DNA of 64,000 nt from Thermoflexus hugenholtzii JAD2 (GCA_945881915.1 CAMCVW010000007.1:1-64000); one strand, 5' to 3'; counted from the first letter of the stretch, positions 1-64,000 are shown. Numbers and translations: made by a program. Notes: generated by a model from the sequence alone, not told the origin.

Positions 1-55
1 ATTGCTCGAGCATGTTGCGCAGGTCATCGAACAGTGATACATTCGTGTTGGTCAT
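1..55 (-). CDS. 5' end of an unidentified gene (runs off the window)
   Basis: Only the first 18 codons are inside the window. The protein begins MTNTNVSLFDDLRNMLEQ and continues past base 1. The ATG (53-55 on the minus strand) is preceded by GAAAGG about six bases upstream, a reasonable ribosome binding site. A TTGACA hexamer lies on the same strand at 109-114, but no convincing -10 follows it. The fragment is too short to assign a family or function. Confidence 0.55.
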   Translation of the reverse strand, partial: MTNTNVSLFDDLRNMLEQ

Positions 56-150
56 TCTGTGGCCTTTCGTTTGGTTTGCACTTCAACGAAACCACAGAGT
101 GACCATTGTGTCAATCCGGCGAATTTACACCACGTCTAGAGACATTATCA

Positions 151-274
151 TGAGGAATTATGAATGAGGAATTATGAATGAGGAATTATGAATGAGGAAT
201 TATGAATGAGGAATTATGAATGAGGAATTATGAATGAGGAATTATGAATGAGGAATTATGAATGAGGAATTATG
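151..274. repeat. 14-bp tandem repeat, about 8.9 copies
   Basis: The unit TGAGGAATTATGAA is repeated eight times without a mismatch, followed by a 12-base partial copy. Each unit is two related seven-mers, and GAATTAT within it is the reverse complement of the ATAATTC unit repeated at 23760. The array lies between the unidentified gene at the left edge and the DUF4287 gene. Perfect copies suggest recent expansion, so copy number may vary between strains. There are no spacers, so it is not a CRISPR. Confidence 0.95.
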
Positions 275-322
275 CGTTGTCAGAGCAAGGGCCGAAGCAA
301 ACTTGCTGACGAATCAGATTAG

Positions 323-364
323 CTGAAGACTCATCACCGATTACTCATAACTGATCACTGATCA
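323..364. repeat. degenerate heptamer array at the 3' end of the DUF4287 gene
   Basis: Six consecutive seven-base words can be read: CTGAAGA, CTCATCA, CCGATTA, CTCATAA, CTGATCA, CTGATCA. The last two are identical and contain the stop codon of the minus-strand gene (TGA, 355-357). The words resemble the CTGATAA unit repeated at 661, so both arrays look like members of one family. Confidence 0.7.
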
Positions 365-567
365 TTTTCTTGTTGTGCCAGATACCCAACCAGAGCATTG
401 GCATGGCCATGACCCATGGCATAGGTTTCTTTGAGGTGATTGACTTTTTCCATGTGTTTGATGTCACCAAGTGCCCGGACAATTTCAAACCAGTATGCAA
501 CGGGATGGCCATATTTCTTTTCGATAGACGGAAAATACGAAGCCGGACCATAAACTTTCTCACTCAT
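355..567 (-). CDS. DUF4287 family protein
   Basis: A 70-residue protein recognisable as the DUF4287 domain. It has an IEKKYGHPVAYW start, a central KHMEKVNHLKE stretch and the conserved MGHGHANALV segment near the C-terminus. The family is found in many bacteria as a stand-alone domain of unknown function, sometimes fused to DUF5655. The ATG is preceded by AAGGAG, a strong ribosome binding site. The gene stands alone and its last codons and stop run into a heptamer repeat. No biochemical role can be given. Confidence 0.85.
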   Translation of the reverse strand: MSEKVYGPASYFPSIEKKYGHPVAYWFEIVRALGDIKHMEKVNHLKETYAMGHGHANALVGYLAQQENDQ

Positions 568-660
568 CTGCTTCTCCTTCTCGATATTTCGCGTTACTAT
601 TTTACCCCATCAAAGAAACGCGCATAGGTCAACCGTATAAAATTCCTTCAACATCCGAAC

Positions 661-688
661 TGATAACTGATAACTGATAACTGATAAC
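661..688. repeat. heptamer tandem repeat TGATAAC, 4 copies
   Basis: Four perfect TGATAAC units directly upstream of the -10 element of the following SRPBCC gene. The -35 position of that promoter would fall inside the repeat. Read as CTGATAA it matches the words of the array at 323-364. Confidence 0.9.
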
Positions 689-696
689 TATTCACA

Positions 697-702
697 TATA
701 AT
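697..702 (+). promoter_or_regulatory. -10 element of a probably leaderless transcript
   Basis: TATAAT ends eight bases before the ATG at 710, so transcription would begin at or next to the start codon. No Shine-Dalgarno sequence is visible before that ATG. Together these suggest leaderless translation. No good -35 is seen; that position is occupied by the TGATAAC repeat. Confidence 0.5.
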
Positions 703-709
703 TTATAGT

Positions 710-1180
710 ATGAATACAATAGCAACCACACTGACGCGCTCGTCGACACAGCCACCTGATGTCGTCTATGCACACCTCTTAGGCTGTGACGCGACGCGCA
801 TGTTCCGACCTGTTGGCGGACTCCCGGGCGTTGCTGCGGTGCGATTGCACGCGGGGAGCTGGGGACAAGTCGGGGACTCGCGCACTATTACGCTCACTGA
901 TGGCAGCACTGCCCGCGAAGCGCTGACTGCCGTCGCAGCCCCACGCTCATTTACGTACATGGTGAGTGCATATACCAGTGTGCTCCGCCTATTGGTGACC
1001 CGCGGCGAATCGACATTCAGCTGCAGTCCGACGACGCATGGTGGCACCGACATCCGGTGGACCTATGCCTACACCCCGCGATCGGGGTTCGTGCGGCCAA
1101 TCGTGTGGCTCATTCGTGTTTTTCTGTGGGAACGCTACATGAAAGCGAATTTTGATCGACTTTTGTCAGATGTTTCTTGA
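710..1180 (+). CDS. SRPBCC (START/polyketide cyclase-like) protein
   Basis: A 156-residue protein with the alternation of a helix-grip fold: an N-terminal strand followed by VVYAHLLGCDATRMFRP, a central GSWGQVGDSRTITLTDG strand pair and a C-terminal amphipathic helix (FLWERYMKANFDRLL). This pattern fits the SRPBCC superfamily, which binds hydrophobic ligands in a deep cavity; the ligand cannot be predicted. It is first in a run of small soluble-protein genes and is followed after 22 bases by a second SRPBCC gene. The ATG lies just after a TATAAT box and lacks a ribosome binding site. Confidence 0.7.
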   Translation: MNTIATTLTRSSTQPPDVVYAHLLGCDATRMFRPVGGLPGVAAVRLHAGSWGQVGDSRTITLTDGSTAREALTAVAAPRSFTYMVSAYTSVLRLLVTRGESTFSCSPTTHGGTDIRWTYAYTPRSGFVRPIVWLIRVFLWERYMKANFDRLLSDVS

Positions 1181-1202
1181 TTTTTTGAAGAATGGAGCCA
1201 GA

Positions 1203-1655
1203 GTGGACGCTGAAAATTTCACCTACGTAGCATACATCCGCGCTGACATCCAGGCAGTCTGGAATGCACTGACCCGTCCCGATATCACGCAGCAGTATTG
1301 GCACAACACACGACTCGAATCAGGATGGAATGTCGGCGACGAACTCCTGTTCATCCGTGATGGTGAGGTCACCGATCGCAACACCATCCTCGAAGTCGTC
1401 CCTCCACAACTCCTGCGCTATACATTCAAGCCTCTGTTTGCCGACTTCGCTGCCGAAGCCCCCTCGCGCGTGAGCATGTTCCTCGATGACGACCATGGCG
1501 TGGTGCGTTTGACGCTGCTACATGACCAGTTCGCGGCCGAGAGCAGTGTTTTGCCGGCAGTCCGCGTCGGTTGGCCGATGATTTTGAGCAGCCTCAAATC
1601 CCTGCTCGAATGCGGTGCCCCACTCCCACGAGCGACTTTTCCAGCGAATTCGTAA
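1203..1655 (+). CDS. SRPBCC/AHSA1-like domain protein
   Basis: Reading from the GTG at 1203 gives 150 residues starting VDAENFTYVAYIRA. The segments IRADIQAVWNALTRPDITQQYW, GWNVGDELLF, ILEVVPPQLLRYTF and the C-terminal GWPMILSSLKSLLE helix are typical of AHSA1-type SRPBCC proteins. The GTG is chosen over the ATG at 1152 because ATGGAG precedes it at a good distance and the choice avoids overlap with the previous gene. The substrate is unknown. It probably shares a transcript with its neighbours. Confidence 0.75.
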   Translation: MDAENFTYVAYIRADIQAVWNALTRPDITQQYWHNTRLESGWNVGDELLFIRDGEVTDRNTILEVVPPQLLRYTFKPLFADFAAEAPSRVSMFLDDDHGVVRLTLLHDQFAAESSVLPAVRVGWPMILSSLKSLLECGAPLPRATFPANS

Positions 1656-1669
1656 TACAGGAGAATCCC

Positions 1670-2197
1670 ATGCGCTCGTCACACGCAGTTTTTTTTGTTG
1701 ACCTGCAACAGAATCAAATCGACCCCAAGTGGGGAATTCCCGAGCCGTCGCTCTTTATGAAAAAAATGACTGCAGCCCTCGCTGAAGCCCGGGCCCACGG
1801 TGACTTGGTCGTGCATATCCAACACGACGGTCCGGCAGATGAACCTGATGCGCCGTTTACCTTCATGTGGGAGTTGATCTTGCAGCCTACGCCAGACGAG
1901 AAGGTCTTCCGCAAAACGGTTTTCAGTGGGTTTGCAGAAAATCCCGACTTGCTCACGCACTTACACGCGCACCACATCACAGATGTGACCATCATCGGCG
2001 TCCAATCCGACTACTGCATCCAAGCCAACGCCCGCGCCGCCCATGCACTGGGCTTCACCGTGCATGTTCCTGCCGGGATGCACAGCACCATCAATAGCGA
2101 TATCCCGGCAGCACAGATGACCGCGCTCATTCACGCTGAACTTGTCGCCGAAGGCATCAGCGAGCGCCCGTACCGTGCTAGGCCGGAGGCTTCATGA
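1670..2197 (+). CDS. cysteine hydrolase (isochorismatase-like)
   Basis: A 175-residue alpha/beta protein with the catalytic triad pattern of the cysteine hydrolase (isochorismatase/nicotinamidase) superfamily: Asp11 in FFVDLQ, Lys82 in RKTVFSGF and Cys116 in GVQSDYCIQANARAA. Members hydrolyse small amides or vinyl ethers; the exact substrate is not evident. AGGAG lies seven bases upstream of the ATG. The stop overlaps the next start as ATGA, indicating translational coupling with the SnoaL-like gene. Confidence 0.85.
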   Translation: MRSSHAVFFVDLQQNQIDPKWGIPEPSLFMKKMTAALAEARAHGDLVVHIQHDGPADEPDAPFTFMWELILQPTPDEKVFRKTVFSGFAENPDLLTHLHAHHITDVTIIGVQSDYCIQANARAAHALGFTVHVPAGMHSTINSDIPAAQMTALIHAELVAEGISERPYRARPEAS

Positions 2198-2559
2198 CAC
2201 ACGCTGAACGCGCCATACAATTTTTGACCGCTGCCCGCGCCGGTGACGTGGTCACTGCCCGTGCCCTTTGTACTGCCAGCGCCATACACCACAACCAGTA
2301 TTTCGCCGCTGGTATGAATGTCCTCATCGACGCCATCGCGGCCGATTCGGTCGACAAGCCGGCGAGCACCTTCAGCGTCAAACGCATCGTCTGTGACGAC
2401 GCTGTGGTGGTGGTGCACGCGCACGTCAGCCATGCCCCTGGCGAGCCCGGCTATACGGTTTTTCACATGTTCCGCTTCGATGGTGACTTGATTGCCGAAC
2501 TGTGGGACGTCGGACAAATGATTAGCCCCGATATGCCCAACACCGACGGTGTGTTTTAG
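2194..2559 (+). CDS. SnoaL-like / NTF2-fold protein
   Basis: A 121-residue protein with an N-terminal helix (AERAIQFLTAARAGDVVTARAL), a HHNQY motif and the closing FHMFRFDGDLIAELWDVGQ strand. This is the usual end of SnoaL/NTF2-like domains, where the Asp and Trp line the pocket. Such proteins act as small isomerases, hydrolases or ligand binders; the role here is unknown. The start overlaps the stop of the cysteine hydrolase by four bases. A CG-rich 12-base palindrome followed by TTTT at about 2560-2576 could be a weak terminator. Confidence 0.7.
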   Translation: MTHAERAIQFLTAARAGDVVTARALCTASAIHHNQYFAAGMNVLIDAIAADSVDKPASTFSVKRIVCDDAVVVVHAHVSHAPGEPGYTVFHMFRFDGDLIAELWDVGQMISPDMPNTDGVF

Positions 2560-2605
2560 CGCACGCGTGCGTTTTGTCAAATATGGCGAAAACGGTAAGG
2601 GGAGA

Positions 2606-2686
2606 ATGCAATTGCCCCCCACGCAACGGGCTGCGCGCCGGTCGCCGCTCGCCATCACCACCTATGGCGTACTCTACCGATATTGA
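2606..2686 (+). CDS. possible 26-residue upstream peptide
   Basis: A short frame begins at an ATG preceded by AAGGGGAG, a stronger ribosome binding site than most genes here. It encodes a 26-residue, arginine-containing peptide (MQLPPTQRAARRSPL at its start). It ends 42 bases before the Nudix hydrolase start. It could be a leader peptide or chance; nothing else supports it. Confidence 0.25.
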   Translation: MQLPPTQRAARRSPLAITTYGVLYRY

Positions 2687-2728
2687 CCATCTCCACGGAT
2701 GTTCCTGCGACCACGAAGGACTCTTCTG

Positions 2729-3271
2729 ATGCCGTTTGATCACCAACCCTATATCGTCACACGAGCCCCCATGGACGATGCCGGTGCGCGCCACATCACC
2801 CGTGATGGACGGAGTGGTGAGGTGTGCATGGTGTTACAACGCCCAGACGGGCGCATCTGGTGTGCAGCCAAAACATATTATCCCGGCCACATTTCGCGCC
2901 TTTTGACCGGCGGCATCCACCCCCACGAAGACCCAGCACAGGCGTTACTGCGCGAGGTCGCCGAAGAGACGAGTCTGACCCCGCTGACGATTACCCCCTG
3001 TGCCCATATCAGCTACGATGCAGGAGTACCGTTCGCGACATACATCTACATCTGTACGGTGGCTGATACGCACCCGGTGGTCATCGACGAGAGTGAACGG
3101 ATTCATCACTTCGATGCGCTGCTGCCAGCTGAATGCGCAGCGCGTGCCGCGCAACTCCGGGGGTTACCTGATGTGTTCCACCCAGACATCGGCACCACCT
3201 GGCATGCATGGGGCGCATTCCGTGCTCACAGCCACGCCATCGTTGCCGATTGGTTCGCCACCCAACCCTAA
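2729..3271 (+). CDS. Nudix hydrolase
   Basis: A 180-residue protein carrying a Nudix box at residues 61-83 (GGIHPHE, then seven residues, REVAEETSL). Only the last Gly of the consensus is changed, to Ser. Nudix enzymes hydrolyse nucleoside diphosphates linked to another moiety with Mg2+ bound by the box glutamates. The substrate cannot be told from the sequence. The start is placed at the ATG preceded by GAAGGA rather than the one 30 bases upstream. The unknown gene at 3286 follows after 14 bases. Confidence 0.9.
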   Translation: MPFDHQPYIVTRAPMDDAGARHITRDGRSGEVCMVLQRPDGRIWCAAKTYYPGHISRLLTGGIHPHEDPAQALLREVAEETSLTPLTITPCAHISYDAGVPFATYIYICTVADTHPVVIDESERIHHFDALLPAECAARAAQLRGLPDVFHPDIGTTWHAWGAFRAHSHAIVADWFATQP

Positions 3272-3285
3272 GTATCGAGGTACTC

Positions 3286-4032
3286 ATGTTACCGATCCGC
3301 ACCCGCGACTGCGTCCAATACGATCCTGCCCAGCGCCAGCTCCACGTCCGTGATTGGGCGGGTGCGCTGCTCACCTTCGACACGCCCGCAGAGCTCACCC
3401 AGGCACTTGCTGCCGACCGCATCTATGCAGTAGAGGCTGTACACGCTGCAGCGCTGTGGTTTGCCAGCGATCATGGTGTCGTCTGGGAGTTGCCCGCGGA
3501 TGCGCCAGAACCCATTCGATTGTTAGTGTCCCGCGGCAGCACCGAAGGATTCAGTCCATCGACGGTGCAGCGCTGCCTCCAGGCGCTCGATCGTGGCTAC
3601 GACCGGGCCTGTCGCCTGGCGGTAGAACTGCTGACCGACGACGATGTCGCCGGGGTGGTGGACCGCGACGGCCTCGTCGCACAGGTGCTGCTGCATGTCG
3701 TCAACCAAATCCAACCAGCACTGGCGGTGCGCATTGTGTGGAGCCGCACCGCCATTCTCGCCGAAGATGCAACCCTCCTCATCATCCACACCAGCGTCGA
3801 TCGGGCGGGGTTGCCGAGTACCTTGGCAGATTTGCCTGCACTGCGCGCTGCCCAGCAACGATCCCTGGCACGCTACGCACTGACCCCATTCGGCCCGCGG
3901 CATGCAGCGGTACATATCCCTGATACAACCATCAGCGCCGTGGTGACCGCCCGCGGAATGTATCGCCCCGATCGCGTTCAGCGCTATGACGACGATGCAG
4001 ACATCGGTCCCGACATCATTTCGCTTACCTAA
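3286..4032 (+). CDS. hypothetical protein between Nudix hydrolase and mutL
   Basis: A 248-residue soluble protein starting MLPIRTRDCVQYDPAQ. It has no signal peptide or membrane segment and no motif I recognise. The middle (residues 85-160) is rich in helices and Asp, including AVELLTDDDVAGVVDRDGLVAQV. The C-terminus is acidic (RYDDDADIGPD). The start follows GAGGTA, a modest ribosome binding site. The gene follows the Nudix gene after 14 bases and precedes the mutL promoter, so it probably ends that operon. Confidence 0.65.
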   Translation: MLPIRTRDCVQYDPAQRQLHVRDWAGALLTFDTPAELTQALAADRIYAVEAVHAAALWFASDHGVVWELPADAPEPIRLLVSRGSTEGFSPSTVQRCLQALDRGYDRACRLAVELLTDDDVAGVVDRDGLVAQVLLHVVNQIQPALAVRIVWSRTAILAEDATLLIIHTSVDRAGLPSTLADLPALRAAQQRSLARYALTPFGPRHAAVHIPDTTISAVVTARGMYRPDRVQRYDDDADIGPDIISLT

Positions 4033-4036
4033 ACGC

Positions 4037-4065
4037 TTGACACTGCACGCCGTATTCGCTATCAT
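4037..4065 (+). promoter_or_regulatory. sigma-70 type promoter of mutL
   Basis: TTGACA (4037-4042) and TATCAT (4060-4065) are separated by exactly 17 bases, close to consensus. The predicted transcription start is near 4072, about 27 bases before the mutL ATG. Confidence 0.8.
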
Positions 4066-4069
4066 AATG

Positions 4070-4083
4070 AGAACATATGTTCT
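4070..4083. promoter_or_regulatory. LexA/SOS-box-like palindrome at the mutL start site
   Basis: AGAACATATGTTCT is a perfect 14-base palindrome. Its core GAAC-N4-GTTC, with ATAT as spacer, fits the Gram-positive LexA (DinR) consensus CGAACRNRYGTTYC except at the outer C. It lies five bases downstream of the -10 element and covers the predicted start site, a classical repressor position. An ATGAGAAC direct repeat (4067-4074 and 4088-4095) overlaps it. That LexA binds here is inference. Confidence 0.55.
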
Positions 4084-4098
4084 AATTATGAGAACGCG

Positions 4099-5577
4099 AT
4101 GCACACACTCGACGCATTGACCGCTACCCAACTCGCCGCAGGAGCCACCATCGACCGTCCGGCTGCAGTCGTGCGTGAGCTCATCGACAACGCAATCGAC
4201 GCCGGCGCACGCCAGGTCACCGTACGCGTCGGGGATGGTGCAATCCACGTGCGAGACGACGGCTGCGGGATGACTGCGAACGAACTTGCGGTAGCATTCC
4301 AGAGGCACACCACGAGTAAACTCCATCACGCCAACGACACGGTAGGCATCACCACCCTCGGGTTCCGTGGCGAGGCATTAGCAGCACTTGCAGCCATCGC
4401 TGCGGTCAGCGCAATCAGCCGGCGACGCGACGAACCACACGCTAACGAAGTCCGTTATGCAGCCGGCGAACTCCAAGACTTCCGCCCGTGTGCGGGGAAT
4501 GTCGGCACCACGGTGACGGTCGAGCGCTTGTTCTATACGAGTCCGCACCGACGGACATTCTGGCGCCAGCCACACATCGAGCTCCAGCGGATCGCCGATA
4601 TGGTCTGTCGCTATGCACTGTGTTACCCCCACATTGCCTTCGACTGCGCCATTGCGCAGACCGACACGACGGTCACGAGCGGGAGCGGGGACCTCGCGCA
4701 GAGCATCGCAGAACTCTGGGGCGACACCGATCTCATCCCCTTCTCGGCGTCCCTCCCGGGCACCAGCGCACACCTCAGCGGGATGTTGGCGGGTGTCCAT
4801 AGCGCGCGCCCACACCGGCGCCGTCAGATAATCGCCGTCAACCAACGTCCCATCGCGGCCCGCGGGACGATTGCACACCTCATCGACGAGGTCCTGCCGC
4901 CACAACGGCAATTGCACCCCGCGTGTGTGCTGCACTTCACGCTGCCGAGCGAGTCCATCGAGGTCAACAGCCGCGAGGGCAAAGAAGACGTGATGCTCCG
5001 CTCACCGAGCGTTGCTGCACGGCTCATCTATGCCGGATTCAAGGCACCGCAACACTTCCCCATGGTGGGGACCGTATCGCTGCCGCTACCGCCGATGCAG
5101 GTATTGGGGTTTCACCATGAGTGGATTGTCGCGAGTGGGAGTGAAGGGATTTTTTTGTTGAGCCCTGCCAATATCATGCAGCACTGTGGGATTGTGCGTC
5201 AGCCACGGGGCAGGCTCGTGGTGCCACCGTTGGCCCTTGAGGAAGGCCAGAGCAAAACAGTCAGGCAACATCTCGCCGCCCTCGACGCATTGGGAGTGGA
5301 CCTCTGCAGTGGGCCAAACGGGTACATGCTCCAGGCCTTACCGGCAGCTTGTCGACCGATTGGAGCAACACAAGCACTCGCGCATATCATCAAAGCACTG
5401 CGCAACGGTGCGACGCCGGCACAGGCAGTTGGTTGGCTGTTCGAGCCGGAGTGGCTCATCACACAGTTACGCGCGCACGCCAACCCATGGGGCGGGCAGA
5501 CGAGTCTCGTCATTGGGCATCATCGCATCCAACACGGGCTCCGTCGACTATTCACCCCTGTAACACCTGCCGAATAG
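4099..5577 (+). CDS. mutL: DNA mismatch repair protein MutL
   Basis: A 492-residue GHKL ATPase. The N-terminus has ATP-binding motifs at residues 27-37 (ELIDNAIDAG, with Glu27 and Asn31), 53-58 (DDGCGM) and 88-94 (GFRGEAL), plus the transducer domain to about residue 310. MutL couples mismatch recognition by MutS to strand excision. The C-terminal domain is short and divergent. At the place where endonuclease-type MutL has DQHAAHER the sequence reads SPANIMQHCG, and no CPHGRP motif follows, so it is probably not a nicking enzyme. No mutS is in the window. The promoter carries a LexA-like box. Confidence 0.9.
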   Translation: MHTLDALTATQLAAGATIDRPAAVVRELIDNAIDAGARQVTVRVGDGAIHVRDDGCGMTANELAVAFQRHTTSKLHHANDTVGITTLGFRGEALAALAAIAAVSAISRRRDEPHANEVRYAAGELQDFRPCAGNVGTTVTVERLFYTSPHRRTFWRQPHIELQRIADMVCRYALCYPHIAFDCAIAQTDTTVTSGSGDLAQSIAELWGDTDLIPFSASLPGTSAHLSGMLAGVHSARPHRRRQIIAVNQRPIAARGTIAHLIDEVLPPQRQLHPACVLHFTLPSESIEVNSREGKEDVMLRSPSVAARLIYAGFKAPQHFPMVGTVSLPLPPMQVLGFHHEWIVASGSEGIFLLSPANIMQHCGIVRQPRGRLVVPPLALEEGQSKTVRQHLAALDALGVDLCSGPNGYMLQALPAACRPIGATQALAHIIKALRNGATPAQAVGWLFEPEWLITQLRAHANPWGGQTSLVIGHHRIQHGLRRLFTPVTPAE

Positions 5578-5653
5578 CATACACAACGACTGCTATCAAT
5601 ATGGCCAAAAGCGTCAATTCCACCACGCCGAGGTTGCTCAATATGCGTTGCAT
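5552..5653 (-). CDS. 33-residue single-pass membrane peptide
   Basis: The frame encodes MQRILSNLGVVELTL followed by LAILIAVVVYAIRQVLQG: a short N-terminus, one strongly hydrophobic helix (about residues 9-26) and a positively charged tail. AGAAGG lies seven bases before the ATG, and TATACT (minus strand, 5684-5689) could be its -10 box, giving a leader of about 25 bases. The 3' end overlaps the mutL 3' end by 26 bases in the convergent direction. Spacing and signals argue for a real small membrane protein; its function is unknown. Confidence 0.5.
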   Translation of the reverse strand: MQRILSNLGVVELTLLAILIAVVVYAIRQVLQG

Positions 5654-5774
5654 TGCCATACCTTCTATCATCCTGATGCATCTAGTATAGCGCAGCATTC
5701 AGCCCGCACACACCCGTTTGGCACTGCATTCGATGGTATTATCACAACACACATACATGTAGAGGGTACACACC

Positions 5775-6548
5775 ATGTCACGACTCAAAGTTGGAGTCCA
5801 ACTCAAAAATCAACATACCAGCTACGCTGCATATGCTGACGCCGTCCAACGTGCCGAAGCTGCAGGCGTCGACTCACTCTGGAACTGGGACCACTTCTAC
5901 CCACTGTCTGGCGATCCAGAAGGCGCACACTTCGAGGGATGGACGCTATTGACTGCCATCGCGACCCTCACCACCCGCGTGGAATTCGGTTGTCTGGTGC
6001 TGTGCAATAGCTACCGCAACCCGCGGTTATTGGCTCATATGAGCAAAACCCTCGACCATATCAGCAATGGGCGCTACATTTTGGGCATCGGTGCAGGCTG
6101 GTTCGAGCGCGATTATGTCGACTACGACTATGAATTCGGCACCGCCGGTGACCGACTGCGTGCACTCGGCAAAAACTTGCCAAAATTCCGCGAATTCTGG
6201 GCGCTTGAAGTCCCCAAACCGATGCGTGACATCCCCATTCTGGTCGGTGGTGGTGGCGAAAAGGTCACGCTCAAGTTGACTGCCATGCATGCCAATATCT
6301 GGAACGGCTTTGGCCCGCCCGAGACCTACGCCCACAAAAATCAGGTCCTCAATGATTGGTGCAGTCAGGTTGGCCGCAATCCCGCCGACATCGAACGTTC
6401 GGTCACGATTGGCCCCAACGATATCGATCAATGCGACGCATTCCTCAAGGCCGGCGCAACCCACTTCATCATGGGGCATGAATATCCCTTCGACCAACAG
6501 GCGTTCACCAATCTGGTCGCCTGGCGCGATGCGCACCTCAAGGGTTAA
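5775..6548 (+). CDS. LLM class flavin/F420-dependent oxidoreductase
   Basis: A 257-residue TIM-barrel protein of the bacterial luciferase-like superfamily. It begins LKVGVQLKNQHTSYAAYADA and has DSLWNWDHFYPL, HISNGRYILGIGAGWFERDY and PILVGGGGEKVTLKLTA, the last being the usual flavin or deazaflavin phosphate-binding region. Members use FMNH2 or F420 to oxidise or reduce small organic substrates; the GIGAGW form is common in F420-dependent enzymes. AGAGGGT precedes the ATG. It probably precedes murI on the same strand. Substrate unknown. Confidence 0.85.
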   Translation: MSRLKVGVQLKNQHTSYAAYADAVQRAEAAGVDSLWNWDHFYPLSGDPEGAHFEGWTLLTAIATLTTRVEFGCLVLCNSYRNPRLLAHMSKTLDHISNGRYILGIGAGWFERDYVDYDYEFGTAGDRLRALGKNLPKFREFWALEVPKPMRDIPILVGGGGEKVTLKLTAMHANIWNGFGPPETYAHKNQVLNDWCSQVGRNPADIERSVTIGPNDIDQCDAFLKAGATHFIMGHEYPFDQQAFTNLVAWRDAHLKG

Positions 6549-6599
6549 AAGGGCTAAAACCGCGACTCCGCTCCGTGAGGGAGTCTTGCCTGGACAAAT

Positions 6600-7385
6600 A
6601 TGATAGCGATCTACGACAGTGGCATTGGTGGTGCGAGTGTATTGATGGCACTCCGGGAACTTGCACCCGATGTCGACATCCTCTACTTGGCTGATCAAGC
6701 GCGCTGCCCCTACGGCAATCGGACGCAAGCCGACATCCAATCGATTGCACTCGAATGTGCCGCTTGGCTGACGAGCCAAGGCGCTGCGCCGATAGTGTTG
6801 GCGTGCAATACCGCCAGCGCTGCTGCGCTCGGCGCACTACGCGCCCGGTACCCGCAAACATCATTCGTCGGCATGGTACCCGCCGTCAAACCAGCCGCAC
6901 AGCGCAGTATCAGCGGGGTAATTGGTATTATGGCAACGGCAGCCACGCTGCAAGGTGAACTCTTGGCCGACGTCACCCGCACCCATGCTCCACACCTGAA
7001 GGTGGTCGGCCAGGCATGTGTCGGGCTCGTTGATTTCGTCGAAGCAGGCGATACCGATTCTGTGACGGTGCGTGCCGCAGTGGCCACACATGTCGCGCCA
7101 CTCGTGGCCGCCGGGGCTGACGTCATTGTGCTCGGGTGTACCCACTATCCATTTTTGCGGACCGCGATTGCCGCCGCTGCGCCAGGGGTGACACTCATCG
7201 ACCCTGCCCCGGCAGTTGCCCAACAGGCCCTGCGCACGGCTATTGCTCAAGGGATACCCACCGCTGGTCGCGGCCGCACGGACTACTACACCACCGGCGA
7301 TGCTGCGCACGTACGCTGGCAAATAGACGCGCTTGGGCTGCCCACAGGAATCGTCCGAGCCCTCGTATTGGAGGATCATCAATGA
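6600..7385 (+). CDS. murI: glutamate racemase
   Basis: A 261-residue member of the Asp/Glu racemase family. It carries the DSGIGG start motif (residues 6-11) and the two catalytic cysteines, Cys69 in VLACNTASA and Cys180 in GCTHYPFL. The enzyme makes D-glutamate for peptidoglycan, so the organism likely has a murein wall. No strong ribosome binding site is close to the ATG. The stop overlaps the start of the next gene (ATGA). Confidence 0.95.
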   Translation: MIAIYDSGIGGASVLMALRELAPDVDILYLADQARCPYGNRTQADIQSIALECAAWLTSQGAAPIVLACNTASAAALGALRARYPQTSFVGMVPAVKPAAQRSISGVIGIMATAATLQGELLADVTRTHAPHLKVVGQACVGLVDFVEAGDTDSVTVRAAVATHVAPLVAAGADVIVLGCTHYPFLRTAIAAAAPGVTLIDPAPAVAQQALRTAIAQGIPTAGRGRTDYYTTGDAAHVRWQIDALGLPTGIVRALVLEDHQ

Positions 7386-8080
7386 CACTCGAATGGATTG
7401 GCTTGCTGTGTTCATACCTCTATGCGGGCGGGCTGCTCGTCGGAGCCGAGATTCTGCATCGCCGCTTTGCGGTGCCGACAGACATTACCCGCAAAATCGT
7501 CCATGTATCTGCCGGTATGTGGATATTCGCTGTGTTGTACTTCTTCCATACCTGGCAAATGGGGATCATCCCCTTCGCCACATTTATCGCACTCAACTAT
7601 TTCTTCCATCGTGTGCGCTTTTTCAAAGGGATAGACAGCGAAGACGCCAGCTTGGGCACGGTCTACTTCGCTGTCTCGATCACCGCCCTCTCATTAGCGC
7701 TCTGGCGACCTGAAGGTCCCATTGATCACGGTCCTGCCGTCGTCGCTGGGGTGATGGCAATGACCTGGGGTGATGCCCTCGCTGCGCTCATCGGCAAACG
7801 ATTCGGCACGCACCGCTATACCATCAACGGCAGTACCCGCAGCTTTGAAGGCAGTGCGGTCATGTTCGGCGTCACGGCCGTTGTCATCGCGCTCACCGTC
7901 TCTCTGCTGCCCGGCTCGTCATTGGCGCCCTACGCAGTACTCAGCAGCCCGACGACGATTGCAATTGCAAGTATTGCCGGCGCTGCCGTCGGCACAATCG
8001 TCGAAGCGCTCTCGCCGCACGGCACCGATAACCTCAGCGTGCCTATCTGCGTAACACTCGTCGCCCTCATCGCCGGATAA
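7382..8080 (+). CDS. phytol/dolichol kinase-like CTP-dependent membrane kinase
   Basis: A 232-residue polytopic membrane protein with about seven hydrophobic segments and the motifs RKIVHVSAGMW (37-47), MTWGDALAALIGKRFG and the closing SPHGTDNLSVP. This pattern matches the SEC59/VTE5 family, which phosphorylates phytol, farnesol or dolichol using CTP. Whether the substrate is phytol or another polyprenol cannot be told. It is translationally coupled to murI. A DUF92/VTE6-like gene, whose relatives catalyse the next phosphorylation, lies at 58458. Confidence 0.75.
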   Translation: MTLEWIGLLCSYLYAGGLLVGAEILHRRFAVPTDITRKIVHVSAGMWIFAVLYFFHTWQMGIIPFATFIALNYFFHRVRFFKGIDSEDASLGTVYFAVSITALSLALWRPEGPIDHGPAVVAGVMAMTWGDALAALIGKRFGTHRYTINGSTRSFEGSAVMFGVTAVVIALTVSLLPGSSLAPYAVLSSPTTIAIASIAGAAVGTIVEALSPHGTDNLSVPICVTLVALIAG

Positions 8081-8117
8081 CGGCCAGCTTCACTGCGCGA
8101 CGCATCCTACTCCGCAC

Positions 8118-8158
8118 AAAACCGGGCCGCATCGTGATGCGATCCCGGTTTTTCTTTT
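8118..8158 (+). terminator. intrinsic terminator after the murI operon
   Basis: A two-tier hairpin: AAAACCGGG (8118-8126) pairs with CCCGGTTTT (8144-8152), and inside it CGCATC pairs with GATGCG. A T-rich stretch follows. Confidence 0.85.
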
Positions 8159-8262
8159 CAGCGTTGTGACGCATGCATGCAACTGTATACCGCGATGTGT
8201 TTTGTCAATCGTCATCGCTACGGGACGGAGTGAAACAATTGCCCAAATGCATCAACTGCTTC

Positions 8263-8283
8263 CTGCTACCTGCTACCTGCTAC
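8263..8283. repeat. heptamer repeat CTGCTAC, 3 copies, at the MFS gene 3' end
   Basis: Three perfect CTGCTAC units, with degenerate copies on either side. The TAG stop codon of the minus-strand MFS gene (8280-8282) lies inside the third unit. Confidence 0.85.
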
Positions 8284-9584
8284 CTACTCATTCCTGATGC
8301 ATCGCGCTGTGGCAACGTCACACGGTAGTGCATTAGCACCACACCGAGCACCCCGAGTACCGCAAGCACGACAAATAAGCCACTATAACCGAACACTCCC
8401 GCCATCCACCCCGCCAAAATCGGCGTCACTGCCGAGATAGGTGCATAGAACGTATTGGCCGTCGCAATGTATGTCGGCCGCATTTCGGTCGATGCAAAAC
8501 TCATGACCATCGTAAAACCAGATAATTGATAGCCACCCAGTGAAATCCCACCGAGGACGAAAATAGGATAAAACCAGAGTTCACTCGGCGCAAACACCGC
8601 TACTGCCAATGACAGCGCCCCCAAAAATCCAGACAACACCAGCACATATTTGTGCCCCCATGTATCTGACAAAGCGCCCAGGCCAAAATTACCTATCGCC
8701 TGCGCCGCCAGCAATGTGACCGTAAACGCCCCGACCGTACTGCCTGAGGATTGGAAGCGGTCGAGTGCTGCAGCCGTCACAAAACTCTGTCCCAACATTC
8801 CCAGCGAGATGCCCGTCCGCGCAACCAGATACCAGGTAAAAGCCTTATCTTCGCGCAGAATCCGGGGCATGTCTTTGAGCAACGCCCAGATTGGCTGCTT
8901 CGGCTGCGGCGGAATGGCAGGCTCGACCGTCATCACCAAAAAGAAATACGACACGACCAGACACGCAAACGCTCCTAACGACAACACTCCGATGTTGACC
9001 GGGAATGTGTAGCCGGCCATAATCGTCCGCTCAAACATGACTATCGGTTCACTTGCCAAAATTTTGGTCGCTACCGCAGCGCCCGCGACACCCAGCAGAC
9101 TCCCCACCCCACTCTGAAATCCAAAAAATGTCCCCCAGCGATGCTCGGGGATTACCCGACCAATAAAATCTTGCCAGGGGATAGAAGTAGCACCAGCACT
9201 AAACATGTGCAGTGAGTACAAACTAAAAAATATCAGCAGAGTGGTGCGCGCATCAAATGCATTCCCGTTGATCAGCCACAATCCCATAATGAGCCAGGGG
9301 AGGCGTTCGAACAGCGTGCCAATCAACATTACCGGTTTACGGCGCCATAAATGGGCAATCATCGGCGCGACGACGAGCCCCGGCAACAACCATCCGGTAT
9401 TGGCTATCGTTGGAATGACACCCTGTACCCAGCTCTCTTTTGCATATTGTTCCACGAAGTATGGCAGCACTGTAAAGCGCGAGACCATGCTCATGCCAAA
9501 CATGAACAAGCCGCCTTCGATGACATTCAACAGAAAATTTCGTCGCGCGTGTCGCGCGACGAACGAAGCTACCGCATCCGTCAT
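8280..9584 (-). CDS. MFS transporter
   Basis: A 434-residue integral membrane protein with about twelve hydrophobic helices and typical MFS loop signatures: HLWRRKPVMLIG between TM2 and TM3, and ALSDTWGHKYVLV in the second half. It is expected to move a small solute by secondary transport; the substrate is not predictable. The ATG at 9584 is used because GAGGG lies seven bases upstream. The stop codon falls in a heptamer repeat. It is divergent from the prenyl-synthase-like gene. Confidence 0.85.
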   Translation of the reverse strand: MTDAVASFVARHARRNFLLNVIEGGLFMFGMSMVSRFTVLPYFVEQYAKESWVQGVIPTIANTGWLLPGLVVAPMIAHLWRRKPVMLIGTLFERLPWLIMGLWLINGNAFDARTTLLIFFSLYSLHMFSAGATSIPWQDFIGRVIPEHRWGTFFGFQSGVGSLLGVAGAAVATKILASEPIVMFERTIMAGYTFPVNIGVLSLGAFACLVVSYFFLVMTVEPAIPPQPKQPIWALLKDMPRILREDKAFTWYLVARTGISLGMLGQSFVTAAALDRFQSSGSTVGAFTVTLLAAQAIGNFGLGALSDTWGHKYVLVLSGFLGALSLAVAVFAPSELWFYPIFVLGGISLGGYQLSGFTMVMSFASTEMRPTYIATANTFYAPISAVTPILAGWMAGVFGYSGLFVVLAVLGVLGVVLMHYRVTLPQRDASGMSR

Positions 9585-9621
9585 GGCCAATCCCTCATCT
9601 TATCTATGGCATGTCAGCGGG

Positions 9622-9650
9622 TTGACACTCGTCTATGCCTCAGGTATGCT
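9622..9650 (+). promoter_or_regulatory. promoter of the prenyl-synthase-like gene
   Basis: TTGACA (9622-9627), a 17-base spacer and TATGCT (9645-9650). The start site would be near 9657, giving a leader of about 29 bases before the ATG at 9686. Confidence 0.65.
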
Positions 9651-9685
9651 ACAATTTGTGATATTCATCGCAAAGTACGGTGGTT

Positions 9686-10600
9686 ATGCAGACGTTCACG
9701 CAGACGCAACAAAAACATGTCCAGGACATCGAAGCGGTTATTCGCGCACGACTGACGCCCAATGCCAGCCAAATCGTCGAAGAAGCGCTCAACAGCACTG
9801 CCGTTGCCATTCCCCGGGGCGTCGTCGCGGGTATCGTTTTGGCGTTTGCCCAGATGGCCGCATTGCCTTCTGCAACAGCTCCACATGCTGCAGCTTCCAT
9901 TGAACTCATCCGTGCGGGTGCAGCAATGCATCGCCGCTTATTTGCGTCTCGACCGTCGAATGATGCGCCGGCGAGTATGCTTCATGGTCCCACATTGATG
10001 CTCGGCGACTACTTCTATGCCCTTGCCGCGTCTGAGATGGCCGAAGCACCACAAGGACCTATCATCGCAGATTTTTCGACCTGTGTCATGCAGCTGTCTG
10101 AAGCCTTCTTGGGGAGTATGCCGCATGACAGCGATGTCAGCATCGCCCGGAGTGTGCAACACATCGACGACGTGGAAGGTGCTCTGGTACTGCGTGCCGT
10201 TCGGGCAGGACTCGTGTGCGCGCAGCTCCCACCAGACATCGTCGATAGCGAAGCACTCGCACACGCCATTGCGCGTATCCACGCACTGACTATTCAGATA
10301 CACGAAGCCCAAAACTCCCCATTACACTCGTACCAACGTGGTCACCTCATCGCACCACTTGCGTTTGCCCTTGTGCAACATCCGCAAGAAACCCAGCGGC
10401 TCGTCGACGCAGCAGATGAGCCCGCACTCACTGTGCTGCTCCACGCTACCGGCAGTATTCAGGAATGCATACAGCTCTGTCAGGCAGCGGATTTGGTAGC
10501 CACAACCATCATCGATACATTGCCAGCACATAGCAGTCGACTATGGCTCCAAAGTCTGAGCCACCCCGATGCATATCTGCGTACCACCGCATCCCATTAA
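9686..10600 (+). CDS. polyprenyl synthetase homologue without Asp-rich motifs
   Basis: A 304-residue all-helical protein. The segments AAASIELIRAGAAMH (68-82), GPTLMLGDYFYALAASEMAE (101-120) and, near the end, RGHLIAPLAFALVQ followed by ATGSIQECIQLC line up with trans-prenyl diphosphate synthases. The first DDxxD, expected about residues 82-87, reads HRRLF. The second Asp-rich motif is replaced by QIHEAQ. Without Mg2+-binding aspartates it should not condense prenyl diphosphates; a regulatory or partner-subunit role is possible. The ATG at 9686 is preferred to a GTG six bases upstream. Confidence 0.65.
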   Translation: MQTFTQTQQKHVQDIEAVIRARLTPNASQIVEEALNSTAVAIPRGVVAGIVLAFAQMAALPSATAPHAAASIELIRAGAAMHRRLFASRPSNDAPASMLHGPTLMLGDYFYALAASEMAEAPQGPIIADFSTCVMQLSEAFLGSMPHDSDVSIARSVQHIDDVEGALVLRAVRAGLVCAQLPPDIVDSEALAHAIARIHALTIQIHEAQNSPLHSYQRGHLIAPLAFALVQHPQETQRLVDAADEPALTVLLHATGSIQECIQLCQAADLVATTIIDTLPAHSSRLWLQSLSHPDAYLRTTASH

Positions 10601-11124
10601 TTCCATAGCACAATCAACTGGCGCCCGTATTCGACTGCCATAGCGAGCAGCGCAATCATCGTCATTCGTTGCGGAATCGTCTGTCGCGGCCAGAATGCAA
10701 CCAGCAGGATGAGCACCACCTGTGTCAGCACCACACCGAAGCGTAATACGCCGCTGTCGATGCGACATCCCGGCATGCGCGTCAAGACCAACGTGTCGCA
10801 GGTCTGCAAGAGCAAAATGACTGCTGCAACCCAACTGCCCATGAGCAGTTTTTGACGACGTGCAGATGCTCCTGCGCCCAATGCAATCCACACCAGCACG
10901 GCCACCACCACCACATCGAATTCACCGAGACGCTCCACGCCTGATATCGGTACGATTGCGATCGCCAGCCAGGCAGCGACCAATTGTCCCGACTGCAGAC
11001 GGGGCCACCCCAATACCGGCGGGCGCACCCAAGCAACCAGCCAAAACACCAGTATCGGAAGAGCCCCGATACGGAGCCAGGCATGCAAGAGACTCGTCAG
11101 GCTAAGCATGATCCACCGTGGCAT
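10597..11124 (-). CDS. hypothetical membrane protein
   Basis: A 175-residue hydrophobic protein with about five membrane helices (for example ALPILVFWLVAWV near the N-terminus and VVLTQVVLILLVAF near the C-terminus). No family is recognised. The start is uncertain: ATG at 11124, or ATG at 11109, which overlaps the upstream gene by only eight bases. It is coupled to the membrane gene at 11102-12031. Its stop overlaps that of the convergent prenyl-synthase-like gene. Confidence 0.65.
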   Translation of the reverse strand: MPRWIMLSLTSLLHAWLRIGALPILVFWLVAWVRPPVLGWPRLQSGQLVAAWLAIAIVPISGVERLGEFDVVVVAVLVWIALGAGASARRQKLLMGSWVAAVILLLQTCDTLVLTRMPGCRIDSGVLRFGVVLTQVVLILLVAFWPRQTIPQRMTMIALLAMAVEYGRQLIVLWN

Positions 11125-12031
11125 TCCACTGCATCCAGGCAGCCCACAACAACACTCCTACCAATCCCATCACTTGCCACGGGAAGTGCGCGACGATCCG
11201 TTGCGTCGCATCTGCAAACGCCAATGCGTTGTCGCTATACAGCACACCATATGGCGACAGACTGGTTTGTAATCGTGCCACACTACTCGTCACCGGCAGG
11301 ACACACCAGACCACGATGACGACAAGCCAGCGTCCCGTGCGCCAGCTGACACGCTGGAGGCTCTGCACGAGAGGTATCATTGCCAATCCAGCCAGCAACC
11401 CATACCCGCCACTCGCTGCCGCAGCGATGACACCCCACCAGGTCCAGACCTCGAGAACCGCCAGCGGCACATATATGCACACCAGTACCCATGGCAACAC
11501 GGCAATGGCCGCGCTACTGTTGAGGGCACACAATGCCAAAGCAATCCCGTCCCACAGCCGAGCCCGCTCGCCGCGCACCAGCTGAACACAGACGAAACAC
11601 AACGCCAATACCAAAACGAAACTATCCCATCCCTGCGGCCATGCCAGCGTGGCTGCCATCTGCAGGACTGGAACAATCGACACCACGCCCAGGCGCGTAT
11701 TCGTGATCCCGATAGGTAGTCCTGCAACCAACATGACTATTCCCCACCGCCAGATCGGTTCGCCTGGCACCCAGGGCATGACTAATGCCATGGCGAGCGC
11801 ACAGCGTTCCCACCAGGCGAGCGGTGCGACCAGCGCTGCACCAATCGAGAGCGGACTCGGCAACGCTGCAATGACCCAACTCAGCTGCATACGACGCGTC
11901 GGAGCGTACCCGAGCGTACGCAAGCTAATGAGCACCACCCCAATCATTCCGATGACCCCAAACGCAGGAATGATCGTTGTGAGTGCCAACGCGGCAATGA
12001 TACTCAGTTGTGCGCGTGTGCGTCGCTGCAT
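11102..12031 (-). CDS. hypothetical polytopic membrane protein
   Basis: A 309-residue protein with roughly eight to nine hydrophobic helices and many Trp residues, starting MQRRTRAQLSIIAALALTT. No conserved motif was recognised, although the helix pattern resembles glycosyltransferase-39-like or O-antigen-ligase-like membrane proteins. The ATG is chosen because AAAGGA lies five bases upstream. It lies downstream of acnA but behind a strong terminator, and overlaps the next membrane gene, so the two probably form their own unit. Confidence 0.65.
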   Translation of the reverse strand: MQRRTRAQLSIIAALALTTIIPAFGVIGMIGVVLISLRTLGYAPTRRMQLSWVIAALPSPLSIGAALVAPLAWWERCALAMALVMPWVPGEPIWRWGIVMLVAGLPIGITNTRLGVVSIVPVLQMAATLAWPQGWDSFVLVLALCFVCVQLVRGERARLWDGIALALCALNSSAAIAVLPWVLVCIYVPLAVLEVWTWWGVIAAAASGGYGLLAGLAMIPLVQSLQRVSWRTGRWLVVIVVWCVLPVTSSVARLQTSLSPYGVLYSDNALAFADATQRIVAHFPWQVMGLVGVLLWAAWMQWNATVDHA

Positions 12032-12049
12032 GACCATCCTTTGTCTACG

Positions 12050-12082
12050 AAAAGCGAGGGGCAATCACTGATTGCCCCTCGC
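12050..12082 (-). terminator. intrinsic terminator of acnA
   Basis: A 12-base perfect stem: GCGAGGGGCAAT (12054-12065) pairs with ATTGCCCCTCGC (12071-12082), with a five-base loop. On the minus strand it is followed by TTTT (12050-12053). Confidence 0.9.
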
Positions 12083-12096
12083 CACTGCACCACACA

Positions 12097-14844
12097 CTAG
12101 GCGCTGACTGGTTCGCCTTGTGCAGCCAAACTACGCAACACATAATGCAAAATTCCGCCATGCCGATAGTAATTCAACTCTCCCTCAGAATTGATGCGTA
12201 CCTTGGCGGTGAACGTCGTTGTCTTGCCGTCGAGGGTCGCCGTCACTGTGACGATCTGCCCTGGTTGCAATGCTTCGATTCCTTGGATATCGAATGTCTC
12301 ACGTCCAGTCAACCCCAGTGCAGCAGCATTTTGACCATCGACGAATGTCAGCGGCAAAACCCCCATGCCGACCAAATTGGAGCGGTGGATGCGTTCGAAG
12401 CTTTCGGCGATGACCGTCCGCACGCCCAACAAGAATGTACCCTTGGCGGCCCAGTCACGGGAAGAACCCGTGCCGTATTCTTTGCCGGCCAAGATAACCA
12501 GCGGGGTTGCTTCTTTTTCGTACTGCATGGCAGCATCGTAGATGGACAATTGCGCTCCGCTCGGGATGTGGACGGTATAGCCACCTTCGACCCCGGGGAC
12601 CATGGCATTCTTGAGGCGGATGTTCGCAAACGTGCCGCGCATCATGACTTCGTGATTGCCACGGCGTGCACCGTAGGAGTTGAAGTCTGCCGGTGACACA
12701 TCGTGTTCTTCGAGGTAGATGCCTGCGGGGGATGTCTTGGGGATGTCGCCTGCGGGCGAGATGTGGTCAGTGGTGACGCTGTCCCCCAGGATGGCCAGTG
12801 CTCGTGCCCCACGAATCGACGTCATCTTGGGCAGTTCTTTGGTCATGCCCTTGAAGTACGGAGGATTCTGCACATACGTTGACTGGTTATTCCACGTGTA
12901 CAAATCACCTTGCGGAACCGGAAGTTGGTTCCAGGTTTTGTTGCTGGTAAAGACGTTGGCATATTGAGAGCGAAACAAATCGGCACTCAGTGCGCGATGC
13001 AGTGCATCGTTGATTTCGGCTTCGGTTGGCCAAATATCGGCCAGGAATACAGGTTTGCCATCAGACCCAACACCGAGTGGCTCGTGGTTCATATCGATAT
13101 CGACGGTGCCTGCGATTGCGAAGGCGACCACCAACGGGGGCGACATCAAATAATTGGCTTTGACGATGGGATGAATCCGACCTTCGAAGTTGCGATTCCC
13201 ACTCAACACAGCCGAAACGACCAGATCACCCTGCTTGCTGGCAGCAGACACTGCTGCGTCTACCGGACCGGAGTTGCCGATACAGGTGGTACAGCCGTAA
13301 CCAATCACATTGAAGCCCAGCTGGTCGAGGTATTGCTGGACATCGGCCTTTTTGAGGTATTCCGTGACGACACGAGAACCCGGTGCCAACGAGGTTTTGA
13401 CATATGGCGCACTCTTGAGTCCGCGCGCAACTGCCTTCTGCGCCAACAATCCTGCTGCCATCATGACCGATGGATTGGAGGTGTTGGTACACGAAGTAAT
13501 GGCAGCGATGACCGCAGAGCCGTGCGTCATGCTCGTTTTGGTGCCGTGCAGTGTCAGTGCAATGCGGGCGCTGGCATAGGTGTCACTCAACGATCCCGCA
13601 TTGACGATTGCAGCAACACCGGATTTATTGAATACCTTGCCCATTGCATCGTTGAACGATGCTTTGAGGCTCTTGAGTGCGACGCGATCTTGCGGTCGAC
13701 GGGGGCCTGCAACTGCAGGTTCGATGGTCGCCAAATCGAGTTCGAGCATTGAATTGAAGCTCGGGACCGACATTCCATCAATGCGGAACATCCCCTGAGC
13801 CTTGGCATATGCTTCGACCAAGGTGACGACTTCTTCGGTGCGACCTGTCCCACGTAAATACTTGAGGGTCTCGTCGTCAATGGGGAAGAAGCCGCAGGTG
13901 GCTCCGTACTCTGGTGCCATGTTGGCGATAGTTGCCCGGTCGGCAAGACTGAGGGCACTCAGGCCATCGCCACAGAATTCGACGAATTTGTCGACCACAC
14001 CGTGCTTCCGCAACAGTTCGGTCACGCGCAACACGAGGTCGGTGGCAGTTGCCCCGGGCGACAAGCGACCCGTCAGGCGCATTCCAACGACTTCAGGGGT
14101 GAGCATCGCCAGTGGTTGGCCAAGGAGCACTGCCTCTGCTTCGATGCCACCGACGCCCCAACCCAGCACACCCAAACCGTTAATCATGGTGGTGTGGCTG
14201 TCGGTGCCGACGAGGCTATCTGGCATTGCGACGTTTTCGCCGTAGATGGTCTTGACCAAAACACCTTTGGCGAGGAATTCAAGGTTGACTTGGTGACAGA
14301 TGCCGGTCTCAGGTGGGACGACACTGAAGTTCGTAAAGCTCTGCTGACCCCAGCGCAGGAATTCATAGCGTTCGCGATTGCGCGAAAACTCGAGATCCGC
14401 ATTCATCTGCAGTGCCATACCGCTGCCGAATGCGTCGACCTGCACCGAATGATCAACGACCAAATCGGCTTGGGCCATTGGGTTAATACGGGAGGGATCA
14501 CCGCCCAATTGCTTCATGGCATCGCGCATCGCTGCCAAGTCGACCACAGCTGGCACCCCCGTGAAGTCCTGCATCAAGACGCGGGCTGGTTTGAAGGCCA
14601 CTTCACGCGTACCTGCGCTGCCGGGGGTCCACTTAGCCATCGCTTCGACGTCTTCGGCACTGGTAAATCCGTCACCAATATTGCGAAGCAATGCCTCGAG
14701 AACGACTTTGATCGAAAACGGTAATGAGGCTAAATTGACGCCGTTCAGCTTATTGAGAGCATCGAGGCGATAAATGACATAGGAGGTAGAACCAACGTTG
14801 AGCGGCGCACGGGCACCAAACACATCATGTAATGCATCACTCAT
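12097..14844 (-). CDS. acnA: aconitate hydratase A
   Basis: A 915-residue aconitase of the AcnA/IRP1 type. It shows the substrate motif [11 protein letters not shown], the [4Fe-4S] ligand regions [12 protein letters not shown] and [11 protein letters not shown], and the C-terminal swivel motifs [15 protein letters not shown] and [13 protein letters not shown]. It interconverts citrate and isocitrate in the TCA cycle. The ATG follows AAAGGG. It is transcribed alone: a TATAAT box lies upstream and a strong terminator downstream. Confidence 0.97.
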
Positions 14845-14904
14845 GTAACTGACCCTTTCACACTGCACACCCACCGGTACATGCGGTGTGCACGAACAGA
14901 ATCT

Positions 14905-14910
14905 ATTATA
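14905..14910 (-). promoter_or_regulatory. -10 box upstream of acnA
   Basis: On the minus strand the hexamer reads TATAAT, about 60 bases upstream of the acnA ATG. No clear -35 element is seen at 17 bases. Confidence 0.45.
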
Positions 14911-14929
14911 GTGCCAATATGAGTGTTTG

Positions 14930-15736
14930 CTAAAAAGTAATCTGCACAGGAGCGAGGTCGTATCCAGCGACTTCTGCGCGGATGAGATCACCAACTGCGA
15001 CGAATGGAGGTGGGGTCAATGTCCCCGAGCTGATGATTTCGCCGGCGGCCAACGGCTCAAACTGTGTCTGATTGGCGGTGATTATCCCCAGAGCTGCCAA
15101 TGCTTTTGCTGGGTTTCCGAGGACTATTTTCCCCGAACCTTCGCCAACGAGCTCATTGTTCTTGTAGATTCGTGCCGTCACACTCCCCAATGCAGCCACA
15201 ATCGCAACCAAATCGTCATCTGCCGTAATCATACGCTTTGCACCCACATAGAGTGCTCGATGTAACCCAAAGCTCGAGACAGCATCCACCCCGAGGAACT
15301 TCGAGTCTGGGTATGGGCACGACACGACCTCAAAGCCGAGCGCAATCCAGGCGACTGCCGACAATGCGTCGACCGGGTCACCCGTGCCAGGGACGGTGGA
15401 TTTGAGTCCAAACATGATTTCGACTTCGATTTTGGGTTGGAGCGCACCCTGCAAATCATGGCTGGTATGACCCGCCGTCATGTCGAATACGGTTTTGTCA
15501 TAGACATACCCCCACACCGCTGTGTTGAGCTTCATAGCCGACCACGCTGTGGGATTGGTGAAGCCAATTTTGCGACCGACCGGGGTCATACCATTCGTGC
15601 GCGCTGCATCGAGATGAATTTTCGCCACTGCATAGGCATCGGTCAGCGAATATGCGGGATTGTCTGATGGAGGAGGACACAGGGTGCTGTTTTGGCGCGA
15701 CAACAACAGCGCGTTCGCAATGGTCGTGTGGTTCAT
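14930..15736 (-). CDS. 2-keto-4-pentenoate hydratase / FAH-superfamily protein
   Basis: A 268-residue protein of the MhpD-type branch of the fumarylacetoacetate hydrolase superfamily. Features are [12 protein letters not shown], the metal-binding [10 protein letters not shown] and [17 protein letters not shown]. These enzymes hydrate 2-oxopent-4-enoate or decarboxylate 4-oxalocrotonate using Mg2+ or Mn2+. AAGGAT precedes the ATG. It is last in a minus-strand operon after the glycosidase-like lipoprotein and another FAH-family gene, suggesting a shared sugar-acid or aromatic-acid pathway (inference). Confidence 0.8.
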
Positions 15737-15776
15737 AGAATCCTTCTTTCGCGTATACAGAAAAAACATCGCACAG

Positions 15777-17789
15777 TCACCAATCCAGTTGGAATGTGTG
15801 ATGGAGCCCGCGGAGGACCGAGGTCTCCGAGATTTTGACATTCATCATCCGTCGATCGCGCACCATGCTGAATCCGTTTGTGTCTTGCACGACGCCATCG
15901 ATTGTCAACGTTGCAGAATCAGGAATTGCATCGGGGATGGGGATGCTTATCGATGCAAAAGTGGCCGTGCCAGTGGTTTGCAACGTCAATTGGTTGTCTG
16001 CGTAACGCCAGCGGTATGCAACGTAGGCCGTGCTCGCGGGGTAACGCGCGATGACGAATGCCTCCCGCACCGCCGAAGACGCCCAGCGCGGGCTGATTTT
16101 GGTGGCCAAATAGGTGAACCCTGTGTCGACTATGCCTGCAGCACCCTCCATCAACGCCCCGAGCATCGCGGATGCCCCCCAACCATCGACAGCCAAAGTG
16201 TCTGGCCCCGAGATTCCTGGTTGACCGGTTGGATAATACCAGAGATATGACCCGCCGTAACGGTTTATCAATACCGCATAGTGGTTGAGTGTATCAAACC
16301 CAAATGCCTCGAGGTTATTCCCAAACGCGGCACGCGCTAATTCACCGCCCACCAACGGCATGATACCGCCGTTTACATATTCGCCAGGGTTTTCGCCTTT
16401 GCGGCCAGCCAAGCCATAACTCCCCGTCGGGAAGGGAGGGTCGATGCTATACCACGGTAACGCGATGGCTTTGTTTGCTTGGCCACGGTCATAGTAGGTA
16501 GCCAGCAAGGTATGAATCATTGGGGAAGACAATACACCACGGTTGAGCGCATAGGCGTTCGAAATACTCAGCTGCGACGCTTCCTCGACGCTGGGTGCCT
16601 TCCAGGTTGGATCTTCGGGTACAAAATGACGAAAAAACCGCCCATTCCAGTTCTGTTCGATTATCCGGACCTGCACCCGATCGGCCTGCGCAAGGTACCG
16701 GTTGGCTGCTTCGGGATTTTCTACACGACGTTCCATGGCCGCCAACATGCGCAGTGATTGCACCAGTCCGGTATTGTCACCGTGGAATGTGCCCCAGATG
16801 GTCGCGTCGTCGATCCAGTGGCGCGGCGCGGGCACGCCGGTCTCGGGATGGGGAGTCGATGGCCCATACGAAAAATCCCACATGTCGATGGTGTAGGGTC
16901 GCCGGATGAGACCACGCGCGGCATCCCAACGGAGTGGATCAGATGTTGTATAGGCAATTGCAGCCCGCGCGTGCGGGAGCATCTGCGCCATCCACACGTC
17001 ATCACCAGTCATTTGCCAGGCTTCGAAGATTCCTTGCACAAACAAGAATTCGACATCGGCCTCGACCTCCTTGCGGCCTGCTTTCACTCCCAAGGCGGGG
17101 GCATCTATCCAATCCGGCAAACTTCCGTCAGGCAGTTGGGCCGCTGCAAACGCATCGAGGAGGCTTTTCACATCCTGCTCGATATACCGGAACCCACGAC
17201 CCTGATAGACGTGATCACGTAGCCAAAACAACGGGTTATCGGGTGAACGGTAGCCATGCACGGTGGTGCCGTTGAGCCTATAGGAACGCGCACTCTGGCG
17301 CAAAAACGACGTGGTCTGGTCGAAGATGTCTGTGTACACGGGTACATCTGTCTGTACCGTAGAGTCTGCATCGAGCGTATGGACGACCTTGGGTTCCGCG
17401 ATGACACGTTCACCGTCGAGGATCGTAATAGTCGCTGGTCCCAACGCACCCCCCGACATCACCGTGAATCGAATCGTGCCTGCTGCAGCGGGAACCACCT
17501 GCCGGGACAAGACCGTTCCTGATGCATCAGCGTACACCACCGTGGCCAGCACCAGCGCTGCGGGCACTGACCCGTAGAACTGTACAGTCGTCAATGGCTG
17601 AACCACGAACGACTGCTGGGCGTCAGCGATCGCCTGCGCAACAGGAGTGACCGAGACGACTGCAGGTGTTGTAGGAATCGGGGATTCCAGCGCGGGGGCC
17701 GTCATCGTCGGTGACGAAGCGGGAGGCACCGGGGTACATGCACTGCAGAGGAGCAACACTGCGCCCCAACCATACGACCACTTCTTCAT
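15777..17789 (-). CDS. lipoprotein with (alpha/alpha)6 glycosidase-like domain
   Basis: A 670-residue exported protein. A signal peptide ends in a lipobox (LLLCSAC, Cys near residue 16), followed by a Pro/Thr-rich linker. An N-terminal beta domain (to about residue 150) precedes a six-hairpin barrel: NPLFWLRDHVYQGRG, LPDGSLPDW, KEVEADVEFLF, MWDFSYGP, HGDNTGLVQSLRML and LAVDGWGASAMLGAL. This layout resembles inverting glycosidases of the amylo-glucosidase or GH125-like type, but no family is certain. It overlaps the FAH-family gene by one base (TAATG). Confidence 0.7.
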   Translation of the reverse strand: MKKWSYGWGAVLLLCSACTPVPPASSPTMTAPALESPIPTTPAVVSVTPVAQAIADAQQSFVVQPLTTVQFYGSVPAALVLATVVYADASGTVLSRQVVPAAAGTIRFTVMSGGALGPATITILDGERVIAEPKVVHTLDADSTVQTDVPVYTDIFDQTTSFLRQSARSYRLNGTTVHGYRSPDNPLFWLRDHVYQGRGFRYIEQDVKSLLDAFAAAQLPDGSLPDWIDAPALGVKAGRKEVEADVEFLFVQGIFEAWQMTGDDVWMAQMLPHARAAIAYTTSDPLRWDAARGLIRRPYTIDMWDFSYGPSTPHPETGVPAPRHWIDDATIWGTFHGDNTGLVQSLRMLAAMERRVENPEAANRYLAQADRVQVRIIEQNWNGRFFRHFVPEDPTWKAPSVEEASQLSISNAYALNRGVLSSPMIHTLLATYYDRGQANKAIALPWYSIDPPFPTGSYGLAGRKGENPGEYVNGGIMPLVGGELARAAFGNNLEAFGFDTLNHYAVLINRYGGSYLWYYPTGQPGISGPDTLAVDGWGASAMLGALMEGAAGIVDTGFTYLATKISPRWASSAVREAFVIARYPASTAYVAYRWRYADNQLTLQTTGTATFASISIPIPDAIPDSATLTIDGVVQDTNGFSMVRDRRMMNVKISETSVLRGLHHTFQLDW

Positions 17790-18745
17790 TAGCCCTCCAT
17801 CGTCCATCGCAGCGCGCCGAGTGGTCCTGCATCGAGCTCGACCACATCGCCAGGGACCAACCACGGTGCTCCGGCAATGCCGAGACTACACAGGACGCCG
17901 CTACTGAACACACTCGCCGCTTGGACCGCTTGGCCATCACTGGCGTGCGCAATTGCACTCCCCATGGTGTAGTGGACATCACGCAAATTAATCTGCGCGA
18001 CGGGTACATCATTCACCAGCAGGCGTACTTCGATGCGGAATCTGCCGTCGGGCAACATGAACTCGACCAACTCATCGACGCAGGTCAAGGCTGGCCCCAT
18101 CACTACCCCCAGCGGGCGCGACCATTGCCCGTGCAGCACATCCTCGCTGGCGCGGGTTGCATCGACGACACTGCAGAGTAACGACAGGCCCAAAATCGCA
18201 TCGAGTCCGTCTTCCGGGTCACAGTTCCGCACATCGCGACCAACCACCCAGACGACTTCGCACTCGACATCGCAGGCGGTTGTATCGGGGAACGGCAGTA
18301 CAGAGCGATCACCGTGGAGTTGCGGTGCAAAACCCGCCCAGATGGGAATGTGTTCATACCAGTGCATCGGCAGTACATCACCGCGTTGTTTGAATATGGT
18401 TTCGTAGCTCGGCAGGTGCAGGGCACACCGGCGCCAGTATGGAATGTCTGCGAAGGGAGCAAGTAATTGGACATCGTTACGGCGCATCAGCATTTCGACA
18501 CCACCGAACCAATACGAAATATCACTGCTCGTTTGGAGTTGTTCGACGACTTCTTGGATGACACTGACCGCACCGAGGTGCACGGTGTCGTGCGTCCCAC
18601 GGATGATGTCGCTGAGCGACGCAGGGGTCGCTGGGCGTTCGTCATTGACGAGTGCCAACCCTTCGTGGACGTCAATAATACCATGCTCGGTCGCGATTCC
18701 TGCATGGACGCGCGTCCCATCGCGACGGAAGCTGACAAGCCGCAT
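17789..18745 (-). CDS. fumarylacetoacetate hydrolase family protein
   Basis: A 318-residue FAH-fold enzyme with an N-terminal cap (MRLVSFRRDGTRVHAGI) and a C-terminal domain containing DVECEVVWVVGRDV (metal-binding acidic residues), LRDVHYTMGSAIAHASDG and FSSGVLCSLGIAG. The family cleaves or hydrates beta-keto acids and ulonates. The ATG at 18745 follows GAGGAG. It is first in a three-gene operon with a glycosidase-like lipoprotein and an MhpD-like hydratase. Confidence 0.8.
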   Translation of the reverse strand: MRLVSFRRDGTRVHAGIATEHGIIDVHEGLALVNDERPATPASLSDIIRGTHDTVHLGAVSVIQEVVEQLQTSSDISYWFGGVEMLMRRNDVQLLAPFADIPYWRRCALHLPSYETIFKQRGDVLPMHWYEHIPIWAGFAPQLHGDRSVLPFPDTTACDVECEVVWVVGRDVRNCDPEDGLDAILGLSLLCSVVDATRASEDVLHGQWSRPLGVVMGPALTCVDELVEFMLPDGRFRIEVRLLVNDVPVAQINLRDVHYTMGSAIAHASDGQAVQAASVFSSGVLCSLGIAGAPWLVPGDVVELDAGPLGALRWTMEG

Positions 18746-18815
18746 CTGCACTCCTCAGAAGTATGACTCTGCATACAAAAACAAGGGGATTCACCAGTGT
18801 ACGAACCGACACAGA

Positions 18816-18845
18816 TTGACATATTTTCTGTATTTGTAGTACTAT
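18816..18845 (+). promoter_or_regulatory. promoter of the TPR gene pair
   Basis: TTGACA (18816-18821), an 18-base spacer and TACTAT (18840-18845). The -10 box lies inside an inverted repeat. Confidence 0.6.
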
Positions 18846-18856
18846 ACAATATAGTA
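18840..18856. promoter_or_regulatory. operator-like inverted repeat over the -10 box
   Basis: TACTATA-CAA-TATAGTA is a perfect 7+7 inverted repeat with a three-base centre. It covers the predicted -10 element and the likely transcription start. Confidence 0.45.
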
Positions 18857-18896
18857 TACCCAAAACATCTTACATATGAGGGGATCGGAGCAGCGC

Positions 18897-20009
18897 ATGG
18901 CCGAAGCAAACGAAATACTGCAACTAGGTATTGAGGCGGCCCGTGACGGCAACCGCGAAGAAGCGCGGAATCTGTTCACACTCCTGACCAAGCAAGATCC
19001 GCAGAATATCCAAGCGTGGCTCTGGCTTGCTGGCGTCTCAGATAATCCCAAGTTGCGCCGCGATGCGCTCGAACGAGCCATCGCCATCGATCCAAATAAC
19101 GAGATGGCCCTGCGTGGCTTGCGCGCTTTGGGTGCAGACCGTCCGAGTATCGTCGATCGCGGCCGCAATGCCATCCGCGAACGGACTGGTTCATTGCTCG
19201 GCCGGCCGAGTCAGCCTGCGCAACGCGCCAGTCAACCTGCCGCACGCCCAAGCCGCCCTGCACCGGTACAGACCCAACAGAGCACCTCTTCGGTATTCGC
19301 CGAAGACGAACTCACCGCAGAATTCGATGCGTTTTCTGACGAATACGATGACGAGCCACGTGGTCCTACCCCGCTGATGTGGGGTGTCCTCGGTGCTCTC
19401 GCGCTGCTGCTGATTGTCTTTTTGGCGAGTCAATTTGTCGGATCCGGCGCAGGTTCGATTTTGCCCGGCAATATCTTCGGGGCAACCAGTGCCGATGCAA
19501 CGCCAACGGCCGACGCAGCCATGACCGCTACCGCATTAGTTCCCACGACTCCTGCTGGCCCGCCAACTGCCACTCCCCCACCAGTCATGTTGCTCAATCG
19601 TGATGCCACACTGACCATCGATGGGTGGGAGTACGGACTCTATCCGGACCCCAGCGTGATCAACGGACCGATTTCGTTGGCAGGTGTCCCACCAAACGGG
19701 ACATACCTGATTGTGCTGGTCACTGTCGCCAACAATACCGGCAAAGTGCAGCCACTGCCCGCCAACTTCTTTGCACTGCTCGACGACCAGGGTCGCCGCT
19801 ATGACGTAAATGTCGAACGCTCGATGAAGGTCTACGATAACGCACCCGGATCGGCTTCTGACCTGGGGATCAGCAACGATATCGAGCCCAACAGCGTCAA
19901 GACCAGCATTGTGTTGATCTACGATGTCAATCTCGATGCAACCAACGTGCGCATGTACGGCGGCAGCAACCTTTCGCAGGGCTGGGTTATCATCGACAAG
20001 GTTCAATAA
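18897..20009 (+). CDS. TPR protein with one membrane helix and a DUF4352-like domain
   Basis: A 370-residue protein. Residues 1-75 are tetratricopeptide-like (LQLGIEAARDGNREEARNLF, then WLWLAGVSDNPKLRRDALERAIAIDPNN). A Pro/Arg/Gln-rich linker and acidic stretch precede one transmembrane helix at about 163-185 (LGALALLLIVFLASQFVG). A Thr/Ala/Pro stalk and an extracytoplasmic beta domain with YLIVLVTVANNTGK and FALLDDQGRRYDV follow, as in DUF4352-type domains. It likely joins a cytoplasmic partner to the cell surface. GGAG precedes the ATG. The stop overlaps the next gene (TAATG). Confidence 0.75.
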   Translation: MAEANEILQLGIEAARDGNREEARNLFTLLTKQDPQNIQAWLWLAGVSDNPKLRRDALERAIAIDPNNEMALRGLRALGADRPSIVDRGRNAIRERTGSLLGRPSQPAQRASQPAARPSRPAPVQTQQSTSSVFAEDELTAEFDAFSDEYDDEPRGPTPLMWGVLGALALLLIVFLASQFVGSGAGSILPGNIFGATSADATPTADAAMTATALVPTTPAGPPTATPPPVMLLNRDATLTIDGWEYGLYPDPSVINGPISLAGVPPNGTYLIVLVTVANNTGKVQPLPANFFALLDDQGRRYDVNVERSMKVYDNAPGSASDLGISNDIEPNSVKTSIVLIYDVNLDATNVRMYGGSNLSQGWVIIDKVQ

Positions 20010-20224
20010 TGTCTGACGTCGAAGCCCAGGCGCTCCTGAAAACCGTCAACCGGTTGTACCGCGAAGGCGATCACGCGCGTGCCAGAGCATTGCTCGAAGT
20101 ACTCAGCGTTGTCTATCCCGACAACCCCAAGGTATGGTCTGCGCTCGCCACCGTCGCACACGACAACGACGAGATGACGCACTTCCTCGCCAAAGCATCA
20201 AAAGCCCATCGAAGCGGCGAATAG
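20009..20224 (+). CDS. small TPR-like protein
   Basis: A 71-residue, fully helical protein (LLKTVNRLYREGDHARARAL, then LSVVYPDNPKVWSALATVA) that reads as one and a half TPR units. It resembles the N-terminal repeat of the preceding protein. It overlaps that gene by one base, so the two are translationally coupled and may interact. Confidence 0.65.
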   Translation: MSDVEAQALLKTVNRLYREGDHARARALLEVLSVVYPDNPKVWSALATVAHDNDEMTHFLAKASKAHRSGE

Positions 20225-20225
20225 A

Positions 20226-20266
20226 CACAACACACCCCCTGCACGATGTGCAGGGGGTGTGTTGTG
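20226..20266. terminator. long perfect hairpin between convergent genes
   Basis: A 19-base perfect stem (20226-20244 with 20248-20266) and a GAT loop separate the TPR gene from the convergent LLM gene. There is no T-tract on either side, but position and strength suggest a bidirectional terminator or transcript-end stabiliser. Confidence 0.75.
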
Positions 20267-20268
20267 AA

Positions 20269-21270
20269 CTAGCGCATCGCACGCAATACGGGCAACACGT
20301 CACGACCCAGAATCTCGATTGCAGCCAACGGATCGGGACCGAGCGGCGGGCCAAAGCTGATGTGTTGCGCACCAGCCGAGACCATCGCTTGCAGACGTGG
20401 TAATACGTCGCTGCCTGACCCCGTGATCCCGATGCGCAACATTTCGGGCGTCACCAATGCACATGCACGTGCTTCGTCGTGATCGTGCTGCATCGCATGT
20501 TCGATGGGTACGAATGCCGAACGTGGCACCCCCAAGTTGTTGAGGATGGTGTCACTCAACGCATGTCCGTAATAGGCAATCTTGTGACGCAGGACAGCCT
20601 CGGATGCCTGTGCGTCCGGCCCTACCGATATCCAGATGCAGGCAGCCATATCGACCGTTGCGGTATCACGCTGTGCACCAGCAATCCCTTTGTCGACCAA
20701 TGCACGCGCCATCTGGTAGTGTTCGGGGGGGAATAACAACGGCAATCCTCCGTCTGCATACGCACCAATCGCCTCGAGCATCTTGGGGCTCATTGCACCC
20801 AAGTAGATGGGGATTTGACGAGTGGGTGTTCGCATGTATGCTTCGGTGCTCCAGGTACCGAGTTCCTTACCGACGTGAGGAACTCGCTCGCCGGCAAACA
20901 ACGCGCGCAGGACGGTAATCGTCTCGATGATGCGCGTGAGCGGGCGTTCCTGTGGCAATCCGACCCATCCCAGAAAATCACCAGCTCCCGCGCCGATCCC
21001 GATGAGTGCGCGACCACCCGACAATTCATCCAGAGCGATTGCTTGCATGGCCATTTCGGCCGGATGCATCGTATACGGATTCACAATGCACGTGCCCAGC
21101 TGTATCGTGCTGGTCACCGTCGCACAGCCCGCCAGGATAGGCCAGACGCCGTAGAGAAACAAATCATCGCTTACCCAAAACTGATCGAATCCAGCTGCTT
21201 CTGCAGCCTGTGCCAGTGCGAGATATTCACGCACCGGTCGGTCGTTGTTAAAACGTATCGAGAATCGCAT
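20269..21270 (-). CDS. LLM class F420-dependent oxidoreductase (Mer-like)
   Basis: A 333-residue luciferase-like TIM barrel starting MRFSIRFNNDRPVREYLALA. It has FDQFWVSDDLFLYGVWPILA, ELSGGRALIGIGAGAGDFLG and a C-terminal AQHISFGPPLGPDPLAAIE, which resemble methylenetetrahydromethanopterin-reductase-like F420 enzymes. The ATG at 21270 lies behind AGGTG. It is divergent from another LLM gene. The substrate is unknown. Confidence 0.85.
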   Translation of the reverse strand: MRFSIRFNNDRPVREYLALAQAAEAAGFDQFWVSDDLFLYGVWPILAGCATVTSTIQLGTCIVNPYTMHPAEMAMQAIALDELSGGRALIGIGAGAGDFLGWVGLPQERPLTRIIETITVLRALFAGERVPHVGKELGTWSTEAYMRTPTRQIPIYLGAMSPKMLEAIGAYADGGLPLLFPPEHYQMARALVDKGIAGAQRDTATVDMAACIWISVGPDAQASEAVLRHKIAYYGHALSDTILNNLGVPRSAFVPIEHAMQHDHDEARACALVTPEMLRIGITGSGSDVLPRLQAMVSAGAQHISFGPPLGPDPLAAIEILGRDVLPVLRAMR

Positions 21271-21346
21271 GGTCACCTGTCATTCTGTCGGCATCTCTGC
21301 ACCATGCTAGCATAGCCATTCTGCCACGGGGTACGTGAGTCCCGTA

Positions 21347-21352
21347 TATAAT
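21347..21352 (+). promoter_or_regulatory. -10 box of the LLM gene at 21407
   Basis: TATAAT here would give a transcription start near 21359. This makes a translation start upstream of it (GTG 21335) unlikely and supports the GTG at 21407. No clear -35 is seen. Confidence 0.5.
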
Positions 21353-21406
21353 AAAAAAACTGTTACACCATTTGATGAGCCATTCCAAGTACCAGAAGGA
21401 TTGCGT

Positions 21407-22432
21407 GTGGAAATAGGTATCGACAGCTTTGCAGCAACCGGCAATACAGCGATCCACTCGCCCGCTGAAGACATGCAGGCATTGTCCGAATTGCTCGAAC
21501 GCATGCAACATGCCGACGATGTAGGGCTCGATGTGTTTGCTATTGGTGAGCACTATCGCCGCGAATTCCTCGATTCGGCAAACATTGTCATACTGGCAGC
21601 TGCAGCTGCACGCACCAAGCGCATTCGCCTCTCCAGCGCGGTGACGGTGCTCAGTTCTGCTGATCCAGTGCGTGTGTTTCAGAATTTTGCGACGCTTGAT
21701 CTCGTTTCACACGGGCGTGCCGAAATCTGCGTTGGCCGCGGTTCATTTACCGAATCGTTCCCGCTTTTTGGATATGACCTCCACGACTATGATGCACTCT
21801 TTTCCGAAAAGCTCGACTTGCTCTTGCAACTTCGCGATCACGAAACGGTCACGTGGTCTGGGAATTTTCGCCCTGCCCTCGACGCGCAGGTTATTTATCC
21901 GCGACCGGCGCAAACGCCCCTCCCTATTTGGCTCGGGGTCGGTGGCACACCGGCATCTTTTGCACGTGCAGGCACGTTGGGGATGCCCCTGATGGTGGCG
22001 ATTATCGGTGGTGAGACGCACCGCTTTAGACCCCTCATAGACCTTTACCGACAAGCAGGCGCAAAAGCCGGCCATCCACCGGAACGCTTGACCGTCGGTA
22101 TTCATTCGCTTGGGTATGTGGCGGAATCCAACGAACAAGCAGTCGCAGCGTATTACCCTGGCTATGCCGAAACATTCACGCGGATTGGTCGCGAACGAGG
22201 CTGGCCGCCAGTCACCCACGGCCACTTCCTTGCTCAGAATGGTCCTACGGGTGCACTGCTCGTCGGGGACCCCCAACAAGTGGCCGAAAAAATTCTGCGC
22301 CACAGCAATGCTCTGGGGGGCATTTCGCGGTTTACTTTTCAGATGGATAATGCAAAACTAACGCATGCGCAACTCATGAACGCGATCAGGTTAATCGGCG
22401 AGCAGGTATCGCCACTCGTTAATCATTCCTAA
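21407..22432 (+). CDS. LLM class flavin-dependent oxidoreductase
   Basis: A 341-residue luciferase-like protein. From the GTG at 21407 it begins V/M-EIGIDSFAATG, typical of this subfamily. It contains GLDVFAIGEHYRREFLDSA, RIRLSSAVTVLSS, HGRAEICVGRGSFTESFPLFGYDL and PLPIWLGVGGTPASFARAG. GAAGGA lies six bases upstream of the GTG. An in-frame GTG at 21335 is rejected because it lies upstream of the likely transcription start. The enzyme probably uses FMNH2; the substrate is unknown. Confidence 0.85.
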   Translation: MEIGIDSFAATGNTAIHSPAEDMQALSELLERMQHADDVGLDVFAIGEHYRREFLDSANIVILAAAAARTKRIRLSSAVTVLSSADPVRVFQNFATLDLVSHGRAEICVGRGSFTESFPLFGYDLHDYDALFSEKLDLLLQLRDHETVTWSGNFRPALDAQVIYPRPAQTPLPIWLGVGGTPASFARAGTLGMPLMVAIIGGETHRFRPLIDLYRQAGAKAGHPPERLTVGIHSLGYVAESNEQAVAAYYPGYAETFTRIGRERGWPPVTHGHFLAQNGPTGALLVGDPQQVAEKILRHSNALGGISRFTFQMDNAKLTHAQLMNAIRLIGEQVSPLVNHS

Positions 22433-22479
22433 TACCCCTACTTCGTCGTATGATAGATGTAACGAAAGCCGAGGCAACC

Positions 22480-22974
22480 ATGACCGTTGATATGTTCCGC
22501 CATTATTTCGGATATCACTTTGCTGAGAATCGTGCCCTCTGGGACAAACAGATCGTTACGCTCTCCGCTGGTGCGTTTACCCAACCGGGACGATATTCGC
22601 GCGGCTCGATCCACAAGCAACTACTCCACCTCATTGAGGTTGATGAAGTATGGTTCTGTGGGCTCCGCGGTGCAGAATTCCCGCCGGAGCTTGACCCTAC
22701 AAAATACGCGAGTTTCGACGCTATTCGTGCATATTGGGATGCCGTCGAAGCAATGATGCGGGCCTACCTCGATACATTGAACCCGTACATCATCGATTCA
22801 ACTCCCCTACAGAACGAAGACAAAGACTTGCGCGTCTGGCAAGTCCTCCTTCAAGTGGTGAATCACGGCACCGACCATCGTGCACAGATATTGCGTTCAT
22901 TGTTCGATTTAGGTCAAAAAACGACGTCTCAAGACTATATTTTCTATGCTTATACCAACAAAATAAAACCATAA
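22480..22974 (+). CDS. DinB family protein
   Basis: A 164-residue four-helix-bundle protein of the DinB/YfiT type. It shows HYFGYHFAENRALWD, SIHKQLLHLIEVDEVWF and the metal-site NHGTDHRAQILRSL near the end, giving the three-His pattern of the family. DinB proteins are metal-dependent transferases or hydrolases that often use a thiol cofactor. GAGG precedes the chosen ATG; one at 22450 is also in frame. It lies 47 bases after the LLM gene, so it may be cotranscribed. Confidence 0.85.
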   Translation: MTVDMFRHYFGYHFAENRALWDKQIVTLSAGAFTQPGRYSRGSIHKQLLHLIEVDEVWFCGLRGAEFPPELDPTKYASFDAIRAYWDAVEAMMRAYLDTLNPYIIDSTPLQNEDKDLRVWQVLLQVVNHGTDHRAQILRSLFDLGQKTTSQDYIFYAYTNKIKP

Positions 22975-23061
22975 ACCGTACTTCGTTTGTACCAAAATCA
23001 TACCCCATCGACGTCGTAACCACGACCTTCGCTGGGGTAAATTCTCGCCGTGTCAACCGGC

Positions 23062-23652
23062 TTATGTCGTCTGAATAGTGACTGCGCGTGCATAGTTCAC
23101 CATGATGACCCCCGTGGTGGTGACCGCACATTTTGTCACACGAAACGCCGTAGGAACAGCTCCATCGCTGAACAACCGTTTGCCCGTCCCACAGATAATC
23201 GGGTGAATCTTGAGCCAAAATTCGTCGACAAGATCGTGTGCGAGCAGTGTCTGCACGAGCTGTGCACTGCCATACACATGCAGATCACGTCCGGCAGATT
23301 GTTTAATTTCGCGGATGTGCGTCGCCACATCGCCCTTGAGGAATAGCGTTTCGTCCCATTTTGATTCAGTGACCGTGTTCGAAGCGACATATTTGATTGC
23401 ACGATTGACTCCAGGCCAGATTGCATCGTTGTGTGGCCAGTAGGGTGCCCAAATATCGTACGTGTGGCGCCCTATCAGCAAATCGAATGGGGTGTTCATC
23501 TGTTGACGTATCACGGTCGATTGGGCCTCGTCGGAGTACGGTCCGATCCATCCCCCATGCAAAAATCCCCCGCTGGTGTCTTCGTTCGGTCCACCAGGAC
23601 CCTGAATGATTCCATCCATGGTGATGAATTCGATGACGATTATTTTACGCAT
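23062..23652 (-). CDS. dihydrofolate reductase / RibD C-terminal fold protein
   Basis: A 196-residue protein starting MRKIIVIEFITMDGIIQGPGGP. It has LLIGRHTYDIWAPYW (the NADPH-binding GRxTY pattern), LHVYGSAQLVQTLLAHDLVDEFWLKIHP and GTGKRLFSDG. These identify the RibD C-terminal/DHFR-like reductase family. It is expected to bind NADPH; the substrate is unknown. It is convergent with the DinB gene. Confidence 0.9.
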   Translation of the reverse strand: MRKIIVIEFITMDGIIQGPGGPNEDTSGGFLHGGWIGPYSDEAQSTVIRQQMNTPFDLLIGRHTYDIWAPYWPHNDAIWPGVNRAIKYVASNTVTESKWDETLFLKGDVATHIREIKQSAGRDLHVYGSAQLVQTLLAHDLVDEFWLKIHPIICGTGKRLFSDGAVPTAFRVTKCAVTTTGVIMVNYARAVTIQTT

Positions 23653-23759
23653 CTTGCAAGCCCTTCATGAGCAGCAATGCTTCTTGGTTCGAACATATCC
23701 ACAAGCAAATTTTAGCAAAGTTTTCAAACACCGACACATGTTATCCCTGATTACAAATC

Positions 23760-23801
23760 ATAATTCATAATTCATAATTCATAATTCATAATTCATAATT
23801 C
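23760..23801. repeat. heptamer repeat ATAATTC, 6 copies, at the chromate transporter 3' end
   Basis: Six perfect ATAATTC units. The last codons and TGA stop (23779-23781) of the minus-strand chromate transporter subunit are read from inside the array: its C-terminal residues MNYEL are repeat-encoded. The reverse complement GAATTAT forms half of the 14-base unit at 151-274. Confidence 0.95.
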
Positions 23802-24291
23802 CCACTATTCCCGCAATTATCAATACCACCGGCACTGGGATGCTGCGTCGCCAGGTAGTGACAACCGCAAACAGAGCGATTGCAAGGCTCTGCACATTGA
23901 TGCCGTTTTGCGCCATAATCCCAAGCAGAACCACCACAAACATGCTCGCAACTGCCAGCACGAGTCCACGGACAAATCCCTGCACGGCAGGGTGTGCACC
24001 GTACCGAAGATATACCGCATGCACACCGATGGCCGTGAGTGGTGGCAAGGCGATTGCCACCAATGCCAACGTAGCCCCACGAACCCCGTCAATCAAGTAG
24101 GCTAGACTCAACACCCATAGCCCCGTAGGGCCTGGGCTGAGTTGCCCGATCGCCAATGCTTCGGCAAACATGGATTCCGTGGCCCAGCCGTTTGCCAATA
24201 AATCGGTGTGCAACATGGGCAGATTCCCTGTCCCTGAAGTCGAAAAGAGGGCTGACTTCAAAAACATCCAAAACAAATCCCATCCACTCAT
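23779..24291 (-). CDS. chromate transporter, second half-protein
   Basis: A 170-residue membrane protein with about five helices and the CHR-domain signature GQLSPGPTGLWVLSLAYL (compare GxxPGP in ChrA). With the upstream gene it forms a two-chain transporter of the short-chain ChrA type, which exports chromate in characterised cases. The ATG follows GAGGGAAG and overlaps the upstream stop. The C-terminus is encoded by a heptamer repeat, so its length could change with repeat slippage. Confidence 0.8.
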   Translation of the reverse strand: MSGWDLFWMFLKSALFSTSGTGNLPMLHTDLLANGWATESMFAEALAIGQLSPGPTGLWVLSLAYLIDGVRGATLALVAIALPPLTAIGVHAVYLRYGAHPAVQGFVRGLVLAVASMFVVVLLGIMAQNGINVQSLAIALFAVVTTWRRSIPVPVVLIIAGIVGIMNYEL

Positions 24292-24896
24292 ACTGACTTC
24301 CCTCTGCGTATCCAGACAGCACCAAGGGCGCACCAGATTCCTGCTCCCCACAAAATAACGACCGCGGGCAGTGCGCTCAACCCCAACAACACCGGCGTAA
24401 TCAGCACTACCACCATACAGACCGCAAGCATGCCTCGACCATCACGACGACTCGCCGTGAGCGCGGGACGCAGCATTTGTACCGCCAAGACCGTTCCGAC
24501 GCCAACAGTCGCAGGAATGATTCCATGCACCGCCGCGATGACGATGTGATTTGTACGGATGGTTGCATACCCCGCCGTTAGCACCAGTGTTATCAGCGCA
24601 CTCGGTATCAGCAAGCCACACATCGCAGCTAGCGCACCCCGTAGTCGTGCAACGCGATACCCGATGAGTACGGCTTGACCGATGAGATTGATCCCTGGCG
24701 CAATCTGGACCATCCCCCAATACTGGCTATATTCTTCATCAGTTACCCAATGCTGTTCCTCGACCGTGATTCGCCGCATCAGGTATAGCGTCGTCGCCCC
24801 GCCACCGAATGACTGCATCCCAATTGCAACAAATGACCGAACCAACCCCCAGATTTGGCGTGTGTTGTCGACGGTTTGTTCCACGGCATTCCTCAT
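24288..24896 (-). CDS. chromate transporter, first half-protein
   Basis: A 202-residue membrane protein with the N-terminal CHR signature SFVAIGMQSFGGGATTLYLM and VQIAPGINLIGQAVLIGY, then about five helices. It pairs with the gene at 23779, overlapping it by four bases (ATGA). Short-chain CHR proteins work as heterodimers of opposite topology. GAGGA precedes the ATG. Confidence 0.8.
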   Translation of the reverse strand: MRNAVEQTVDNTRQIWGLVRSFVAIGMQSFGGGATTLYLMRRITVEEQHWVTDEEYSQYWGMVQIAPGINLIGQAVLIGYRVARLRGALAAMCGLLIPSALITLVLTAGYATIRTNHIVIAAVHGIIPATVGVGTVLAVQMLRPALTASRRDGRGMLAVCMVVVLITPVLLGLSALPAVVILWGAGIWCALGAVWIRRGKSV

Positions 24897-25046
24897 CTAA
24901 CTGTGTGTGCGGATGTAGCATATAGGCAAATGTTCACGGTGGCACACAACGCCGATCGTACATCCATGCGATTGTATTCGGACACAACGGTATATACGGT
25001 ATATATTGGGCGGGAGAGCGCCGCACGAACCCAGCCAAAACTGGAT

Positions 25047-25076
25047 TTGACAAACCCGACGAGCCCATGCTACTAT
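25047..25076 (+). promoter_or_regulatory. promoter of tRNA-Val
   Basis: TTGACA (25047-25052), an 18-base spacer and TACTAT (25071-25076). The start would lie about five bases before the mature tRNA. Confidence 0.7.
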
Positions 25077-25087
25077 TTGGTTGTTGA

Positions 25088-25164
25088 GGGCGATTAGCTC
25101 AGCTGGTTAGAGCGCAACGTTGACATCGTTGAGGTCGATGGTTCGAGTCCATTATCGCCCACCA
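25088..25164 (+). tRNA. tRNA-Val (GAC)
   Basis: A full cloverleaf: acceptor GGGCGAT pairs with ATCGCCC. The D-arm is GCTC/GAGC, the anticodon stem CAACG/CGTTG has loop TTGACAT (anticodon GAC, for GTC and GTT codons), and the T-arm has loop TTCGAGT. The 3' CCA is encoded, and a run of eight Ts follows, acting as terminator. Confidence 0.97.
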
Positions 25165-25196
25165 CTTTTTTTAATATATAGATCCGAGGTGAGCAC

Positions 25197-25553
25197 GTGA
25201 TACGAGTATTGCGTGTTTTTTGGTACTCTTTTTGGCTGATTTGCCCTGCCTGCCAACGCGGTCGCATGTTTCGCTCATTGTTTACGATGAATGTCCGTTG
25301 TCCCACCTGTAGCATGGTGTACGAACGTGACAGTGGTGAAGTGTCGGGTGGGATGGCCATCAACACCGCTTTGTTGTGCTTGATTGCAATTGGAGGGGCG
25401 GTCATGGCAGTGACGACGACCATTCCCACCGGCCAGTTACTGCTTGGCGTTGCGACGATTATGATTCTGTTCGGTGTCTTTTTCTATCGGCACGCTCGTG
25501 CACTCTGGGTAGGGATTCTGCTGTTGGCCGGCACCATAAATGAGGATGTCTAA
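25197..25553 (+). CDS. DUF983 family protein
   Basis: A 118-residue protein with a CPACQRGRMF motif, a second Cys pair (CPTCSMVY) and two C-terminal membrane helices (INTALLCLIAIGGAVMAV, then LLLGVATIMILFGVFF). This is the layout of DUF983, a small zinc-ribbon-like membrane family of unknown function. It starts with GTG behind GAGGTG. It lies just after the tRNA. Confidence 0.85.
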   Translation: MIRVLRVFWYSFWLICPACQRGRMFRSLFTMNVRCPTCSMVYERDSGEVSGGMAINTALLCLIAIGGAVMAVTTTIPTGQLLLGVATIMILFGVFFYRHARALWVGILLLAGTINEDV

Positions 25554-25574
25554 CTGAGCATTCAATCGCGCATC

Positions 25575-26035
25575 ATGCATTTTGTGGCAGGCGTCATGTT
25601 TGAGCTTCCCGTACGCGGTATCTCTGCAGACGCGCTGCTCGCCCGATTTCGTGCTAGCCAACTCCCGTTCACTGCAGCCCTGCAGCACAAATCAGACACA
25701 GAAGCAAATCGTACGCTCGTTGTACACATATCGGCATCGAGCGATGGGCACAAGCGCGGCTCGACCAAGTGCACTCCGGTGTGCCCCACCAAGCAGAATC
25801 GAACGCCTATGTACCGACCACAGATGTGAGTTACACACAACTCGTGAAGCTTGCGGACACAACCCGAACGGCGTCGATTGCGCTCCTCAACTCCGTAGTC
25901 ACGGCGAATCTCCCGCTGACTCAGCATATTATGCACACAGCGTTTGGTTCAATGAGTGTCGCTGGGTGTATCCAGTACATGATGTCGCACAGCATGCTCG
26001 AAGCAAAAAATTGCGCTGAGCATTTTTTGCACTGA
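25575..26035 (+). pseudogene. DinB-like gene broken by a frameshift
   Basis: Two frames join into one plausible protein. The first runs MHFVAGVMFELPVRG to NRTLVVHI. The second, shifted, continues HIGIERWAQARLDQV, YVPTTDVSYTQLVKLA and GSMSVAGCIQYMMSHSMLEA. The HIGxERW start and the closing His-rich helix resemble DinB-type proteins. Removing one AT from CACATATCGGC (about 25726-25736) restores the frame, so a 2-base insertion or a sequencing error would explain the break. No ribosome binding site is evident. Confidence 0.5.
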
Positions 26036-26049
26036 TTCCACATATCAAG

Positions 26050-26095
26050 CCTATCTTGATTCTTGACAGAACATTCTGACAACGGTTAAGATAGG
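26050..26095 (+). promoter_or_regulatory. rny promoter with flanking inverted repeat
   Basis: TTGACA (26063-26068), an 18-base spacer and TAAGAT (26087-26092). An 8-base inverted repeat, CCTATCTT (26050-26057) and AAGATAGG (26088-26095), brackets the -35 and covers the -10. It may be an operator. The leader to the rny ATG is about 85 bases. Confidence 0.5.
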
Positions 26096-26182
26096 TCAAA
26101 CAGTTTTTGGCACTATGTACGATATGCATCGTTTTTTTGACCATGCAAACTGTAAGACATATTTATTGGGAAGGGTCTGTTC

Positions 26183-27712
26183 ATGGAAGGTATTTTGCCA
26201 ATTATCATGCTGTTTATCGGCGTTGCTGCGGGTTTCGGCATCGCTTTGTTCATCAATAAAACCAACACACAGAATTTGATTTCGCGCAATGATACAGAAT
26301 GGCAACTCAAACTCGAATCGATTCGAACCGAACACAAAGAACTCAAGATGCAGGCTTCAGACGAAGCGCTGCGCATCCGTACAGATGCCGAAAACCACGT
26401 CCGTGAAGCGCGCCAAAATCTGCGCCAACAAGAAGAACGCATCACGCGCAAAGAAGAAGCACTTGACCGTAAGGTTGAGGGTGTCGAACGCCGTGAACGC
26501 CAGATCACCCAGCGCGAGCGCCAAGCTGAGCTTACCAATGCCGAAGCCGAGCAGTTCAAGTTGCAGCAACGCACCGAGCTAGAGCGCATCTCGGGTCTCA
26601 GTGAAGAACAGGCCCGCGAAGTCATTCTCGCCAAGGTCGAAGCCGAAGCCCGTGACGAATCTGCGCGCCGCATCCGCGAGATAGAACGCGTCGCCCAAGA
26701 CGAATCGGACAAGACCGCCCGGAAAATCATCAGCATGGCGATTCAACGGTGTGCGTCCGATTACGTCGCCGAAATCACGGTTTCGACTGTGCCTCTTCCC
26801 TCCGAAGAAATCAAAGGTCGTATCATCGGTCGCGAAGGGCGCAACATCCGTGCCTTTGAGCAGATCACCGGCGTCGACATCATCGTCGACGATACCCCAG
26901 ACGCCGTCACCCTGTCGTGTCATGACCCCGTCCGTCGTGAAGTCGCCCGTCTGTCTTTGGGCAAACTCCTCAAGGACGGGCGTATTCATCCGACCCGCAT
27001 CGAAGAAGTCGTCCAGAAAACCCAGCAGGAACTCGATGTGGTCATGCGCGAAGAAGGCGAGCGCGTCGCCTATGAAGCCAACGTACAGGGCCTACACCCC
27101 GATTTGATTAAACTTCTCGGACGGCTCAAGTTCCGTACCAGCTACGGGCAAAACGTCCTGCATCACTCGCTCGAGTGCGCTCTGCTGGCGTCACACATGG
27201 CTGCCGAACTCGGTGCAAACATCGCCATCGCCAAAACCGCTGCCTTGTTGCACGACATCGGCAAAGCCGTCGACCACGAAGTCCAAGGACCACACGCAGT
27301 CATCGGCGCAGACATCGCCAAACGGCTCGGTCGTTCGCCGGCCATTGTCCACGCAATCGCAGCCCACCACAACGACGAAGAACCAACCACGGTCGAAGCA
27401 TTCTTGGTCCAAGCGGTCGATGCAATCTCGGGCGGTCGTCCGGGTGCACGCCGTGAGACACTCGATTTGTACATCAAACGGCTCGAAGCCCTCGAAGGCG
27501 TGGCAACGTCATTCGAAGGTGTCCAACGTGCCTTTGCCGTCCAAGCCGGGCGTGAAGTGCGCATCATGGTCGTCCCCGAGACAATCGACGACCTCGGTAG
27601 CATTCAATTGGCTCGCAATATCGCCAAAAAAATCGAAGAAAGCCTGCAATATCCTGGTCAAATCAAAGTAACGGTCATCCGCGAAACGCGTACGACCGAA
27701 TACGCCCGCTAA
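26183..27712 (+). CDS. rny: ribonuclease Y
   Basis: A 509-residue endoribonuclease. It has an N-terminal membrane helix ([20 protein letters not shown]), a long coiled coil to about residue 180, a KH domain (about 205-270, with [17 protein letters not shown]) and an HD domain with [14 protein letters not shown] and [17 protein letters not shown]. RNase Y starts mRNA decay at the membrane in many bacteria lacking RNase E. GAAGGG precedes the ATG. It is monocistronic, with its own promoter and terminator. Confidence 0.97.
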
Positions 27713-27719
27713 CCTGCCC

Positions 27720-27756
27720 AAGCCTCCGATGCATGTATGTGCTTCGGAGGCTTTTT
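27720..27756 (+). terminator. intrinsic terminator of rny
   Basis: AAGCCTCCGA (27720-27729) pairs with TCGGAGGCTT (27744-27753), followed by a short T-tract. Confidence 0.9.
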
Positions 27757-28172
27757 GTGCATGTTTGCGCAACCCCAAGGACGAATCCCTCGACTCTCGT
27801 CGACGACAGCGCATCCCCGCTATCCCAGTCAAACACAGCAACGATTGTCGAACATTCTCGTCACAACGCAATCGCGACGGTGCGTTCTGGCGGTATGTGT
27901 TCCCTCTGGCTGCCGAACTGCAAACAGACAGGGCAGGTGCATTGGGGTGTTCGATGCAATCTCCCATGCAAATTCGACCCAGTCCGCTGCAGAACTCGAA
28001 TTCGATGCAGCACCACATGCATAGACAGATGCTTCCAACATGAAGCATCGCAAGCCCTGCTTCTCTGGTTTTCGCACGGTTGACGGCCCTGAACAGCACC
28101 TGCACCCCACGCGGCCATCGATTGATTGCCGTTTTAGTGCTTAGAATCATGAGGATTCCTGCAATTCGCATG
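27757..28172. other. non-coding gap before the hydrogenase-like operon
   Basis: About 415 bases without a gene I can support. Frames exist on both strands (for example a minus-strand frame over 27829-28110), but none has a ribosome binding site or a recognisable family. Composition is coding-like, so this could be a decayed gene. It sits where a NuoC-like subunit gene might be expected, but no such motif was found. Confidence 0.4.
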
Positions 28173-28178
28173 TATAAT
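28173..28178 (+). promoter_or_regulatory. -10 box of the hydrogenase-like operon
   Basis: TATAAT, 28 bases before the GTG start at 28206. No -35 resembling TTGACA is found at the right distance. Confidence 0.5.
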
Positions 28179-28205
28179 TAGGGCAGTCAATCATGGGAGT
28201 TTTGC

Positions 28206-29279
28206 GTGACGTATGCACTCACACTCGGACCGTTCCACGCAGCATGGCGTGGTCCACAACGATTCATCATGGACATAGATGGCGAGTCGATTACCAACAT
28301 CGACTGCCACAGCGGTATGAATGCCCGCAATTGCACCGATATCATTTGCCGGACTGCGCTTATCGACGTTCCGGCTATCGTTGCACGCGTCTGTGGGACG
28401 TGTAGCCACGCTCATTCGTTGGCCTATGCCCATGGCCTCGAGGTAATCAATCGCATCCAAGTGCCAATACACGCGCGAATCATCCGGGTTATTGTCTGTG
28501 AACTCGAACGAATCGCGATGCACCTCGCTGGTGCAGCTACGGTCTGCGATATTGTCGGCGTGACGCAACACAGTACCGACCTGCGCCAGCTCCAATTTGC
28601 CGCCAATACCTTACTGCTCGAAGTCATCGGGAAGCGAACCAATCACGTCGTCATCGTTCCCGGCGGTGTCACAATCGAACCGACGACCCGCATACAGCAG
28701 ACGCTACAGGCGGGAATAAGTAGCTTCATCAAAGCACTCTATCGCTCCATCGATCACATCATCGACGACCATCGACTGCTTGCCCGAACGGTAAACGTCG
28801 GAGTACTGAGCAATCAGGTCGCAAACCAATTACTGGTCGGCGGCGTCATAGGGCGGGCTTCCGGTGTTGCAAATGACAGCCGATTTACGCATCCTTATGA
28901 CGCGTACAGTATGTTTGAGGCATCAATGGTGACCCAAGATGGCGGCGACGTCTATGCACGACTCATGGTTATGCTCCTCGAAGCGCACGAAAGTGCCAAA
29001 CTCATCGACCAAGCTAATCGGCAGATGAAGGGCGGCAATACGGCAAATCCGGTGTACGAATCCATTGCAGGAAGCGCGGTAGGGACCGCCGAAGGCCCGC
29101 GTGGACTGATTACGTATGCGATTACGGCAGCGAACGCAGGGATTACCCGGTGCGAAATCAAAATCGAACGACAACTCGACCGTTCCCTCATCCAAGCACT
29201 ATCCGCAAATGCACAGATCGACGATGTAATTACCATCATTGCGTCGACCGATTCGTGTAGCGCATGCGCTGAGCACTAA
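28206..29279 (+). CDS. group-4 [NiFe]-hydrogenase-like large subunit
   Basis: A 357-residue protein of the NuoD/EchE/HyfG family. The first metal motif is RVCGTCSHAH (61-70, Cys63 and Cys66). The second is DSCSACAEH at the very C-terminus (Cys351 and Cys354). All four cysteines that bind Ni and Fe in hydrogenases are kept, unlike in complex I NuoD. The usual DPC is DSC. The chain ends at the final His, so there is no C-terminal extension for an endopeptidase to remove. It starts with GTG behind ATGGGAG and is first in an operon of membrane subunits. Confidence 0.8.
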   Translation: MTYALTLGPFHAAWRGPQRFIMDIDGESITNIDCHSGMNARNCTDIICRTALIDVPAIVARVCGTCSHAHSLAYAHGLEVINRIQVPIHARIIRVIVCELERIAMHLAGAATVCDIVGVTQHSTDLRQLQFAANTLLLEVIGKRTNHVVIVPGGVTIEPTTRIQQTLQAGISSFIKALYRSIDHIIDDHRLLARTVNVGVLSNQVANQLLVGGVIGRASGVANDSRFTHPYDAYSMFEASMVTQDGGDVYARLMVMLLEAHESAKLIDQANRQMKGGNTANPVYESIAGSAVGTAEGPRGLITYAITAANAGITRCEIKIERQLDRSLIQALSANAQIDDVITIIASTDSCSACAEH

Positions 29280-29293
29280 AGGAACCATCCACT

Positions 29294-31054
29294 ATGGAAC
29301 TTGTGGCGCTGATACTACCGCTGCTCGCAGGAATTACGGCCTGGTCAATCGACCGGGTCGTACCAACCCGACAAATCGGCTTCCTCGCTATTGGCAGTTT
29401 GTTGATTAGCGCGCTGATGCTGGTGCTGTCGGGGGTTCTCAATGGCCTGCCGCTGCAGCTCCTGCCGTTTGACTGGATGAGAATTGAAGGGTTTGTGACG
29501 ACGCTCTCGCTCCGTTTTGATGCATTCACGTGGGTGGTTGCATTGATATTGTTGCTGGGGAGTGCCGCCGGCATGATTGGGCTGATCCATTCACTCCCCT
29601 ATCAACTACGGAACTACGGTCGTCTGCTGGCACTTCTGCTTTTTCATGTGACCATCATTTTGGTCGGTGTCGCCGCCCAAGATTCTGTGTTGCGTGTATT
29701 CGCATGGGGACTTGCTGCCATGATTGGTGGCATCATCATGCGTCTGAGCGGGGCACTACCGGGCAGTGACACGCCACTGATTAGCATCGTTGGCGGTATC
29801 GCCGGAGCAATCATGCTCCTCGTTGCCGTCACCTGGCGGCAATACATTCCAAGCGGACCACTCCCTGGGGCATTGATTGTCTGCTGGACTCTTGCAGCGT
29901 TCCTGGGAATGGGTTTGGCCCCGTTCCACGGCTATGTGGCTGGGATGAGCAGCGCTCCTGCGATTTTAGCTATTTTCCTCGTACCGCTTGGCATACCACT
30001 CCTGGGTGCATTGACATTCATCGACATGATGTCCACTCAAGGCCCACTCATCTCTGAATACTGGCGCACAGTGCTTATCATCGTTGCGATTATCAGCGCC
30101 CTCGGGACTGCAGTCGGTGCAATTGGTTCAACCCGGTTACGCACACTGTATGGTTGGCATAGCAGCTCCGTGTATGCAGTACTGGTCCTTGCCGCCGTGA
30201 GTGACCTCCAGATTTTGGCATATGGGGTGCCGGTATTGCTCATCACTGCAATGCTGAGTCTCTGTATCATCGCATTGAGCATCGCATTCATCGAAACACG
30301 CAATTACACAGACGACCTCCTCAAACTACGCCCGCGTGCCCGCATTGGTTTTGCCGGAGTCTTATTGTTTGTCGCAGTTGCAGCGTCTATTGGTTTGCCT
30401 GGTACGATTGGCTTCATCTCGCGCTGGTGGATGGCGGAGGTGCTGATGATACACGCACCATGGATTATCATCGCCATCCTCATCAGCGGGTCAGTGCTCG
30501 GGCTCGCCTGGTCAGGTGCGCTATCGACTATTTGGCGACGCATCCCCAAAGGCACCAATACCGATTTACCGGTTATCTCCGCCATCCCTACATTCGTCGC
30601 CTTACTCAGTCCGATTGTTTTTGCTGGTGCACTACTGCTCACGGGATTTGTGCCGCAGGTACTCTGGAAGCTTTGGCTCGATCCCCTACAGGATCGTTCT
30701 GCGTTCGATAGTGTCATTACTCCACCTTCAATGCCCGGCATTGAGCTGCAGTTGATCCTGACAGCGGTTTCTGTCTTGCTGGTTGCCGTACCCGTCTATG
30801 CAAGCCGGCTGCGTCAGCGCGACATCGCAAACCCGAACGATGTCGGCTCTACTTCGGTTCCTCCAGTCGCCACCGCCGAAAGCCTGTCATTTCTGAGTTC
30901 TTTTGTGAATCCAACCCGACTTTTGGCAAGTATCTGGGAACTGTTGATTCGTTTTGGGAATGCTCTTCAATGGGTACTCAGGCTGGGCGAAGAACGCTAT
31001 TATGTAGCAGGACTCGTCCTTGGTTTGATTGTCATTGTGTTATTGTTGATTTGA
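29294..31054 (+). CDS. NuoL/HyfB-like antiporter-type subunit
   Basis: A 586-residue protein with about sixteen hydrophobic helices, in the proton-conducting membrane transporter family. Recognisable segments are ALRFDAFTWVVAL-like (LSLRFDAFTWVVALIL), LGMGLAPFHGYVAGM (compare PFHxWLP) and IGLPGTIGFISRWW. Such subunits move protons or sodium ions in complex I and group-4 hydrogenases. It follows the large subunit after 14 bases. The C-terminal 130 residues add a loop and an extra helix. Confidence 0.8.
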   Translation: MELVALILPLLAGITAWSIDRVVPTRQIGFLAIGSLLISALMLVLSGVLNGLPLQLLPFDWMRIEGFVTTLSLRFDAFTWVVALILLLGSAAGMIGLIHSLPYQLRNYGRLLALLLFHVTIILVGVAAQDSVLRVFAWGLAAMIGGIIMRLSGALPGSDTPLISIVGGIAGAIMLLVAVTWRQYIPSGPLPGALIVCWTLAAFLGMGLAPFHGYVAGMSSAPAILAIFLVPLGIPLLGALTFIDMMSTQGPLISEYWRTVLIIVAIISALGTAVGAIGSTRLRTLYGWHSSSVYAVLVLAAVSDLQILAYGVPVLLITAMLSLCIIALSIAFIETRNYTDDLLKLRPRARIGFAGVLLFVAVAASIGLPGTIGFISRWWMAEVLMIHAPWIIIAILISGSVLGLAWSGALSTIWRRIPKGTNTDLPVISAIPTFVALLSPIVFAGALLLTGFVPQVLWKLWLDPLQDRSAFDSVITPPSMPGIELQLILTAVSVLLVAVPVYASRLRQRDIANPNDVGSTSVPPVATAESLSFLSSFVNPTRLLASIWELLIRFGNALQWVLRLGEERYYVAGLVLGLIVIVLLLI

Positions 31055-31061
31055 GGTATGT

Positions 31062-31784
31062 ATGGTCGAATTTTTTCTGACACAATGGTCACTCCTGGGC
31101 ATCGCAGCCTCGGCTGGCATAATCCTACTGGCACAAAAACGGCGCAGTACCTTGCTGGGGTTACTCCTGAACTATCTGTTTGTCGCAGCATTTTTGTCGC
31201 AACAACAATTCATCACACCCGATTTATCGCTGTTGGGCTACATGGTGAGTACGACGGTGCTGGTGAAAATCATCGCTGGGTTGTCTGCCGTTCTTATCCT
31301 CGGTATCACTGCATTGACGTTTTCTCGCGAGGAAGGAACCGAAGCACTCGACGAGTTTTCGTTGGCCGAGCTACGCCGGGCTGCCCGACGCGCCCAACGC
31401 CAAAAAATGATTGCCCCGCTCCGACTTGCGGACTTCGTGGTTCCGTTATGGGCACTCATCCTCGCGGCTATTGCGAGTTTTGTGTTGCCACGCTTGTACC
31501 CCATCGGGAGTGAATCTGTAGACTTCGCATGGTATTGGTTGACGTTGACCGGCATTTTTACGATAGTGACTGCCAACGACGTCCTCAAACTTGGACTCGG
31601 TTTGCTTTTGTGTGTGAGCAGTATCGATTTGTTGTATACCGCTATCGCAAGCACCATCCAGGTTTTTCCACTCGCAATGCTCGGGCTCACGACAATTGTG
31701 CTTTCGCTTTCGGTGTCGTATTTGAGTGCGTTGATGTACGGGCGCCTCAAGACACTCGAACTCAATGAGTTGTATAAACGCTGA
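31062..31784 (+). CDS. membrane subunit, HyfE/NuoK-like
   Basis: A 240-residue protein. It has three N-terminal helices, a charged cytoplasmic loop (LAELRRAARRAQRQKM, about 105-120) and three to four C-terminal helices including LKLGLGLLLCVSSIDLLYTA, which resembles the NuoK/HyfE pattern. Position between two antiporter-like genes fits the HyfE slot of hydrogenase operons. The stop overlaps the next start (TGATG). Family assignment rests on order and topology. Confidence 0.55.
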   Translation: MVEFFLTQWSLLGIAASAGIILLAQKRRSTLLGLLLNYLFVAAFLSQQQFITPDLSLLGYMVSTTVLVKIIAGLSAVLILGITALTFSREEGTEALDEFSLAELRRAARRAQRQKMIAPLRLADFVVPLWALILAAIASFVLPRLYPIGSESVDFAWYWLTLTGIFTIVTANDVLKLGLGLLLCVSSIDLLYTAIASTIQVFPLAMLGLTTIVLSLSVSYLSALMYGRLKTLELNELYKR

Positions 31785-33241
31785 TGCTCTACTTACTTAT
31801 CATTTTCTTCCCCTTAGCCGTCGCTGCAGGCATGTTCCTGCTTCGTTCGCAGCCGATTCCATCGATTGTCGGTGCAATCATCTGTGTGACAACGCAAGCC
31901 GTTTTGGTGCTGAAACTCCCTGTCGATGCGCCGGTCCGATTGCTCGGCTTGACGCTGACGATTGATCCATTGGGGCAATTGGTGCTCCTCACCATCCTGG
32001 GAATTGCGCTGTTTGCCTACGTAGTGACGTTTTTCATCACCCATGGGGAGCATTTTATTCCGGTGAGTCTCTTGCTGCTGGGCTTTACGAGCACGACTGT
32101 TCTCCTCCTCCAAGAGCCATTCGTCGCCGCGTTGCTGATGGTCAGCAGCGGATTAGTCGCAATTTTGGCCATCGTCGATTTGCCTATAGGCAGCACCGTA
32201 TTGGTCGAGCGCTCCCCGCTGATTACCGCATTGCACTATCTCGTCCTCGTCTTACTCTCGGGTTTTGCAATGTATATGGCGTTCGTGTTGTTGACGATAT
32301 ACTGGCCGACTGAAGCAAACGGGCAGACTTCCCCGTCGCATCTCATCATTGCCCTTTTGATCGTAGGCTTCGGGATGCGTTTTGCGATTTTTCCATTCCA
32401 TTCGTGGCTCATCGAAGTGGCGGAGTTCTCGGCGCCGATGGTGACCGTGTTTATCATCACTGCGCTCAACAGCACCGGCCTTTTGTTCTTGATTTCGACG
32501 TTCCAGTTTTTCCCCATCATCGTCACCGAAAACGAACGGGGCATGCGCGTACTGATGGTACTGGGCGCAGTCACGATGATCTTGTCTGCCCTCTTTGGAC
32601 TCGCGACTCCGCACCTGCGACGCACACCCAGTTATCTGATTGTGGGCAACAGCGGGTTCATACTCGTTGGGGTTGCCAGTGCATCGAGCAGCGGTTTGGC
32701 CGGTTCTATCCTCGAATTATTCAACCACATGATCGCTGTGATGGTCATATTTGTATCGATTGCGCTGCTCGAACGTCCTGATGGTCGCCCAGTGGTAACC
32801 ATCCGCCGCGATTTGTTATGGCGTTGGCCGCTCGCGGGAAGCGGATTCATTGGCGGGTGTCTATTGTTGCTCGGTGCACCACCATTCAGCTCATTCACCA
32901 GTAAAGTGTTAATCTATGATGCCGCGTCACGTACCGGACCAGGGTATGTGGTCCTGCTGGGTATCGGTACATTGTTGATGCTGGCAGCAATTGCACGTCT
33001 GCTCTACGAACGTCTGCTCGGTGCCGCCGAAGAACTCCCTACCGAAGAAATGCCCATCCTGATGGCAACGAGTGAAGTCGCCAATAGCGAGCGCCGGCAA
33101 CTTTTGGAACCGGTCGGATTGACCATCGTCATGTTCGTGTTGCTCGGCATCAGCGCAACGGTAGGGGTCTATCCGCAGTTGCTGTTGTCCACCATCGAAG
33201 AAGTCATTCGCGGTCTGACCTTTGTCCACGTGGCCTCGTAA
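31784..33241 (+). CDS. NuoM/NuoN/HyfF-like antiporter-type subunit
   Basis: A 485-residue membrane protein with about fourteen helices. It has LTIDPLGQLVLLTILGIALFAYV near the N-terminus and FAIFPFHSWLIEVAEFSAPMV in the middle, the family's discontinuous-helix region, then GAPPFSSFTSKVLIY, matching GxPPxxGFxxK. It is the second ion-translocating-type subunit of the complex. The start overlaps the stop of the HyfE-like gene. Confidence 0.8.
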   Translation: MLYLLIIFFPLAVAAGMFLLRSQPIPSIVGAIICVTTQAVLVLKLPVDAPVRLLGLTLTIDPLGQLVLLTILGIALFAYVVTFFITHGEHFIPVSLLLLGFTSTTVLLLQEPFVAALLMVSSGLVAILAIVDLPIGSTVLVERSPLITALHYLVLVLLSGFAMYMAFVLLTIYWPTEANGQTSPSHLIIALLIVGFGMRFAIFPFHSWLIEVAEFSAPMVTVFIITALNSTGLLFLISTFQFFPIIVTENERGMRVLMVLGAVTMILSALFGLATPHLRRTPSYLIVGNSGFILVGVASASSSGLAGSILELFNHMIAVMVIFVSIALLERPDGRPVVTIRRDLLWRWPLAGSGFIGGCLLLLGAPPFSSFTSKVLIYDAASRTGPGYVVLLGIGTLLMLAAIARLLYERLLGAAEELPTEEMPILMATSEVANSERRQLLEPVGLTIVMFVLLGISATVGVYPQLLLSTIEEVIRGLTFVHVAS

Positions 33242-33251
33242 GGAGCCCTCC

Positions 33252-33644
33252 ATGCCGCAGCAGATACGCGTCTTTCGTGCAAATACCGGTTCTTGTGGCG
33301 GGTGTGATGCCGAATTGGTCCTTGCACTCCACAAAGAGCGCGACATGGTCGTCGCAAATGCCCTCATCGATGCCGATGTGTGGCTCCTTACGGGAGTGAT
33401 GGCGCCATACCCGCGTAGCGTGCTGAGCCAAACATACAGTAGCATGTCGACTCCGCCGATTATCATTGCTGTGGGACAATGTGCCATCAGCGGCGCCCCC
33501 TTTGGCCGTGCCGGTGTGGGCAATGCCCCGGAATTACCAATTAGCTATACCATTGATGGATGCCCTGTCTCGCAGGCAGTGGTCATTAGTGCGATACGCA
33601 CGGCGCTGACAAATCGTGATCGCAAACGACGCGAGCGCGTCTAG
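33252..33644 (+). CDS. NuoB/EchC-like [4Fe-4S] small subunit
   Basis: A 130-residue protein with the four-cysteine pattern of the proximal cluster: Cys15 and Cys18 (GSCGGCDAE), Cys77 (GQCAISGAPF) and Cys104 (DGCPVS). This is the cluster closest to the active site in complex I and group-4 hydrogenases. The ATG is chosen behind AAGGAG rather than an earlier ATG. It is shorter than most NuoB proteins but close to EchC-type subunits. Confidence 0.85.
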   Translation: MPQQIRVFRANTGSCGGCDAELVLALHKERDMVVANALIDADVWLLTGVMAPYPRSVLSQTYSSMSTPPIIIAVGQCAISGAPFGRAGVGNAPELPISYTIDGCPVSQAVVISAIRTALTNRDRKRRERV

Positions 33645-33688
33645 TCCTTCCTGCGACATACCCCTTCGCCGACACCAAAGGAGCCGCT

Positions 33689-34501
33689 GTGGATATTGTG
33701 TTTGCCTATTTTCTTTACCCGGGTTTGCTCATCATTGCATTGTTGACGTTGGTATTTGGGTTTATTGTCGCGCAGCGACGCCCCGTGTTACCACCCAACT
33801 GGCGCCGATCGCTCTTGACGATTGATGGTTTCGCAGCGGTACTCAGCATGGTCCTGGCAATCGGCGCATCAATGTACATGCCATGGCCATTTAATCCTAT
33901 CTATACCTCAGTGGCAGGTCCGTTGCTGATGTGGGCAGCCCTTGAAGCAGCCTTCCTGGTGCCGTCATTAGTCGCACAAACGTCTGGTTCGGCACTCGTC
34001 GTGCGCGGTGCAGCCAGAGCACTGCAAATAGGCTTTGCAGGGCGGATAGTAATCTGGTGCGTCTTTGGTGCACTCTATTGGGCAAACCAAAGCTGGCACG
34101 TCAACCTCCTGCCCGCGTATGGATTGGCGTGGATCGCTGCCTTGATGGCATTGCCCGCAGCTATCGGCATTGGGATGTTTCGCAGCGACACCGCCCTGAC
34201 CGGCGTAATGACCACTGGGCTGGATTTGTCGACCGTTGCCCTGATGCAACTCGCCGCTGACGTGCGTTCAACGGTACTCATCGCAGCAGTTGCCACAAGC
34301 CTGGCACCCAAGGGCATTGAATCTGCGCCAGTGCGGATGGGCGCCGTATTGGCAGCTTACTTCGTGACGATGGTCGTCCTGCGCTTCCTCGTCAAAAACC
34401 AGCCCTTCACCACTTTGTCGGCTGCGTTACGGTGGTGTTGGTGGCGCGCGCTGCCACCCGCTTTGCTTGCACTCATCTATCTGCGCTTTATCACGGGCTA
34501 A
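33689..34501 (+). CDS. NuoH/EchB/HyfC-like membrane subunit
   Basis: A 270-residue protein with about eight helices, starting GTG behind AAAGGAG. It has YFLYPGLLIIALLTLVFGFIV, GPLLMWAALEAAFLVPSL and a C-terminal hydrophobic pair, the usual length and topology for the quinone-chamber/NuoH-type subunit of hydrogenases. The Glu-rich loop typical of complex I NuoH is not seen. Assignment is helped by its place after the small subunit. Confidence 0.6.
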   Translation: MDIVFAYFLYPGLLIIALLTLVFGFIVAQRRPVLPPNWRRSLLTIDGFAAVLSMVLAIGASMYMPWPFNPIYTSVAGPLLMWAALEAAFLVPSLVAQTSGSALVVRGAARALQIGFAGRIVIWCVFGALYWANQSWHVNLLPAYGLAWIAALMALPAAIGIGMFRSDTALTGVMTTGLDLSTVALMQLAADVRSTVLIAAVATSLAPKGIESAPVRMGAVLAAYFVTMVVLRFLVKNQPFTTLSAALRWCWWRALPPALLALIYLRFITG

Positions 34502-34504
34502 GTC

Positions 34505-35470
34505 ATGCAGTACGTCTCGTTGACCAATCTCAATATTCCAGGCTCTGCTATTCGTGATGTCACATTGCACATTCCAGAAGGCAGTTGCTACGGCATCATC
34601 GGTGCAGCAGGTACCGGCAAAAGCATGCTCCTCAATGCGATTGCTGGGCTATCGGGTAACGCCCTCGGGGGCATCAGCGTCGCTGGCTCGAGCGGACATC
34701 ACCGCCCAGGAAGCATCGGAATCCTCACCCCACGGGTCCAACTGCCAGCCCATCTCACCGTTCTCGAATTACTCACACGACTACGCACGCTGCGAAACGG
34801 CGCAGACGATCAGACAGAAGCTGATTGCTACAGTGCAATTCGTTGGTGTGCGCTCGAACAACTCACGCAAACACCTATTGCCAAGCTCTCGTTCTTCAAC
34901 AAAAGACGTGTTGCACTCGCAATGGCACTCGTCAATAAACCAGCTCTGCTGTTGCTCGATGAACCGACCGTCGACCTCGCCGCGCATGAACAGCAAGTCA
35001 TGATCGACATCCTCGAAAATCTGCGTGAGCGAAACATGACCATCATCATTGCAACCCGTGGGAACGCACCCATGGAATCGCTCTTCGATCAGATTGCAGT
35101 GTTGTCTGCCGGCAAAATCATAGCCGAACTCAGTGCCCAGCACATCCGCGATATGCAACGGACACTCATGATTCGCACCAGCGAAATCCCCACTGCAGCC
35201 TACGAACACATCGTCGCAATCGAAAGCGGCATCATCGTGACGCGGCGGAATATCGTTCTCACCGGCGATGGGGTTCGCTCCCTCGCCCAAATTCTTCAAG
35301 TACTCCTCCACTACAGCGTCCATATTTTCTGCATCGAACCACGCAATCATCCCCTCGCGGACCTTGTCATGCAGGCGCGCTACCCGGTCGTCCTCGCGCA
35401 TCGCTACCCCGTTCGCTTACTCACCAATGCAATCCGTGAATCCAATGCCACAGAAGAGGTAGCGTCATGA
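34505..35470 (+). CDS. ABC transporter ATPase with degenerate catalytic motifs
   Basis: A 321-residue protein. The nucleotide-binding domain (1-215) has Walker A GAAGTGKS (33-40) and Walker B LLLLDEPT (148-155). The signature is LSFFNKRR (128-135) instead of LSGGQ. The Q-loop position reads TPRVQL. The H-loop reads ATRGN instead of ATHD. A C-terminal domain of about 100 residues follows. It starts three bases after the NuoH-like gene and overlaps the next gene, so it belongs to the hydrogenase-like operon. ATP binding is likely; efficient hydrolysis is doubtful. Confidence 0.8.
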   Translation: MQYVSLTNLNIPGSAIRDVTLHIPEGSCYGIIGAAGTGKSMLLNAIAGLSGNALGGISVAGSSGHHRPGSIGILTPRVQLPAHLTVLELLTRLRTLRNGADDQTEADCYSAIRWCALEQLTQTPIAKLSFFNKRRVALAMALVNKPALLLLDEPTVDLAAHEQQVMIDILENLRERNMTIIIATRGNAPMESLFDQIAVLSAGKIIAELSAQHIRDMQRTLMIRTSEIPTAAYEHIVAIESGIIVTRRNIVLTGDGVRSLAQILQVLLHYSVHIFCIEPRNHPLADLVMQARYPVVLAHRYPVRLLTNAIRESNATEEVAS

Positions 35471-36198
35471 TGCGTCTCGTCCGCTGGATTCTCGATGATT
35501 ACATGCGCACACAACGTATCTTGGTCGAATGGGTGGCAGCAGTAGGAATCGCCTACGTTGCGTTACACGCACATTCTGATGCGGCATCTACTCTGGCAAC
35601 GTGGTCGCTCAGCGTCATTGCATTTGCCCTGTATACCACCTCGGTGATTGCCGACATCGCCGAACATCCGAGCAATCTTGTGCGCCTGTTACAACTGGAG
35701 TCGCGCCGAACCTACATCGTCGCATTCCTTGTCGCAACATTCATCATCGTTGCAAGCGGTTATGCATTACTCGTCGCCGCAACATACCTATTCGCGCAGG
35801 CAGCATTCCCTGACTGGCAGCTTTGGCTCACTACGATTCCTGCCATCATCATGCTCATCGTCACCGCCATCATTGTGATGATGCTTTTGACACCACTGGT
35901 TGCCGGACCGCTCCAACGGCTCGCGCTGCTGGCGTTCATCGCAGTACCATTGGCATGGGGTCGCGTCATTGCTGTTCTCCCCGACATGCTTCCCGGCACG
36001 GTTATGGCTGCATTCCAAGCGATGTCGACATTTTTCGGTATCATGCTCTGGCCCACCATGCAGCTCTATTCCCTCACCATCAACCCGCAATTCGACACAC
36101 TTTCGTTGCTCTTGGTTGTGATTCACTTACTCATCATCAGCGGCTTGACAGTACTTGCCGTTCGCTGGTATGACCGCAGGTCACTCACGATCGCCTGA
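35467..36198 (+). CDS. ABC-type membrane partner protein
   Basis: A 243-residue protein with six hydrophobic helices and a short charged N-terminus (MMRLVRWILDDYMRTQR). It overlaps the ATPase gene by four bases (ATGA), so it is almost certainly its membrane partner. The topology is like small ABC-2/CcmB-type permeases, but no diagnostic motif was recognised. It is last in the operon starting at 28206. Confidence 0.65.
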   Translation: MMRLVRWILDDYMRTQRILVEWVAAVGIAYVALHAHSDAASTLATWSLSVIAFALYTTSVIADIAEHPSNLVRLLQLESRRTYIVAFLVATFIIVASGYALLVAATYLFAQAAFPDWQLWLTTIPAIIMLIVTAIIVMMLLTPLVAGPLQRLALLAFIAVPLAWGRVIAVLPDMLPGTVMAAFQAMSTFFGIMLWPTMQLYSLTINPQFDTLSLLLVVIHLLIISGLTVLAVRWYDRRSLTIA

Positions 36199-36334
36199 TG
36201 ACACACCGTGCTCTGCCGCAGATTGCCAACCGGCATGCACGCACGTGACTGCATACCGCTGCTGTCTTGATCGACGCATCGCTACCGGATGATATCGTCA
36301 ACCCCCTTGTTCGTCATACCCTGTTTCATGTTTC

Positions 36335-36366
36335 GAAAAAACCCCCCGCGCGTAGCGCGGGGGGTT
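36335..36366 (-). terminator. intrinsic terminator of ctaA
   Basis: AACCCCCCGCGC (36340-36351) pairs with GCGCGGGGGGTT (36355-36366), a 12-base perfect stem. On the minus strand it runs into a T-tract (the As at 36335-36340). Confidence 0.9.
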
Positions 36367-36380
36367 GCGGTTATGGGGCT

Positions 36381-37307
36381 CTACACTGATGCTTCGGGAG
36401 CGCGCTGTTCAAACGTGTATACGATCAACGCAACAAAGGCAAACCAAATGACATCTGCGAGGAAGAGATGCAAAAGCTGAATCCAAATCGGCGCTAACAA
36501 CACTGCATTGAGCGTGCCCAAGCCTATCTGCAACCCAAACGAACCATACAGCAACCAAGCGTATCGCTGTGTGATTGGTGTCTGCTGAATCGTCGCGAAC
36601 GCCCGTGCGACCGCCAACATGACAATACCGGTTGCTATCGCGATGGCGGGATGGGCAATACGCAATCGCAACAGGATACTCGAGGTCGCATCGAGTTCCT
36701 GCATCAATCCCTCTTTAAAGCTGGTCGCAGGGAACAATGTATCACCCAAGGCAGCAATACCACCGCTGGCACCGAGAATCAACATCATCAGTATGCCAAC
36801 GATTCCCCACAGCTTAGCGGGTCTTGGGACATCCCAGGTCGGTGCTCGTACCCCACGTACCCAGAATCCCGTCATGATAATCGCCGCCAACAAGAGCAAT
36901 GTGTTGATCAAATGGAGCGACATCGAATATGCCCGTGTCATCGAAGGATTGTGGGCCACGAGTTCAAATAAAACCAACATTGCACCCAGCAATGCTTCGA
37001 TAATCACGAACACGAATGAAGCGACCGCTCCCGCACGGACAATATGCCCTTTTGGGAAAAGCCGAAATCCAATGTAGAGCATCCCTGCAATCAGAAACAA
37101 CAGCAAACCGCTCGTAATCCGATGTGATATTTCGATGATTGTTTCGAGCATTGGCTCTCGTGGAATGATTTCACCATTACAGAGTGGCCAGTGGGCACCA
37201 CAACCTGCGCCAGATCCCGTGGCACGAACAAACGCACCCCACAAAATCACCAAAACCGTGTATCCCAACACCGTCCACACATAGCGCTCATAGCGTTTGA
37301 TAGCCAT
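36381..37307 (-). CDS. ctaA: heme A synthase (CtaA/COX15)
   Basis: A 308-residue membrane protein with eight helices. It has FVRATGSGAGCGAHWPLCNG, a Cys pair in the first outer loop as in CtaA, and heme-ligand histidines in ISHRITS, SLHLINT, RIAHPAIA and LLHLFLADV. It oxidises heme O to heme A for aa3-type cytochrome oxidase, implying aerobic respiration. AAGGATG precedes the ATG. It is transcribed alone, convergent with the hydrogenase-like operon. Confidence 0.92.
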   Translation of the reverse strand: MAIKRYERYVWTVLGYTVLVILWGAFVRATGSGAGCGAHWPLCNGEIIPREPMLETIIEISHRITSGLLLFLIAGMLYIGFRLFPKGHIVRAGAVASFVFVIIEALLGAMLVLFELVAHNPSMTRAYSMSLHLINTLLLLAAIIMTGFWVRGVRAPTWDVPRPAKLWGIVGILMMLILGASGGIAALGDTLFPATSFKEGLMQELDATSSILLRLRIAHPAIAIATGIVMLAVARAFATIQQTPITQRYAWLLYGSFGLQIGLGTLNAVLLAPIWIQLLHLFLADVIWFAFVALIVYTFEQRAPEASV

Positions 37308-37398
37308 ATTGTTACATCCTTCACAAACAAAGATGACGCAATTGTAGCCGAGCGGCAAAAAATGTGCAACACATAGGATGATGAGAGAATTGACCTGC

Positions 37399-37404
37399 TA
37401 GAAT
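37399..37404 (+). promoter_or_regulatory. -10 box of a probably leaderless tsaE transcript
   Basis: TAGAAT ends seven bases before the tsaE ATG at 37411, and there is no Shine-Dalgarno sequence. Transcription would start at or next to the ATG. No clear -35 is seen. Confidence 0.45.
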
Positions 37405-37410
37405 ATCGAT

Positions 37411-37908
37411 ATGCCTGACACGACATTGCACCTGACAACGACATCCATCGAACAGACCATTGCATTTGGCCAATATATCGGGCAGCACCTCGAGGCTGCC
37501 GACCTCATTTTGTTGTGTGGTGGACTTGGTGCTGGCAAAACGCACCTCACCAAAGGAATCGTCGCTGGCCTCGGCAGCGGCGACACCGTCACAAGCCCGA
37601 CGTATGTCTTTATCAACGAATATCGACTGTCGGCACAGCGGACTGTTTTTCATGTGGACCTCTACCGAGCCGAAGACCCGCACGAACTCGCGTCGATTGG
37701 GCTCGACGATGCACTCAGTGGGCACGGTACCTGCATCATCGAATGGCCCGAACGTGATCCGAGCCTATTCGCACTGCCGCATCTCGCAATTGAGCTGACC
37801 ATAAACACTACGGGGAGCAGGGATATCGCCATGCATGCGCTCGGAAGTCGCGCTTCGGCCCTCATTGCCATCATCCGCACAACATGGCTGAACGGAACCA
37901 CATTATGA
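37411..37908 (+). CDS. tsaE: tRNA threonylcarbamoyladenosine biosynthesis ATPase TsaE
   Basis: A 165-residue P-loop protein with GGLGAGKTHLTKG (37-49), SPTYVFINEY, FHVDLYR and IIEWPER, all hallmark TsaE motifs. It helps TsaB and TsaD make the t6A37 modification of ANN-decoding tRNAs. It is coupled to tsaB by an ATGA overlap. tsaD is not in the window. Confidence 0.95.
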   Translation: MPDTTLHLTTTSIEQTIAFGQYIGQHLEAADLILLCGGLGAGKTHLTKGIVAGLGSGDTVTSPTYVFINEYRLSAQRTVFHVDLYRAEDPHELASIGLDDALSGHGTCIIEWPERDPSLFALPHLAIELTINTTGSRDIAMHALGSRASALIAIIRTTWLNGTTL

Positions 37909-38531
37909 TGCTCACCATCGACACCAGCGGGACGCTGAGTGGAATCGCAATTACGCAGGATCAACGCATCCTGGCGGAGCTCCAATGGCAAAGCGGGCGC
38001 CGTCACAGCGAACAGGTCTTGCCGCAATTAGACAGCCTCTGTCGGTTAGTCGAGGTGACACCCCCTCAATTCACACACATCGCGGTGGCCCTCGGCCCTG
38101 GCAGCTGGAGTGGAATTCGCGTAGGCATCAGCATCGCCAAAGGATTGGCAATCGGGACAAATGCAACAATTATCGGAGTCGCTTCCCTCGATGCACTCGC
38201 CTGGGAGCGACGTGGCACTGCATGCACGGCTGCACTGAGCCTTGGCCGTGGTCGTTTTGCGGTGGCACATTATCCCGCACAACTCTGGACCCCTGGAACG
38301 GTGCCTGCCACAAATCAAGCCACCATAACAGCAGAGCAGGGTGAATCCTTTGTGTGCGACAACGGAACTGCCCAAGCAGTCATGCAGGCAATTCCCAATC
38401 CTACCCTGCACATCATATGGCCGCGTCCATTCACATATGCCCTGATTGCCACCGAGCTCCTCCACAGTCACGATACAAAAACGTTCCGATGTGAACCAAT
38501 CTACCTCGGCGATGCGGTACAACGCCAGTGA
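37905..38531 (+). CDS. tsaB: tRNA threonylcarbamoyladenosine biosynthesis protein TsaB
   Basis: A 208-residue ASKHA-fold protein: MLTIDTSGTLSGIAI, GRRHSEQVLPQLDSL, VALGPGSWSGIRVGISIAKGLA and VASLDALAW are standard TsaB motifs. It forms the TsaB-TsaD-TsaE complex for t6A synthesis. It overlaps tsaE by four bases and the following subtilase by four (GTGA). Confidence 0.93.
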   Translation: MMLTIDTSGTLSGIAITQDQRILAELQWQSGRRHSEQVLPQLDSLCRLVEVTPPQFTHIAVALGPGSWSGIRVGISIAKGLAIGTNATIIGVASLDALAWERRGTACTAALSLGRGRFAVAHYPAQLWTPGTVPATNQATITAEQGESFVCDNGTAQAVMQAIPNPTLHIIWPRPFTYALIATELLHSHDTKTFRCEPIYLGDAVQRQ

Positions 38532-39517
38532 ATCATCCGCTCCACTCAAAAGTGTGGTGCGGGCTATCGTTGTCGATTGCCGTTGCATTAGGGTACCTGT
38601 TCTTTTCAGCGGGGCAATCGCCGTTCGTTCAGGCACAGATCACCGTCCAACGCACCCCCAGCACAGACCAATGGTTCCTCGAACGCGTTGGAGCGCCAGC
38701 AATCAGTACGCAACGCAGTGCACCAGTGCTCGTCGCCGTCATCGATGACGGCGTCGATCGCGACGAACCGCAACTCAAAGACCAAATCGCAGGCGTCATC
38801 AATATTGTCGCCCCTGACCCAATGCGTGACCGCAGTGGCCATGGCACCCATACCGCTGCAATCATCGCAGCACGACCAGGGGTTACCGGCATCCGCGGGG
38901 TGTGCATCGAGTGCAGACTCATCATCATCAAAGCAATCACCAATCACGGCTATGGGAGTGACGTCACCGTCGCCCGAGCGATCGACCTCGCCGTCGAACG
39001 TGGCGCACGCGTGCTGAATCTGAGCATCGGTGGCACCGCAGACACCCCTGCAATCCGCCGTGCAATCGCGCGTGCAATCGCGCAAGACATTGTCGTCGTT
39101 GCCGCAGCCGGTAACCAAACGGATACCGAGCGCCCCTTCTACCCGGCGGCGTACCCCGGAGTCATCGCCGTCGGGGCGATCGACAGATTCAACCACCACG
39201 CACATTTTGCGAGCAGCGGTGCCTACATCGACATCGTTGCGCCAGGCGTCGATATCGTCAGCCTAGACTCCAGCCCACGTGGCTATAGCAGTATGCAGGG
39301 GACAAGCACCGCAGCACCGCAAGTCAGTGCCGCTGCAGGACTCCTGCGCGCGCAATTCCCGCACGAAAGCGCAGCACGCATCCGAACGGCACTCCTCGTC
39401 AGCGCCACCGACCTCGGACCACGTGGTCATGATCATCGGTACGGCGCAGGGTTACTCAACATCACATCGGCAATCAGCTATTTGCGCCAACAACGGGTAC
39501 GTGCCATCGCACGCTGA
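38528..39517 (+). CDS. secreted S8 family serine peptidase (subtilase)
   Basis: A 329-residue subtilisin-like protease with a signal peptide (residues 8-36, ending near FVQAQ). The triad is Asp73 (VIDDGVD), His105 (GHGTHTAAI) and Ser260 (GTSTAAPQVSA), with Asn196 as oxyanion residue (AAAGNQ). There is almost no propeptide. It starts with GTG overlapping the tsaB stop, an unusual partner for a tRNA-modification operon. It likely acts outside the membrane. Confidence 0.9.
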   Translation: MNHPLHSKVWCGLSLSIAVALGYLFFSAGQSPFVQAQITVQRTPSTDQWFLERVGAPAISTQRSAPVLVAVIDDGVDRDEPQLKDQIAGVINIVAPDPMRDRSGHGTHTAAIIAARPGVTGIRGVCIECRLIIIKAITNHGYGSDVTVARAIDLAVERGARVLNLSIGGTADTPAIRRAIARAIAQDIVVVAAAGNQTDTERPFYPAAYPGVIAVGAIDRFNHHAHFASSGAYIDIVAPGVDIVSLDSSPRGYSSMQGTSTAAPQVSAAAGLLRAQFPHESAARIRTALLVSATDLGPRGHDHRYGAGLLNITSAISYLRQQRVRAIAR

Positions 39518-39534
39518 CACACGCTCCAACAGGG

Positions 39535-40806
39535 TTACATCGGTGTGGGTCCAGCTTTTTTGATTGCAGCAGCCGCGCGCTCGCCACTCAACATCGCTGC
39601 ATTAATACTACTCGCAACGGTGTACTCACCGGCCAAATACAATCCGGGAATGTGCGTAATGGTTCCGGGCAGGGTGGCATGAATACCCACAGGTTGATCA
39701 AACTGGGCGTACGGAATGCGATAGATGCGCAGGCGTTTATAGGTCAAAAATGCGTCCGGTTGACCAATAATCCGGCGGAGATCGGCTTCTGCCCGCTCGA
39801 AAAACGCTTCATCGTCCATGAGCGGGATGCCGAGGACCGTCGCACTCAACAAGTGCCGACCCTCGGGTGCATACTCCGGTGCCACTGCCGTCATTTGCAT
39901 GGCATTGTTGACGAACGCATCCGGGGAAGCATTCAGCCATAGTTTTTTTTGGGTGGTCAACGCGCGAGTCCCAGCCCAATACAAGGTTGCGGTTCCCTTG
40001 GCAACTGTGGGCAGGGTGAGGCCACTCAGTTGCTCTGCGATAGGCGCAGGTACGGCAAGCACCACCGCATCAGCGTGCACCTGAGAACCATCGGCCATGA
40101 CGACACCCACGACACGATCCCCCGCATACCACAACGTTTCGACAGGTCGATTGAGCTGAACCTGCTGATCTGGTAACAACCCGTCGGCGAGTTGCTGTGT
40201 CAACGCACCCATACCTCGGGATGGAACCACGGTACGCCCCGCCGCCAACATCTGGAAGTCGTAGACAAAGCACTTGGCACTCGTCTCGAGACTCCGATCG
40301 AGGAATATTCCGCCATAGAACGGTGCAAAAAAGCGCTCGATGGTCCGGGTCGAAAAGCCGAACGCCTCCAAATACTCCCGGGTCGTCCGATCTGGTTGTG
40401 CCTGTACCGCCGCAAACGGCATCCGTTGCACCATCAGGCGAAGCGCTAAAATGCGCAGTTTATCAATTGCTGAGACACTATCTGCCCATATTGCGGCCCA
40501 TGCCGAGCGCCAATCCCGCAGCGGATCGGTGAGCACACTGCGCTTTCCGTTGACCGCGACAACGGCTCCCGGATCAAATGCACGCAGCGCTAATGCGTCA
40601 TAATCAAACCAGCGTTGAGCCGCAGGGTATGCATCAAATAACACTTGAAAGCCGCGGTCGAGGCTGTACCCCTCCACAACGTCGGTGCGCACCCGCCCAC
40701 CAATTCCATCACTCGCCTCTACAATCGTTGTATGAATCCCTGCTCGTTGTAACGCGCGCGCGCACGTCAGACCGGCCAATCCTGCGCCGACGATAATGAC
40801 ATGCAT
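39535..40806 (-). CDS. FAD-dependent amine oxidase / phytoene desaturase-like oxidoreductase
   Basis: A 423-residue flavoprotein. The Rossmann motif VIIVGAGLAGLTCARAL (3-19) leads into EASDGIGGRVRTD (31-43), and the C-terminal FAD motif is GLYLAGEYTVASSINAAMLSG. This fits the phytoene desaturase/monoamine oxidase group, specifically the NAD(P)-binding protein family common in Chloroflexota and cyanobacteria. A carotenoid role is possible but unproven. GAGGAG precedes the ATG. Confidence 0.85.
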   Translation of the reverse strand: MHVIIVGAGLAGLTCARALQRAGIHTTIVEASDGIGGRVRTDVVEGYSLDRGFQVLFDAYPAAQRWFDYDALALRAFDPGAVVAVNGKRSVLTDPLRDWRSAWAAIWADSVSAIDKLRILALRLMVQRMPFAAVQAQPDRTTREYLEAFGFSTRTIERFFAPFYGGIFLDRSLETSAKCFVYDFQMLAAGRTVVPSRGMGALTQQLADGLLPDQQVQLNRPVETLWYAGDRVVGVVMADGSQVHADAVVLAVPAPIAEQLSGLTLPTVAKGTATLYWAGTRALTTQKKLWLNASPDAFVNNAMQMTAVAPEYAPEGRHLLSATVLGIPLMDDEAFFERAEADLRRIIGQPDAFLTYKRLRIYRIPYAQFDQPVGIHATLPGTITHIPGLYLAGEYTVASSINAAMLSGERAAAAIKKAGPTPM

Positions 40807-40893
40807 AGACTTCTCCTCGCCACGGCGTTTTTCTCTGTCGCTATTATACGAGTGGTGGTATCATATCGATGACCAAAATAGTGGAGTTATACT

Positions 40894-41643
40894 ATGCAAC
40901 CCATTTGTTTGCAACTCTATACCTTGCGCGATGCGATGAGCGCCGATTGGAAGGCGACTCTCAAGCGCGTCGCTGATATCGGGTATGCCGGTGTCGAGAT
41001 TGTGTATTCGCATGACGTCTCGATCGCTGCATTGCGTTCCGAGCTCCAAGCAAACGGCCTGCGCGTCTCGGGCGCACATGTCGGTGTTGATTTTTTGCGC
41101 CAAAACATCGATGCCGTCATCAACGACATCAAAACCTTGGGGGGCTCATATGTCGTTTGTCCGTGGATTGCACCGTCAGATCGTGGGGATGCCGCCAATT
41201 GGCGGGCGTTCATGCACGAGTTCGAGACCTACGGCGAACACTGCAAGGCTGCCGGAATCCAATTCCTGTATCATCACCATGACTTCGAGCTCGCCCCACT
41301 GGGAGACACCAACGCTCTGACAATTCTCCTCGACGAAAGCAAAACTGGCACCATAAATGCCGAACTCGACGTCTATTGGATTGCCTATGCGGGAATGGAT
41401 CCTGTTGCCCTCATCAACAAATATGCACAGCGTGTGCCCTGCGTCCATCTCAAAGATATGCAGGCCAACACCCGTGCGTTTGCAGAAGTGGGTCATGGCA
41501 CACTCGATATCGCAGGCATTCTCAAGGCTGCTGATGCAGCAGGCGCACGGTGGCTCATCGTCGAACAAGATGTCTGCCAGCGTGACCCCTTCGAGAGCGT
41601 TGCAATGAGCTATGCTTGGCTCAAAACTCACGGTCGTTGCTAA
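40894..41643 (+). CDS. sugar phosphate isomerase/epimerase-like TIM barrel protein
   Basis: A 249-residue protein of the AP-endonuclease-2/xylose isomerase-like superfamily: MQPICLQLYTLRDAM, GYAGVEIVYSHD, FLYHHHDFELAP, AELDVYWIAYAGMDPV and CVHLKDMQANTRAFAEVGHG. The His, Glu and Asp residues of the metal site are present. It probably isomerises or epimerises a sugar or inositol derivative. GTGGAG precedes the ATG. It is followed by a terminator. Confidence 0.88.
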   Translation: MQPICLQLYTLRDAMSADWKATLKRVADIGYAGVEIVYSHDVSIAALRSELQANGLRVSGAHVGVDFLRQNIDAVINDIKTLGGSYVVCPWIAPSDRGDAANWRAFMHEFETYGEHCKAAGIQFLYHHHDFELAPLGDTNALTILLDESKTGTINAELDVYWIAYAGMDPVALINKYAQRVPCVHLKDMQANTRAFAEVGHGTLDIAGILKAADAAGARWLIVEQDVCQRDPFESVAMSYAWLKTHGRC

Positions 41644-41655
41644 ACTCCCTCGCCT

Positions 41656-41688
41656 GCACCCCTCAACGGCGCGAGGGGTGCTTTTTTG
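41656..41688 (+). terminator. intrinsic terminator
   Basis: GCACCCCTC (41656-41664) pairs with GAGGGGTGC (41673-41681), followed by six Ts. Confidence 0.92.
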
Positions 41689-41756
41689 TGCTCAGCATAT
41701 TCTCACATTTTGGTCCACATCGCAGCGCATTTACGGCGTATTATTAGAGTAATTAT

Positions 41757-41814
41757 CAGGCACCAATGCAGGTGGATGTCACATGGTGACATGAGGACGC
41801 ACGTGCCTGTTTTT
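41757..41814 (+). promoter_or_regulatory. attenuator-like hairpin in the leader of the RND operon
   Basis: CAGGCAC (41757-41763) pairs with GTGCCTG (41803-41809) and is followed by five Ts. Inside lies a second stem, TGTCAC/GTGACA (41777-41782 and 41786-41791). The structure ends 50 bases before the RND permease start and lies downstream of the previous gene's own terminator. It may control read-through into the operon. Confidence 0.45.
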
Positions 41815-41864
41815 CTGTGAATAGTTAAGTTGTGAAGTTCATCACATAACAAAGGGAGTGGTGC

Positions 41865-44800
41865 ATGGCGCCAAAACCGCGCGAAATGCTCAAGGGAATG
41901 GCAATTTCAGACACCGCCATTCGGCAGCCAGTTTTTATCACAATGCTGATGCTTCTGGCAGTCACCTTCGGTATCCTGTCGTATTCGACCATACCTGTGA
42001 ATTTGCTACCCGAAATTAATGTACCTATCGTCGCAGTCACCATTAGTTACCCCGGCGCAGGCCCAAATAGTGTCGTCGAGCAAGTCAGTAAACCCGTCGA
42101 ACAAGTAATGAATACCATCAGTGGTATCAAACACATTACGTCGACCTCGTCAGACGGGCTCGTCATATTTGTGCTCGAATTCAACGAGAGCACAGACATT
42201 TCCCAAGCCGAAACCGACGTTCGTGAGAAGATAAATACGATACGCAATTCCCTCCCCAAAGATATTCGTGAGCCCATCTATGCGCGCTTTGACCCAAATC
42301 AAGCAGCAATTCTGTCTATTGCAATCTCACCCCTCGAAGACATTGACTCACTGACGATGCGCGACCGCATCACCGACGAAATTGTACCGCGTCTGCAACG
42401 CGCCGCAGGCGTTGGGTCCATTTCGGTCAACGGTGGTTTGACCCGTCAAATCAATGTCATGATGAAGTTGGATAAATTGCAGGCGTATGGCCTCATCCCT
42501 GCGCAACTCATCGGTGCACTCCAATCAGCGAATGCCAATCTGGGTCTCGGCTCGATGAGCGCAGGAACGCAAGACATCAATCTACGTGCACCGAGTATGC
42601 TGACCAGCATCGATGATATTGGCAGAATCCAAATCACGGGCACCAACTACACCATCAACGACGTTGCCACCGTCGAAGAAGGCATCGCTGATCGCCTCAA
42701 CTATACCCGACTCGACGGCAAAGATACCATTATCTTGGATGTGCGAAAACAATCGGGCACCAATACCGTTCAGGTCGCTGAAGCGGTCAAAACCGCACTT
42801 GTTGCTACCTTCGAAAAACGTACCGATATGTCCTATATCATTCCCCGAGATCAATCCGTTGCCGTCAGCGAGGCGGTCATCAGTTCACTCGAAGAATTGA
42901 TTTTTGCCTCGATTGCAGCGTTACTCGTCGTGTTTGCCTTCTTCCGTGACATACGGAACACACTTATCACCATGGCTGGCTTACCGATTATTTTGATCGC
43001 CACATTCATCTTTTTGCCCATGTTTGGATTGACCATCAATCTCATCACCCTGCTCGCACTCTCACTCTCGGTAGGGTTGGTCATCGATGATGCCATCGTG
43101 GTCCGCGAAAACATCTTTCGCCATACGCTGCGTGGCGAGAATGCGCGCGTAGCTGCAAGTCGCGGCACCGCAGAAGTATCGCTTTCGGTTCTCGCCATGA
43201 CACTGACTATCGTGGCAGTATTTGTTCCAGTCACGTTCGCTACGGGTACGACGGGAATCATCTTCAAGTCGTTCGGAATCGTGGTTGCAGTTGCCATGAT
43301 GATTTCTTTGATCGAGGCATTCACGTTTGCCCCGATGTTGTCAGCGAATCTTTTTCGCACCACCGTGCAGAATCTCCTCCACGGCAAAAAACCGCATACT
43401 ACCTCCATCGACAACGACGATGCGAATGCTTCTCTGCTCCATGAAGCAGAAGAAGATCCGGGCAAACTCGGTGCATGGTACGGGAAGCAGCTCGCGAAAA
43501 CACTGTCGACACGCACAAATCGTATTTTGGTGATGGTCGTCGCCCTGCTTGTGCTTGTCCTGAGCTTTGGAGTCGCCAGTCAGCTCAAATTTACCTTCTT
43601 CCCCGCCGAAGACCCACATGAGTACATCGTCGGCTTCGAGCTCGTCCCCGGGACGAACCTCGCCGAGACCGATCGTGTTGCACAACAATTCGAGCAAATC
43701 CTCATAGCCGAGAAAAACGTCACCTCGGTGATTTCGACCATCGGTTTTGTGGGCAATCCAGAACGTGCAGAATTCAGCGTCAAATTAGAGGGCAAAACCC
43801 CTACCACTGACGCACAACAAGCAGTGCGACCAAAACTCACGTTCGCACCCAACCTTTCATTCGGTACGCCGAGCTTCCAGGGCTCGAGCACGGCAGTGAC
43901 CGGTCGGACGTTACAGGTCAGCTTGCAGACCAATAAATCGGTCGAATCGCTGGAGCCAATTGTCGAGGCACTCCAAGCAAACATGGTAGCGACGACCGGA
44001 ATTGTCGACGTCGCCACAAACTACACCAGCGGAAAGCCCGAATTGCGTCTTTTGGCTGATCCTGCTCGTATTGGCGACCTCGGCCTCACCAACGCCGACA
44101 TCGCCTCATCGGTCCGTGCCCTCATCAATGGTGAGCGTGCCACAGTGCTCCGTCGTGACGGCAAAGACACCGACGTCGTGGTCCGCTTGGCTCCGTCTGA
44201 CCGCCAGAATCCCGGTGCATTGGGAGACATCGTCATCCCGACCCGCAGTGGTTCGGTCACCCTGAGCTCATTGGGTAAATTTGAATTAGCTTCGAGCCCG
44301 GTCAGTATTCGTCGGTATGACCGATTGACACAGATTCTCGTCGGTGCAAATCTCGATAAGCTGAATACCGCAGATGCGCAAACGCAAATCACGGAGTTCA
44401 TGAATAGCCAGAACTTACCAAACGACGTGGTCTGGTCATTCACCGGTGTCGTCCAGCAACAGACCGAAGGATTCACTTCGTTGTTCATCGCCATGTTGCT
44501 GTCTGTTTTATTTGTCTACATGGTGCTGGCATCGCAGTTCGGATCGTTCACACAACCACTGGTCATCATGTTGGCCATGCCATTCAGCTTCATCGGTGCC
44601 TTCCTTGGGTTGTTGTTGACCAACACAGACCTCGACATCACGGGCATGATTGGACTGATTCTGCTGCTCGGTCTCGTGACCAAGAATTCTATTCTTTTGG
44701 TTGACTTCACCAACAAGCTTCGTGCAGCCGGAATGGAAAAGAACGAGGCACTGCGTGTGGCAGGATCGGTACGCCTCCGACCCATTCTGATGACAACGTT

Positions 44801-45008
44801 TGCCATCGTCGCTGGTGCATTACCCGTCGCAATGGGCATCCACATATTCGGAACGGGTCAAGGCAGTGAATTCCGGCGTGGTCTGGCGACCGTTCTCATC
44901 GGCGGTCTGACGACTTCGATGATCCTGACGCTGTTTGTTGTCCCGGCCGCGTATAGCCTGCTCGACTCCTTCGCAACTCGGTTTGGTCGCAAACCTGACC
45001 ACGAATAA
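41865..45008 (+). CDS. RND family efflux permease
   Basis: A 1047-residue inner-membrane transporter of the HAE/AcrB type. It has an N-terminal helix with SDTAIRQPVFITMLMLLAV, two large extracytoplasmic loops and twelve helices. Motifs include LSLSVGLVIDDAIVVRENIFRH (the Asp residues of the proton relay region) and FTFAPMLSANLF. Such pumps use the proton gradient. Here they are paired with a lipoprotein adaptor but no outer-membrane channel. GGGAG precedes the ATG. Confidence 0.93.
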   Translation: MAPKPREMLKGMAISDTAIRQPVFITMLMLLAVTFGILSYSTIPVNLLPEINVPIVAVTISYPGAGPNSVVEQVSKPVEQVMNTISGIKHITSTSSDGLVIFVLEFNESTDISQAETDVREKINTIRNSLPKDIREPIYARFDPNQAAILSIAISPLEDIDSLTMRDRITDEIVPRLQRAAGVGSISVNGGLTRQINVMMKLDKLQAYGLIPAQLIGALQSANANLGLGSMSAGTQDINLRAPSMLTSIDDIGRIQITGTNYTINDVATVEEGIADRLNYTRLDGKDTIILDVRKQSGTNTVQVAEAVKTALVATFEKRTDMSYIIPRDQSVAVSEAVISSLEELIFASIAALLVVFAFFRDIRNTLITMAGLPIILIATFIFLPMFGLTINLITLLALSLSVGLVIDDAIVVRENIFRHTLRGENARVAASRGTAEVSLSVLAMTLTIVAVFVPVTFATGTTGIIFKSFGIVVAVAMMISLIEAFTFAPMLSANLFRTTVQNLLHGKKPHTTSIDNDDANASLLHEAEEDPGKLGAWYGKQLAKTLSTRTNRILVMVVALLVLVLSFGVASQLKFTFFPAEDPHEYIVGFELVPGTNLAETDRVAQQFEQILIAEKNVTSVISTIGFVGNPERAEFSVKLEGKTPTTDAQQAVRPKLTFAPNLSFGTPSFQGSSTAVTGRTLQVSLQTNKSVESLEPIVEALQANMVATTGIVDVATNYTSGKPELRLLADPARIGDLGLTNADIASSVRALINGERATVLRRDGKDTDVVVRLAPSDRQNPGALGDIVIPTRSGSVTLSSLGKFELASSPVSIRRYDRLTQILVGANLDKLNTADAQTQITEFMNSQNLPNDVVWSFTGVVQQQTEGFTSLFIAMLLSVLFVYMVLASQFGSFTQPLVIMLAMPFSFIGAFLGLLLTNTDLDITGMIGLILLLGLVTKNSILLVDFTNKLRAAGMEKNEALRVAGSVRLRPILMTTFAIVAGALPVAMGIHIFGTGQGSEFRRGLATVLIGGLTTSMILTLFVVPAAYSLLDSFATRFGRKPDHE

Positions 45009-45041
45009 CGATACATGTCTTCATGGACGAAAGGACGCATC

Positions 45042-46466
45042 ATGCGTAAACAATTTCTGCGTACTCTGATTATTTCCGGAATCGCTACCGGCCTGATTGC
45101 ATGTGGCCAGGCGACCGCAGCCACTTCCACACCAACTGCAGCTTCTCCCAGCGCGATGGCGACAGCAACTGCGCAACCAACGGTTGACCTGGGTAACCTT
45201 GTCGCAACCGCTGCTCCTACCGATTCGAGCAACATGACTGCTTCATTGGTCAGCGGGACCGGCGAAGTGAAAACGTTGAATGACGCCGAGCTGAACTTCC
45301 AAGTCACGGGCACTGTTTTGGAAATTCCTGCCCGCGAAGGCGATATGGTCAAATCGGGTGATCTGCTGGCAACCCTCGACACCACGTTGTACGACCAACA
45401 GGTCGCACAAGCTACCGCAAACTTGGCATCTGCCAAAGCAACCTTCAACGGGTTGCGTGCCAGCGGACCCGACGATATGCTCGCGCAGGCACAGCTTAAC
45501 CAAGCACTAGCCGCTCAAGAAACAACCAAACCCGGCAGCACCAGCGCAGATGCACGTGCCGCAGCGCTGAGCCTCGATGTCGCCAAATCGAATCTCAAGA
45601 GCACAAAAGATCGTTTATCCCTCTCAAAAACACAGGCCCAGTTGCAACTCGATCTCGCCAATCAAACATTGACACAGGCCACCTCACAGCTGACGTATGA
45701 CCAGTGGAACTGGGAATGGGTCGTCAACGAAGGTACCGATCCCGTCCAGCCGACCATGATGGGGCGTCCGAACAAAATCGGTGACAGCACCATCAAGCGC
45801 TACAAAATGGCCTTCGAAGTATCGGTGTCGCGCCGTGACGCAGCAGTAATCGGTCTGCGAAACGCACAAATTGGATTTGACCAGGCAAGTCAAGCCGAAC
45901 TCGTCGGCAACAACACCGCACAACAACAGCTCGACCAAACGCAGCTCGCCTACGACCGGGTGGTCAATCCCACTGGACGAGATCTCGCGAACCTCGAAGC
46001 AACAGTTGCATCTGCCCAAGCAGCAGTGAATCGCATCGTCGCCGCTCGAGCGCAGGCCGAAGCAGGCGTCGCCCAAGCCGAAGCAGCGCTCACACTGGCA
46101 ACCATCAACCGGGGTCGCGCCGAAATTCGCGCACCATTCAATGGCACCATCGCGTATATCACCATCGGCATCGGCGACCCTGCGAACCCAGCTGGACGTC
46201 CAGTCATTCAAGTCGTCGACACCGAAAATCTGCGCATCGATGCATTGATTAGCGATGCAGACATCGGCAACGTGTCACTCAATCAAAACGTCACCGTCAG
46301 TGTTGATGCTGTCCCCGGCCAACAGTACGAAGGAACCGTGTCGTTTGTGTCGCCGATTGCAATCGGCGTCGGTAATGTACGGTCGTACACCATCCATGTC
46401 GATCTCAAAGACACCACCAACCTCCGTGCAGGCATGAGCGCACGCGTAAATCTACTCGGCGAATAA
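45042..46466 (+). CDS. RND efflux adaptor (HlyD/MFP family lipoprotein)
   Basis: A 474-residue protein. A lipoprotein signal (TLIISGIATGLIACGQ, lipobox Cys about residue 21) and a Thr/Ala/Pro linker precede a biotinyl-lipoyl half (FQVTGTVLEIPAREGDMVKSGDLLATLD). A long helical hairpin rich in Ala/Gln follows, then the second half-lipoyl (RGRAEIRAPFNGTIAYI) and a beta-barrel region. It links the RND permease to the outside. AAAGGA precedes the ATG. It follows the permease by 33 bases, the reverse of the usual adaptor-first order. Confidence 0.9.
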   Translation: MRKQFLRTLIISGIATGLIACGQATAATSTPTAASPSAMATATAQPTVDLGNLVATAAPTDSSNMTASLVSGTGEVKTLNDAELNFQVTGTVLEIPAREGDMVKSGDLLATLDTTLYDQQVAQATANLASAKATFNGLRASGPDDMLAQAQLNQALAAQETTKPGSTSADARAAALSLDVAKSNLKSTKDRLSLSKTQAQLQLDLANQTLTQATSQLTYDQWNWEWVVNEGTDPVQPTMMGRPNKIGDSTIKRYKMAFEVSVSRRDAAVIGLRNAQIGFDQASQAELVGNNTAQQQLDQTQLAYDRVVNPTGRDLANLEATVASAQAAVNRIVAARAQAEAGVAQAEAALTLATINRGRAEIRAPFNGTIAYITIGIGDPANPAGRPVIQVVDTENLRIDALISDADIGNVSLNQNVTVSVDAVPGQQYEGTVSFVSPIAIGVGNVRSYTIHVDLKDTTNLRAGMSARVNLLGE

Positions 46467-47363
46467 CGGATCTTCGTCCAACAACAATACTGTCCGCCAC
46501 CAATTGCCCCACTCGCCAGCAGAACGCTCGGCGCGGTGGGGCAGATGTTTGAGCCACCAAATGTGGTGCGCGCGCATATCGCCGCCACCCCACTCCGCTG
46601 CGGTTACGCGTCGTGCAGGTGCGTTTGCACTCGCTGGGTAGTCGAGGAATCGGTCACACGTCGATAGCACCGCTCCACTCCGGCCCCATTCGTAATCGCG
46701 CGTGCTGTTGGGAGCATAGTGGACATTGCCGCATGCAGCCGCACCAGGACTCGTCAAATCGTACCGAATGAACTCCTCCCAGAGGTTGTGCAGATGCGCA
46801 TTTTTTTCATACGTATGCGCCATTATTGATTCGACCCGATGCCCGAAGTTTTCGAGCATACAACCGACATCCCGCTCATAATTAAATCCCATCATGACAG
46901 TATTTCGTACGGCATCAGGACAGATAATTGGTGGTGCATTGCACCAGAATGCCGTCGGTCCGATCATGACTGACTCGTATTCACCAGCATATGGGAACGA
47001 AAAGACCCAGACTTCGTCGTATTCGTCCCGCGCTAACTTCGTCAGCAGGTAGAACTGCTCGATGCGCTTTCGGTAATCGAGCGCATCTGGCTGATGCATC
47101 GCCTGCGTTGCCCATTGCCGCAGAAACGTTTCGCTCGTATAGCGGAAGCCATCGATTTTGGCGGGGAACCACGGCGCATCGAGCGCACGGACAATCTGAT
47201 AGGCGACCAAGCCATGACTCGCCGTGTGGATGTCTGCGATGTACTGTTGGGCGAGGGCGTACGGGTCATGCCAGCCCATGTGTTGATGCAACCGGGTTTT
47301 GTCGGGGACAATCCACGGATCGTGGACAATCATCAGGACACGCGGACGATATTGCACAGGCAT
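46452..47363 (-). CDS. conserved-looking hypothetical protein
   Basis: A 303-residue soluble protein starting MPVQYRPRVLMIVHDP. It is rich in Trp, Tyr and His, with motifs such as VWVFSFPYAGEYESVMIGP, GFNYERDVGCMLENFGHRVESIM and AEWGGGDMRAHHIWWLKHLPH. The last third could hold a metal or substrate site, but I do not recognise the family. There is no signal peptide. AAAAGGA precedes the ATG. It overlaps the convergent adaptor gene by 15 bases and is divergent from rho. Confidence 0.7.
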   Translation of the reverse strand: MPVQYRPRVLMIVHDPWIVPDKTRLHQHMGWHDPYALAQQYIADIHTASHGLVAYQIVRALDAPWFPAKIDGFRYTSETFLRQWATQAMHQPDALDYRKRIEQFYLLTKLARDEYDEVWVFSFPYAGEYESVMIGPTAFWCNAPPIICPDAVRNTVMMGFNYERDVGCMLENFGHRVESIMAHTYEKNAHLHNLWEEFIRYDLTSPGAAACGNVHYAPNSTRDYEWGRSGAVLSTCDRFLDYPASANAPARRVTAAEWGGGDMRAHHIWWLKHLPHRAERSAGEWGNWWRTVLLLDEDPLFAE

Positions 47364-47417
47364 GGCTTTTCCTTTTGAAAACACAAGAAAAACGTCCGGT
47401 TCGTATGCTCCGTTCCA

Positions 47418-47445
47418 TTGTAATGCGTAGCGCACGTGGTATACT
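47418..47445 (+). promoter_or_regulatory. candidate rho promoter
   Basis: TTGTAA (47418-47423), a 16-base spacer and TATACT (47440-47445). It would give a leader of about 210 bases before rho. The 298-base gap 47364-47661 holds no supported gene. Long rho leaders often carry autoregulatory termination sites, but none was identified here. Confidence 0.45.
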
Positions 47446-47661
47446 TTTTTTAGACACGTATTTTGCGCTGTGCCTGTTTTCTCCCCATCCCGTATGCTTC
47501 TGAGCTACGTATACGGTGCCTCAGCTCGCCCATGACGCCACCTGACACATCACCCATACCCACCCAGGTGACAAACGAAGCTGTCGGTACCCTCACACGA
47601 GACATCGTTGGCATGTGCATGGTTTTTTATGCCTGTTCCCGTCAAAAATAAGGAGTCTGGT

Positions 47662-49095
47662 GTGCCACGTATCCGCAGTAAACTTCCAACGACCACTCTA
47701 CCGGCCGCTGTCGATTCAGCGACGCCTGCTGAAGTAGAGTACGAAACACCCAAACAAGCAGCTGTACGCTCCATCCCTGTTCGAACACCGCAGCCGGTCG
47801 TAGCACCAGTGGTCAGTACCGACCCGCGGCCAGCCCTCCAGATTGAATTCGAAGGACTGACCATCCAAGAACTCCGCGAGATGGCCAAATCGACCGGTGT
47901 CGTCTTCACGGCAAGCCATAAAAAACACGACCTCATTACACTGTTGTTGCAAGAACCCGCAACGCCTGTCGAAGAAACCCCTGTGCTCAACTTGACCAGC
48001 GAAGGTGTCCTTGATATTGTGCAAGACGGCTTCGGCTTTTTGCGCGGTGACCGCATGCTGGCAAGCCCGAACGACGTCTATGTTTCGCAATCACAGATTC
48101 GGCGCTTTATGTTGCGTACCGGTGACAAAATCATCGGCACTGTGCGCCCCCCAAAAGACAACGAACGCTATTTGTCGCTGTTGCGCGTCGAACAAATCAA
48201 CGGCTTGGATCCCGATATCACCCGCAAGCGCCCAACCGCAGATCAGTTGGTGCCAATCTTTCCGAATCAACAAATCAAGCTCGAAACAGAGCCGAATATT
48301 TTGTCCACTCGCTTGGTCGACCTGGTGGCACCGATTGGACGCGGTCAACGCGGCCTCATTGTGTCACCGCCCAAAGCCGGCAAAACGCTGCTGCTCAAAA
48401 CCATCGCGAATGGGGTCACCGTCAATCATCCTGATATCCATCTCATGGTATTGCTCATTGGCGAACGTCCCGAGGAAGTCACCGACATGCGCCGCTCTGT
48501 GCAAGGCGAAGTAATTTCGAGCACGTTTGACGAGCCCGTCGAAGACCATGTCAAAGTGGCAGAAATGACCCTCGAACGTGCCAAACGACTCGTCGAAATA
48601 GGGCAGGATGTCGTCATCCTGATGGACTCGATTACCCGCCTTGCACGTGCCTACAATCTCGAAATTCCCCCCAGTGGTCGCACCCTCTCAGGTGGTATCG
48701 ACCCGGTCGCCCTCTACCCACCCAAACGCTTCTTCGGTGCTGCTCGCAACATCGAGAACGGTGGTTCACTCACCATCATCGCCACCTGTCTCGTGGACAC
48801 CGGGAGTCGGATGGACGACGTCATCTACGAAGAATTCAAGGGCACCGGCAATATGGAGCTGCACCTTGACCGCAAGCTCGCTGAGAAACGCGTTTTCCCC
48901 GCAATCGACATCACACGCAGCGGCACGCGCCGTGAGGAACTTCTATTGGGCACCGAGGTTATCAAGCAGGTCTGGACAATGCGCCGTATGGTCACGATGC
49001 TCGGCGAAAACGAAGGAACTGAGCTGGTCCTCGCACGCATGTCCAAAACCCGCACCAATGCCGACTTCCTCGTTTCACTCAGCAAACCAAGTTAG
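47662..49095 (+). CDS. rho: transcription termination factor Rho
   Basis: A 477-residue hexameric RNA helicase. An N-terminal extension of about 60 residues precedes a Rho-N helical domain ([26 protein letters not shown]). The cold-shock RNA-binding domain follows ([33 protein letters not shown]), then the RecA-like core with Walker A SPPKAGKT (about 235-242), [15 protein letters not shown] and GGSLTIIAT. The start is the GTG preceded by AAGGAG; earlier ATGs in frame lack a ribosome binding site. Confidence 0.95.
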
Positions 49096-49098
49096 TTG

Positions 49099-49104
49099 TA
49101 TAAT
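49099..49104 (+). promoter_or_regulatory. possible -10 box before the FHA gene pair
   Basis: TATAAT lies just after the rho stop codon, about 78 bases before the FhaA-like start. No matching -35 was found, so readthrough from rho is equally possible. Confidence 0.3.
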
Positions 49105-49181
49105 TATTCACACAGAGATTTAGTTGGCATTCTGGTCCTCCCACACGAGCACCAGTTGCTGATTCACAATAATGGTGAGTT

Positions 49182-49961
49182 ATGACGTTCCTTCGCCGAT
49201 TCGAAACATTCATGGAGCACCTGCTCGAAACATCCGTTTCGCGCTACCTCAAGCGTCCACTCGATCAAGTGACGCTCGAGCGCCGGTTGCAGCGCACCAT
49301 GGAAGCAAACCAAATCGATGTGCGCGACCAAATATACGTCCCCTACCGGTATGAAGCGTCGATTCATCCTGCGGATTACACCGCATTGCTGCGCCAGCAT
49401 CCGCTGCTTGACTATGACTTGACCATCTATCTCACGCGCCTCGCGCAGGAGCGTGGATTTGCGACAGTCAAATTTATCGAGGTCGTCATCACTGCCGATC
49501 CCAAAGTCGAACGCAGCACCGTGTTGCTCAACAGCGAATCTGGGGCTAACAGCAACAGCGACATGACTGCTGCGGCCACTGCACTGGACTTCGTACCTGA
49601 CGACCATCGTTCAACCCAGGTCGATACGACTCCTGAACGTTACCCCATCAATGCGCAATACGCGCTCGCGGTGACCATCAACGGTGCAGTACACACGATA
49701 CCCATCTTGCAGACCGAAATAACTATCGGCCGCAGCACCAAGAATCACGTCGTCCTCCCAGACCCGCTCGTATCGCGCCAACATGCACGTATCAACTACA
49801 GTGGTCGACGGTTTTTGCTGACTGACCTTGGCACACGCAACGGCTCACGCATCAACGGCACTCTGATTCGTGACAATAGCATGCCCATTGCAATCAATAC
49901 CGATGTCATCACCATCGGGAGCTACACGCTCAAAGTAACGATTGCACACAGCGATGAATGA
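49182..49961 (+). CDS. FhaA-like protein (DUF3662 + FHA domain)
   Basis: A 259-residue protein. Residues 1-115 are a DUF3662 domain (FLRRFETFMEHLLETSVSRY, IYVPYRYEASIHPADY, KFIEVVITADP). A linker is followed by an FHA domain (about 165-259) with ITIGRSTKNHVVLPDPLVSRQHARI and DLGTRNGSRINGT, keeping the Arg, Ser and His that bind phosphothreonine. FhaA proteins act in cell wall regulation with Ser/Thr kinases in Actinobacteria. It overlaps the next FHA gene by eight bases. Confidence 0.9.
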   Translation: MTFLRRFETFMEHLLETSVSRYLKRPLDQVTLERRLQRTMEANQIDVRDQIYVPYRYEASIHPADYTALLRQHPLLDYDLTIYLTRLAQERGFATVKFIEVVITADPKVERSTVLLNSESGANSNSDMTAAATALDFVPDDHRSTQVDTTPERYPINAQYALAVTINGAVHTIPILQTEITIGRSTKNHVVLPDPLVSRQHARINYSGRRFLLTDLGTRNGSRINGTLIRDNSMPIAINTDVITIGSYTLKVTIAHSDE

Positions 49962-50409
49962 GCTGGCCAATGCATCCATGGAACTCATCATTTGGGTATT
50001 CAGACTGGCACTCGTTGGTCTGATCTACTTCTTTGTCTGGCGCATTTTCAGAGCAATCATTCGTGGTGACCAAAACATGCCCGCCTTTACGGGTACTTCT
50101 GTTTTTTTGGTCGTACAACGTGCAGGGACGACGTTATTGCAACGGAACAAAGTCTACGAGGTCTACGACAATACAGTGATTGGCAGGAGCGCGGACTGCA
50201 CCATCCAAATCCCCGACAAGCTCATCTCGGACCGCCACTGCGTCGTCAATGCACAGGACGATGTCTGGTATATCCGTGATCTCGGGAGTACCAACAAGAC
50301 CTACATCAATCAGCTGCAAGTGGTCACGCCCGTCCAACTCGAGGATGGCGACGTCATTACCGTGGGGCAGGTGGAACTCAGATTGCATATCAACACTGGA
50401 GCAGCATGA
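49954..50409 (+). CDS. membrane-anchored FHA domain protein (FhaB-like)
   Basis: A 151-residue protein with one N-terminal helix (MELIIWVFRLALVGLIYFFVW, about 9-29) and a cytoplasmic FHA domain (NTVIGRSADCTIQIPDKLISDRHC, DLGSTNKTYIN). It is the membrane partner in the FhaA-FhaB-like pair and should bind phosphothreonine peptides. It overlaps both the FhaA-like gene and manA, so the three are translationally coupled. Confidence 0.88.
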   Translation: MNELANASMELIIWVFRLALVGLIYFFVWRIFRAIIRGDQNMPAFTGTSVFLVVQRAGTTLLQRNKVYEVYDNTVIGRSADCTIQIPDKLISDRHCVVNAQDDVWYIRDLGSTNKTYINQLQVVTPVQLEDGDVITVGQVELRLHINTGAA

Positions 50410-51377
50410 TGACAGGCGCATTCCGTGTTGCACGGCGCTACGAAGCACGGCTGTGGGGTGGGAACCGCATGGCGAGTTGGCTTGGCGTGGAAGACGCACC
50501 GGCATCGTTCGCCGAATCATGGCAGGTCTACAACGACAATGTGGTCTGTACCGGTCCGTATACTGGCCGCACGCTCCGATCTGTCGTCACTGAATGCAGG
50601 GCAAAGCTCGTTGGTGCACGCTCTTATGCACGCTACGGGGACGATTTCCCCCTTCTTGCAAAATTCATCGACGCAGGGCAAGCATTATCTGTCCAAGTAC
50701 ATCCAGACGATGCCTATGCACATAGCCACGAAGCGCACACCGGGTTCCACGGCAAAACCGAAGCCTGGTACATCATCCAGTCAGACGCCCAGAGCGACGT
50801 GATACATGGATTGACGCATCCGATGACCAGCGTAGCCTATGCTGCTGCCATCGCCGATGGAACGCTCGAAGCGCATCTGCGCCACGTACGCATCAAACCA
50901 GGCGATACCATTGATGTTCCAGCAGGAACAATTCATGCAATAAACGCCGGGGTTTTTCTCTTCGAAATCCAGCAGACATCCGATTTGACGTACCGTGTCT
51001 ATGACTATCTGCGCCGTGACGATCAGGGGAATCTCCGCACACTGCATATTCCGCAGGCCATCGCCGTCTCGCACCTCGGAACGGCGACCCCTGCGCTTGC
51101 ACAGCCAATCATGCATGCGCTCGGCTACGAAGAACTGGTGCGCTCGGAATTTTTTGTGATGGATCGTATCAGTACGCAGCACGAACACCATTGGCAGTGC
51201 CCGGCAGATTCTTTTCAAATCCTGACATTCATCGACGGGGAATGTCGCCTGAGTGATGATTCGGGGATTCACTTGCTCAAAAGAGGTGAAAGCATCATCA
51301 TTCCCGCAGACAATACGGGGTACTCCATCGAGCCGCTGCCCTCCGCCACCTGGCTGCGTTGTTGGGTTCCCGAATAG
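50406..51377 (+). CDS. manA: mannose-6-phosphate isomerase, class I
   Basis: A 323-residue cupin-fold enzyme. Zn-site motifs are QVHPDDAYA and GKTEAWYII (Gln, His and Glu ligands) and DVPAGTIHAI (His). A C-terminal cupin follows. It interconverts mannose-6-P and fructose-6-P and feeds GDP-mannose or glycan synthesis. The ATG overlaps the FhaB-like stop (ATGA). The gene ends three bases from the convergent dynamin-like gene. Confidence 0.92.
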   Translation: MMTGAFRVARRYEARLWGGNRMASWLGVEDAPASFAESWQVYNDNVVCTGPYTGRTLRSVVTECRAKLVGARSYARYGDDFPLLAKFIDAGQALSVQVHPDDAYAHSHEAHTGFHGKTEAWYIIQSDAQSDVIHGLTHPMTSVAYAAAIADGTLEAHLRHVRIKPGDTIDVPAGTIHAINAGVFLFEIQQTSDLTYRVYDYLRRDDQGNLRTLHIPQAIAVSHLGTATPALAQPIMHALGYEELVRSEFFVMDRISTQHEHHWQCPADSFQILTFIDGECRLSDDSGIHLLKRGESIIIPADNTGYSIEPLPSATWLRCWVPE

Positions 51378-51379
51378 GG

Positions 51380-53098
51380 CTACTCCGCCAGCGCGTTGTG
51401 AATGTCGGCTCGGATTTGTGCAAGTTCGTCGTCGATATTCGTCAGTGCCTGCCCTGCCGCCGTCAATCGGGTGACTTCACTCGCCACCAAGCGCGTGTAC
51501 GGTCCGAGTGCATCGCGCACGCGTGTATCCATACGTTGCAGTTCCTGTTCGAATTGGCCATCAATGCGCTCCATCAATTGCTGGCGAACGTCTGCCAGTC
51601 GTTGATGGAGGTCTTTTTTGAGTGCCCGTCGTCGTGCGGGAATAATATACAACCCCCCGAGCGCGATGACGCTGGCAGCCACAACACCGGTCGTGTCGAA
51701 CACAGCTCCTTTGAGCAAGGTGGCAATCAAGGCACCTAACCCAATTGCACCCACTTGTATCAGTGCAGTAGCAGTCACAGCGTTCTTGAGGTCCGCTGAT
51801 ATTTTGGCTGCTTCAGCACTGCGGTCATATGAGGCCACAATGGTTCCTGCTGCATCGACCATGTCGCGGATGAGGGCTTGGCGATTATACTGAAAAACGG
51901 TCATGCCATCTCCGACGGCATCGCTGTTTGGGCCACTCTGGCGTCGGATGTAATCACTGACCCCTTGCCATAACTGCACATTGCGTTCGATCATCCAGTC
52001 GACCAATGCCTGGGCGCGGGTATCGATTTGTGTGGCCAAATCCGCTGCCACATCGCGTTCAAATGCTTGTTGCAGTACGTCGCCACGGAGCAAAAGGTGC
52101 AAGTTCAGGAATCGAATGTGTTCGTCGAAAAACTCCATCCCGCGGAGTTCGGCATCACTGAGTGCTGCCGCCAAACTTGCACGATGTCCTGCGATGTCTC
52201 TGCGCATATCCACAAAAAACTGCTCGCGCTGTCGTTCCAAGTGCGCTACCACGTGGACATCCTCGTCGACAATGGCGCGTTGCGCGGCCAGTGTTCGCTG
52301 CATGACTGCAACGGTCTGTGCGACGACCCCCAGTGGCGAAGCCAGCCGGATTTCGAGTCGGGTACGATCATCGAGCTGTTCGTGTAAGTAGCCCTGCAGG
52401 GCATGCATCCCCGAAGCAGCACGCACCGTCGCGTCGTCGTTTTGCGCTTGCCTTGCCGAAACAGACAAGATGAGCGGGCTTTCACCAAACAACTGCGTCG
52501 CTTGGGTACGCACGAATGCTTCGACCTCGATCCGCTCTGCAGCGCCGAGTAAGTCGATTTTGTTGATGACCATCACGACTCGGCGGCGCCACTCGTGGAG
52601 CATCGCCAAAAACGCACGCTCGGTTTCGCTGAATGGCCGATCCGCAGACGTTGCAAACAACACGACATCCGCCCGCGGCACGATATCGCGCGTCAGCGCT
52701 TCGTGATGCCGCATGACCGCATTCGTCCCCGGGGTGTCGACAATCGACAGACGCTGCAGCAATGGAACCGGCAAAGCCCGTACGACCCAGCCGGGCCGCT
52801 GCAGCAACGCCATCGCCTCAGGAGCATAGCGCAGGACGGTGACCGCATCGGTGGTCGGTGTCGCGCCCTCGGGCATGACGGTACTCCCCAAGATTGCGTT
52901 GATGAGGCTCGATTTGCCGGCATTGAATTCACCCGCGACCACAACGAGGAACGGATCCTCGAGGTGGTCGCGTGTCTGCTCTACCACCTGCCGTTCCGGC
53001 GAATCGTCGCGACCAGCGGTCAATTCATCGACGAGGCGCACTGTCTCGTCGAGCAGCTGCTTGCTCCGCATACGGATACGTGTGATGGACTCAGACAT
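51380..53098 (-). CDS. bacterial dynamin-like GTPase
   Basis: A 572-residue protein. The GTPase domain has P-loop GEFNAGKS (56-63), DTPG (121-124) and NKID (179-182). A helical stalk follows, then a hydrophobic hairpin at about residues 445-495 (VGAIGLGALIATLLKGAVF, VVAASVIALGGLYIIPA), which should be the membrane paddle, and a coiled-coil C-terminus. Such proteins remodel or protect membranes. AAAGGA precedes the chosen ATG at 53098. It follows the S9 peptidase on the same strand. Confidence 0.9.
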   Translation of the reverse strand: MSESITRIRMRSKQLLDETVRLVDELTAGRDDSPERQVVEQTRDHLEDPFLVVVAGEFNAGKSSLINAILGSTVMPEGATPTTDAVTVLRYAPEAMALLQRPGWVVRALPVPLLQRLSIVDTPGTNAVMRHHEALTRDIVPRADVVLFATSADRPFSETERAFLAMLHEWRRRVVMVINKIDLLGAAERIEVEAFVRTQATQLFGESPLILSVSARQAQNDDATVRAASGMHALQGYLHEQLDDRTRLEIRLASPLGVVAQTVAVMQRTLAAQRAIVDEDVHVVAHLERQREQFFVDMRRDIAGHRASLAAALSDAELRGMEFFDEHIRFLNLHLLLRGDVLQQAFERDVAADLATQIDTRAQALVDWMIERNVQLWQGVSDYIRRQSGPNSDAVGDGMTVFQYNRQALIRDMVDAAGTIVASYDRSAEAAKISADLKNAVTATALIQVGAIGLGALIATLLKGAVFDTTGVVAASVIALGGLYIIPARRRALKKDLHQRLADVRQQLMERIDGQFEQELQRMDTRVRDALGPYTRLVASEVTRLTAAGQALTNIDDELAQIRADIHNALAE

Positions 53099-53129
53099 GG
53101 CCATTCCTTTCAACGGGGCAGTGACATGC

Positions 53130-55145
53130 TCATGTACCCATATACCGCACGAACCAATCAATGGTGCGCTGCATATGGTCGATTTTGTGGAGTGGTTCGC
53201 CGCTGCGCGTCAATTCATGCCCCTCGCGCGGGTACCGAACAAACTCTACCGTGCGACCAAGACGCCGTAATTGCGTGTAGAGTTGCTCGGCCTCACCAAT
53301 GGGTACACGATAGTCTTGTTCACTGTGCAGAATCAATAACGGTGCCGTCATGTCGGCGACTGCCGCGATGGGCGACAAATCCCATAAGCGATGCGCATCA
53401 CGCCAGGGCACCAAGTCGTACGAGTATTCTATGAGTTCATACGCGTCGCTCATGCTGTGCTGCGTCAGTAAGTTATACACCCCGCGCACAGACACCGCAG
53501 CGGCGAATCGCTTTGTGTGCCCTATCAACCAGGTGGTCATGAACCCACCGTACGAGCCGCCCGTCACCCCGATACGTTTTGGATCTATGGAGGCACCTGT
53601 CGCCAACACCGCGTCGATGCCGGCTTCGAAGTCAGGTTGGTCTGCATGTCCCCAGTTCCCGCGGGTGGCAGCTTGAAACTCCGCCCCATACCCCTGTGAA
53701 CCGCGCGGATTACAGAAGAACACGTAGAAGCCTGCGCCGGCAGTTGCCTGCCATTCGAGCCACATCGAACGCGTTCCGGGGCTCCACATCGCATGTGGTC
53801 CACCATGGATATGCACAATCAATCCCGCTGACGTACCCGCTTCTGTCGCAGGTGCCAGCAACCAGCCCTGCACGCGTTGCCCATCAGGAGCACGATACCA
53901 GAGTTCTTGGAACGGCACGGTAATACGATCTGCCTGCCATTCCGCCGACCATGGACTGATGCGCTCGTGCCCGCTCGCTGTGGTGATCCCGAATTCACAC
54001 GGCGATGAGGGCCCCCCATGCACTGCTGCGATGACGCCATCACATCGCACGGCAAATGCATCGACGACCTCGCCAGCGGCCATCTCTGGCGCGTAGATGT
54101 GCATCGCCGCCGCATGTCCAACGGCGCAGGTTTGGATGGTACCACGCCCGTGCCATTCGGCCACATAGGCGATTCCACTGCTGTCTGGCAACCAGTGCCA
54201 TTCACCGATTGTGTGGTCTTGGGTGTCGAGCACGCGCCACTGCGTGTCATGAATGGCACGGACCAAGAGTACTGCAGCGCCGTAGAATGGCGTGCTCGTC
54301 TGCTGAGCGATCGCGCCAATCCAAGTCCCATCGGGTGATAGACACGCGTCAGCTACCGACCAGCGCTCGTCGGGTATCACGGTCACCATTGGGAGCGCTT
54401 GGCTGATATCGATGTGTACGAGCGCACTGCCGATAAAGTAATCGGTCGTTTCGGGATTGCTCTTGCAGATGGCATACAACGCCGCACCATCGGCACTCCA
54501 TGTCGCCGCCGTATAGTCGCGTTCGTCGTGTGTCACGCGCTGCAGCGATGGTGCGCCGAGCGCGACATCCAGGGTGTATATGTGCCCCCGTTTTCCATCG
54601 ACATACTCGGTACCCGTACGGAACGGCAACTCGCTGATGACGCGCGGATCGATGCGTTCTTTGGCAGACTGCACGGTGCGTGCAGCTGCTTGTTCCCGTT
54701 CAAACGCAGTCTTGGTAACGGGTTTGGGGTCCTTCTCGGCGCGTACGTCCGCCGGTGCAAGGTCACTCACACAGACGATGCGTGTGCCGTCGGGACTCCA
54801 TGCAAAATCGCTGATACCCGTTGGGATGCTGACCAGCAGTGCAGCCTCACCACCGTCGCGGTCAATGATGTAGAGTTGCATGCCATCGCCGCCACGGCTC
54901 GACAAAAACGCAATCTGCCTGCTGTCAGGGCTCCACCGCGGTGTACGGTCGACCGCTGTCCCCGCGCTGAAGCGTTTGTTGACGCCACTGTCAGTGCGCA
55001 GCCACAGCGTTCGTTTGGTACTATTGCAGTTTTCATCAGGAGTGGCGCGCACGTAGCAGAGCGAGCCCCCGTCTGGGCTCCAGGTAGGCTGTTCTATCGA
55101 TTCGATTCGGAACACATCCGCAGATGACCATGGCTGCTTCGTCAT
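53130..55145 (-). CDS. S9 family peptidase (acylaminoacyl-peptidase-like)
   Basis: A 671-residue protein. An N-terminal beta-propeller with WD40-like PD40 repeats (PTWSPDGGSL, RWSPDSRQIAFLS, AWSPDGTRIVCVS) is followed by an alpha/beta hydrolase domain. The triad is Ser531 (GGSYGGFMT), Asp611 (HSEQDYRVP) and His643 (REGHEL). It cleaves short peptides in the cytosol; no signal peptide is seen. AAGGA precedes the ATG. Confidence 0.95.
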   Translation of the reverse strand: MTKQPWSSADVFRIESIEQPTWSPDGGSLCYVRATPDENCNSTKRTLWLRTDSGVNKRFSAGTAVDRTPRWSPDSRQIAFLSSRGGDGMQLYIIDRDGGEAALLVSIPTGISDFAWSPDGTRIVCVSDLAPADVRAEKDPKPVTKTAFEREQAAARTVQSAKERIDPRVISELPFRTGTEYVDGKRGHIYTLDVALGAPSLQRVTHDERDYTAATWSADGAALYAICKSNPETTDYFIGSALVHIDISQALPMVTVIPDERWSVADACLSPDGTWIGAIAQQTSTPFYGAAVLLVRAIHDTQWRVLDTQDHTIGEWHWLPDSSGIAYVAEWHGRGTIQTCAVGHAAAMHIYAPEMAAGEVVDAFAVRCDGVIAAVHGGPSSPCEFGITTASGHERISPWSAEWQADRITVPFQELWYRAPDGQRVQGWLLAPATEAGTSAGLIVHIHGGPHAMWSPGTRSMWLEWQATAGAGFYVFFCNPRGSQGYGAEFQAATRGNWGHADQPDFEAGIDAVLATGASIDPKRIGVTGGSYGGFMTTWLIGHTKRFAAAVSVRGVYNLLTQHSMSDAYELIEYSYDLVPWRDAHRLWDLSPIAAVADMTAPLLILHSEQDYRVPIGEAEQLYTQLRRLGRTVEFVRYPREGHELTRSGEPLHKIDHMQRTIDWFVRYMGT

Positions 55146-55165
55146 GTGTTTTTCCTTGTACTACG

Positions 55166-55199
55166 AAAAAAAACACCGGGGCGTACGGCGACGCCCCGG
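55166..55199 (-). terminator. intrinsic terminator of the 106-residue gene
   Basis: CCGGGGCGT (55176-55184) pairs with ACGCCCCGG (55191-55199). On the minus strand it is followed by a T-run (the As at 55166-55173). It separates the small gene from the S9 peptidase. Confidence 0.88.
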
Positions 55200-55220
55200 C
55201 AGAACACCAAACAACCGGCG

Positions 55221-55541
55221 TTAGGCCGGCACTGTACCTGCTGCCCAGGCTGCGCTATCATAGCGCTCAGCTTTGGCACGGATAGCCGGGAGTTGCTCAT
55301 TGGCCACGACCCGCTCGCCACGATAATGCTGAATGTCGTTGTGGATGTCGTAGCTATAGCGCTGGACAACCCAGTTACCCTGGGCTCCCTGGCGGAGCAT
55401 ATCGAAGTTCCATACCTGCGCGTAGGCATCGTAAGCAGCTTCGACAAGCCAAACAATGTCGCTCGCATGGAATACCGTCGATAAACGCCGCAACCCATCG
55501 GTGCGAGCAACTTCTTTTGAACGTACTGGAATGGTAGACAT
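55221..55541 (-). CDS. hypothetical protein, 106 residues
   Basis: A small soluble protein starting MSTIPVRSKEVARTDGL. Aromatic residues are clustered in AYDAYAQVWNFDMLRQG and WVVQRYSYDIHNDIQHYRG. No family is recognised. AGGAG precedes the ATG at nine bases and a TATAAT box (minus strand, 55580-55585) lies upstream. A strong terminator follows, so it is an independent transcript. Confidence 0.65.
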   Translation of the reverse strand: MSTIPVRSKEVARTDGLRRLSTVFHASDIVWLVEAAYDAYAQVWNFDMLRQGAQGNWVVQRYSYDIHNDIQHYRGERVVANEQLPAIRAKAERYDSAAWAAGTVPA

Positions 55542-55579
55542 GTGACGCACTCCTGATTCGATGATGCGCGAATGTGCCT

Positions 55580-55585
55580 ATTATA
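55580..55585 (-). promoter_or_regulatory. -10 box of the 106-residue gene
   Basis: TATAAT on the minus strand, 38 bases upstream of the ATG. No clear -35 is seen. Confidence 0.45.
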
Positions 55586-55682
55586 CTCGCAAATTGTCTC
55601 TCCCCTCCATCGAATGACCATCCCCCAGGGTCGCATAAGAATGTTTTATACTACACAGACTACCGTTACATGCGAGAACACT

Positions 55683-56453
55683 ATGCGCGTTACTCTCTTG
55701 GGCACTGGAACATCGACGGGAATCCCCATGATCGGTTGTACCTGCCCCGTGTGTACATCAAGCGATTCTCGTGATTCCCGCCTGCGAACCGCTGCACTCA
55801 TCGAATCTGCCAACGGCAACATCCTCATCGACGCCGGTCCCGACATGCGCCAACAACTCCTCCGTGCAGGCGTCCGGTCATTGCATGCCGTCATCTTGAC
55901 CCACGAACACCAAGACCACATCGGCGGCATCGACGATCTCCGCCCGCTCAACTATCGGATGGACACCCCCATGCCGGTCTATGGGCATCGACGCACCATC
56001 GACGCCGTCAAAAAACGCTATTACTATGCATTCGATAACAACAACGGCGGTTCATCACGACCCAATCTGACCCTGCACGAACTCACCGCCCGGCAACAAT
56101 TGACGCTCGCTGGGGTGCCCATTACTGTTTTGCCCATCACCCACGGCTCTCTCGATATCTTTGGGTATCGCATCGGCAACCTGGCCTACATCACAGATGC
56201 CAGCGCGATCAGCGCAGACGTTGTGCGTTCCCTCATCGGCGTCGATACTCTCATCATCAATGCGCTCCGTGACGACCCGCATCCGATGCATCTGTCGTTT
56301 GATCAAGCGCAAGAATACGTCGAGCGCATCGGTCCAAAGCGTGCATTTTATGTTCATCTGACCCACGATATCCTGCATGCAACCCTCATAAAACGCCTCC
56401 CGACGCACATCCGACCAGGCTTCGATGGGATGATGCTCGAGGTTCCGACATGA
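55683..56453 (+). CDS. MBL-fold metallo-hydrolase (PhnP-like)
   Basis: A 256-residue metallo-beta-lactamase-fold protein. It has a Cys cluster (GCTCPVC, about 19-25) as in PhnP-type enzymes, the active-site motif THEHQDHIGG, then ITHGSLDIFGYRIG and YITDAS. Relatives are cyclic phosphodiesterases. The physiological substrate here is unknown. It is coupled to a glycosyltransferase by an ATGA overlap. The ribosome binding site is weak. Confidence 0.88.
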   Translation: MRVTLLGTGTSTGIPMIGCTCPVCTSSDSRDSRLRTAALIESANGNILIDAGPDMRQQLLRAGVRSLHAVILTHEHQDHIGGIDDLRPLNYRMDTPMPVYGHRRTIDAVKKRYYYAFDNNNGGSSRPNLTLHELTARQQLTLAGVPITVLPITHGSLDIFGYRIGNLAYITDASAISADVVRSLIGVDTLIINALRDDPHPMHLSFDQAQEYVERIGPKRAFYVHLTHDILHATLIKRLPTHIRPGFDGMMLEVPT

Positions 56454-57562
56454 CCATCGCCATCGATGCACGGCTCAATGCCTATCGCAACGGAGGCATC
56501 CCACAATATACCCAGCAACTCATCAACGCCTGGTGTGGCGACGCGTCGTTTCCGCCCCTCCAGATTTTGCAGAGTCGGCGCCAAAAGGGTTGCCTCAGTG
56601 CAGTAGCATCAGCCCGTTTTGCAACCTTGTATACGCCACCGCATCACCATGCCGAAGCATACACGTTACCAGTCGAGATTGGCTTACGTCGGCCATCAGT
56701 GGTGCTGTTCCCAGACTTCATTGCCCCGACGTTGCGCACATTCCCTGCCGTCGTGACAATCCATGATCTGGCCTTCCTGCACTTCGACGATCTCCTCGAC
56801 GATGCTGCGCGCGCATTCTACAGCCGCATCAACACAAGTAGCACGCATGCCGACGCAATCATTGCGGTTTCTAACTCCACCAAAACCGATATCGTCAACC
56901 TACTCGGCATCGACCCTACCCGCATTCACGTCATCAGCGAAGCCGCGGCGCCATTTGCACGGCCGGCCACCCGCATCGAACCACTACGCACCGTCAACGG
57001 TACAGCACTGCAAGCGGGCACATTCTTGTTGTTTGTGAGCACCATCGAACCACGCAAAAATCTGCCGATGTTGCTCGCGGCGCTGCGTATCTGCCGTGAT
57101 CGCTTCCCCGACCGCAAGTATCAGCTCGTCGCCGCTGGTGCCCGCGGCTGGCGTGACGCACCCATCATCGCCAAAATCAGCGACCTGCACCTCGGCGACG
57201 CCGTCACCTTGACCGGTGCGGTTTCAGAACCAGACCTGCACTGGCTCTACACCCACTGCCGCCTCTATGCCAACCCGTCACGCTACGAGGGTTTTGGGCT
57301 GCCGCTCCTCGAGGCACTCGCTTGCGCTGCACCGGCGTTGGCGAGTGATTCATCGAGCCTGCCCGAAGTGGGCGGCAACGCGGCGCAATACCTCCCCGTC
57401 GACGATCCAGGTGCATGGGCCGATGCCATCGATGCCCTGTGGGTCGACGACGACACGCGTGCAGCACTCGCCCGTCTCGGTCCAATCCAAGCACAGCGTT
57501 TTTCGTGGCATGATACAGCCATGCAGACACGTCAATTACTCGAATCCGTCGCACGACAGTGA
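56450..57562 (+). CDS. glycosyltransferase family 1/4 (GT-B)
   Basis: A 370-residue GT-B enzyme. The N-terminal half has IDARLNAYRNGGIPQYTQQL. The C-terminal donor domain has FVSTIEPRKNLPMLLAAL, VTLTGAVSEPDLHWLYTHC and ANPSRYEGFGLPLLEALAC, the EX7E-type motif of GT4. It should transfer a sugar from a nucleotide-sugar donor to a glycan or lipid. It overlaps the MBL hydrolase gene by four bases. Confidence 0.9.
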   Translation: MTIAIDARLNAYRNGGIPQYTQQLINAWCGDASFPPLQILQSRRQKGCLSAVASARFATLYTPPHHHAEAYTLPVEIGLRRPSVVLFPDFIAPTLRTFPAVVTIHDLAFLHFDDLLDDAARAFYSRINTSSTHADAIIAVSNSTKTDIVNLLGIDPTRIHVISEAAAPFARPATRIEPLRTVNGTALQAGTFLLFVSTIEPRKNLPMLLAALRICRDRFPDRKYQLVAAGARGWRDAPIIAKISDLHLGDAVTLTGAVSEPDLHWLYTHCRLYANPSRYEGFGLPLLEALACAAPALASDSSSLPEVGGNAAQYLPVDDPGAWADAIDALWVDDDTRAALARLGPIQAQRFSWHDTAMQTRQLLESVARQ

Positions 57563-57582
57563 TTTTTTGAGGAGGAGCAGAC

Positions 57583-58434
57583 ATGTCTCATATTCCCAGC
57601 CTTGTGGATGTCGCGTGGCTGAATGCCAATCTCGCCAATCCCAACATCCTGGTGGTCGATACGCGCTGGTATCTGATGAACCCGCCTCAGGGCGACCTCG
57701 AGTACGCCGACACACACATCAAAGGCGCGATCTACCTGTCGATTGACCGGGATTTGTCGGCTCCGCCCTTCGAAGGTCCTGGCCGCCACCCATTACCGCC
57801 TCCCGCACGCGTCATCGAAACGCTCAGCAACGCGGGAATCGATTCCTCCGTGCACGTCGTCGTCTACGACAGCGCCGGTGGATCCATCGCCACACGATTG
57901 TGGTGGTTGCTGCGTTACTACGGGCATACTGCGGTGTCTATCCTCGACGGTGGCTGGCAAGCCTGGCAGGCAGCCGGCGGTGCGACCTCTGCTGGCATCG
58001 AACAACGTGCCGCCCGCACGTTCGTCGGGAGTCCCGATCCTGACCAACTCGTCGATGCCGACACAGTCGAAGAGGCCCGCAACAGGGACGATCTGGTATT
58101 GCTCGATGCCCGCGCACACGAACGCTACACCGGCGCCGTCGAACCATTTGGACCACGCGCCGGTCACATCCCCGGTGCGGTCTCGATGCCGTTTGCCGGC
58201 AATTTGACTGACGCAGGGACATTCAAATCCGTCGCAGCACTGACCGAACGCTACGCAACGGTCGGCATCCCAACAGCCACCCACATCATCTGCTATTGTG
58301 GCTCGGGTGTAACCGCCACGCACGACATCTTTGCGCTCCACCTCATCGGTCGCCACGCTCGTCTCTATCAAGGTTCATGGAGTGATTGGAGCAGCGCCGA
58401 GCACCGCCCCATTCACACCGGCGACCAACCATAA
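57583..58434 (+). CDS. sseA: thiosulfate/3-mercaptopyruvate sulfurtransferase (rhodanese)
   Basis: A 283-residue tandem rhodanese protein. The inactive N-terminal domain has VVDTRWYLMNPPQG and LDGGWQAWQAAGG. The catalytic C-terminal domain has Cys239 in the loop CYCGSGVTA. It transfers sulfane sulfur to cyanide or thiols. The CGSGVTA loop is typical of the SseA/TST group. GGAGGAG precedes the ATG. Confidence 0.9.
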   Translation: MSHIPSLVDVAWLNANLANPNILVVDTRWYLMNPPQGDLEYADTHIKGAIYLSIDRDLSAPPFEGPGRHPLPPPARVIETLSNAGIDSSVHVVVYDSAGGSIATRLWWLLRYYGHTAVSILDGGWQAWQAAGGATSAGIEQRAARTFVGSPDPDQLVDADTVEEARNRDDLVLLDARAHERYTGAVEPFGPRAGHIPGAVSMPFAGNLTDAGTFKSVAALTERYATVGIPTATHIICYCGSGVTATHDIFALHLIGRHARLYQGSWSDWSSAEHRPIHTGDQP

Positions 58435-58457
58435 TCACACGCCGAAAGAGTACCTTC

Positions 58458-59249
58458 ATGGATCTGCTGCGGATTGTGTTGGGATTGTTGATGAGCGCCA
58501 GTATTGGCGCACTGGCCTACAAACGCGGCTCACTGTCTGCGAGCGGATGGCTCGGTGCCATCATCACCGGCACGGCGACCTTTGGCTTCGGTGGCTGGGC
58601 CCACGGGGTCACATTGGTCTTCTTCTTTGTCAGTTCGACGCTCTGGTCGCGCCTCAAAAAAAACCAGAAGGCCAAACTCGAGCAGACCGTATTCGAAAAA
58701 GGCACGCGGCGTGATATCTGGCAAGCCCTTGCCAACGGTGGCCTGGGTGCGCTCATCTGCTACGCGATTCCCATCTGGCCCGAACACCTGCAAACCTTCA
58801 ATGTGCTCTTTGCGGCCACTATGGCGACGGTCGCCGCCGATACATGGGCGACCGAACTCGGCGTGTTGTTTGGCGGCACACCGCGCGCGATAACGACCCT
58901 CAAGCCCGCACCCAAAGGCACCTCAGGCGCGGTCAGCGCCTACGGTACACTCGCAGCTCTCGCAGCCGCAGTTTCGGTGGCGCTTGTGTTCGGGGTTGTC
59001 AACGCCTCCCTCAGCTGGCAATTTGTCCTGCTCATAAGCCTCGCCGGGCTCGTCGGCTGCCTGTTCGACAGTCTTCTGGGCGCTACGGTGCAGCGCATGT
59101 ACCACGGCAGCGAAGGCTTGACCGAACGCCCCCACAGCCCCGACGGCACGCCCTACCCACTCATCCGCGGCTGGCGTTGGCTGAATAACGACATGGTCAA
59201 CTTCATCAGCTCACTCGCCGGCGCACTTCTCGCCTGGCTGTTTGTCTAG
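58458..59249 (+). CDS. DUF92 family membrane protein (VTE6-like)
   Basis: A 263-residue protein with about six membrane helices. Signature segments of DUF92 are present: YKRGSLSASGWLGAIITGT, MATVAADTWATELGVLFGG, PRAITTLKPAPKGTSGAVSAYG and GCLFDSLLGATVQ. The plant member VTE6 phosphorylates phytyl-phosphate, so a polyprenyl-phosphate kinase role is possible. It follows the rhodanese gene after 23 bases. A VTE5/SEC59-like kinase is encoded at 7382. Confidence 0.82.
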   Translation: MDLLRIVLGLLMSASIGALAYKRGSLSASGWLGAIITGTATFGFGGWAHGVTLVFFFVSSTLWSRLKKNQKAKLEQTVFEKGTRRDIWQALANGGLGALICYAIPIWPEHLQTFNVLFAATMATVAADTWATELGVLFGGTPRAITTLKPAPKGTSGAVSAYGTLAALAAAVSVALVFGVVNASLSWQFVLLISLAGLVGCLFDSLLGATVQRMYHGSEGLTERPHSPDGTPYPLIRGWRWLNNDMVNFISSLAGALLAWLFV

Positions 59250-59294
59250 TCCACGACTGCCAGATGTCTGCCACGACGGAACGCTGTTTTATGC

Positions 59295-59353
59295 AAAAAA
59301 ACCCGCCCCACGGCGCATACCGAGGAATATTCCTCCTGAAATGCCGTGGGGCG
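59295..59353 (-). terminator. terminator of the sigma factor-HD-scpA cluster
   Basis: CGCCCCACGGC (59304-59314) pairs with GCCGTGGGGCG (59343-59353). A small palindrome, GAGGAATATTCCTC, sits in the loop. On the minus strand a T-run follows (the As at 59295-59301). Confidence 0.85.
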
Positions 59354-59427
59354 TTAGGCGCTATTGCACCTGCGTGACGCAGGCCACTGCCTGTATCGCA
59401 CTCTGCAGTCGCAGTGACCGGTGCGCG

Positions 59428-60183
59428 TCAATCTTCGATGGTCAGCACGGCAGGTATGTCATCTGCTTGTTCAATCGTAATCGGTCCGAAGATTTCATCC
59501 TGATGGGCCACGATGACGCGCCGTTTTATCATTTCGAGCACTGCCCACAGCGACACGACCACATCGACGCGCGTGGGCTGGGTACGCGGCAAAAGTTCCA
59601 AAAAGCTGAATCGTGGCATCCGCAGAAAACGTTCGCGAATCGATGTCACCACGTCCCCCACCGTCAGCACCTTCGCCGCCGGCAACGGAATGGTCGGGGC
59701 CGGAACATCCACCAGCTTCATGCGCATCTGCCAGACGCCCAAGAGGTCAGCCAGCGTCATCCGCAATGGCATACTGGCAACTGACGTATTGGGGAGCGTG
59801 GGTGCCTTGGCGAAGTGTTGCAAGCCCATCTGGTCGCGCACGCGTAATTGGATTGCGGCCTCCTTAAACTGCTGATATTCACGCAGTTGCCGCACGAGGT
59901 CAACGCTCTCGTCTGGTTCGACGGTTGTACTCGGTGGTTGCGGCAAAATTGCCCGCGACTTCATCACCAACAAGCGCGAGGCGACCAACACAAACGAAGA
60001 CATTTGACCCGCGTTCCGGTCCGTCATCGCCCGCACATAGCGCAGGTATTGGTCCGCCACCTGCGCCAACGCAATCGTCGTGATATCGAGCTCGGCACGC
60101 TCAATCAAGTGGAGCAGTAAATCGAGTGGTCCCTCGAATTGGTCGAGACGAATCGTGTAGATGTTTTGGGCGTCGATTAACAT
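59428..60183 (-). CDS. scpA: segregation and condensation protein A
   Basis: A 251-residue kleisin. The N-terminal domain has LDQFEGPLDLLLHLIERAELDIT, which binds the SMC neck. A helical middle and a winged-helix C-terminus (VSLWAVLEMIKRRVIVAHQDE) follow. ScpA with ScpB and SMC compacts and separates the chromosome; scpB and smc are not in the window. The start overlaps the HD-domain gene by seven bases. Confidence 0.93.
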   Translation of the reverse strand: MLIDAQNIYTIRLDQFEGPLDLLLHLIERAELDITTIALAQVADQYLRYVRAMTDRNAGQMSSFVLVASRLLVMKSRAILPQPPSTTVEPDESVDLVRQLREYQQFKEAAIQLRVRDQMGLQHFAKAPTLPNTSVASMPLRMTLADLLGVWQMRMKLVDVPAPTIPLPAAKVLTVGDVVTSIRERFLRMPRFSFLELLPRTQPTRVDVVVSLWAVLEMIKRRVIVAHQDEIFGPITIEQADDIPAVLTIED

Positions 60184-60680
60184 TGGTCATCCGCCTGCCG
60201 AAAAAGCAACAAATCAGGATTTTCTTCTCCCGCTGCCAGACGTTCTAGCCAGGTCACCACCGTAGGCCGCGCGCCACCGTTCAGCGCCATAGCGACACTG
60301 CGCTGCTCGTGAGCAATACTCCGTCTGAGTGGTTCGCACGAGCGCGCCAGCCAGCTCTGGAGTGTGGGGAACGGCCGTGACAGCACGCCAATTCCATACC
60401 ACCAAATCCCCAACGGTCTGCCATCATCGCGGAGTTTCCCAATATCGTGGAGCAATACCATGGCGAGCAGCGCATGGTCGGTCACACCCAGTCGCCCCAG
60501 CAACAACGCCACATCCATGGTGTGCCGTTGATCATACGAGGGCATAGCAAGGTAGAGTCGCTGTTCTGCAGGGCTCAAAATCTGCGCAGCAAAGACACGC
60601 TCCTGGGCATCAAGACGCCCCGTCAGCGCACGCCACAGCTGCCACACACGATAGCGCACTCGAGTCATCCGCGACATCAT
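60177..60680 (-). CDS. HD domain phosphohydrolase-like protein
   Basis: A 167-residue protein with the HD motif: RHTMDVALLLGRLG, then LLAMVLLHDIGKLRDDG. The His-Asp pair and first His are kept; the usual last Asp of the metal site is not evident. It is likely a small phosphohydrolase acting on nucleotides. AGAGGA precedes the ATG. It lies between the sigma factor and scpA on one strand. Confidence 0.8.
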   Translation of the reverse strand: MMSRMTRVRYRVWQLWRALTGRLDAQERVFAAQILSPAEQRLYLAMPSYDQRHTMDVALLLGRLGVTDHALLAMVLLHDIGKLRDDGRPLGIWWYGIGVLSRPFPTLQSWLARSCEPLRRSIAHEQRSVAMALNGGARPTVVTWLERLAAGEENPDLLLFRQADDQC

Positions 60681-60702
60681 CGCTATCGTCCTCTGTCGAC
60701 CA

Positions 60703-62334
60703 TCATTCGAGGAAGCCGCGCAGTTTTTTGCCACGGTGTGGATGACGCAACTTGCGCAGGGCCACTGCTTCGATCTGTCGAATCCGTTCACGCGTGATGC
60801 CGAACTTGTCTCCGACTTCTTCGAGCGTGCGATACTGCCCATCGCTCAACCCGTAACGCAGCTGGATGATGAGCCGTTCGCGCTCGGGCAGGCTCATCAG
60901 TACTTCCTCGAGTTCGCGGCGCAGCATCAAGCTTGTGGCTGCTTCCGCGGGTCCTGCGATACGTTCGTCTTCGATGAAGTCACCCATGCGGCCTTCGCCC
61001 TCTTGGCCAACCGGCATTTCGAGGGACATGGGTTGCAACGATGCTTCGAGGGTCCGGCGCACCTTGGCAGGCGTGAGTTCCATCACCTCGGCTATTTCTT
61101 CGGGGGTTGGTTCACGTTGGAGGGTCTGTTGCAACTTATGTGCGGTACGTTTCACCTGGCTAATCGCTTCGCCCATGTGGACCGGCAGCCGAATCGTGCG
61201 GCTCTGGTCAGCAATGGAACGTGTAATCGCTTGACGAATCCACCATGTTGCGTAGGTAGAAAACTTGTTTCCCTTGGTGTAATCAAATTTTTCGACGGCC
61301 TTCATCAGGCCGATGTTGCCTTCTTGGACCAAATCCATCATGGTGAGGCCGTACGAGGTGTATTTTTTGGCGATCGACACGACCAACCGAAGATTCGCCT
61401 GAATCAAATCTTGCCGTGCCAATTCCGAATCGGCGACCACACGATCCAATGGTGTGCGCCGTACCAAACTCTCGTCAGTACCTTCGATGCGCTCGAGATA
61501 CAACGTCACCACGCGTTCGACAACGTCATCCCACAATCGATTGTGACGCAATAAATCAGACGGTGCTGGGTGCGTTCCGATATAGAAGCAGGCAATCTCG
61601 GCCACACACCGGTCGACGTCGGTCTCGATGAGATGGCGCAGTTCTGCACCCACCAACCCAGACAACAACCGCCAGGTGTCACGTTCATTGCTTTTGTAGG
61701 AACGCAACAAACGCTGATTTTTGATGGTCTCATATGCACGTCCAAGGAGCGGGTGCGCTATCGTCAACCATTCCAGCACGACCGGCTCGGCACTCCGCCG
61801 GCGTTGGCCAAGGTCATCTGCCACGTCTGCTTCACGGCGGACGTCTTCGTGCAACAGTGCCCGCAAAAACGTCGCGGCCTCCTGTACATCCCAACCGTCA
61901 GTCGCTGTGCCACCCAACAGGTGGTCGTAGCGGTGCTCTTGCTCGCGTGATGGTTCGCACAGTGTATATATCCAGCCGTGCAATGTAACCGCCATCTGGA
62001 CGACGACACGTGCACGGCTGTAGCTGACGGGTAACACTAGTCGTTGGGAACGGACCCGCACTGCTTTTCCGCCCATTTCGATACGGTGTGCGAGCATGAC
62101 TTCATCGGCAGCACGGAGCAGTCGCACCTTGCCGATTTCTTGCAGGTACATGCGCACGGGATCATCAAGTGATATATCAGCGAGTTGGGTTACGACGATT
62201 TCTTCGTCTTCGACGACTTCTTCGCCGTCGATGGGAACCATGCTGCTGTCGATTTCGAGTGGGTGTGCATCTGGGATGAGTGCGTTGGCGATACTAAGAT
62301 CACCGGAGTCACCTACATAGTCAGCACCTTGCAT
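60703..62334 (-). CDS. rpoD: primary sigma factor, RpoD/SigA family
   Basis: A 543-residue sigma-70 protein. After an acidic N-terminus comes region 1.2 ([18 protein letters not shown], about 57-74). An unusual insert of about 210 residues follows. Then come regions 2.1-2.4 ([37 protein letters not shown]), region 3 ([15 protein letters not shown]) and region 4.2 ([20 protein letters not shown]). It directs RNA polymerase to -35/-10 promoters such as those seen here. AAGGA lies nine bases before the ATG at 62334. Confidence 0.95.
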
Positions 62335-62388
62335 GGTGGTCATCCTTGGTACTTCTACCCGCTACACATCAACAATGGTAGGTACATT

Positions 62389-62400
62389 CCTCGATCGAGG
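62389..62400. promoter_or_regulatory. palindrome between rpoD and pyrF
   Basis: CCTCGATCGAGG is a perfect 12-base palindrome in the divergent promoter region, followed at once by TCGATCGG. It could bind a dimeric regulator of either gene; there is no direct support. Confidence 0.3.
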
Positions 62401-62599
62401 TCGATCGGGTGTGAGGGGCATATGGCGTCTCGATGAGACACAGCCCTGCTGGCAGCGCATCCCTGCGTGATGGAACAAAGTGATTACTACAAGGCGCGGT
62501 GTCTCGACAAAATATCTGCGAAGACCACGCATTACCTCTGGTACTATAGCATCAGCAGTAGCTCAACGTCAATATGCAGCACGAGAGGACCCTGGCAAT

Positions 62600-63415
62600 A
62601 TGGCTTCATTCGGTACCCGTTTGGCAGAAGCAATCGACACCAAAAACAGCCTCCTCTGCGTGGGACTCGACCCAGATATGCAGCGCATTCCTGCGCACCT
62701 ACGAGACCATCCCGATGCGGTGTATCGGTTTTGTCACGACATCGTCGCCGCAACGCACGACCTCGCCGCCAGCTTCAAACCTAACATCGCGTTCTTCGAA
62801 GCCCTCGGCGCGGGTGGGGTCGAGGTGCTGGCCCGTGTCATGGCATTGTCACCCAGCACGCTGTGGATACTCGACGCCAAACGCGGCGACATCGGCAATA
62901 CCGCTGCAGCCTATGCCAGTGCCGCGTTTGATTACCTCAACGCAGACGCAATTACACTCAACCCCTACCTGGGCGGCGATAGCCTCGAACCATTCCTCAC
63001 GCATCCAGATCGCGGGTCGTTCTTGCTGTGTCGTACATCAAATCCAGGCAGCACTGAAGTACAAGAACTCGTGCTCGCCGACGGCAGACCGCTCTATCTG
63101 GCGGTCGCCCAACTCGCCCAACAGCAGTGGAATGGCAACGATAACGTCGGTCTCGTCGTCGGCGCTACCCAACCGGCAGCCCTCGCAACGGTACGTGCCC
63201 ACTGCCCAGATTTGCCCATCCTGCTGCCCGGGGTCGGTGCCCAAGGCGGTGATTTGCAGACTGCCGTCACAGCCGGTATCGACCGCAACGGTCGCGGTCT
63301 GCTCGTGAACGTGTCGCGCAGTGTCCTCTATGCAGCGTCCGATCGGACGTTTGCGCACGCTGCCCGTACCGAGGCACTGCGCATGCGCGATGCCATCAAC
63401 GCAGCCCGCCCATAA
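62600..63415 (+). CDS. pyrF: orotidine 5'-phosphate decarboxylase, type 2
   Basis: A 271-residue TIM-barrel enzyme of the longer type-2 family: LLCVGLDPDMQRIP, FKPNIAFFEALGAGG, WILDAKRGDIGNTAAAYA (catalytic Lys-Asp motif) and LPGVGAQGGDLQTAV. It makes UMP from OMP. The start at 62600 is preceded by GAGAGGA at a rather long distance. It is monocistronic and divergent from rpoD. Confidence 0.93.
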   Translation: MASFGTRLAEAIDTKNSLLCVGLDPDMQRIPAHLRDHPDAVYRFCHDIVAATHDLAASFKPNIAFFEALGAGGVEVLARVMALSPSTLWILDAKRGDIGNTAAAYASAAFDYLNADAITLNPYLGGDSLEPFLTHPDRGSFLLCRTSNPGSTEVQELVLADGRPLYLAVAQLAQQQWNGNDNVGLVVGATQPAALATVRAHCPDLPILLPGVGAQGGDLQTAVTAGIDRNGRGLLVNVSRSVLYAASDRTFAHAARTEALRMRDAINAARP

Positions 63416-63450
63416 ACGACCGTACGACACGTGCTCCGAATCAATCCAAA

Positions 63451-63473
63451 GGGGACGCATGTTATGCGTCCCC
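63451..63473. terminator. hairpin between pyrF and the solute-binding protein gene
   Basis: GGGGACGCAT (63451-63460) pairs with ATGCGTCCCC (63464-63473), with a GTT loop. There is only a short T-run on the minus side. It lies between convergent genes and probably ends transcription from both. Confidence 0.7.
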
Positions 63474-63515
63474 TGTCGTCATGCTATTGGTCCGACATCC
63501 ACACCACTGCACCAT

Positions 63516-64000
63516 TTATGGTTGGATATCTCCACTGATTTCTTGTGAACGAGCCACAAACCAATGCGTCAGATTGCGGAACCGAGAATCGCGCCCAAAC
63601 AACAGATTAATCATGCCCGGCATATCGGTGCGCTGCGTCAACGCAGTACCACCCAAATCACTGACCGTTGCGTAGACTTCGAGCGGTTGGTACATGATGA
63701 TACTCGGTGCTAGTTCTATCCAACGCTGTTGGAAGTCATAGTAGAGCTCCGTCCGTAATTCTTGGTCAGTCTGAATGCGCGCCAAAGACAATGCATCGTC
63801 GACAACCTGGTCCTGCAATCCGGCATAGTTCCGTCCGATAGTGACTTGGCTCGAATGCCACAATTCGTAGACGTCTGGATCGGCCCCGAGGCGCTGCCAG
63901 CCATGCAACGCCAGATCGTATTCGCCTGCTTCGAGTCGTTGCCGCAAGGTATCTGCATCGAGAACCGTCACCGTCACTGCTACCCCGACAGCACCGAGCT
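63516..64000 (-). CDS. C-terminal part of a peptide/nickel ABC substrate-binding protein (family 5)
   Basis: About 160 codons of a protein whose start lies beyond the window edge. The frame is open to base 64000, beginning LGAVGVAVTVTVLDAD. LRQRLEAGEYDLALHGWQRLGADPDVYELWHS is typical of the last third of SBP_bac_5 proteins, and the final third is ELYYDFQQRWIELAPSIIMYQP. Such proteins capture oligopeptides or other small solutes outside the membrane. Confidence 0.85.
   Translation of the reverse strand, partial: LGAVGVAVTVTVLDADTLRQRLEAGEYDLALHGWQRLGADPDVYELWHSSQVTIGRNYAGLQDQVVDDALSLARIQTDQELRTELYYDFQQRWIELAPSIIMYQPLEVYATVSDLGGTALTQRTDMPGMINLLFGRDSRFRNLTHWFVARSQEISGDIQP

Follow-up and report, generated by a model that had tools for sequence, protein, structure and literature searches.

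The complex I and group-4 hydrogenase superfamily is understood as one of redox-driven ion pumps, and this locus raises the question of what genes of that type do when they are followed, in the same run, by an ABC ATPase and a permease. An ORF listing of the window, that is, of the whole stretch of 64,000 nucleotides analysed, confirmed eight reading frames on the plus strand at 28206–36198, with successive intergenic gaps of 14, 7, −1, 10, 44, 3 and −4 bases (Table 1). The eight closely spaced same-strand genes claimed in a preliminary description of this DNA are thus borne out, with measured gaps of −4 to 44 bases. An alternative start is possible for gene 5, at 33222.

An RNase Y-like gene (26183–27712) is the upstream neighbour, and the downstream gene (36381–37358), which is CtaA/Cox15-like by eye, lies on the opposite strand. 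Because of the 493-base upstream gap and the opposite orientation of the downstream gene, the eight genes are, by their anatomy, a self-contained transcription unit. No sigma-70-like site was found in 27713–28205, and a scan for sigma-70 sites and terminators gave no excess over shuffled sequences, leaving an internal promoter neither favoured nor disfavoured. An Rfam scan of the window and of four loci returned tRNA-Val only, with no element in the upstream gap.

Table 1 Features of the eight-gene operon, in positions of the window.
Feature	Coordinates	Strand	Remarks
Gap between RNase Y-like gene and gene 1	27713–28205		493 bases; expected place of the operon promoter
Gene 1, group-4 hydrogenase/NuoD-like large subunit	28206–29279	+	357 aa; GTG start
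Gene 1 L1 motif CGTC, residues 63–66	28392–28403	+	first pair of would-be Ni ligands; intact in host
Gene 1 L2 motif CSAC, residues 351–354	29256–29267	+	preceded by D-S; intact in host
Gene 2, antiporter-like subunit A	29294–31054	+	586 aa; lacks TM5 Glu and TM7 Lys
Gene 3, HyfE/NuoK-like membrane subunit (putative)	31062–31784	+	240 aa; insert LDEFSLAELRRAAR
Gene 4, antiporter-like subunit B	31784–33241	+	485 aa; lacks TM5 Glu and TM8 Lys; TM7 Lys replaced by Arg
Gene 5, NuoB-like small subunit	33252–33644	+	130 aa; CGGC, C and C ligands of one [4Fe-4S] cluster
Gene 6, NuoH/HycD-like membrane subunit	33689–34501	+	270 aa; lacks E-channel residues; fold match, weak sequence match
Gene 7, ABC ATPase	34505–35470	+	321 aa; Walker A (34601–34624) intact
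Gene 7 degenerate ABC signature LSFFN, residues 128–132	34886–34900	+
Gene 7 H-loop His replaced by Arg185	35057–35059	+
Gene 8, predicted type V/ABC-2-type ABC permease	35467–36198	+	243 aa

Distribution and conservation of the operon

Across 84,980 species representatives, gene 3, which is better conserved than the other membrane subunits, was confined to Chloroflexales, with 62 loci in Roseiflexaceae, Chloroflexaceae, Oscillochloris, Viridilinea, Chloroploca, Herpetosiphon and their relatives. Among 400 Chloroflexota genomes, full-length strong matches to it were found in 40 members of the order and in one relative of the same class (G313). In the whole order, the scores of gene 1 orthologues lie well clear of those of complex I NuoD, which accounts for the weakest matches there; separate NuoD-type matches occur in nearly all genomes of the order. 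Flanking genes vary between genera while the operon remains constant, and we take the operon to be a signature of Chloroflexales. A search for the gene order in other Chloroflexota, proposed in the preliminary description, recovered it from dozens of genomes with differing flanks; for this reason, and given dN/dS values of 0.02–0.14, the eight-gene arrangement is not a matter of chance. The host genus consists mostly of lake-derived Roseiflexaceae MAGs.

The class relative outside the order carries genes 1–5 only (locus L172): gene 6 was not found in this locus, nor gene 8 anywhere in the genome, and the core can therefore exist alone. On the same grounds, it is probable that gene 6 and the ABC pair either were gained on the Chloroflexales stem or have been lost in this relative.

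Within the host genus, dN/dS was 0.02–0.09 for genes 1–7 and 0.11–0.14 for gene 8, ranges that cover the estimable gene pairs, with three values left out and distant pairs near or at synonymous saturation. All eight genes are under purifying selection, and their degenerate motifs are therefore not the product of pseudogene decay.

Subunit identities and functional residues

Pfam placed gene 1 in Complex1_49kDa, with a NiFeSe_Hases match below that family's cut-off, genes 2 and 4 in Proton_antipo_M, gene 5 in Oxidored_q6 (NuoB-like) and gene 7 in ABC_tran. With the profile of the gene 1 family, HycE of formate hydrogenlyase was nearest (238 bits), ahead of MBH (218) and complex I (at most 192), and profile comparison revealed homology to HycE/MbhL over the full length, C-terminal CxxC included. 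The best scores for gene 4 came from D-type antiporter subunits of Mrp. Gene 6 matched no family in Pfam or NCBIfam, and its predicted fold is that of ND1/NuoH (E 3e-5, probability 1.0). Gene 8 matched no permease family in either collection and a PDB sequence search gave nothing useful; its predicted structure is nearest to NosY, ABCG and PmtCD in Foldseek (probability up to 1.00, TM about 0.5–0.65, best E-value only 0.03) and is modelled as a type V/ABC-2-like exporter permease fold. Gene 3 found no match in Pfam or NCBIfam, nothing useful in a PDB sequence search and no significant alignment to E. coli HyfE in hhalign. Its C-terminal half contains NuoK/HyfE-like residues, judged by eye, and the putative label 'HyfE-like' rests on these and on gene position. 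Among the names given earlier, those of the large subunit, the two antiporter-type subunits, the NuoB-like subunit and the ATPase thus stand by domain match and those of the NuoH-like subunit and the ABC membrane protein by predicted fold, while 'HyfE-like' is left without a significant match. Ferredoxin-type and NuoC-like subunits are absent from the eight-gene operon. Canonical relatives of gene 7 had as their second-best hit the GldA model, which they matched along almost all of its length with 176–193 bits against a cut-off of 402, and DrrA scored higher; judged by sequence, gene 7 is a generic DrrA/GldA-like ATPase, an identity that names no substrate.

The residues of the proton path are widely replaced. 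Throughout the order, gene 2 has other residues in place of the TM5 Glu and the TM7 Lys, both of which are retained in gene 2 of G313. Gene 4 has lost the TM5 Glu and TM8 Lys, carries Arg for the TM7 Lys in all but one sequence, and keeps the TM12 Lys in Roseiflexaceae, this position being variable in Chloroflexaceae. According to a weak alignment of gene 6, all sequences carry Arg and Ala at the positions of HycD Glu138 and Glu189, respectively, the acidic loop of ND1 has become shorter and largely uncharged, and the Glu130 equivalent is kept in most lineages and lost in the host genus. E. coli HycC likewise lacks the TM7 Lys, and such Glu or Lys losses are not always fatal (PMC9474812). The preliminary description had suggested that redox chemistry and ion flow may be coupled to a transport or gating step; the loss of proton-path residues in genes 2, 4 and 6 speaks against redox chemistry that drives ion flow, and we infer that the complex is not a canonical redox-driven pump.

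The metal sites are less uniform. All four Ni-ligand Cys of gene 1 and all four Fe–S Cys of gene 5 are intact in the host, so some metal chemistry is possible there; both CxxC pairs and the four-Cys small subunit are also intact in most Roseiflexaceae, and the latter is kept in the host genus, Roseiflexus and family f2. The second Cys of L1 is Asp in Herpetosiphonaceae and His in f2 (Asp, His, Ser or Ala across these and other lineages), and all four Ni-ligand Cys are gone in one genome type (G051). Of 27 representative sequences, 25 have Cys at three of the four positions, a higher share than would be expected under free drift. Among the representative large subunits, the equivalents of HycE Cys244 and of the canopy Asp529 occur in 17 and 14 of 27, and those of His284, Arg395 and Glu437 in 26, 27 and 27 (residue roles after PMC9474812); the retained His, Arg and Glu are common to NuoCD of complex I. 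The iron–sulphur subunit is missing from 18 of 19 Chloroflexaceae-like genomes, which yielded NuoB-level matches only, and gene 5 is free of Cys in Herpetosiphonaceae.

The maturation protein HypD was found in none of the 11 genomes of the host genus, including the host itself (98.6% complete), and in none of the six genomes of a Herpetosiphon genus (g11), yet it is present in 30 of 60 genomes of the order, so its distribution does not track that of the operon. HypB gave no match above the cut-off in the host. Taken at the level of sequence, the complex probably no longer makes or uses H2. The earlier reading as an energy-converting hydrogenase is not upheld, given the missing HypD, the unconserved Ni and Fe–S ligands and the loss of the Fe–S subunit from a whole clade.

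The ABC pair and the competing explanations

Gene 8 is present in 57 of 60 genomes of the order, including all 47 that are near-complete; the three without it are 60, 72 and 83% complete. It is single-copy in 56 of the 57 carriers, the exception being a fragmented genome (G041, 80% complete) with three matches. In the 400 genomes of the phylum, it exceeds 200 bits in exactly the 40 with a full-score gene 3 and reaches at most 87 bits elsewhere. The operon is split after gene 4 in Herpetosiphonaceae (genes 1–4 and 5–6–7–8), where the Cys-free small subunit of Herpetosiphon sits at the second locus, and after gene 6 in family f2 (genes 1–6 and 7–8), both halves being kept in each case. This co-occurrence, together with two breakpoints at which both halves survive, is strong evidence that the ABC link is functional and that the genes form one system. 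The view that the ABC pair belongs with the hydrogenase-like genes, even where the operon is split, is therefore sustained. The absence of the pair from relatives carrying those genes, named beforehand as an observation that would count against it, is not seen in the near-complete genomes of Chloroflexales; outside the order, G313 has genes 1–5 without the permease. As counterpoints to ABC coupling, ABC-2 ATPases are abundant and gene 8 evolves fast (dN/dS up to 0.14); as a counterpoint to physical contact, the pair is unlinked in f2.

What the system does can be read in several ways. That it is a true energy-converting group-4 [NiFe] hydrogenase, evolving H2 and pumping ions while the ABC pair supplies nickel or a cofactor, would agree with the proximity of the large subunit to HycE and MBH and with the intact metal ligands of the host and most Roseiflexaceae. 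This is very unlikely, however, as the operon persists in the host, its genus and Herpetosiphon without HypD, ligands are lost in other lineages and the small subunit in 18 of 19 Chloroflexaceae-like genomes, the operon offers neither a ferredoxin-type nor a NuoC-like subunit, the pump and E-channel residues have gone, and the predicted fold of the permease speaks for an exporter and not for a nickel importer. A minor but real possibility is a redox complex of the Ehr/Mbx type, devoid of NiFe, in which the [4Fe-4S] small subunit passes electrons to quinone or another acceptor and drives ion flow, with the ABC pair as an assembly factor. Type V ABC pairs such as NosFY and CcmAB serve cofactor enzymes, and the fold matches of gene 8 are found among pairs of this type. 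The four-Cys small subunit of the host genus, Roseiflexus and f2 would suit such a complex as well, and Ehr members are group-4 relatives without NiFe-binding motifs (PMC6349859, PMC10284858). Against it stand the lack of electron-input subunits in the operon, the loss of the small subunit in Chloroflexaceae and of its Cys in Herpetosiphonaceae, and the loss of the pump residues and the ND1-loop Glu cluster.

Genes 1–6 might instead act as a leak regulator or a Mrp-like cation/H+ exchanger, alongside a separate exporter, the ABC pair, that has only its regulation in common with them. The Mrp D-type scores of gene 4 point this way, as does the existence, in other Chloroflexota, of antiporter–HyfE-like–antiporter modules that have no large subunit; we consider it unlikely, since the key Glu and Lys residues are lost and the full co-occurrence of the ABC pair, even where unlinked, argues for more than shared regulation. 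A part in the gliding machinery of filamentous Chloroflexales has also been weighed, because the ATPase resembles GldA over nearly its whole length (176–193 bits) and the operon marks an order that includes gliding filaments; the gliding machinery of Chloroflexus and its energy source are listed as unknown (PMC7004002). It is extremely improbable: the gene 7 relatives fall below both the GldA cut-off and their DrrA score, gene 8 finds no match among the permease families of Pfam and NCBIfam, a gene for a GldF-like permease lies at another place in the host genome (156 bits, less than the cut-off), and the host is of a lake lineage with a degenerate ATPase and without pump residues.

Proposed assembly and its relation to known systems

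The explanation that we favour, at about an even chance (roughly 0.5), is a Chloroflexales-specific membrane assembly of eight subunits that derives from a group-4 hydrogenase/complex I-type module, is neither a hydrogenase nor a canonical pump, and works with a type V ABC exporter. It is best read as an Ehr-like complex joined to a NosFY/ABC-2-like exporter whose substrate the sequence does not name. The large subunit and membrane arm (genes 1–4, with the NuoH-like gene 6) would dock on the exporter (genes 7 and 8) and serve it as a gate or accessory. Gene 7 would, in most lineages, bind and hydrolyse ATP and so drive a conformational change that moves a substrate, probably amphiphilic or of the envelope, or that services a membrane component as NosFY does. 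In lineages with a degenerate ATPase, the host among them, the always-kept NuoB-like [4Fe-4S] subunit may act as redox input or sensor. The cytoplasmic insert of gene 3, LDEFSLAELRRAAR, is conserved in the order and missing from the antiporter–HyfE-like–antiporter modules of other Chloroflexota, none of which was seen to include a large subunit; the large subunit may dock at this insert. Because hydrogen chemistry has probably been lost and a small ABC transporter is inherited along with it, the complex looks like a respiratory machine rebuilt for another job.

The ATPase itself differs among lineages. Chloroflexaceae, Herpetosiphonaceae, f2 and Roseiflexus have a canonical gene 7, with an [FYL]SKGM signature and the H-loop His present in Chloroflexaceae, Herpetosiphon and f2. 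Five independent lineages have lost residues of the signature, the catalytic Glu or the H-loop, including the host genus, in which the signature Gly is gone and the H-loop His is Arg. All five retain the four-Cys small subunit, and all four lineages without the small subunit or its Cys retain a canonical ATPase. Lineages with an intact small subunit account for 54% of the total branch length of the gene tree; for all five degenerations to fall in that part, P is about 0.05. This mutual exclusion, in which the two are never both lost, is suggestive, being a pattern of five against four events noticed after looking. It would fit a complex I-type machine in which two interchangeable inputs, ATP through the ABC ATPase and redox through the Fe–S/large-subunit module, act on the same membrane arm, and from which lineages have dropped one but never both; we regard this idea as rather doubtful. 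Such a machine, if real, would to our knowledge be without precedent as an ATP-driven member of the complex I superfamily, and its task would be transport rather than respiration.

We cannot place the system in any known family: it is of group-4/Ehr type by descent, falls short of the hydrogenase and proton-pump criteria applied here, and is mixed on that of Ehr. With group-4 [NiFe] enzymes (formate hydrogenlyase, HycE/HyfG; MBH) it has in common the large, NuoB-like small, NuoH-like and antiporter-like subunits; it differs in the absence of a ferredoxin-type or NuoC-type subunit, in the missing HypD of many carriers, in unconserved ligands, in lost E-channel and pump residues, and in the added ABC pair. 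Ehr and Mbx/MBS complexes are likewise group-4 relatives judged to be non-hydrogenases with antiporter-like subunits. We know of no Ehr complex with an ABC pair, and in the Chloroflexales complex the iron–sulphur subunit is dispensable. Whereas Ehr is defined by missing NiFe-binding CxxC motifs (PMC6349859, PMC10284858), with members that have no CxxC at all, many Chloroflexales members keep CxxC and several lineages have it damaged. Complex I (NuoB, D, H, K, L and M) shares the NuoH fold and the invariant His, Arg and Glu of the large subunit (NuoCD), but the operon has no NADH module, NuoC/NuoI, ND1 acidic loop or pump residues. Mrp cation/proton antiporters are alike in their antiporter-like subunits with MrpD-like scores; the Chloroflexales complex lacks their diagnostic Glu and Lys, and has a large subunit and an ABC pair. 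As in type V exporters (NosFY, PmtCD, Wzm–Wzt, ABCG, CcmAB), one ATPase gene is paired with one gene for a permease of predicted ABC-2-like fold; the differences are a permease without a detectable sequence family, coinheritance with a complex I-like assembly, and an ATPase that is degenerate in several lineages. By the measure of GldAFG, the ATPase stays at 176–193 of the 402 bits required and gene 8 matches no NCBIfam family.

A literature search found no description of the eight-gene operon. The portions consulted of the published inventories list two complex I clusters for C. aurantiacus, and two complex I clusters with two NiFe hydrogenases for C. aggregans, and mention the operon for neither (PMC3150298, PMC8004040). 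This whole order of filamentous green bacteria, to which the model phototrophs Chloroflexus and Roseiflexus belong, retains under strong purifying selection a version of the superfamily's machinery that is without most redox and pumping residues and is tied to an ABC exporter. The cultured carriers C. aurantiacus, R. castenholzii and H. aurantiacus make the complex open to experiment. Its assembly as proposed would show a respiratory complex refitted for another task, and it may explain an order-level trait of Chloroflexales.

Relatives of the operon

The operon has a five-gene version in G313, from a family of the class Chloroflexia other than the host's, consisting of the large subunit, an antiporter, a HyfE-like subunit, a second antiporter and the small subunit. 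Its small subunit is Cys-free, and gene 2 retains both the TM5 Glu and the TM7 Lys. An antiporter–HyfE-like–antiporter module of three genes also recurs in other Chloroflexota (loci L173-L181), with no large or small subunit detected alongside it; in several genomes, modules of this type are likewise missing the canonical Glu and Lys residues. The Roseiflexaceae operon is present in a record titled Singulisphaera sp. GP187 (L113; 83% identity in gene 3), which is probably a mislabelled MAG.

Other host genes and the gene 7 tail

By eye, two neighbouring half-size ORFs in the window resemble a split pair of the ChrA type (chromate transporter family).

Canonical gene 7 ATPases carry a conserved LLxELLxR-like sequence at the C-terminus, absent in the host genus, which is possibly a docking tail.

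Coordinates of features in the host and compared genomes
Feature	Location	Strand	Remark
GldF-like ABC permease	L205 (G000:C31:15252-15932)		156 bits, below cut-off; elsewhere in host genome
Two adjoining half-size ORFs	window 23779-24896	-	appearance by eye
Five-gene version	L172 (G313), 8192-13873
Canonical gene 7 with tail	L040:7595-8650	-
Canonical gene 7 with tail	L048:14391-15575	+
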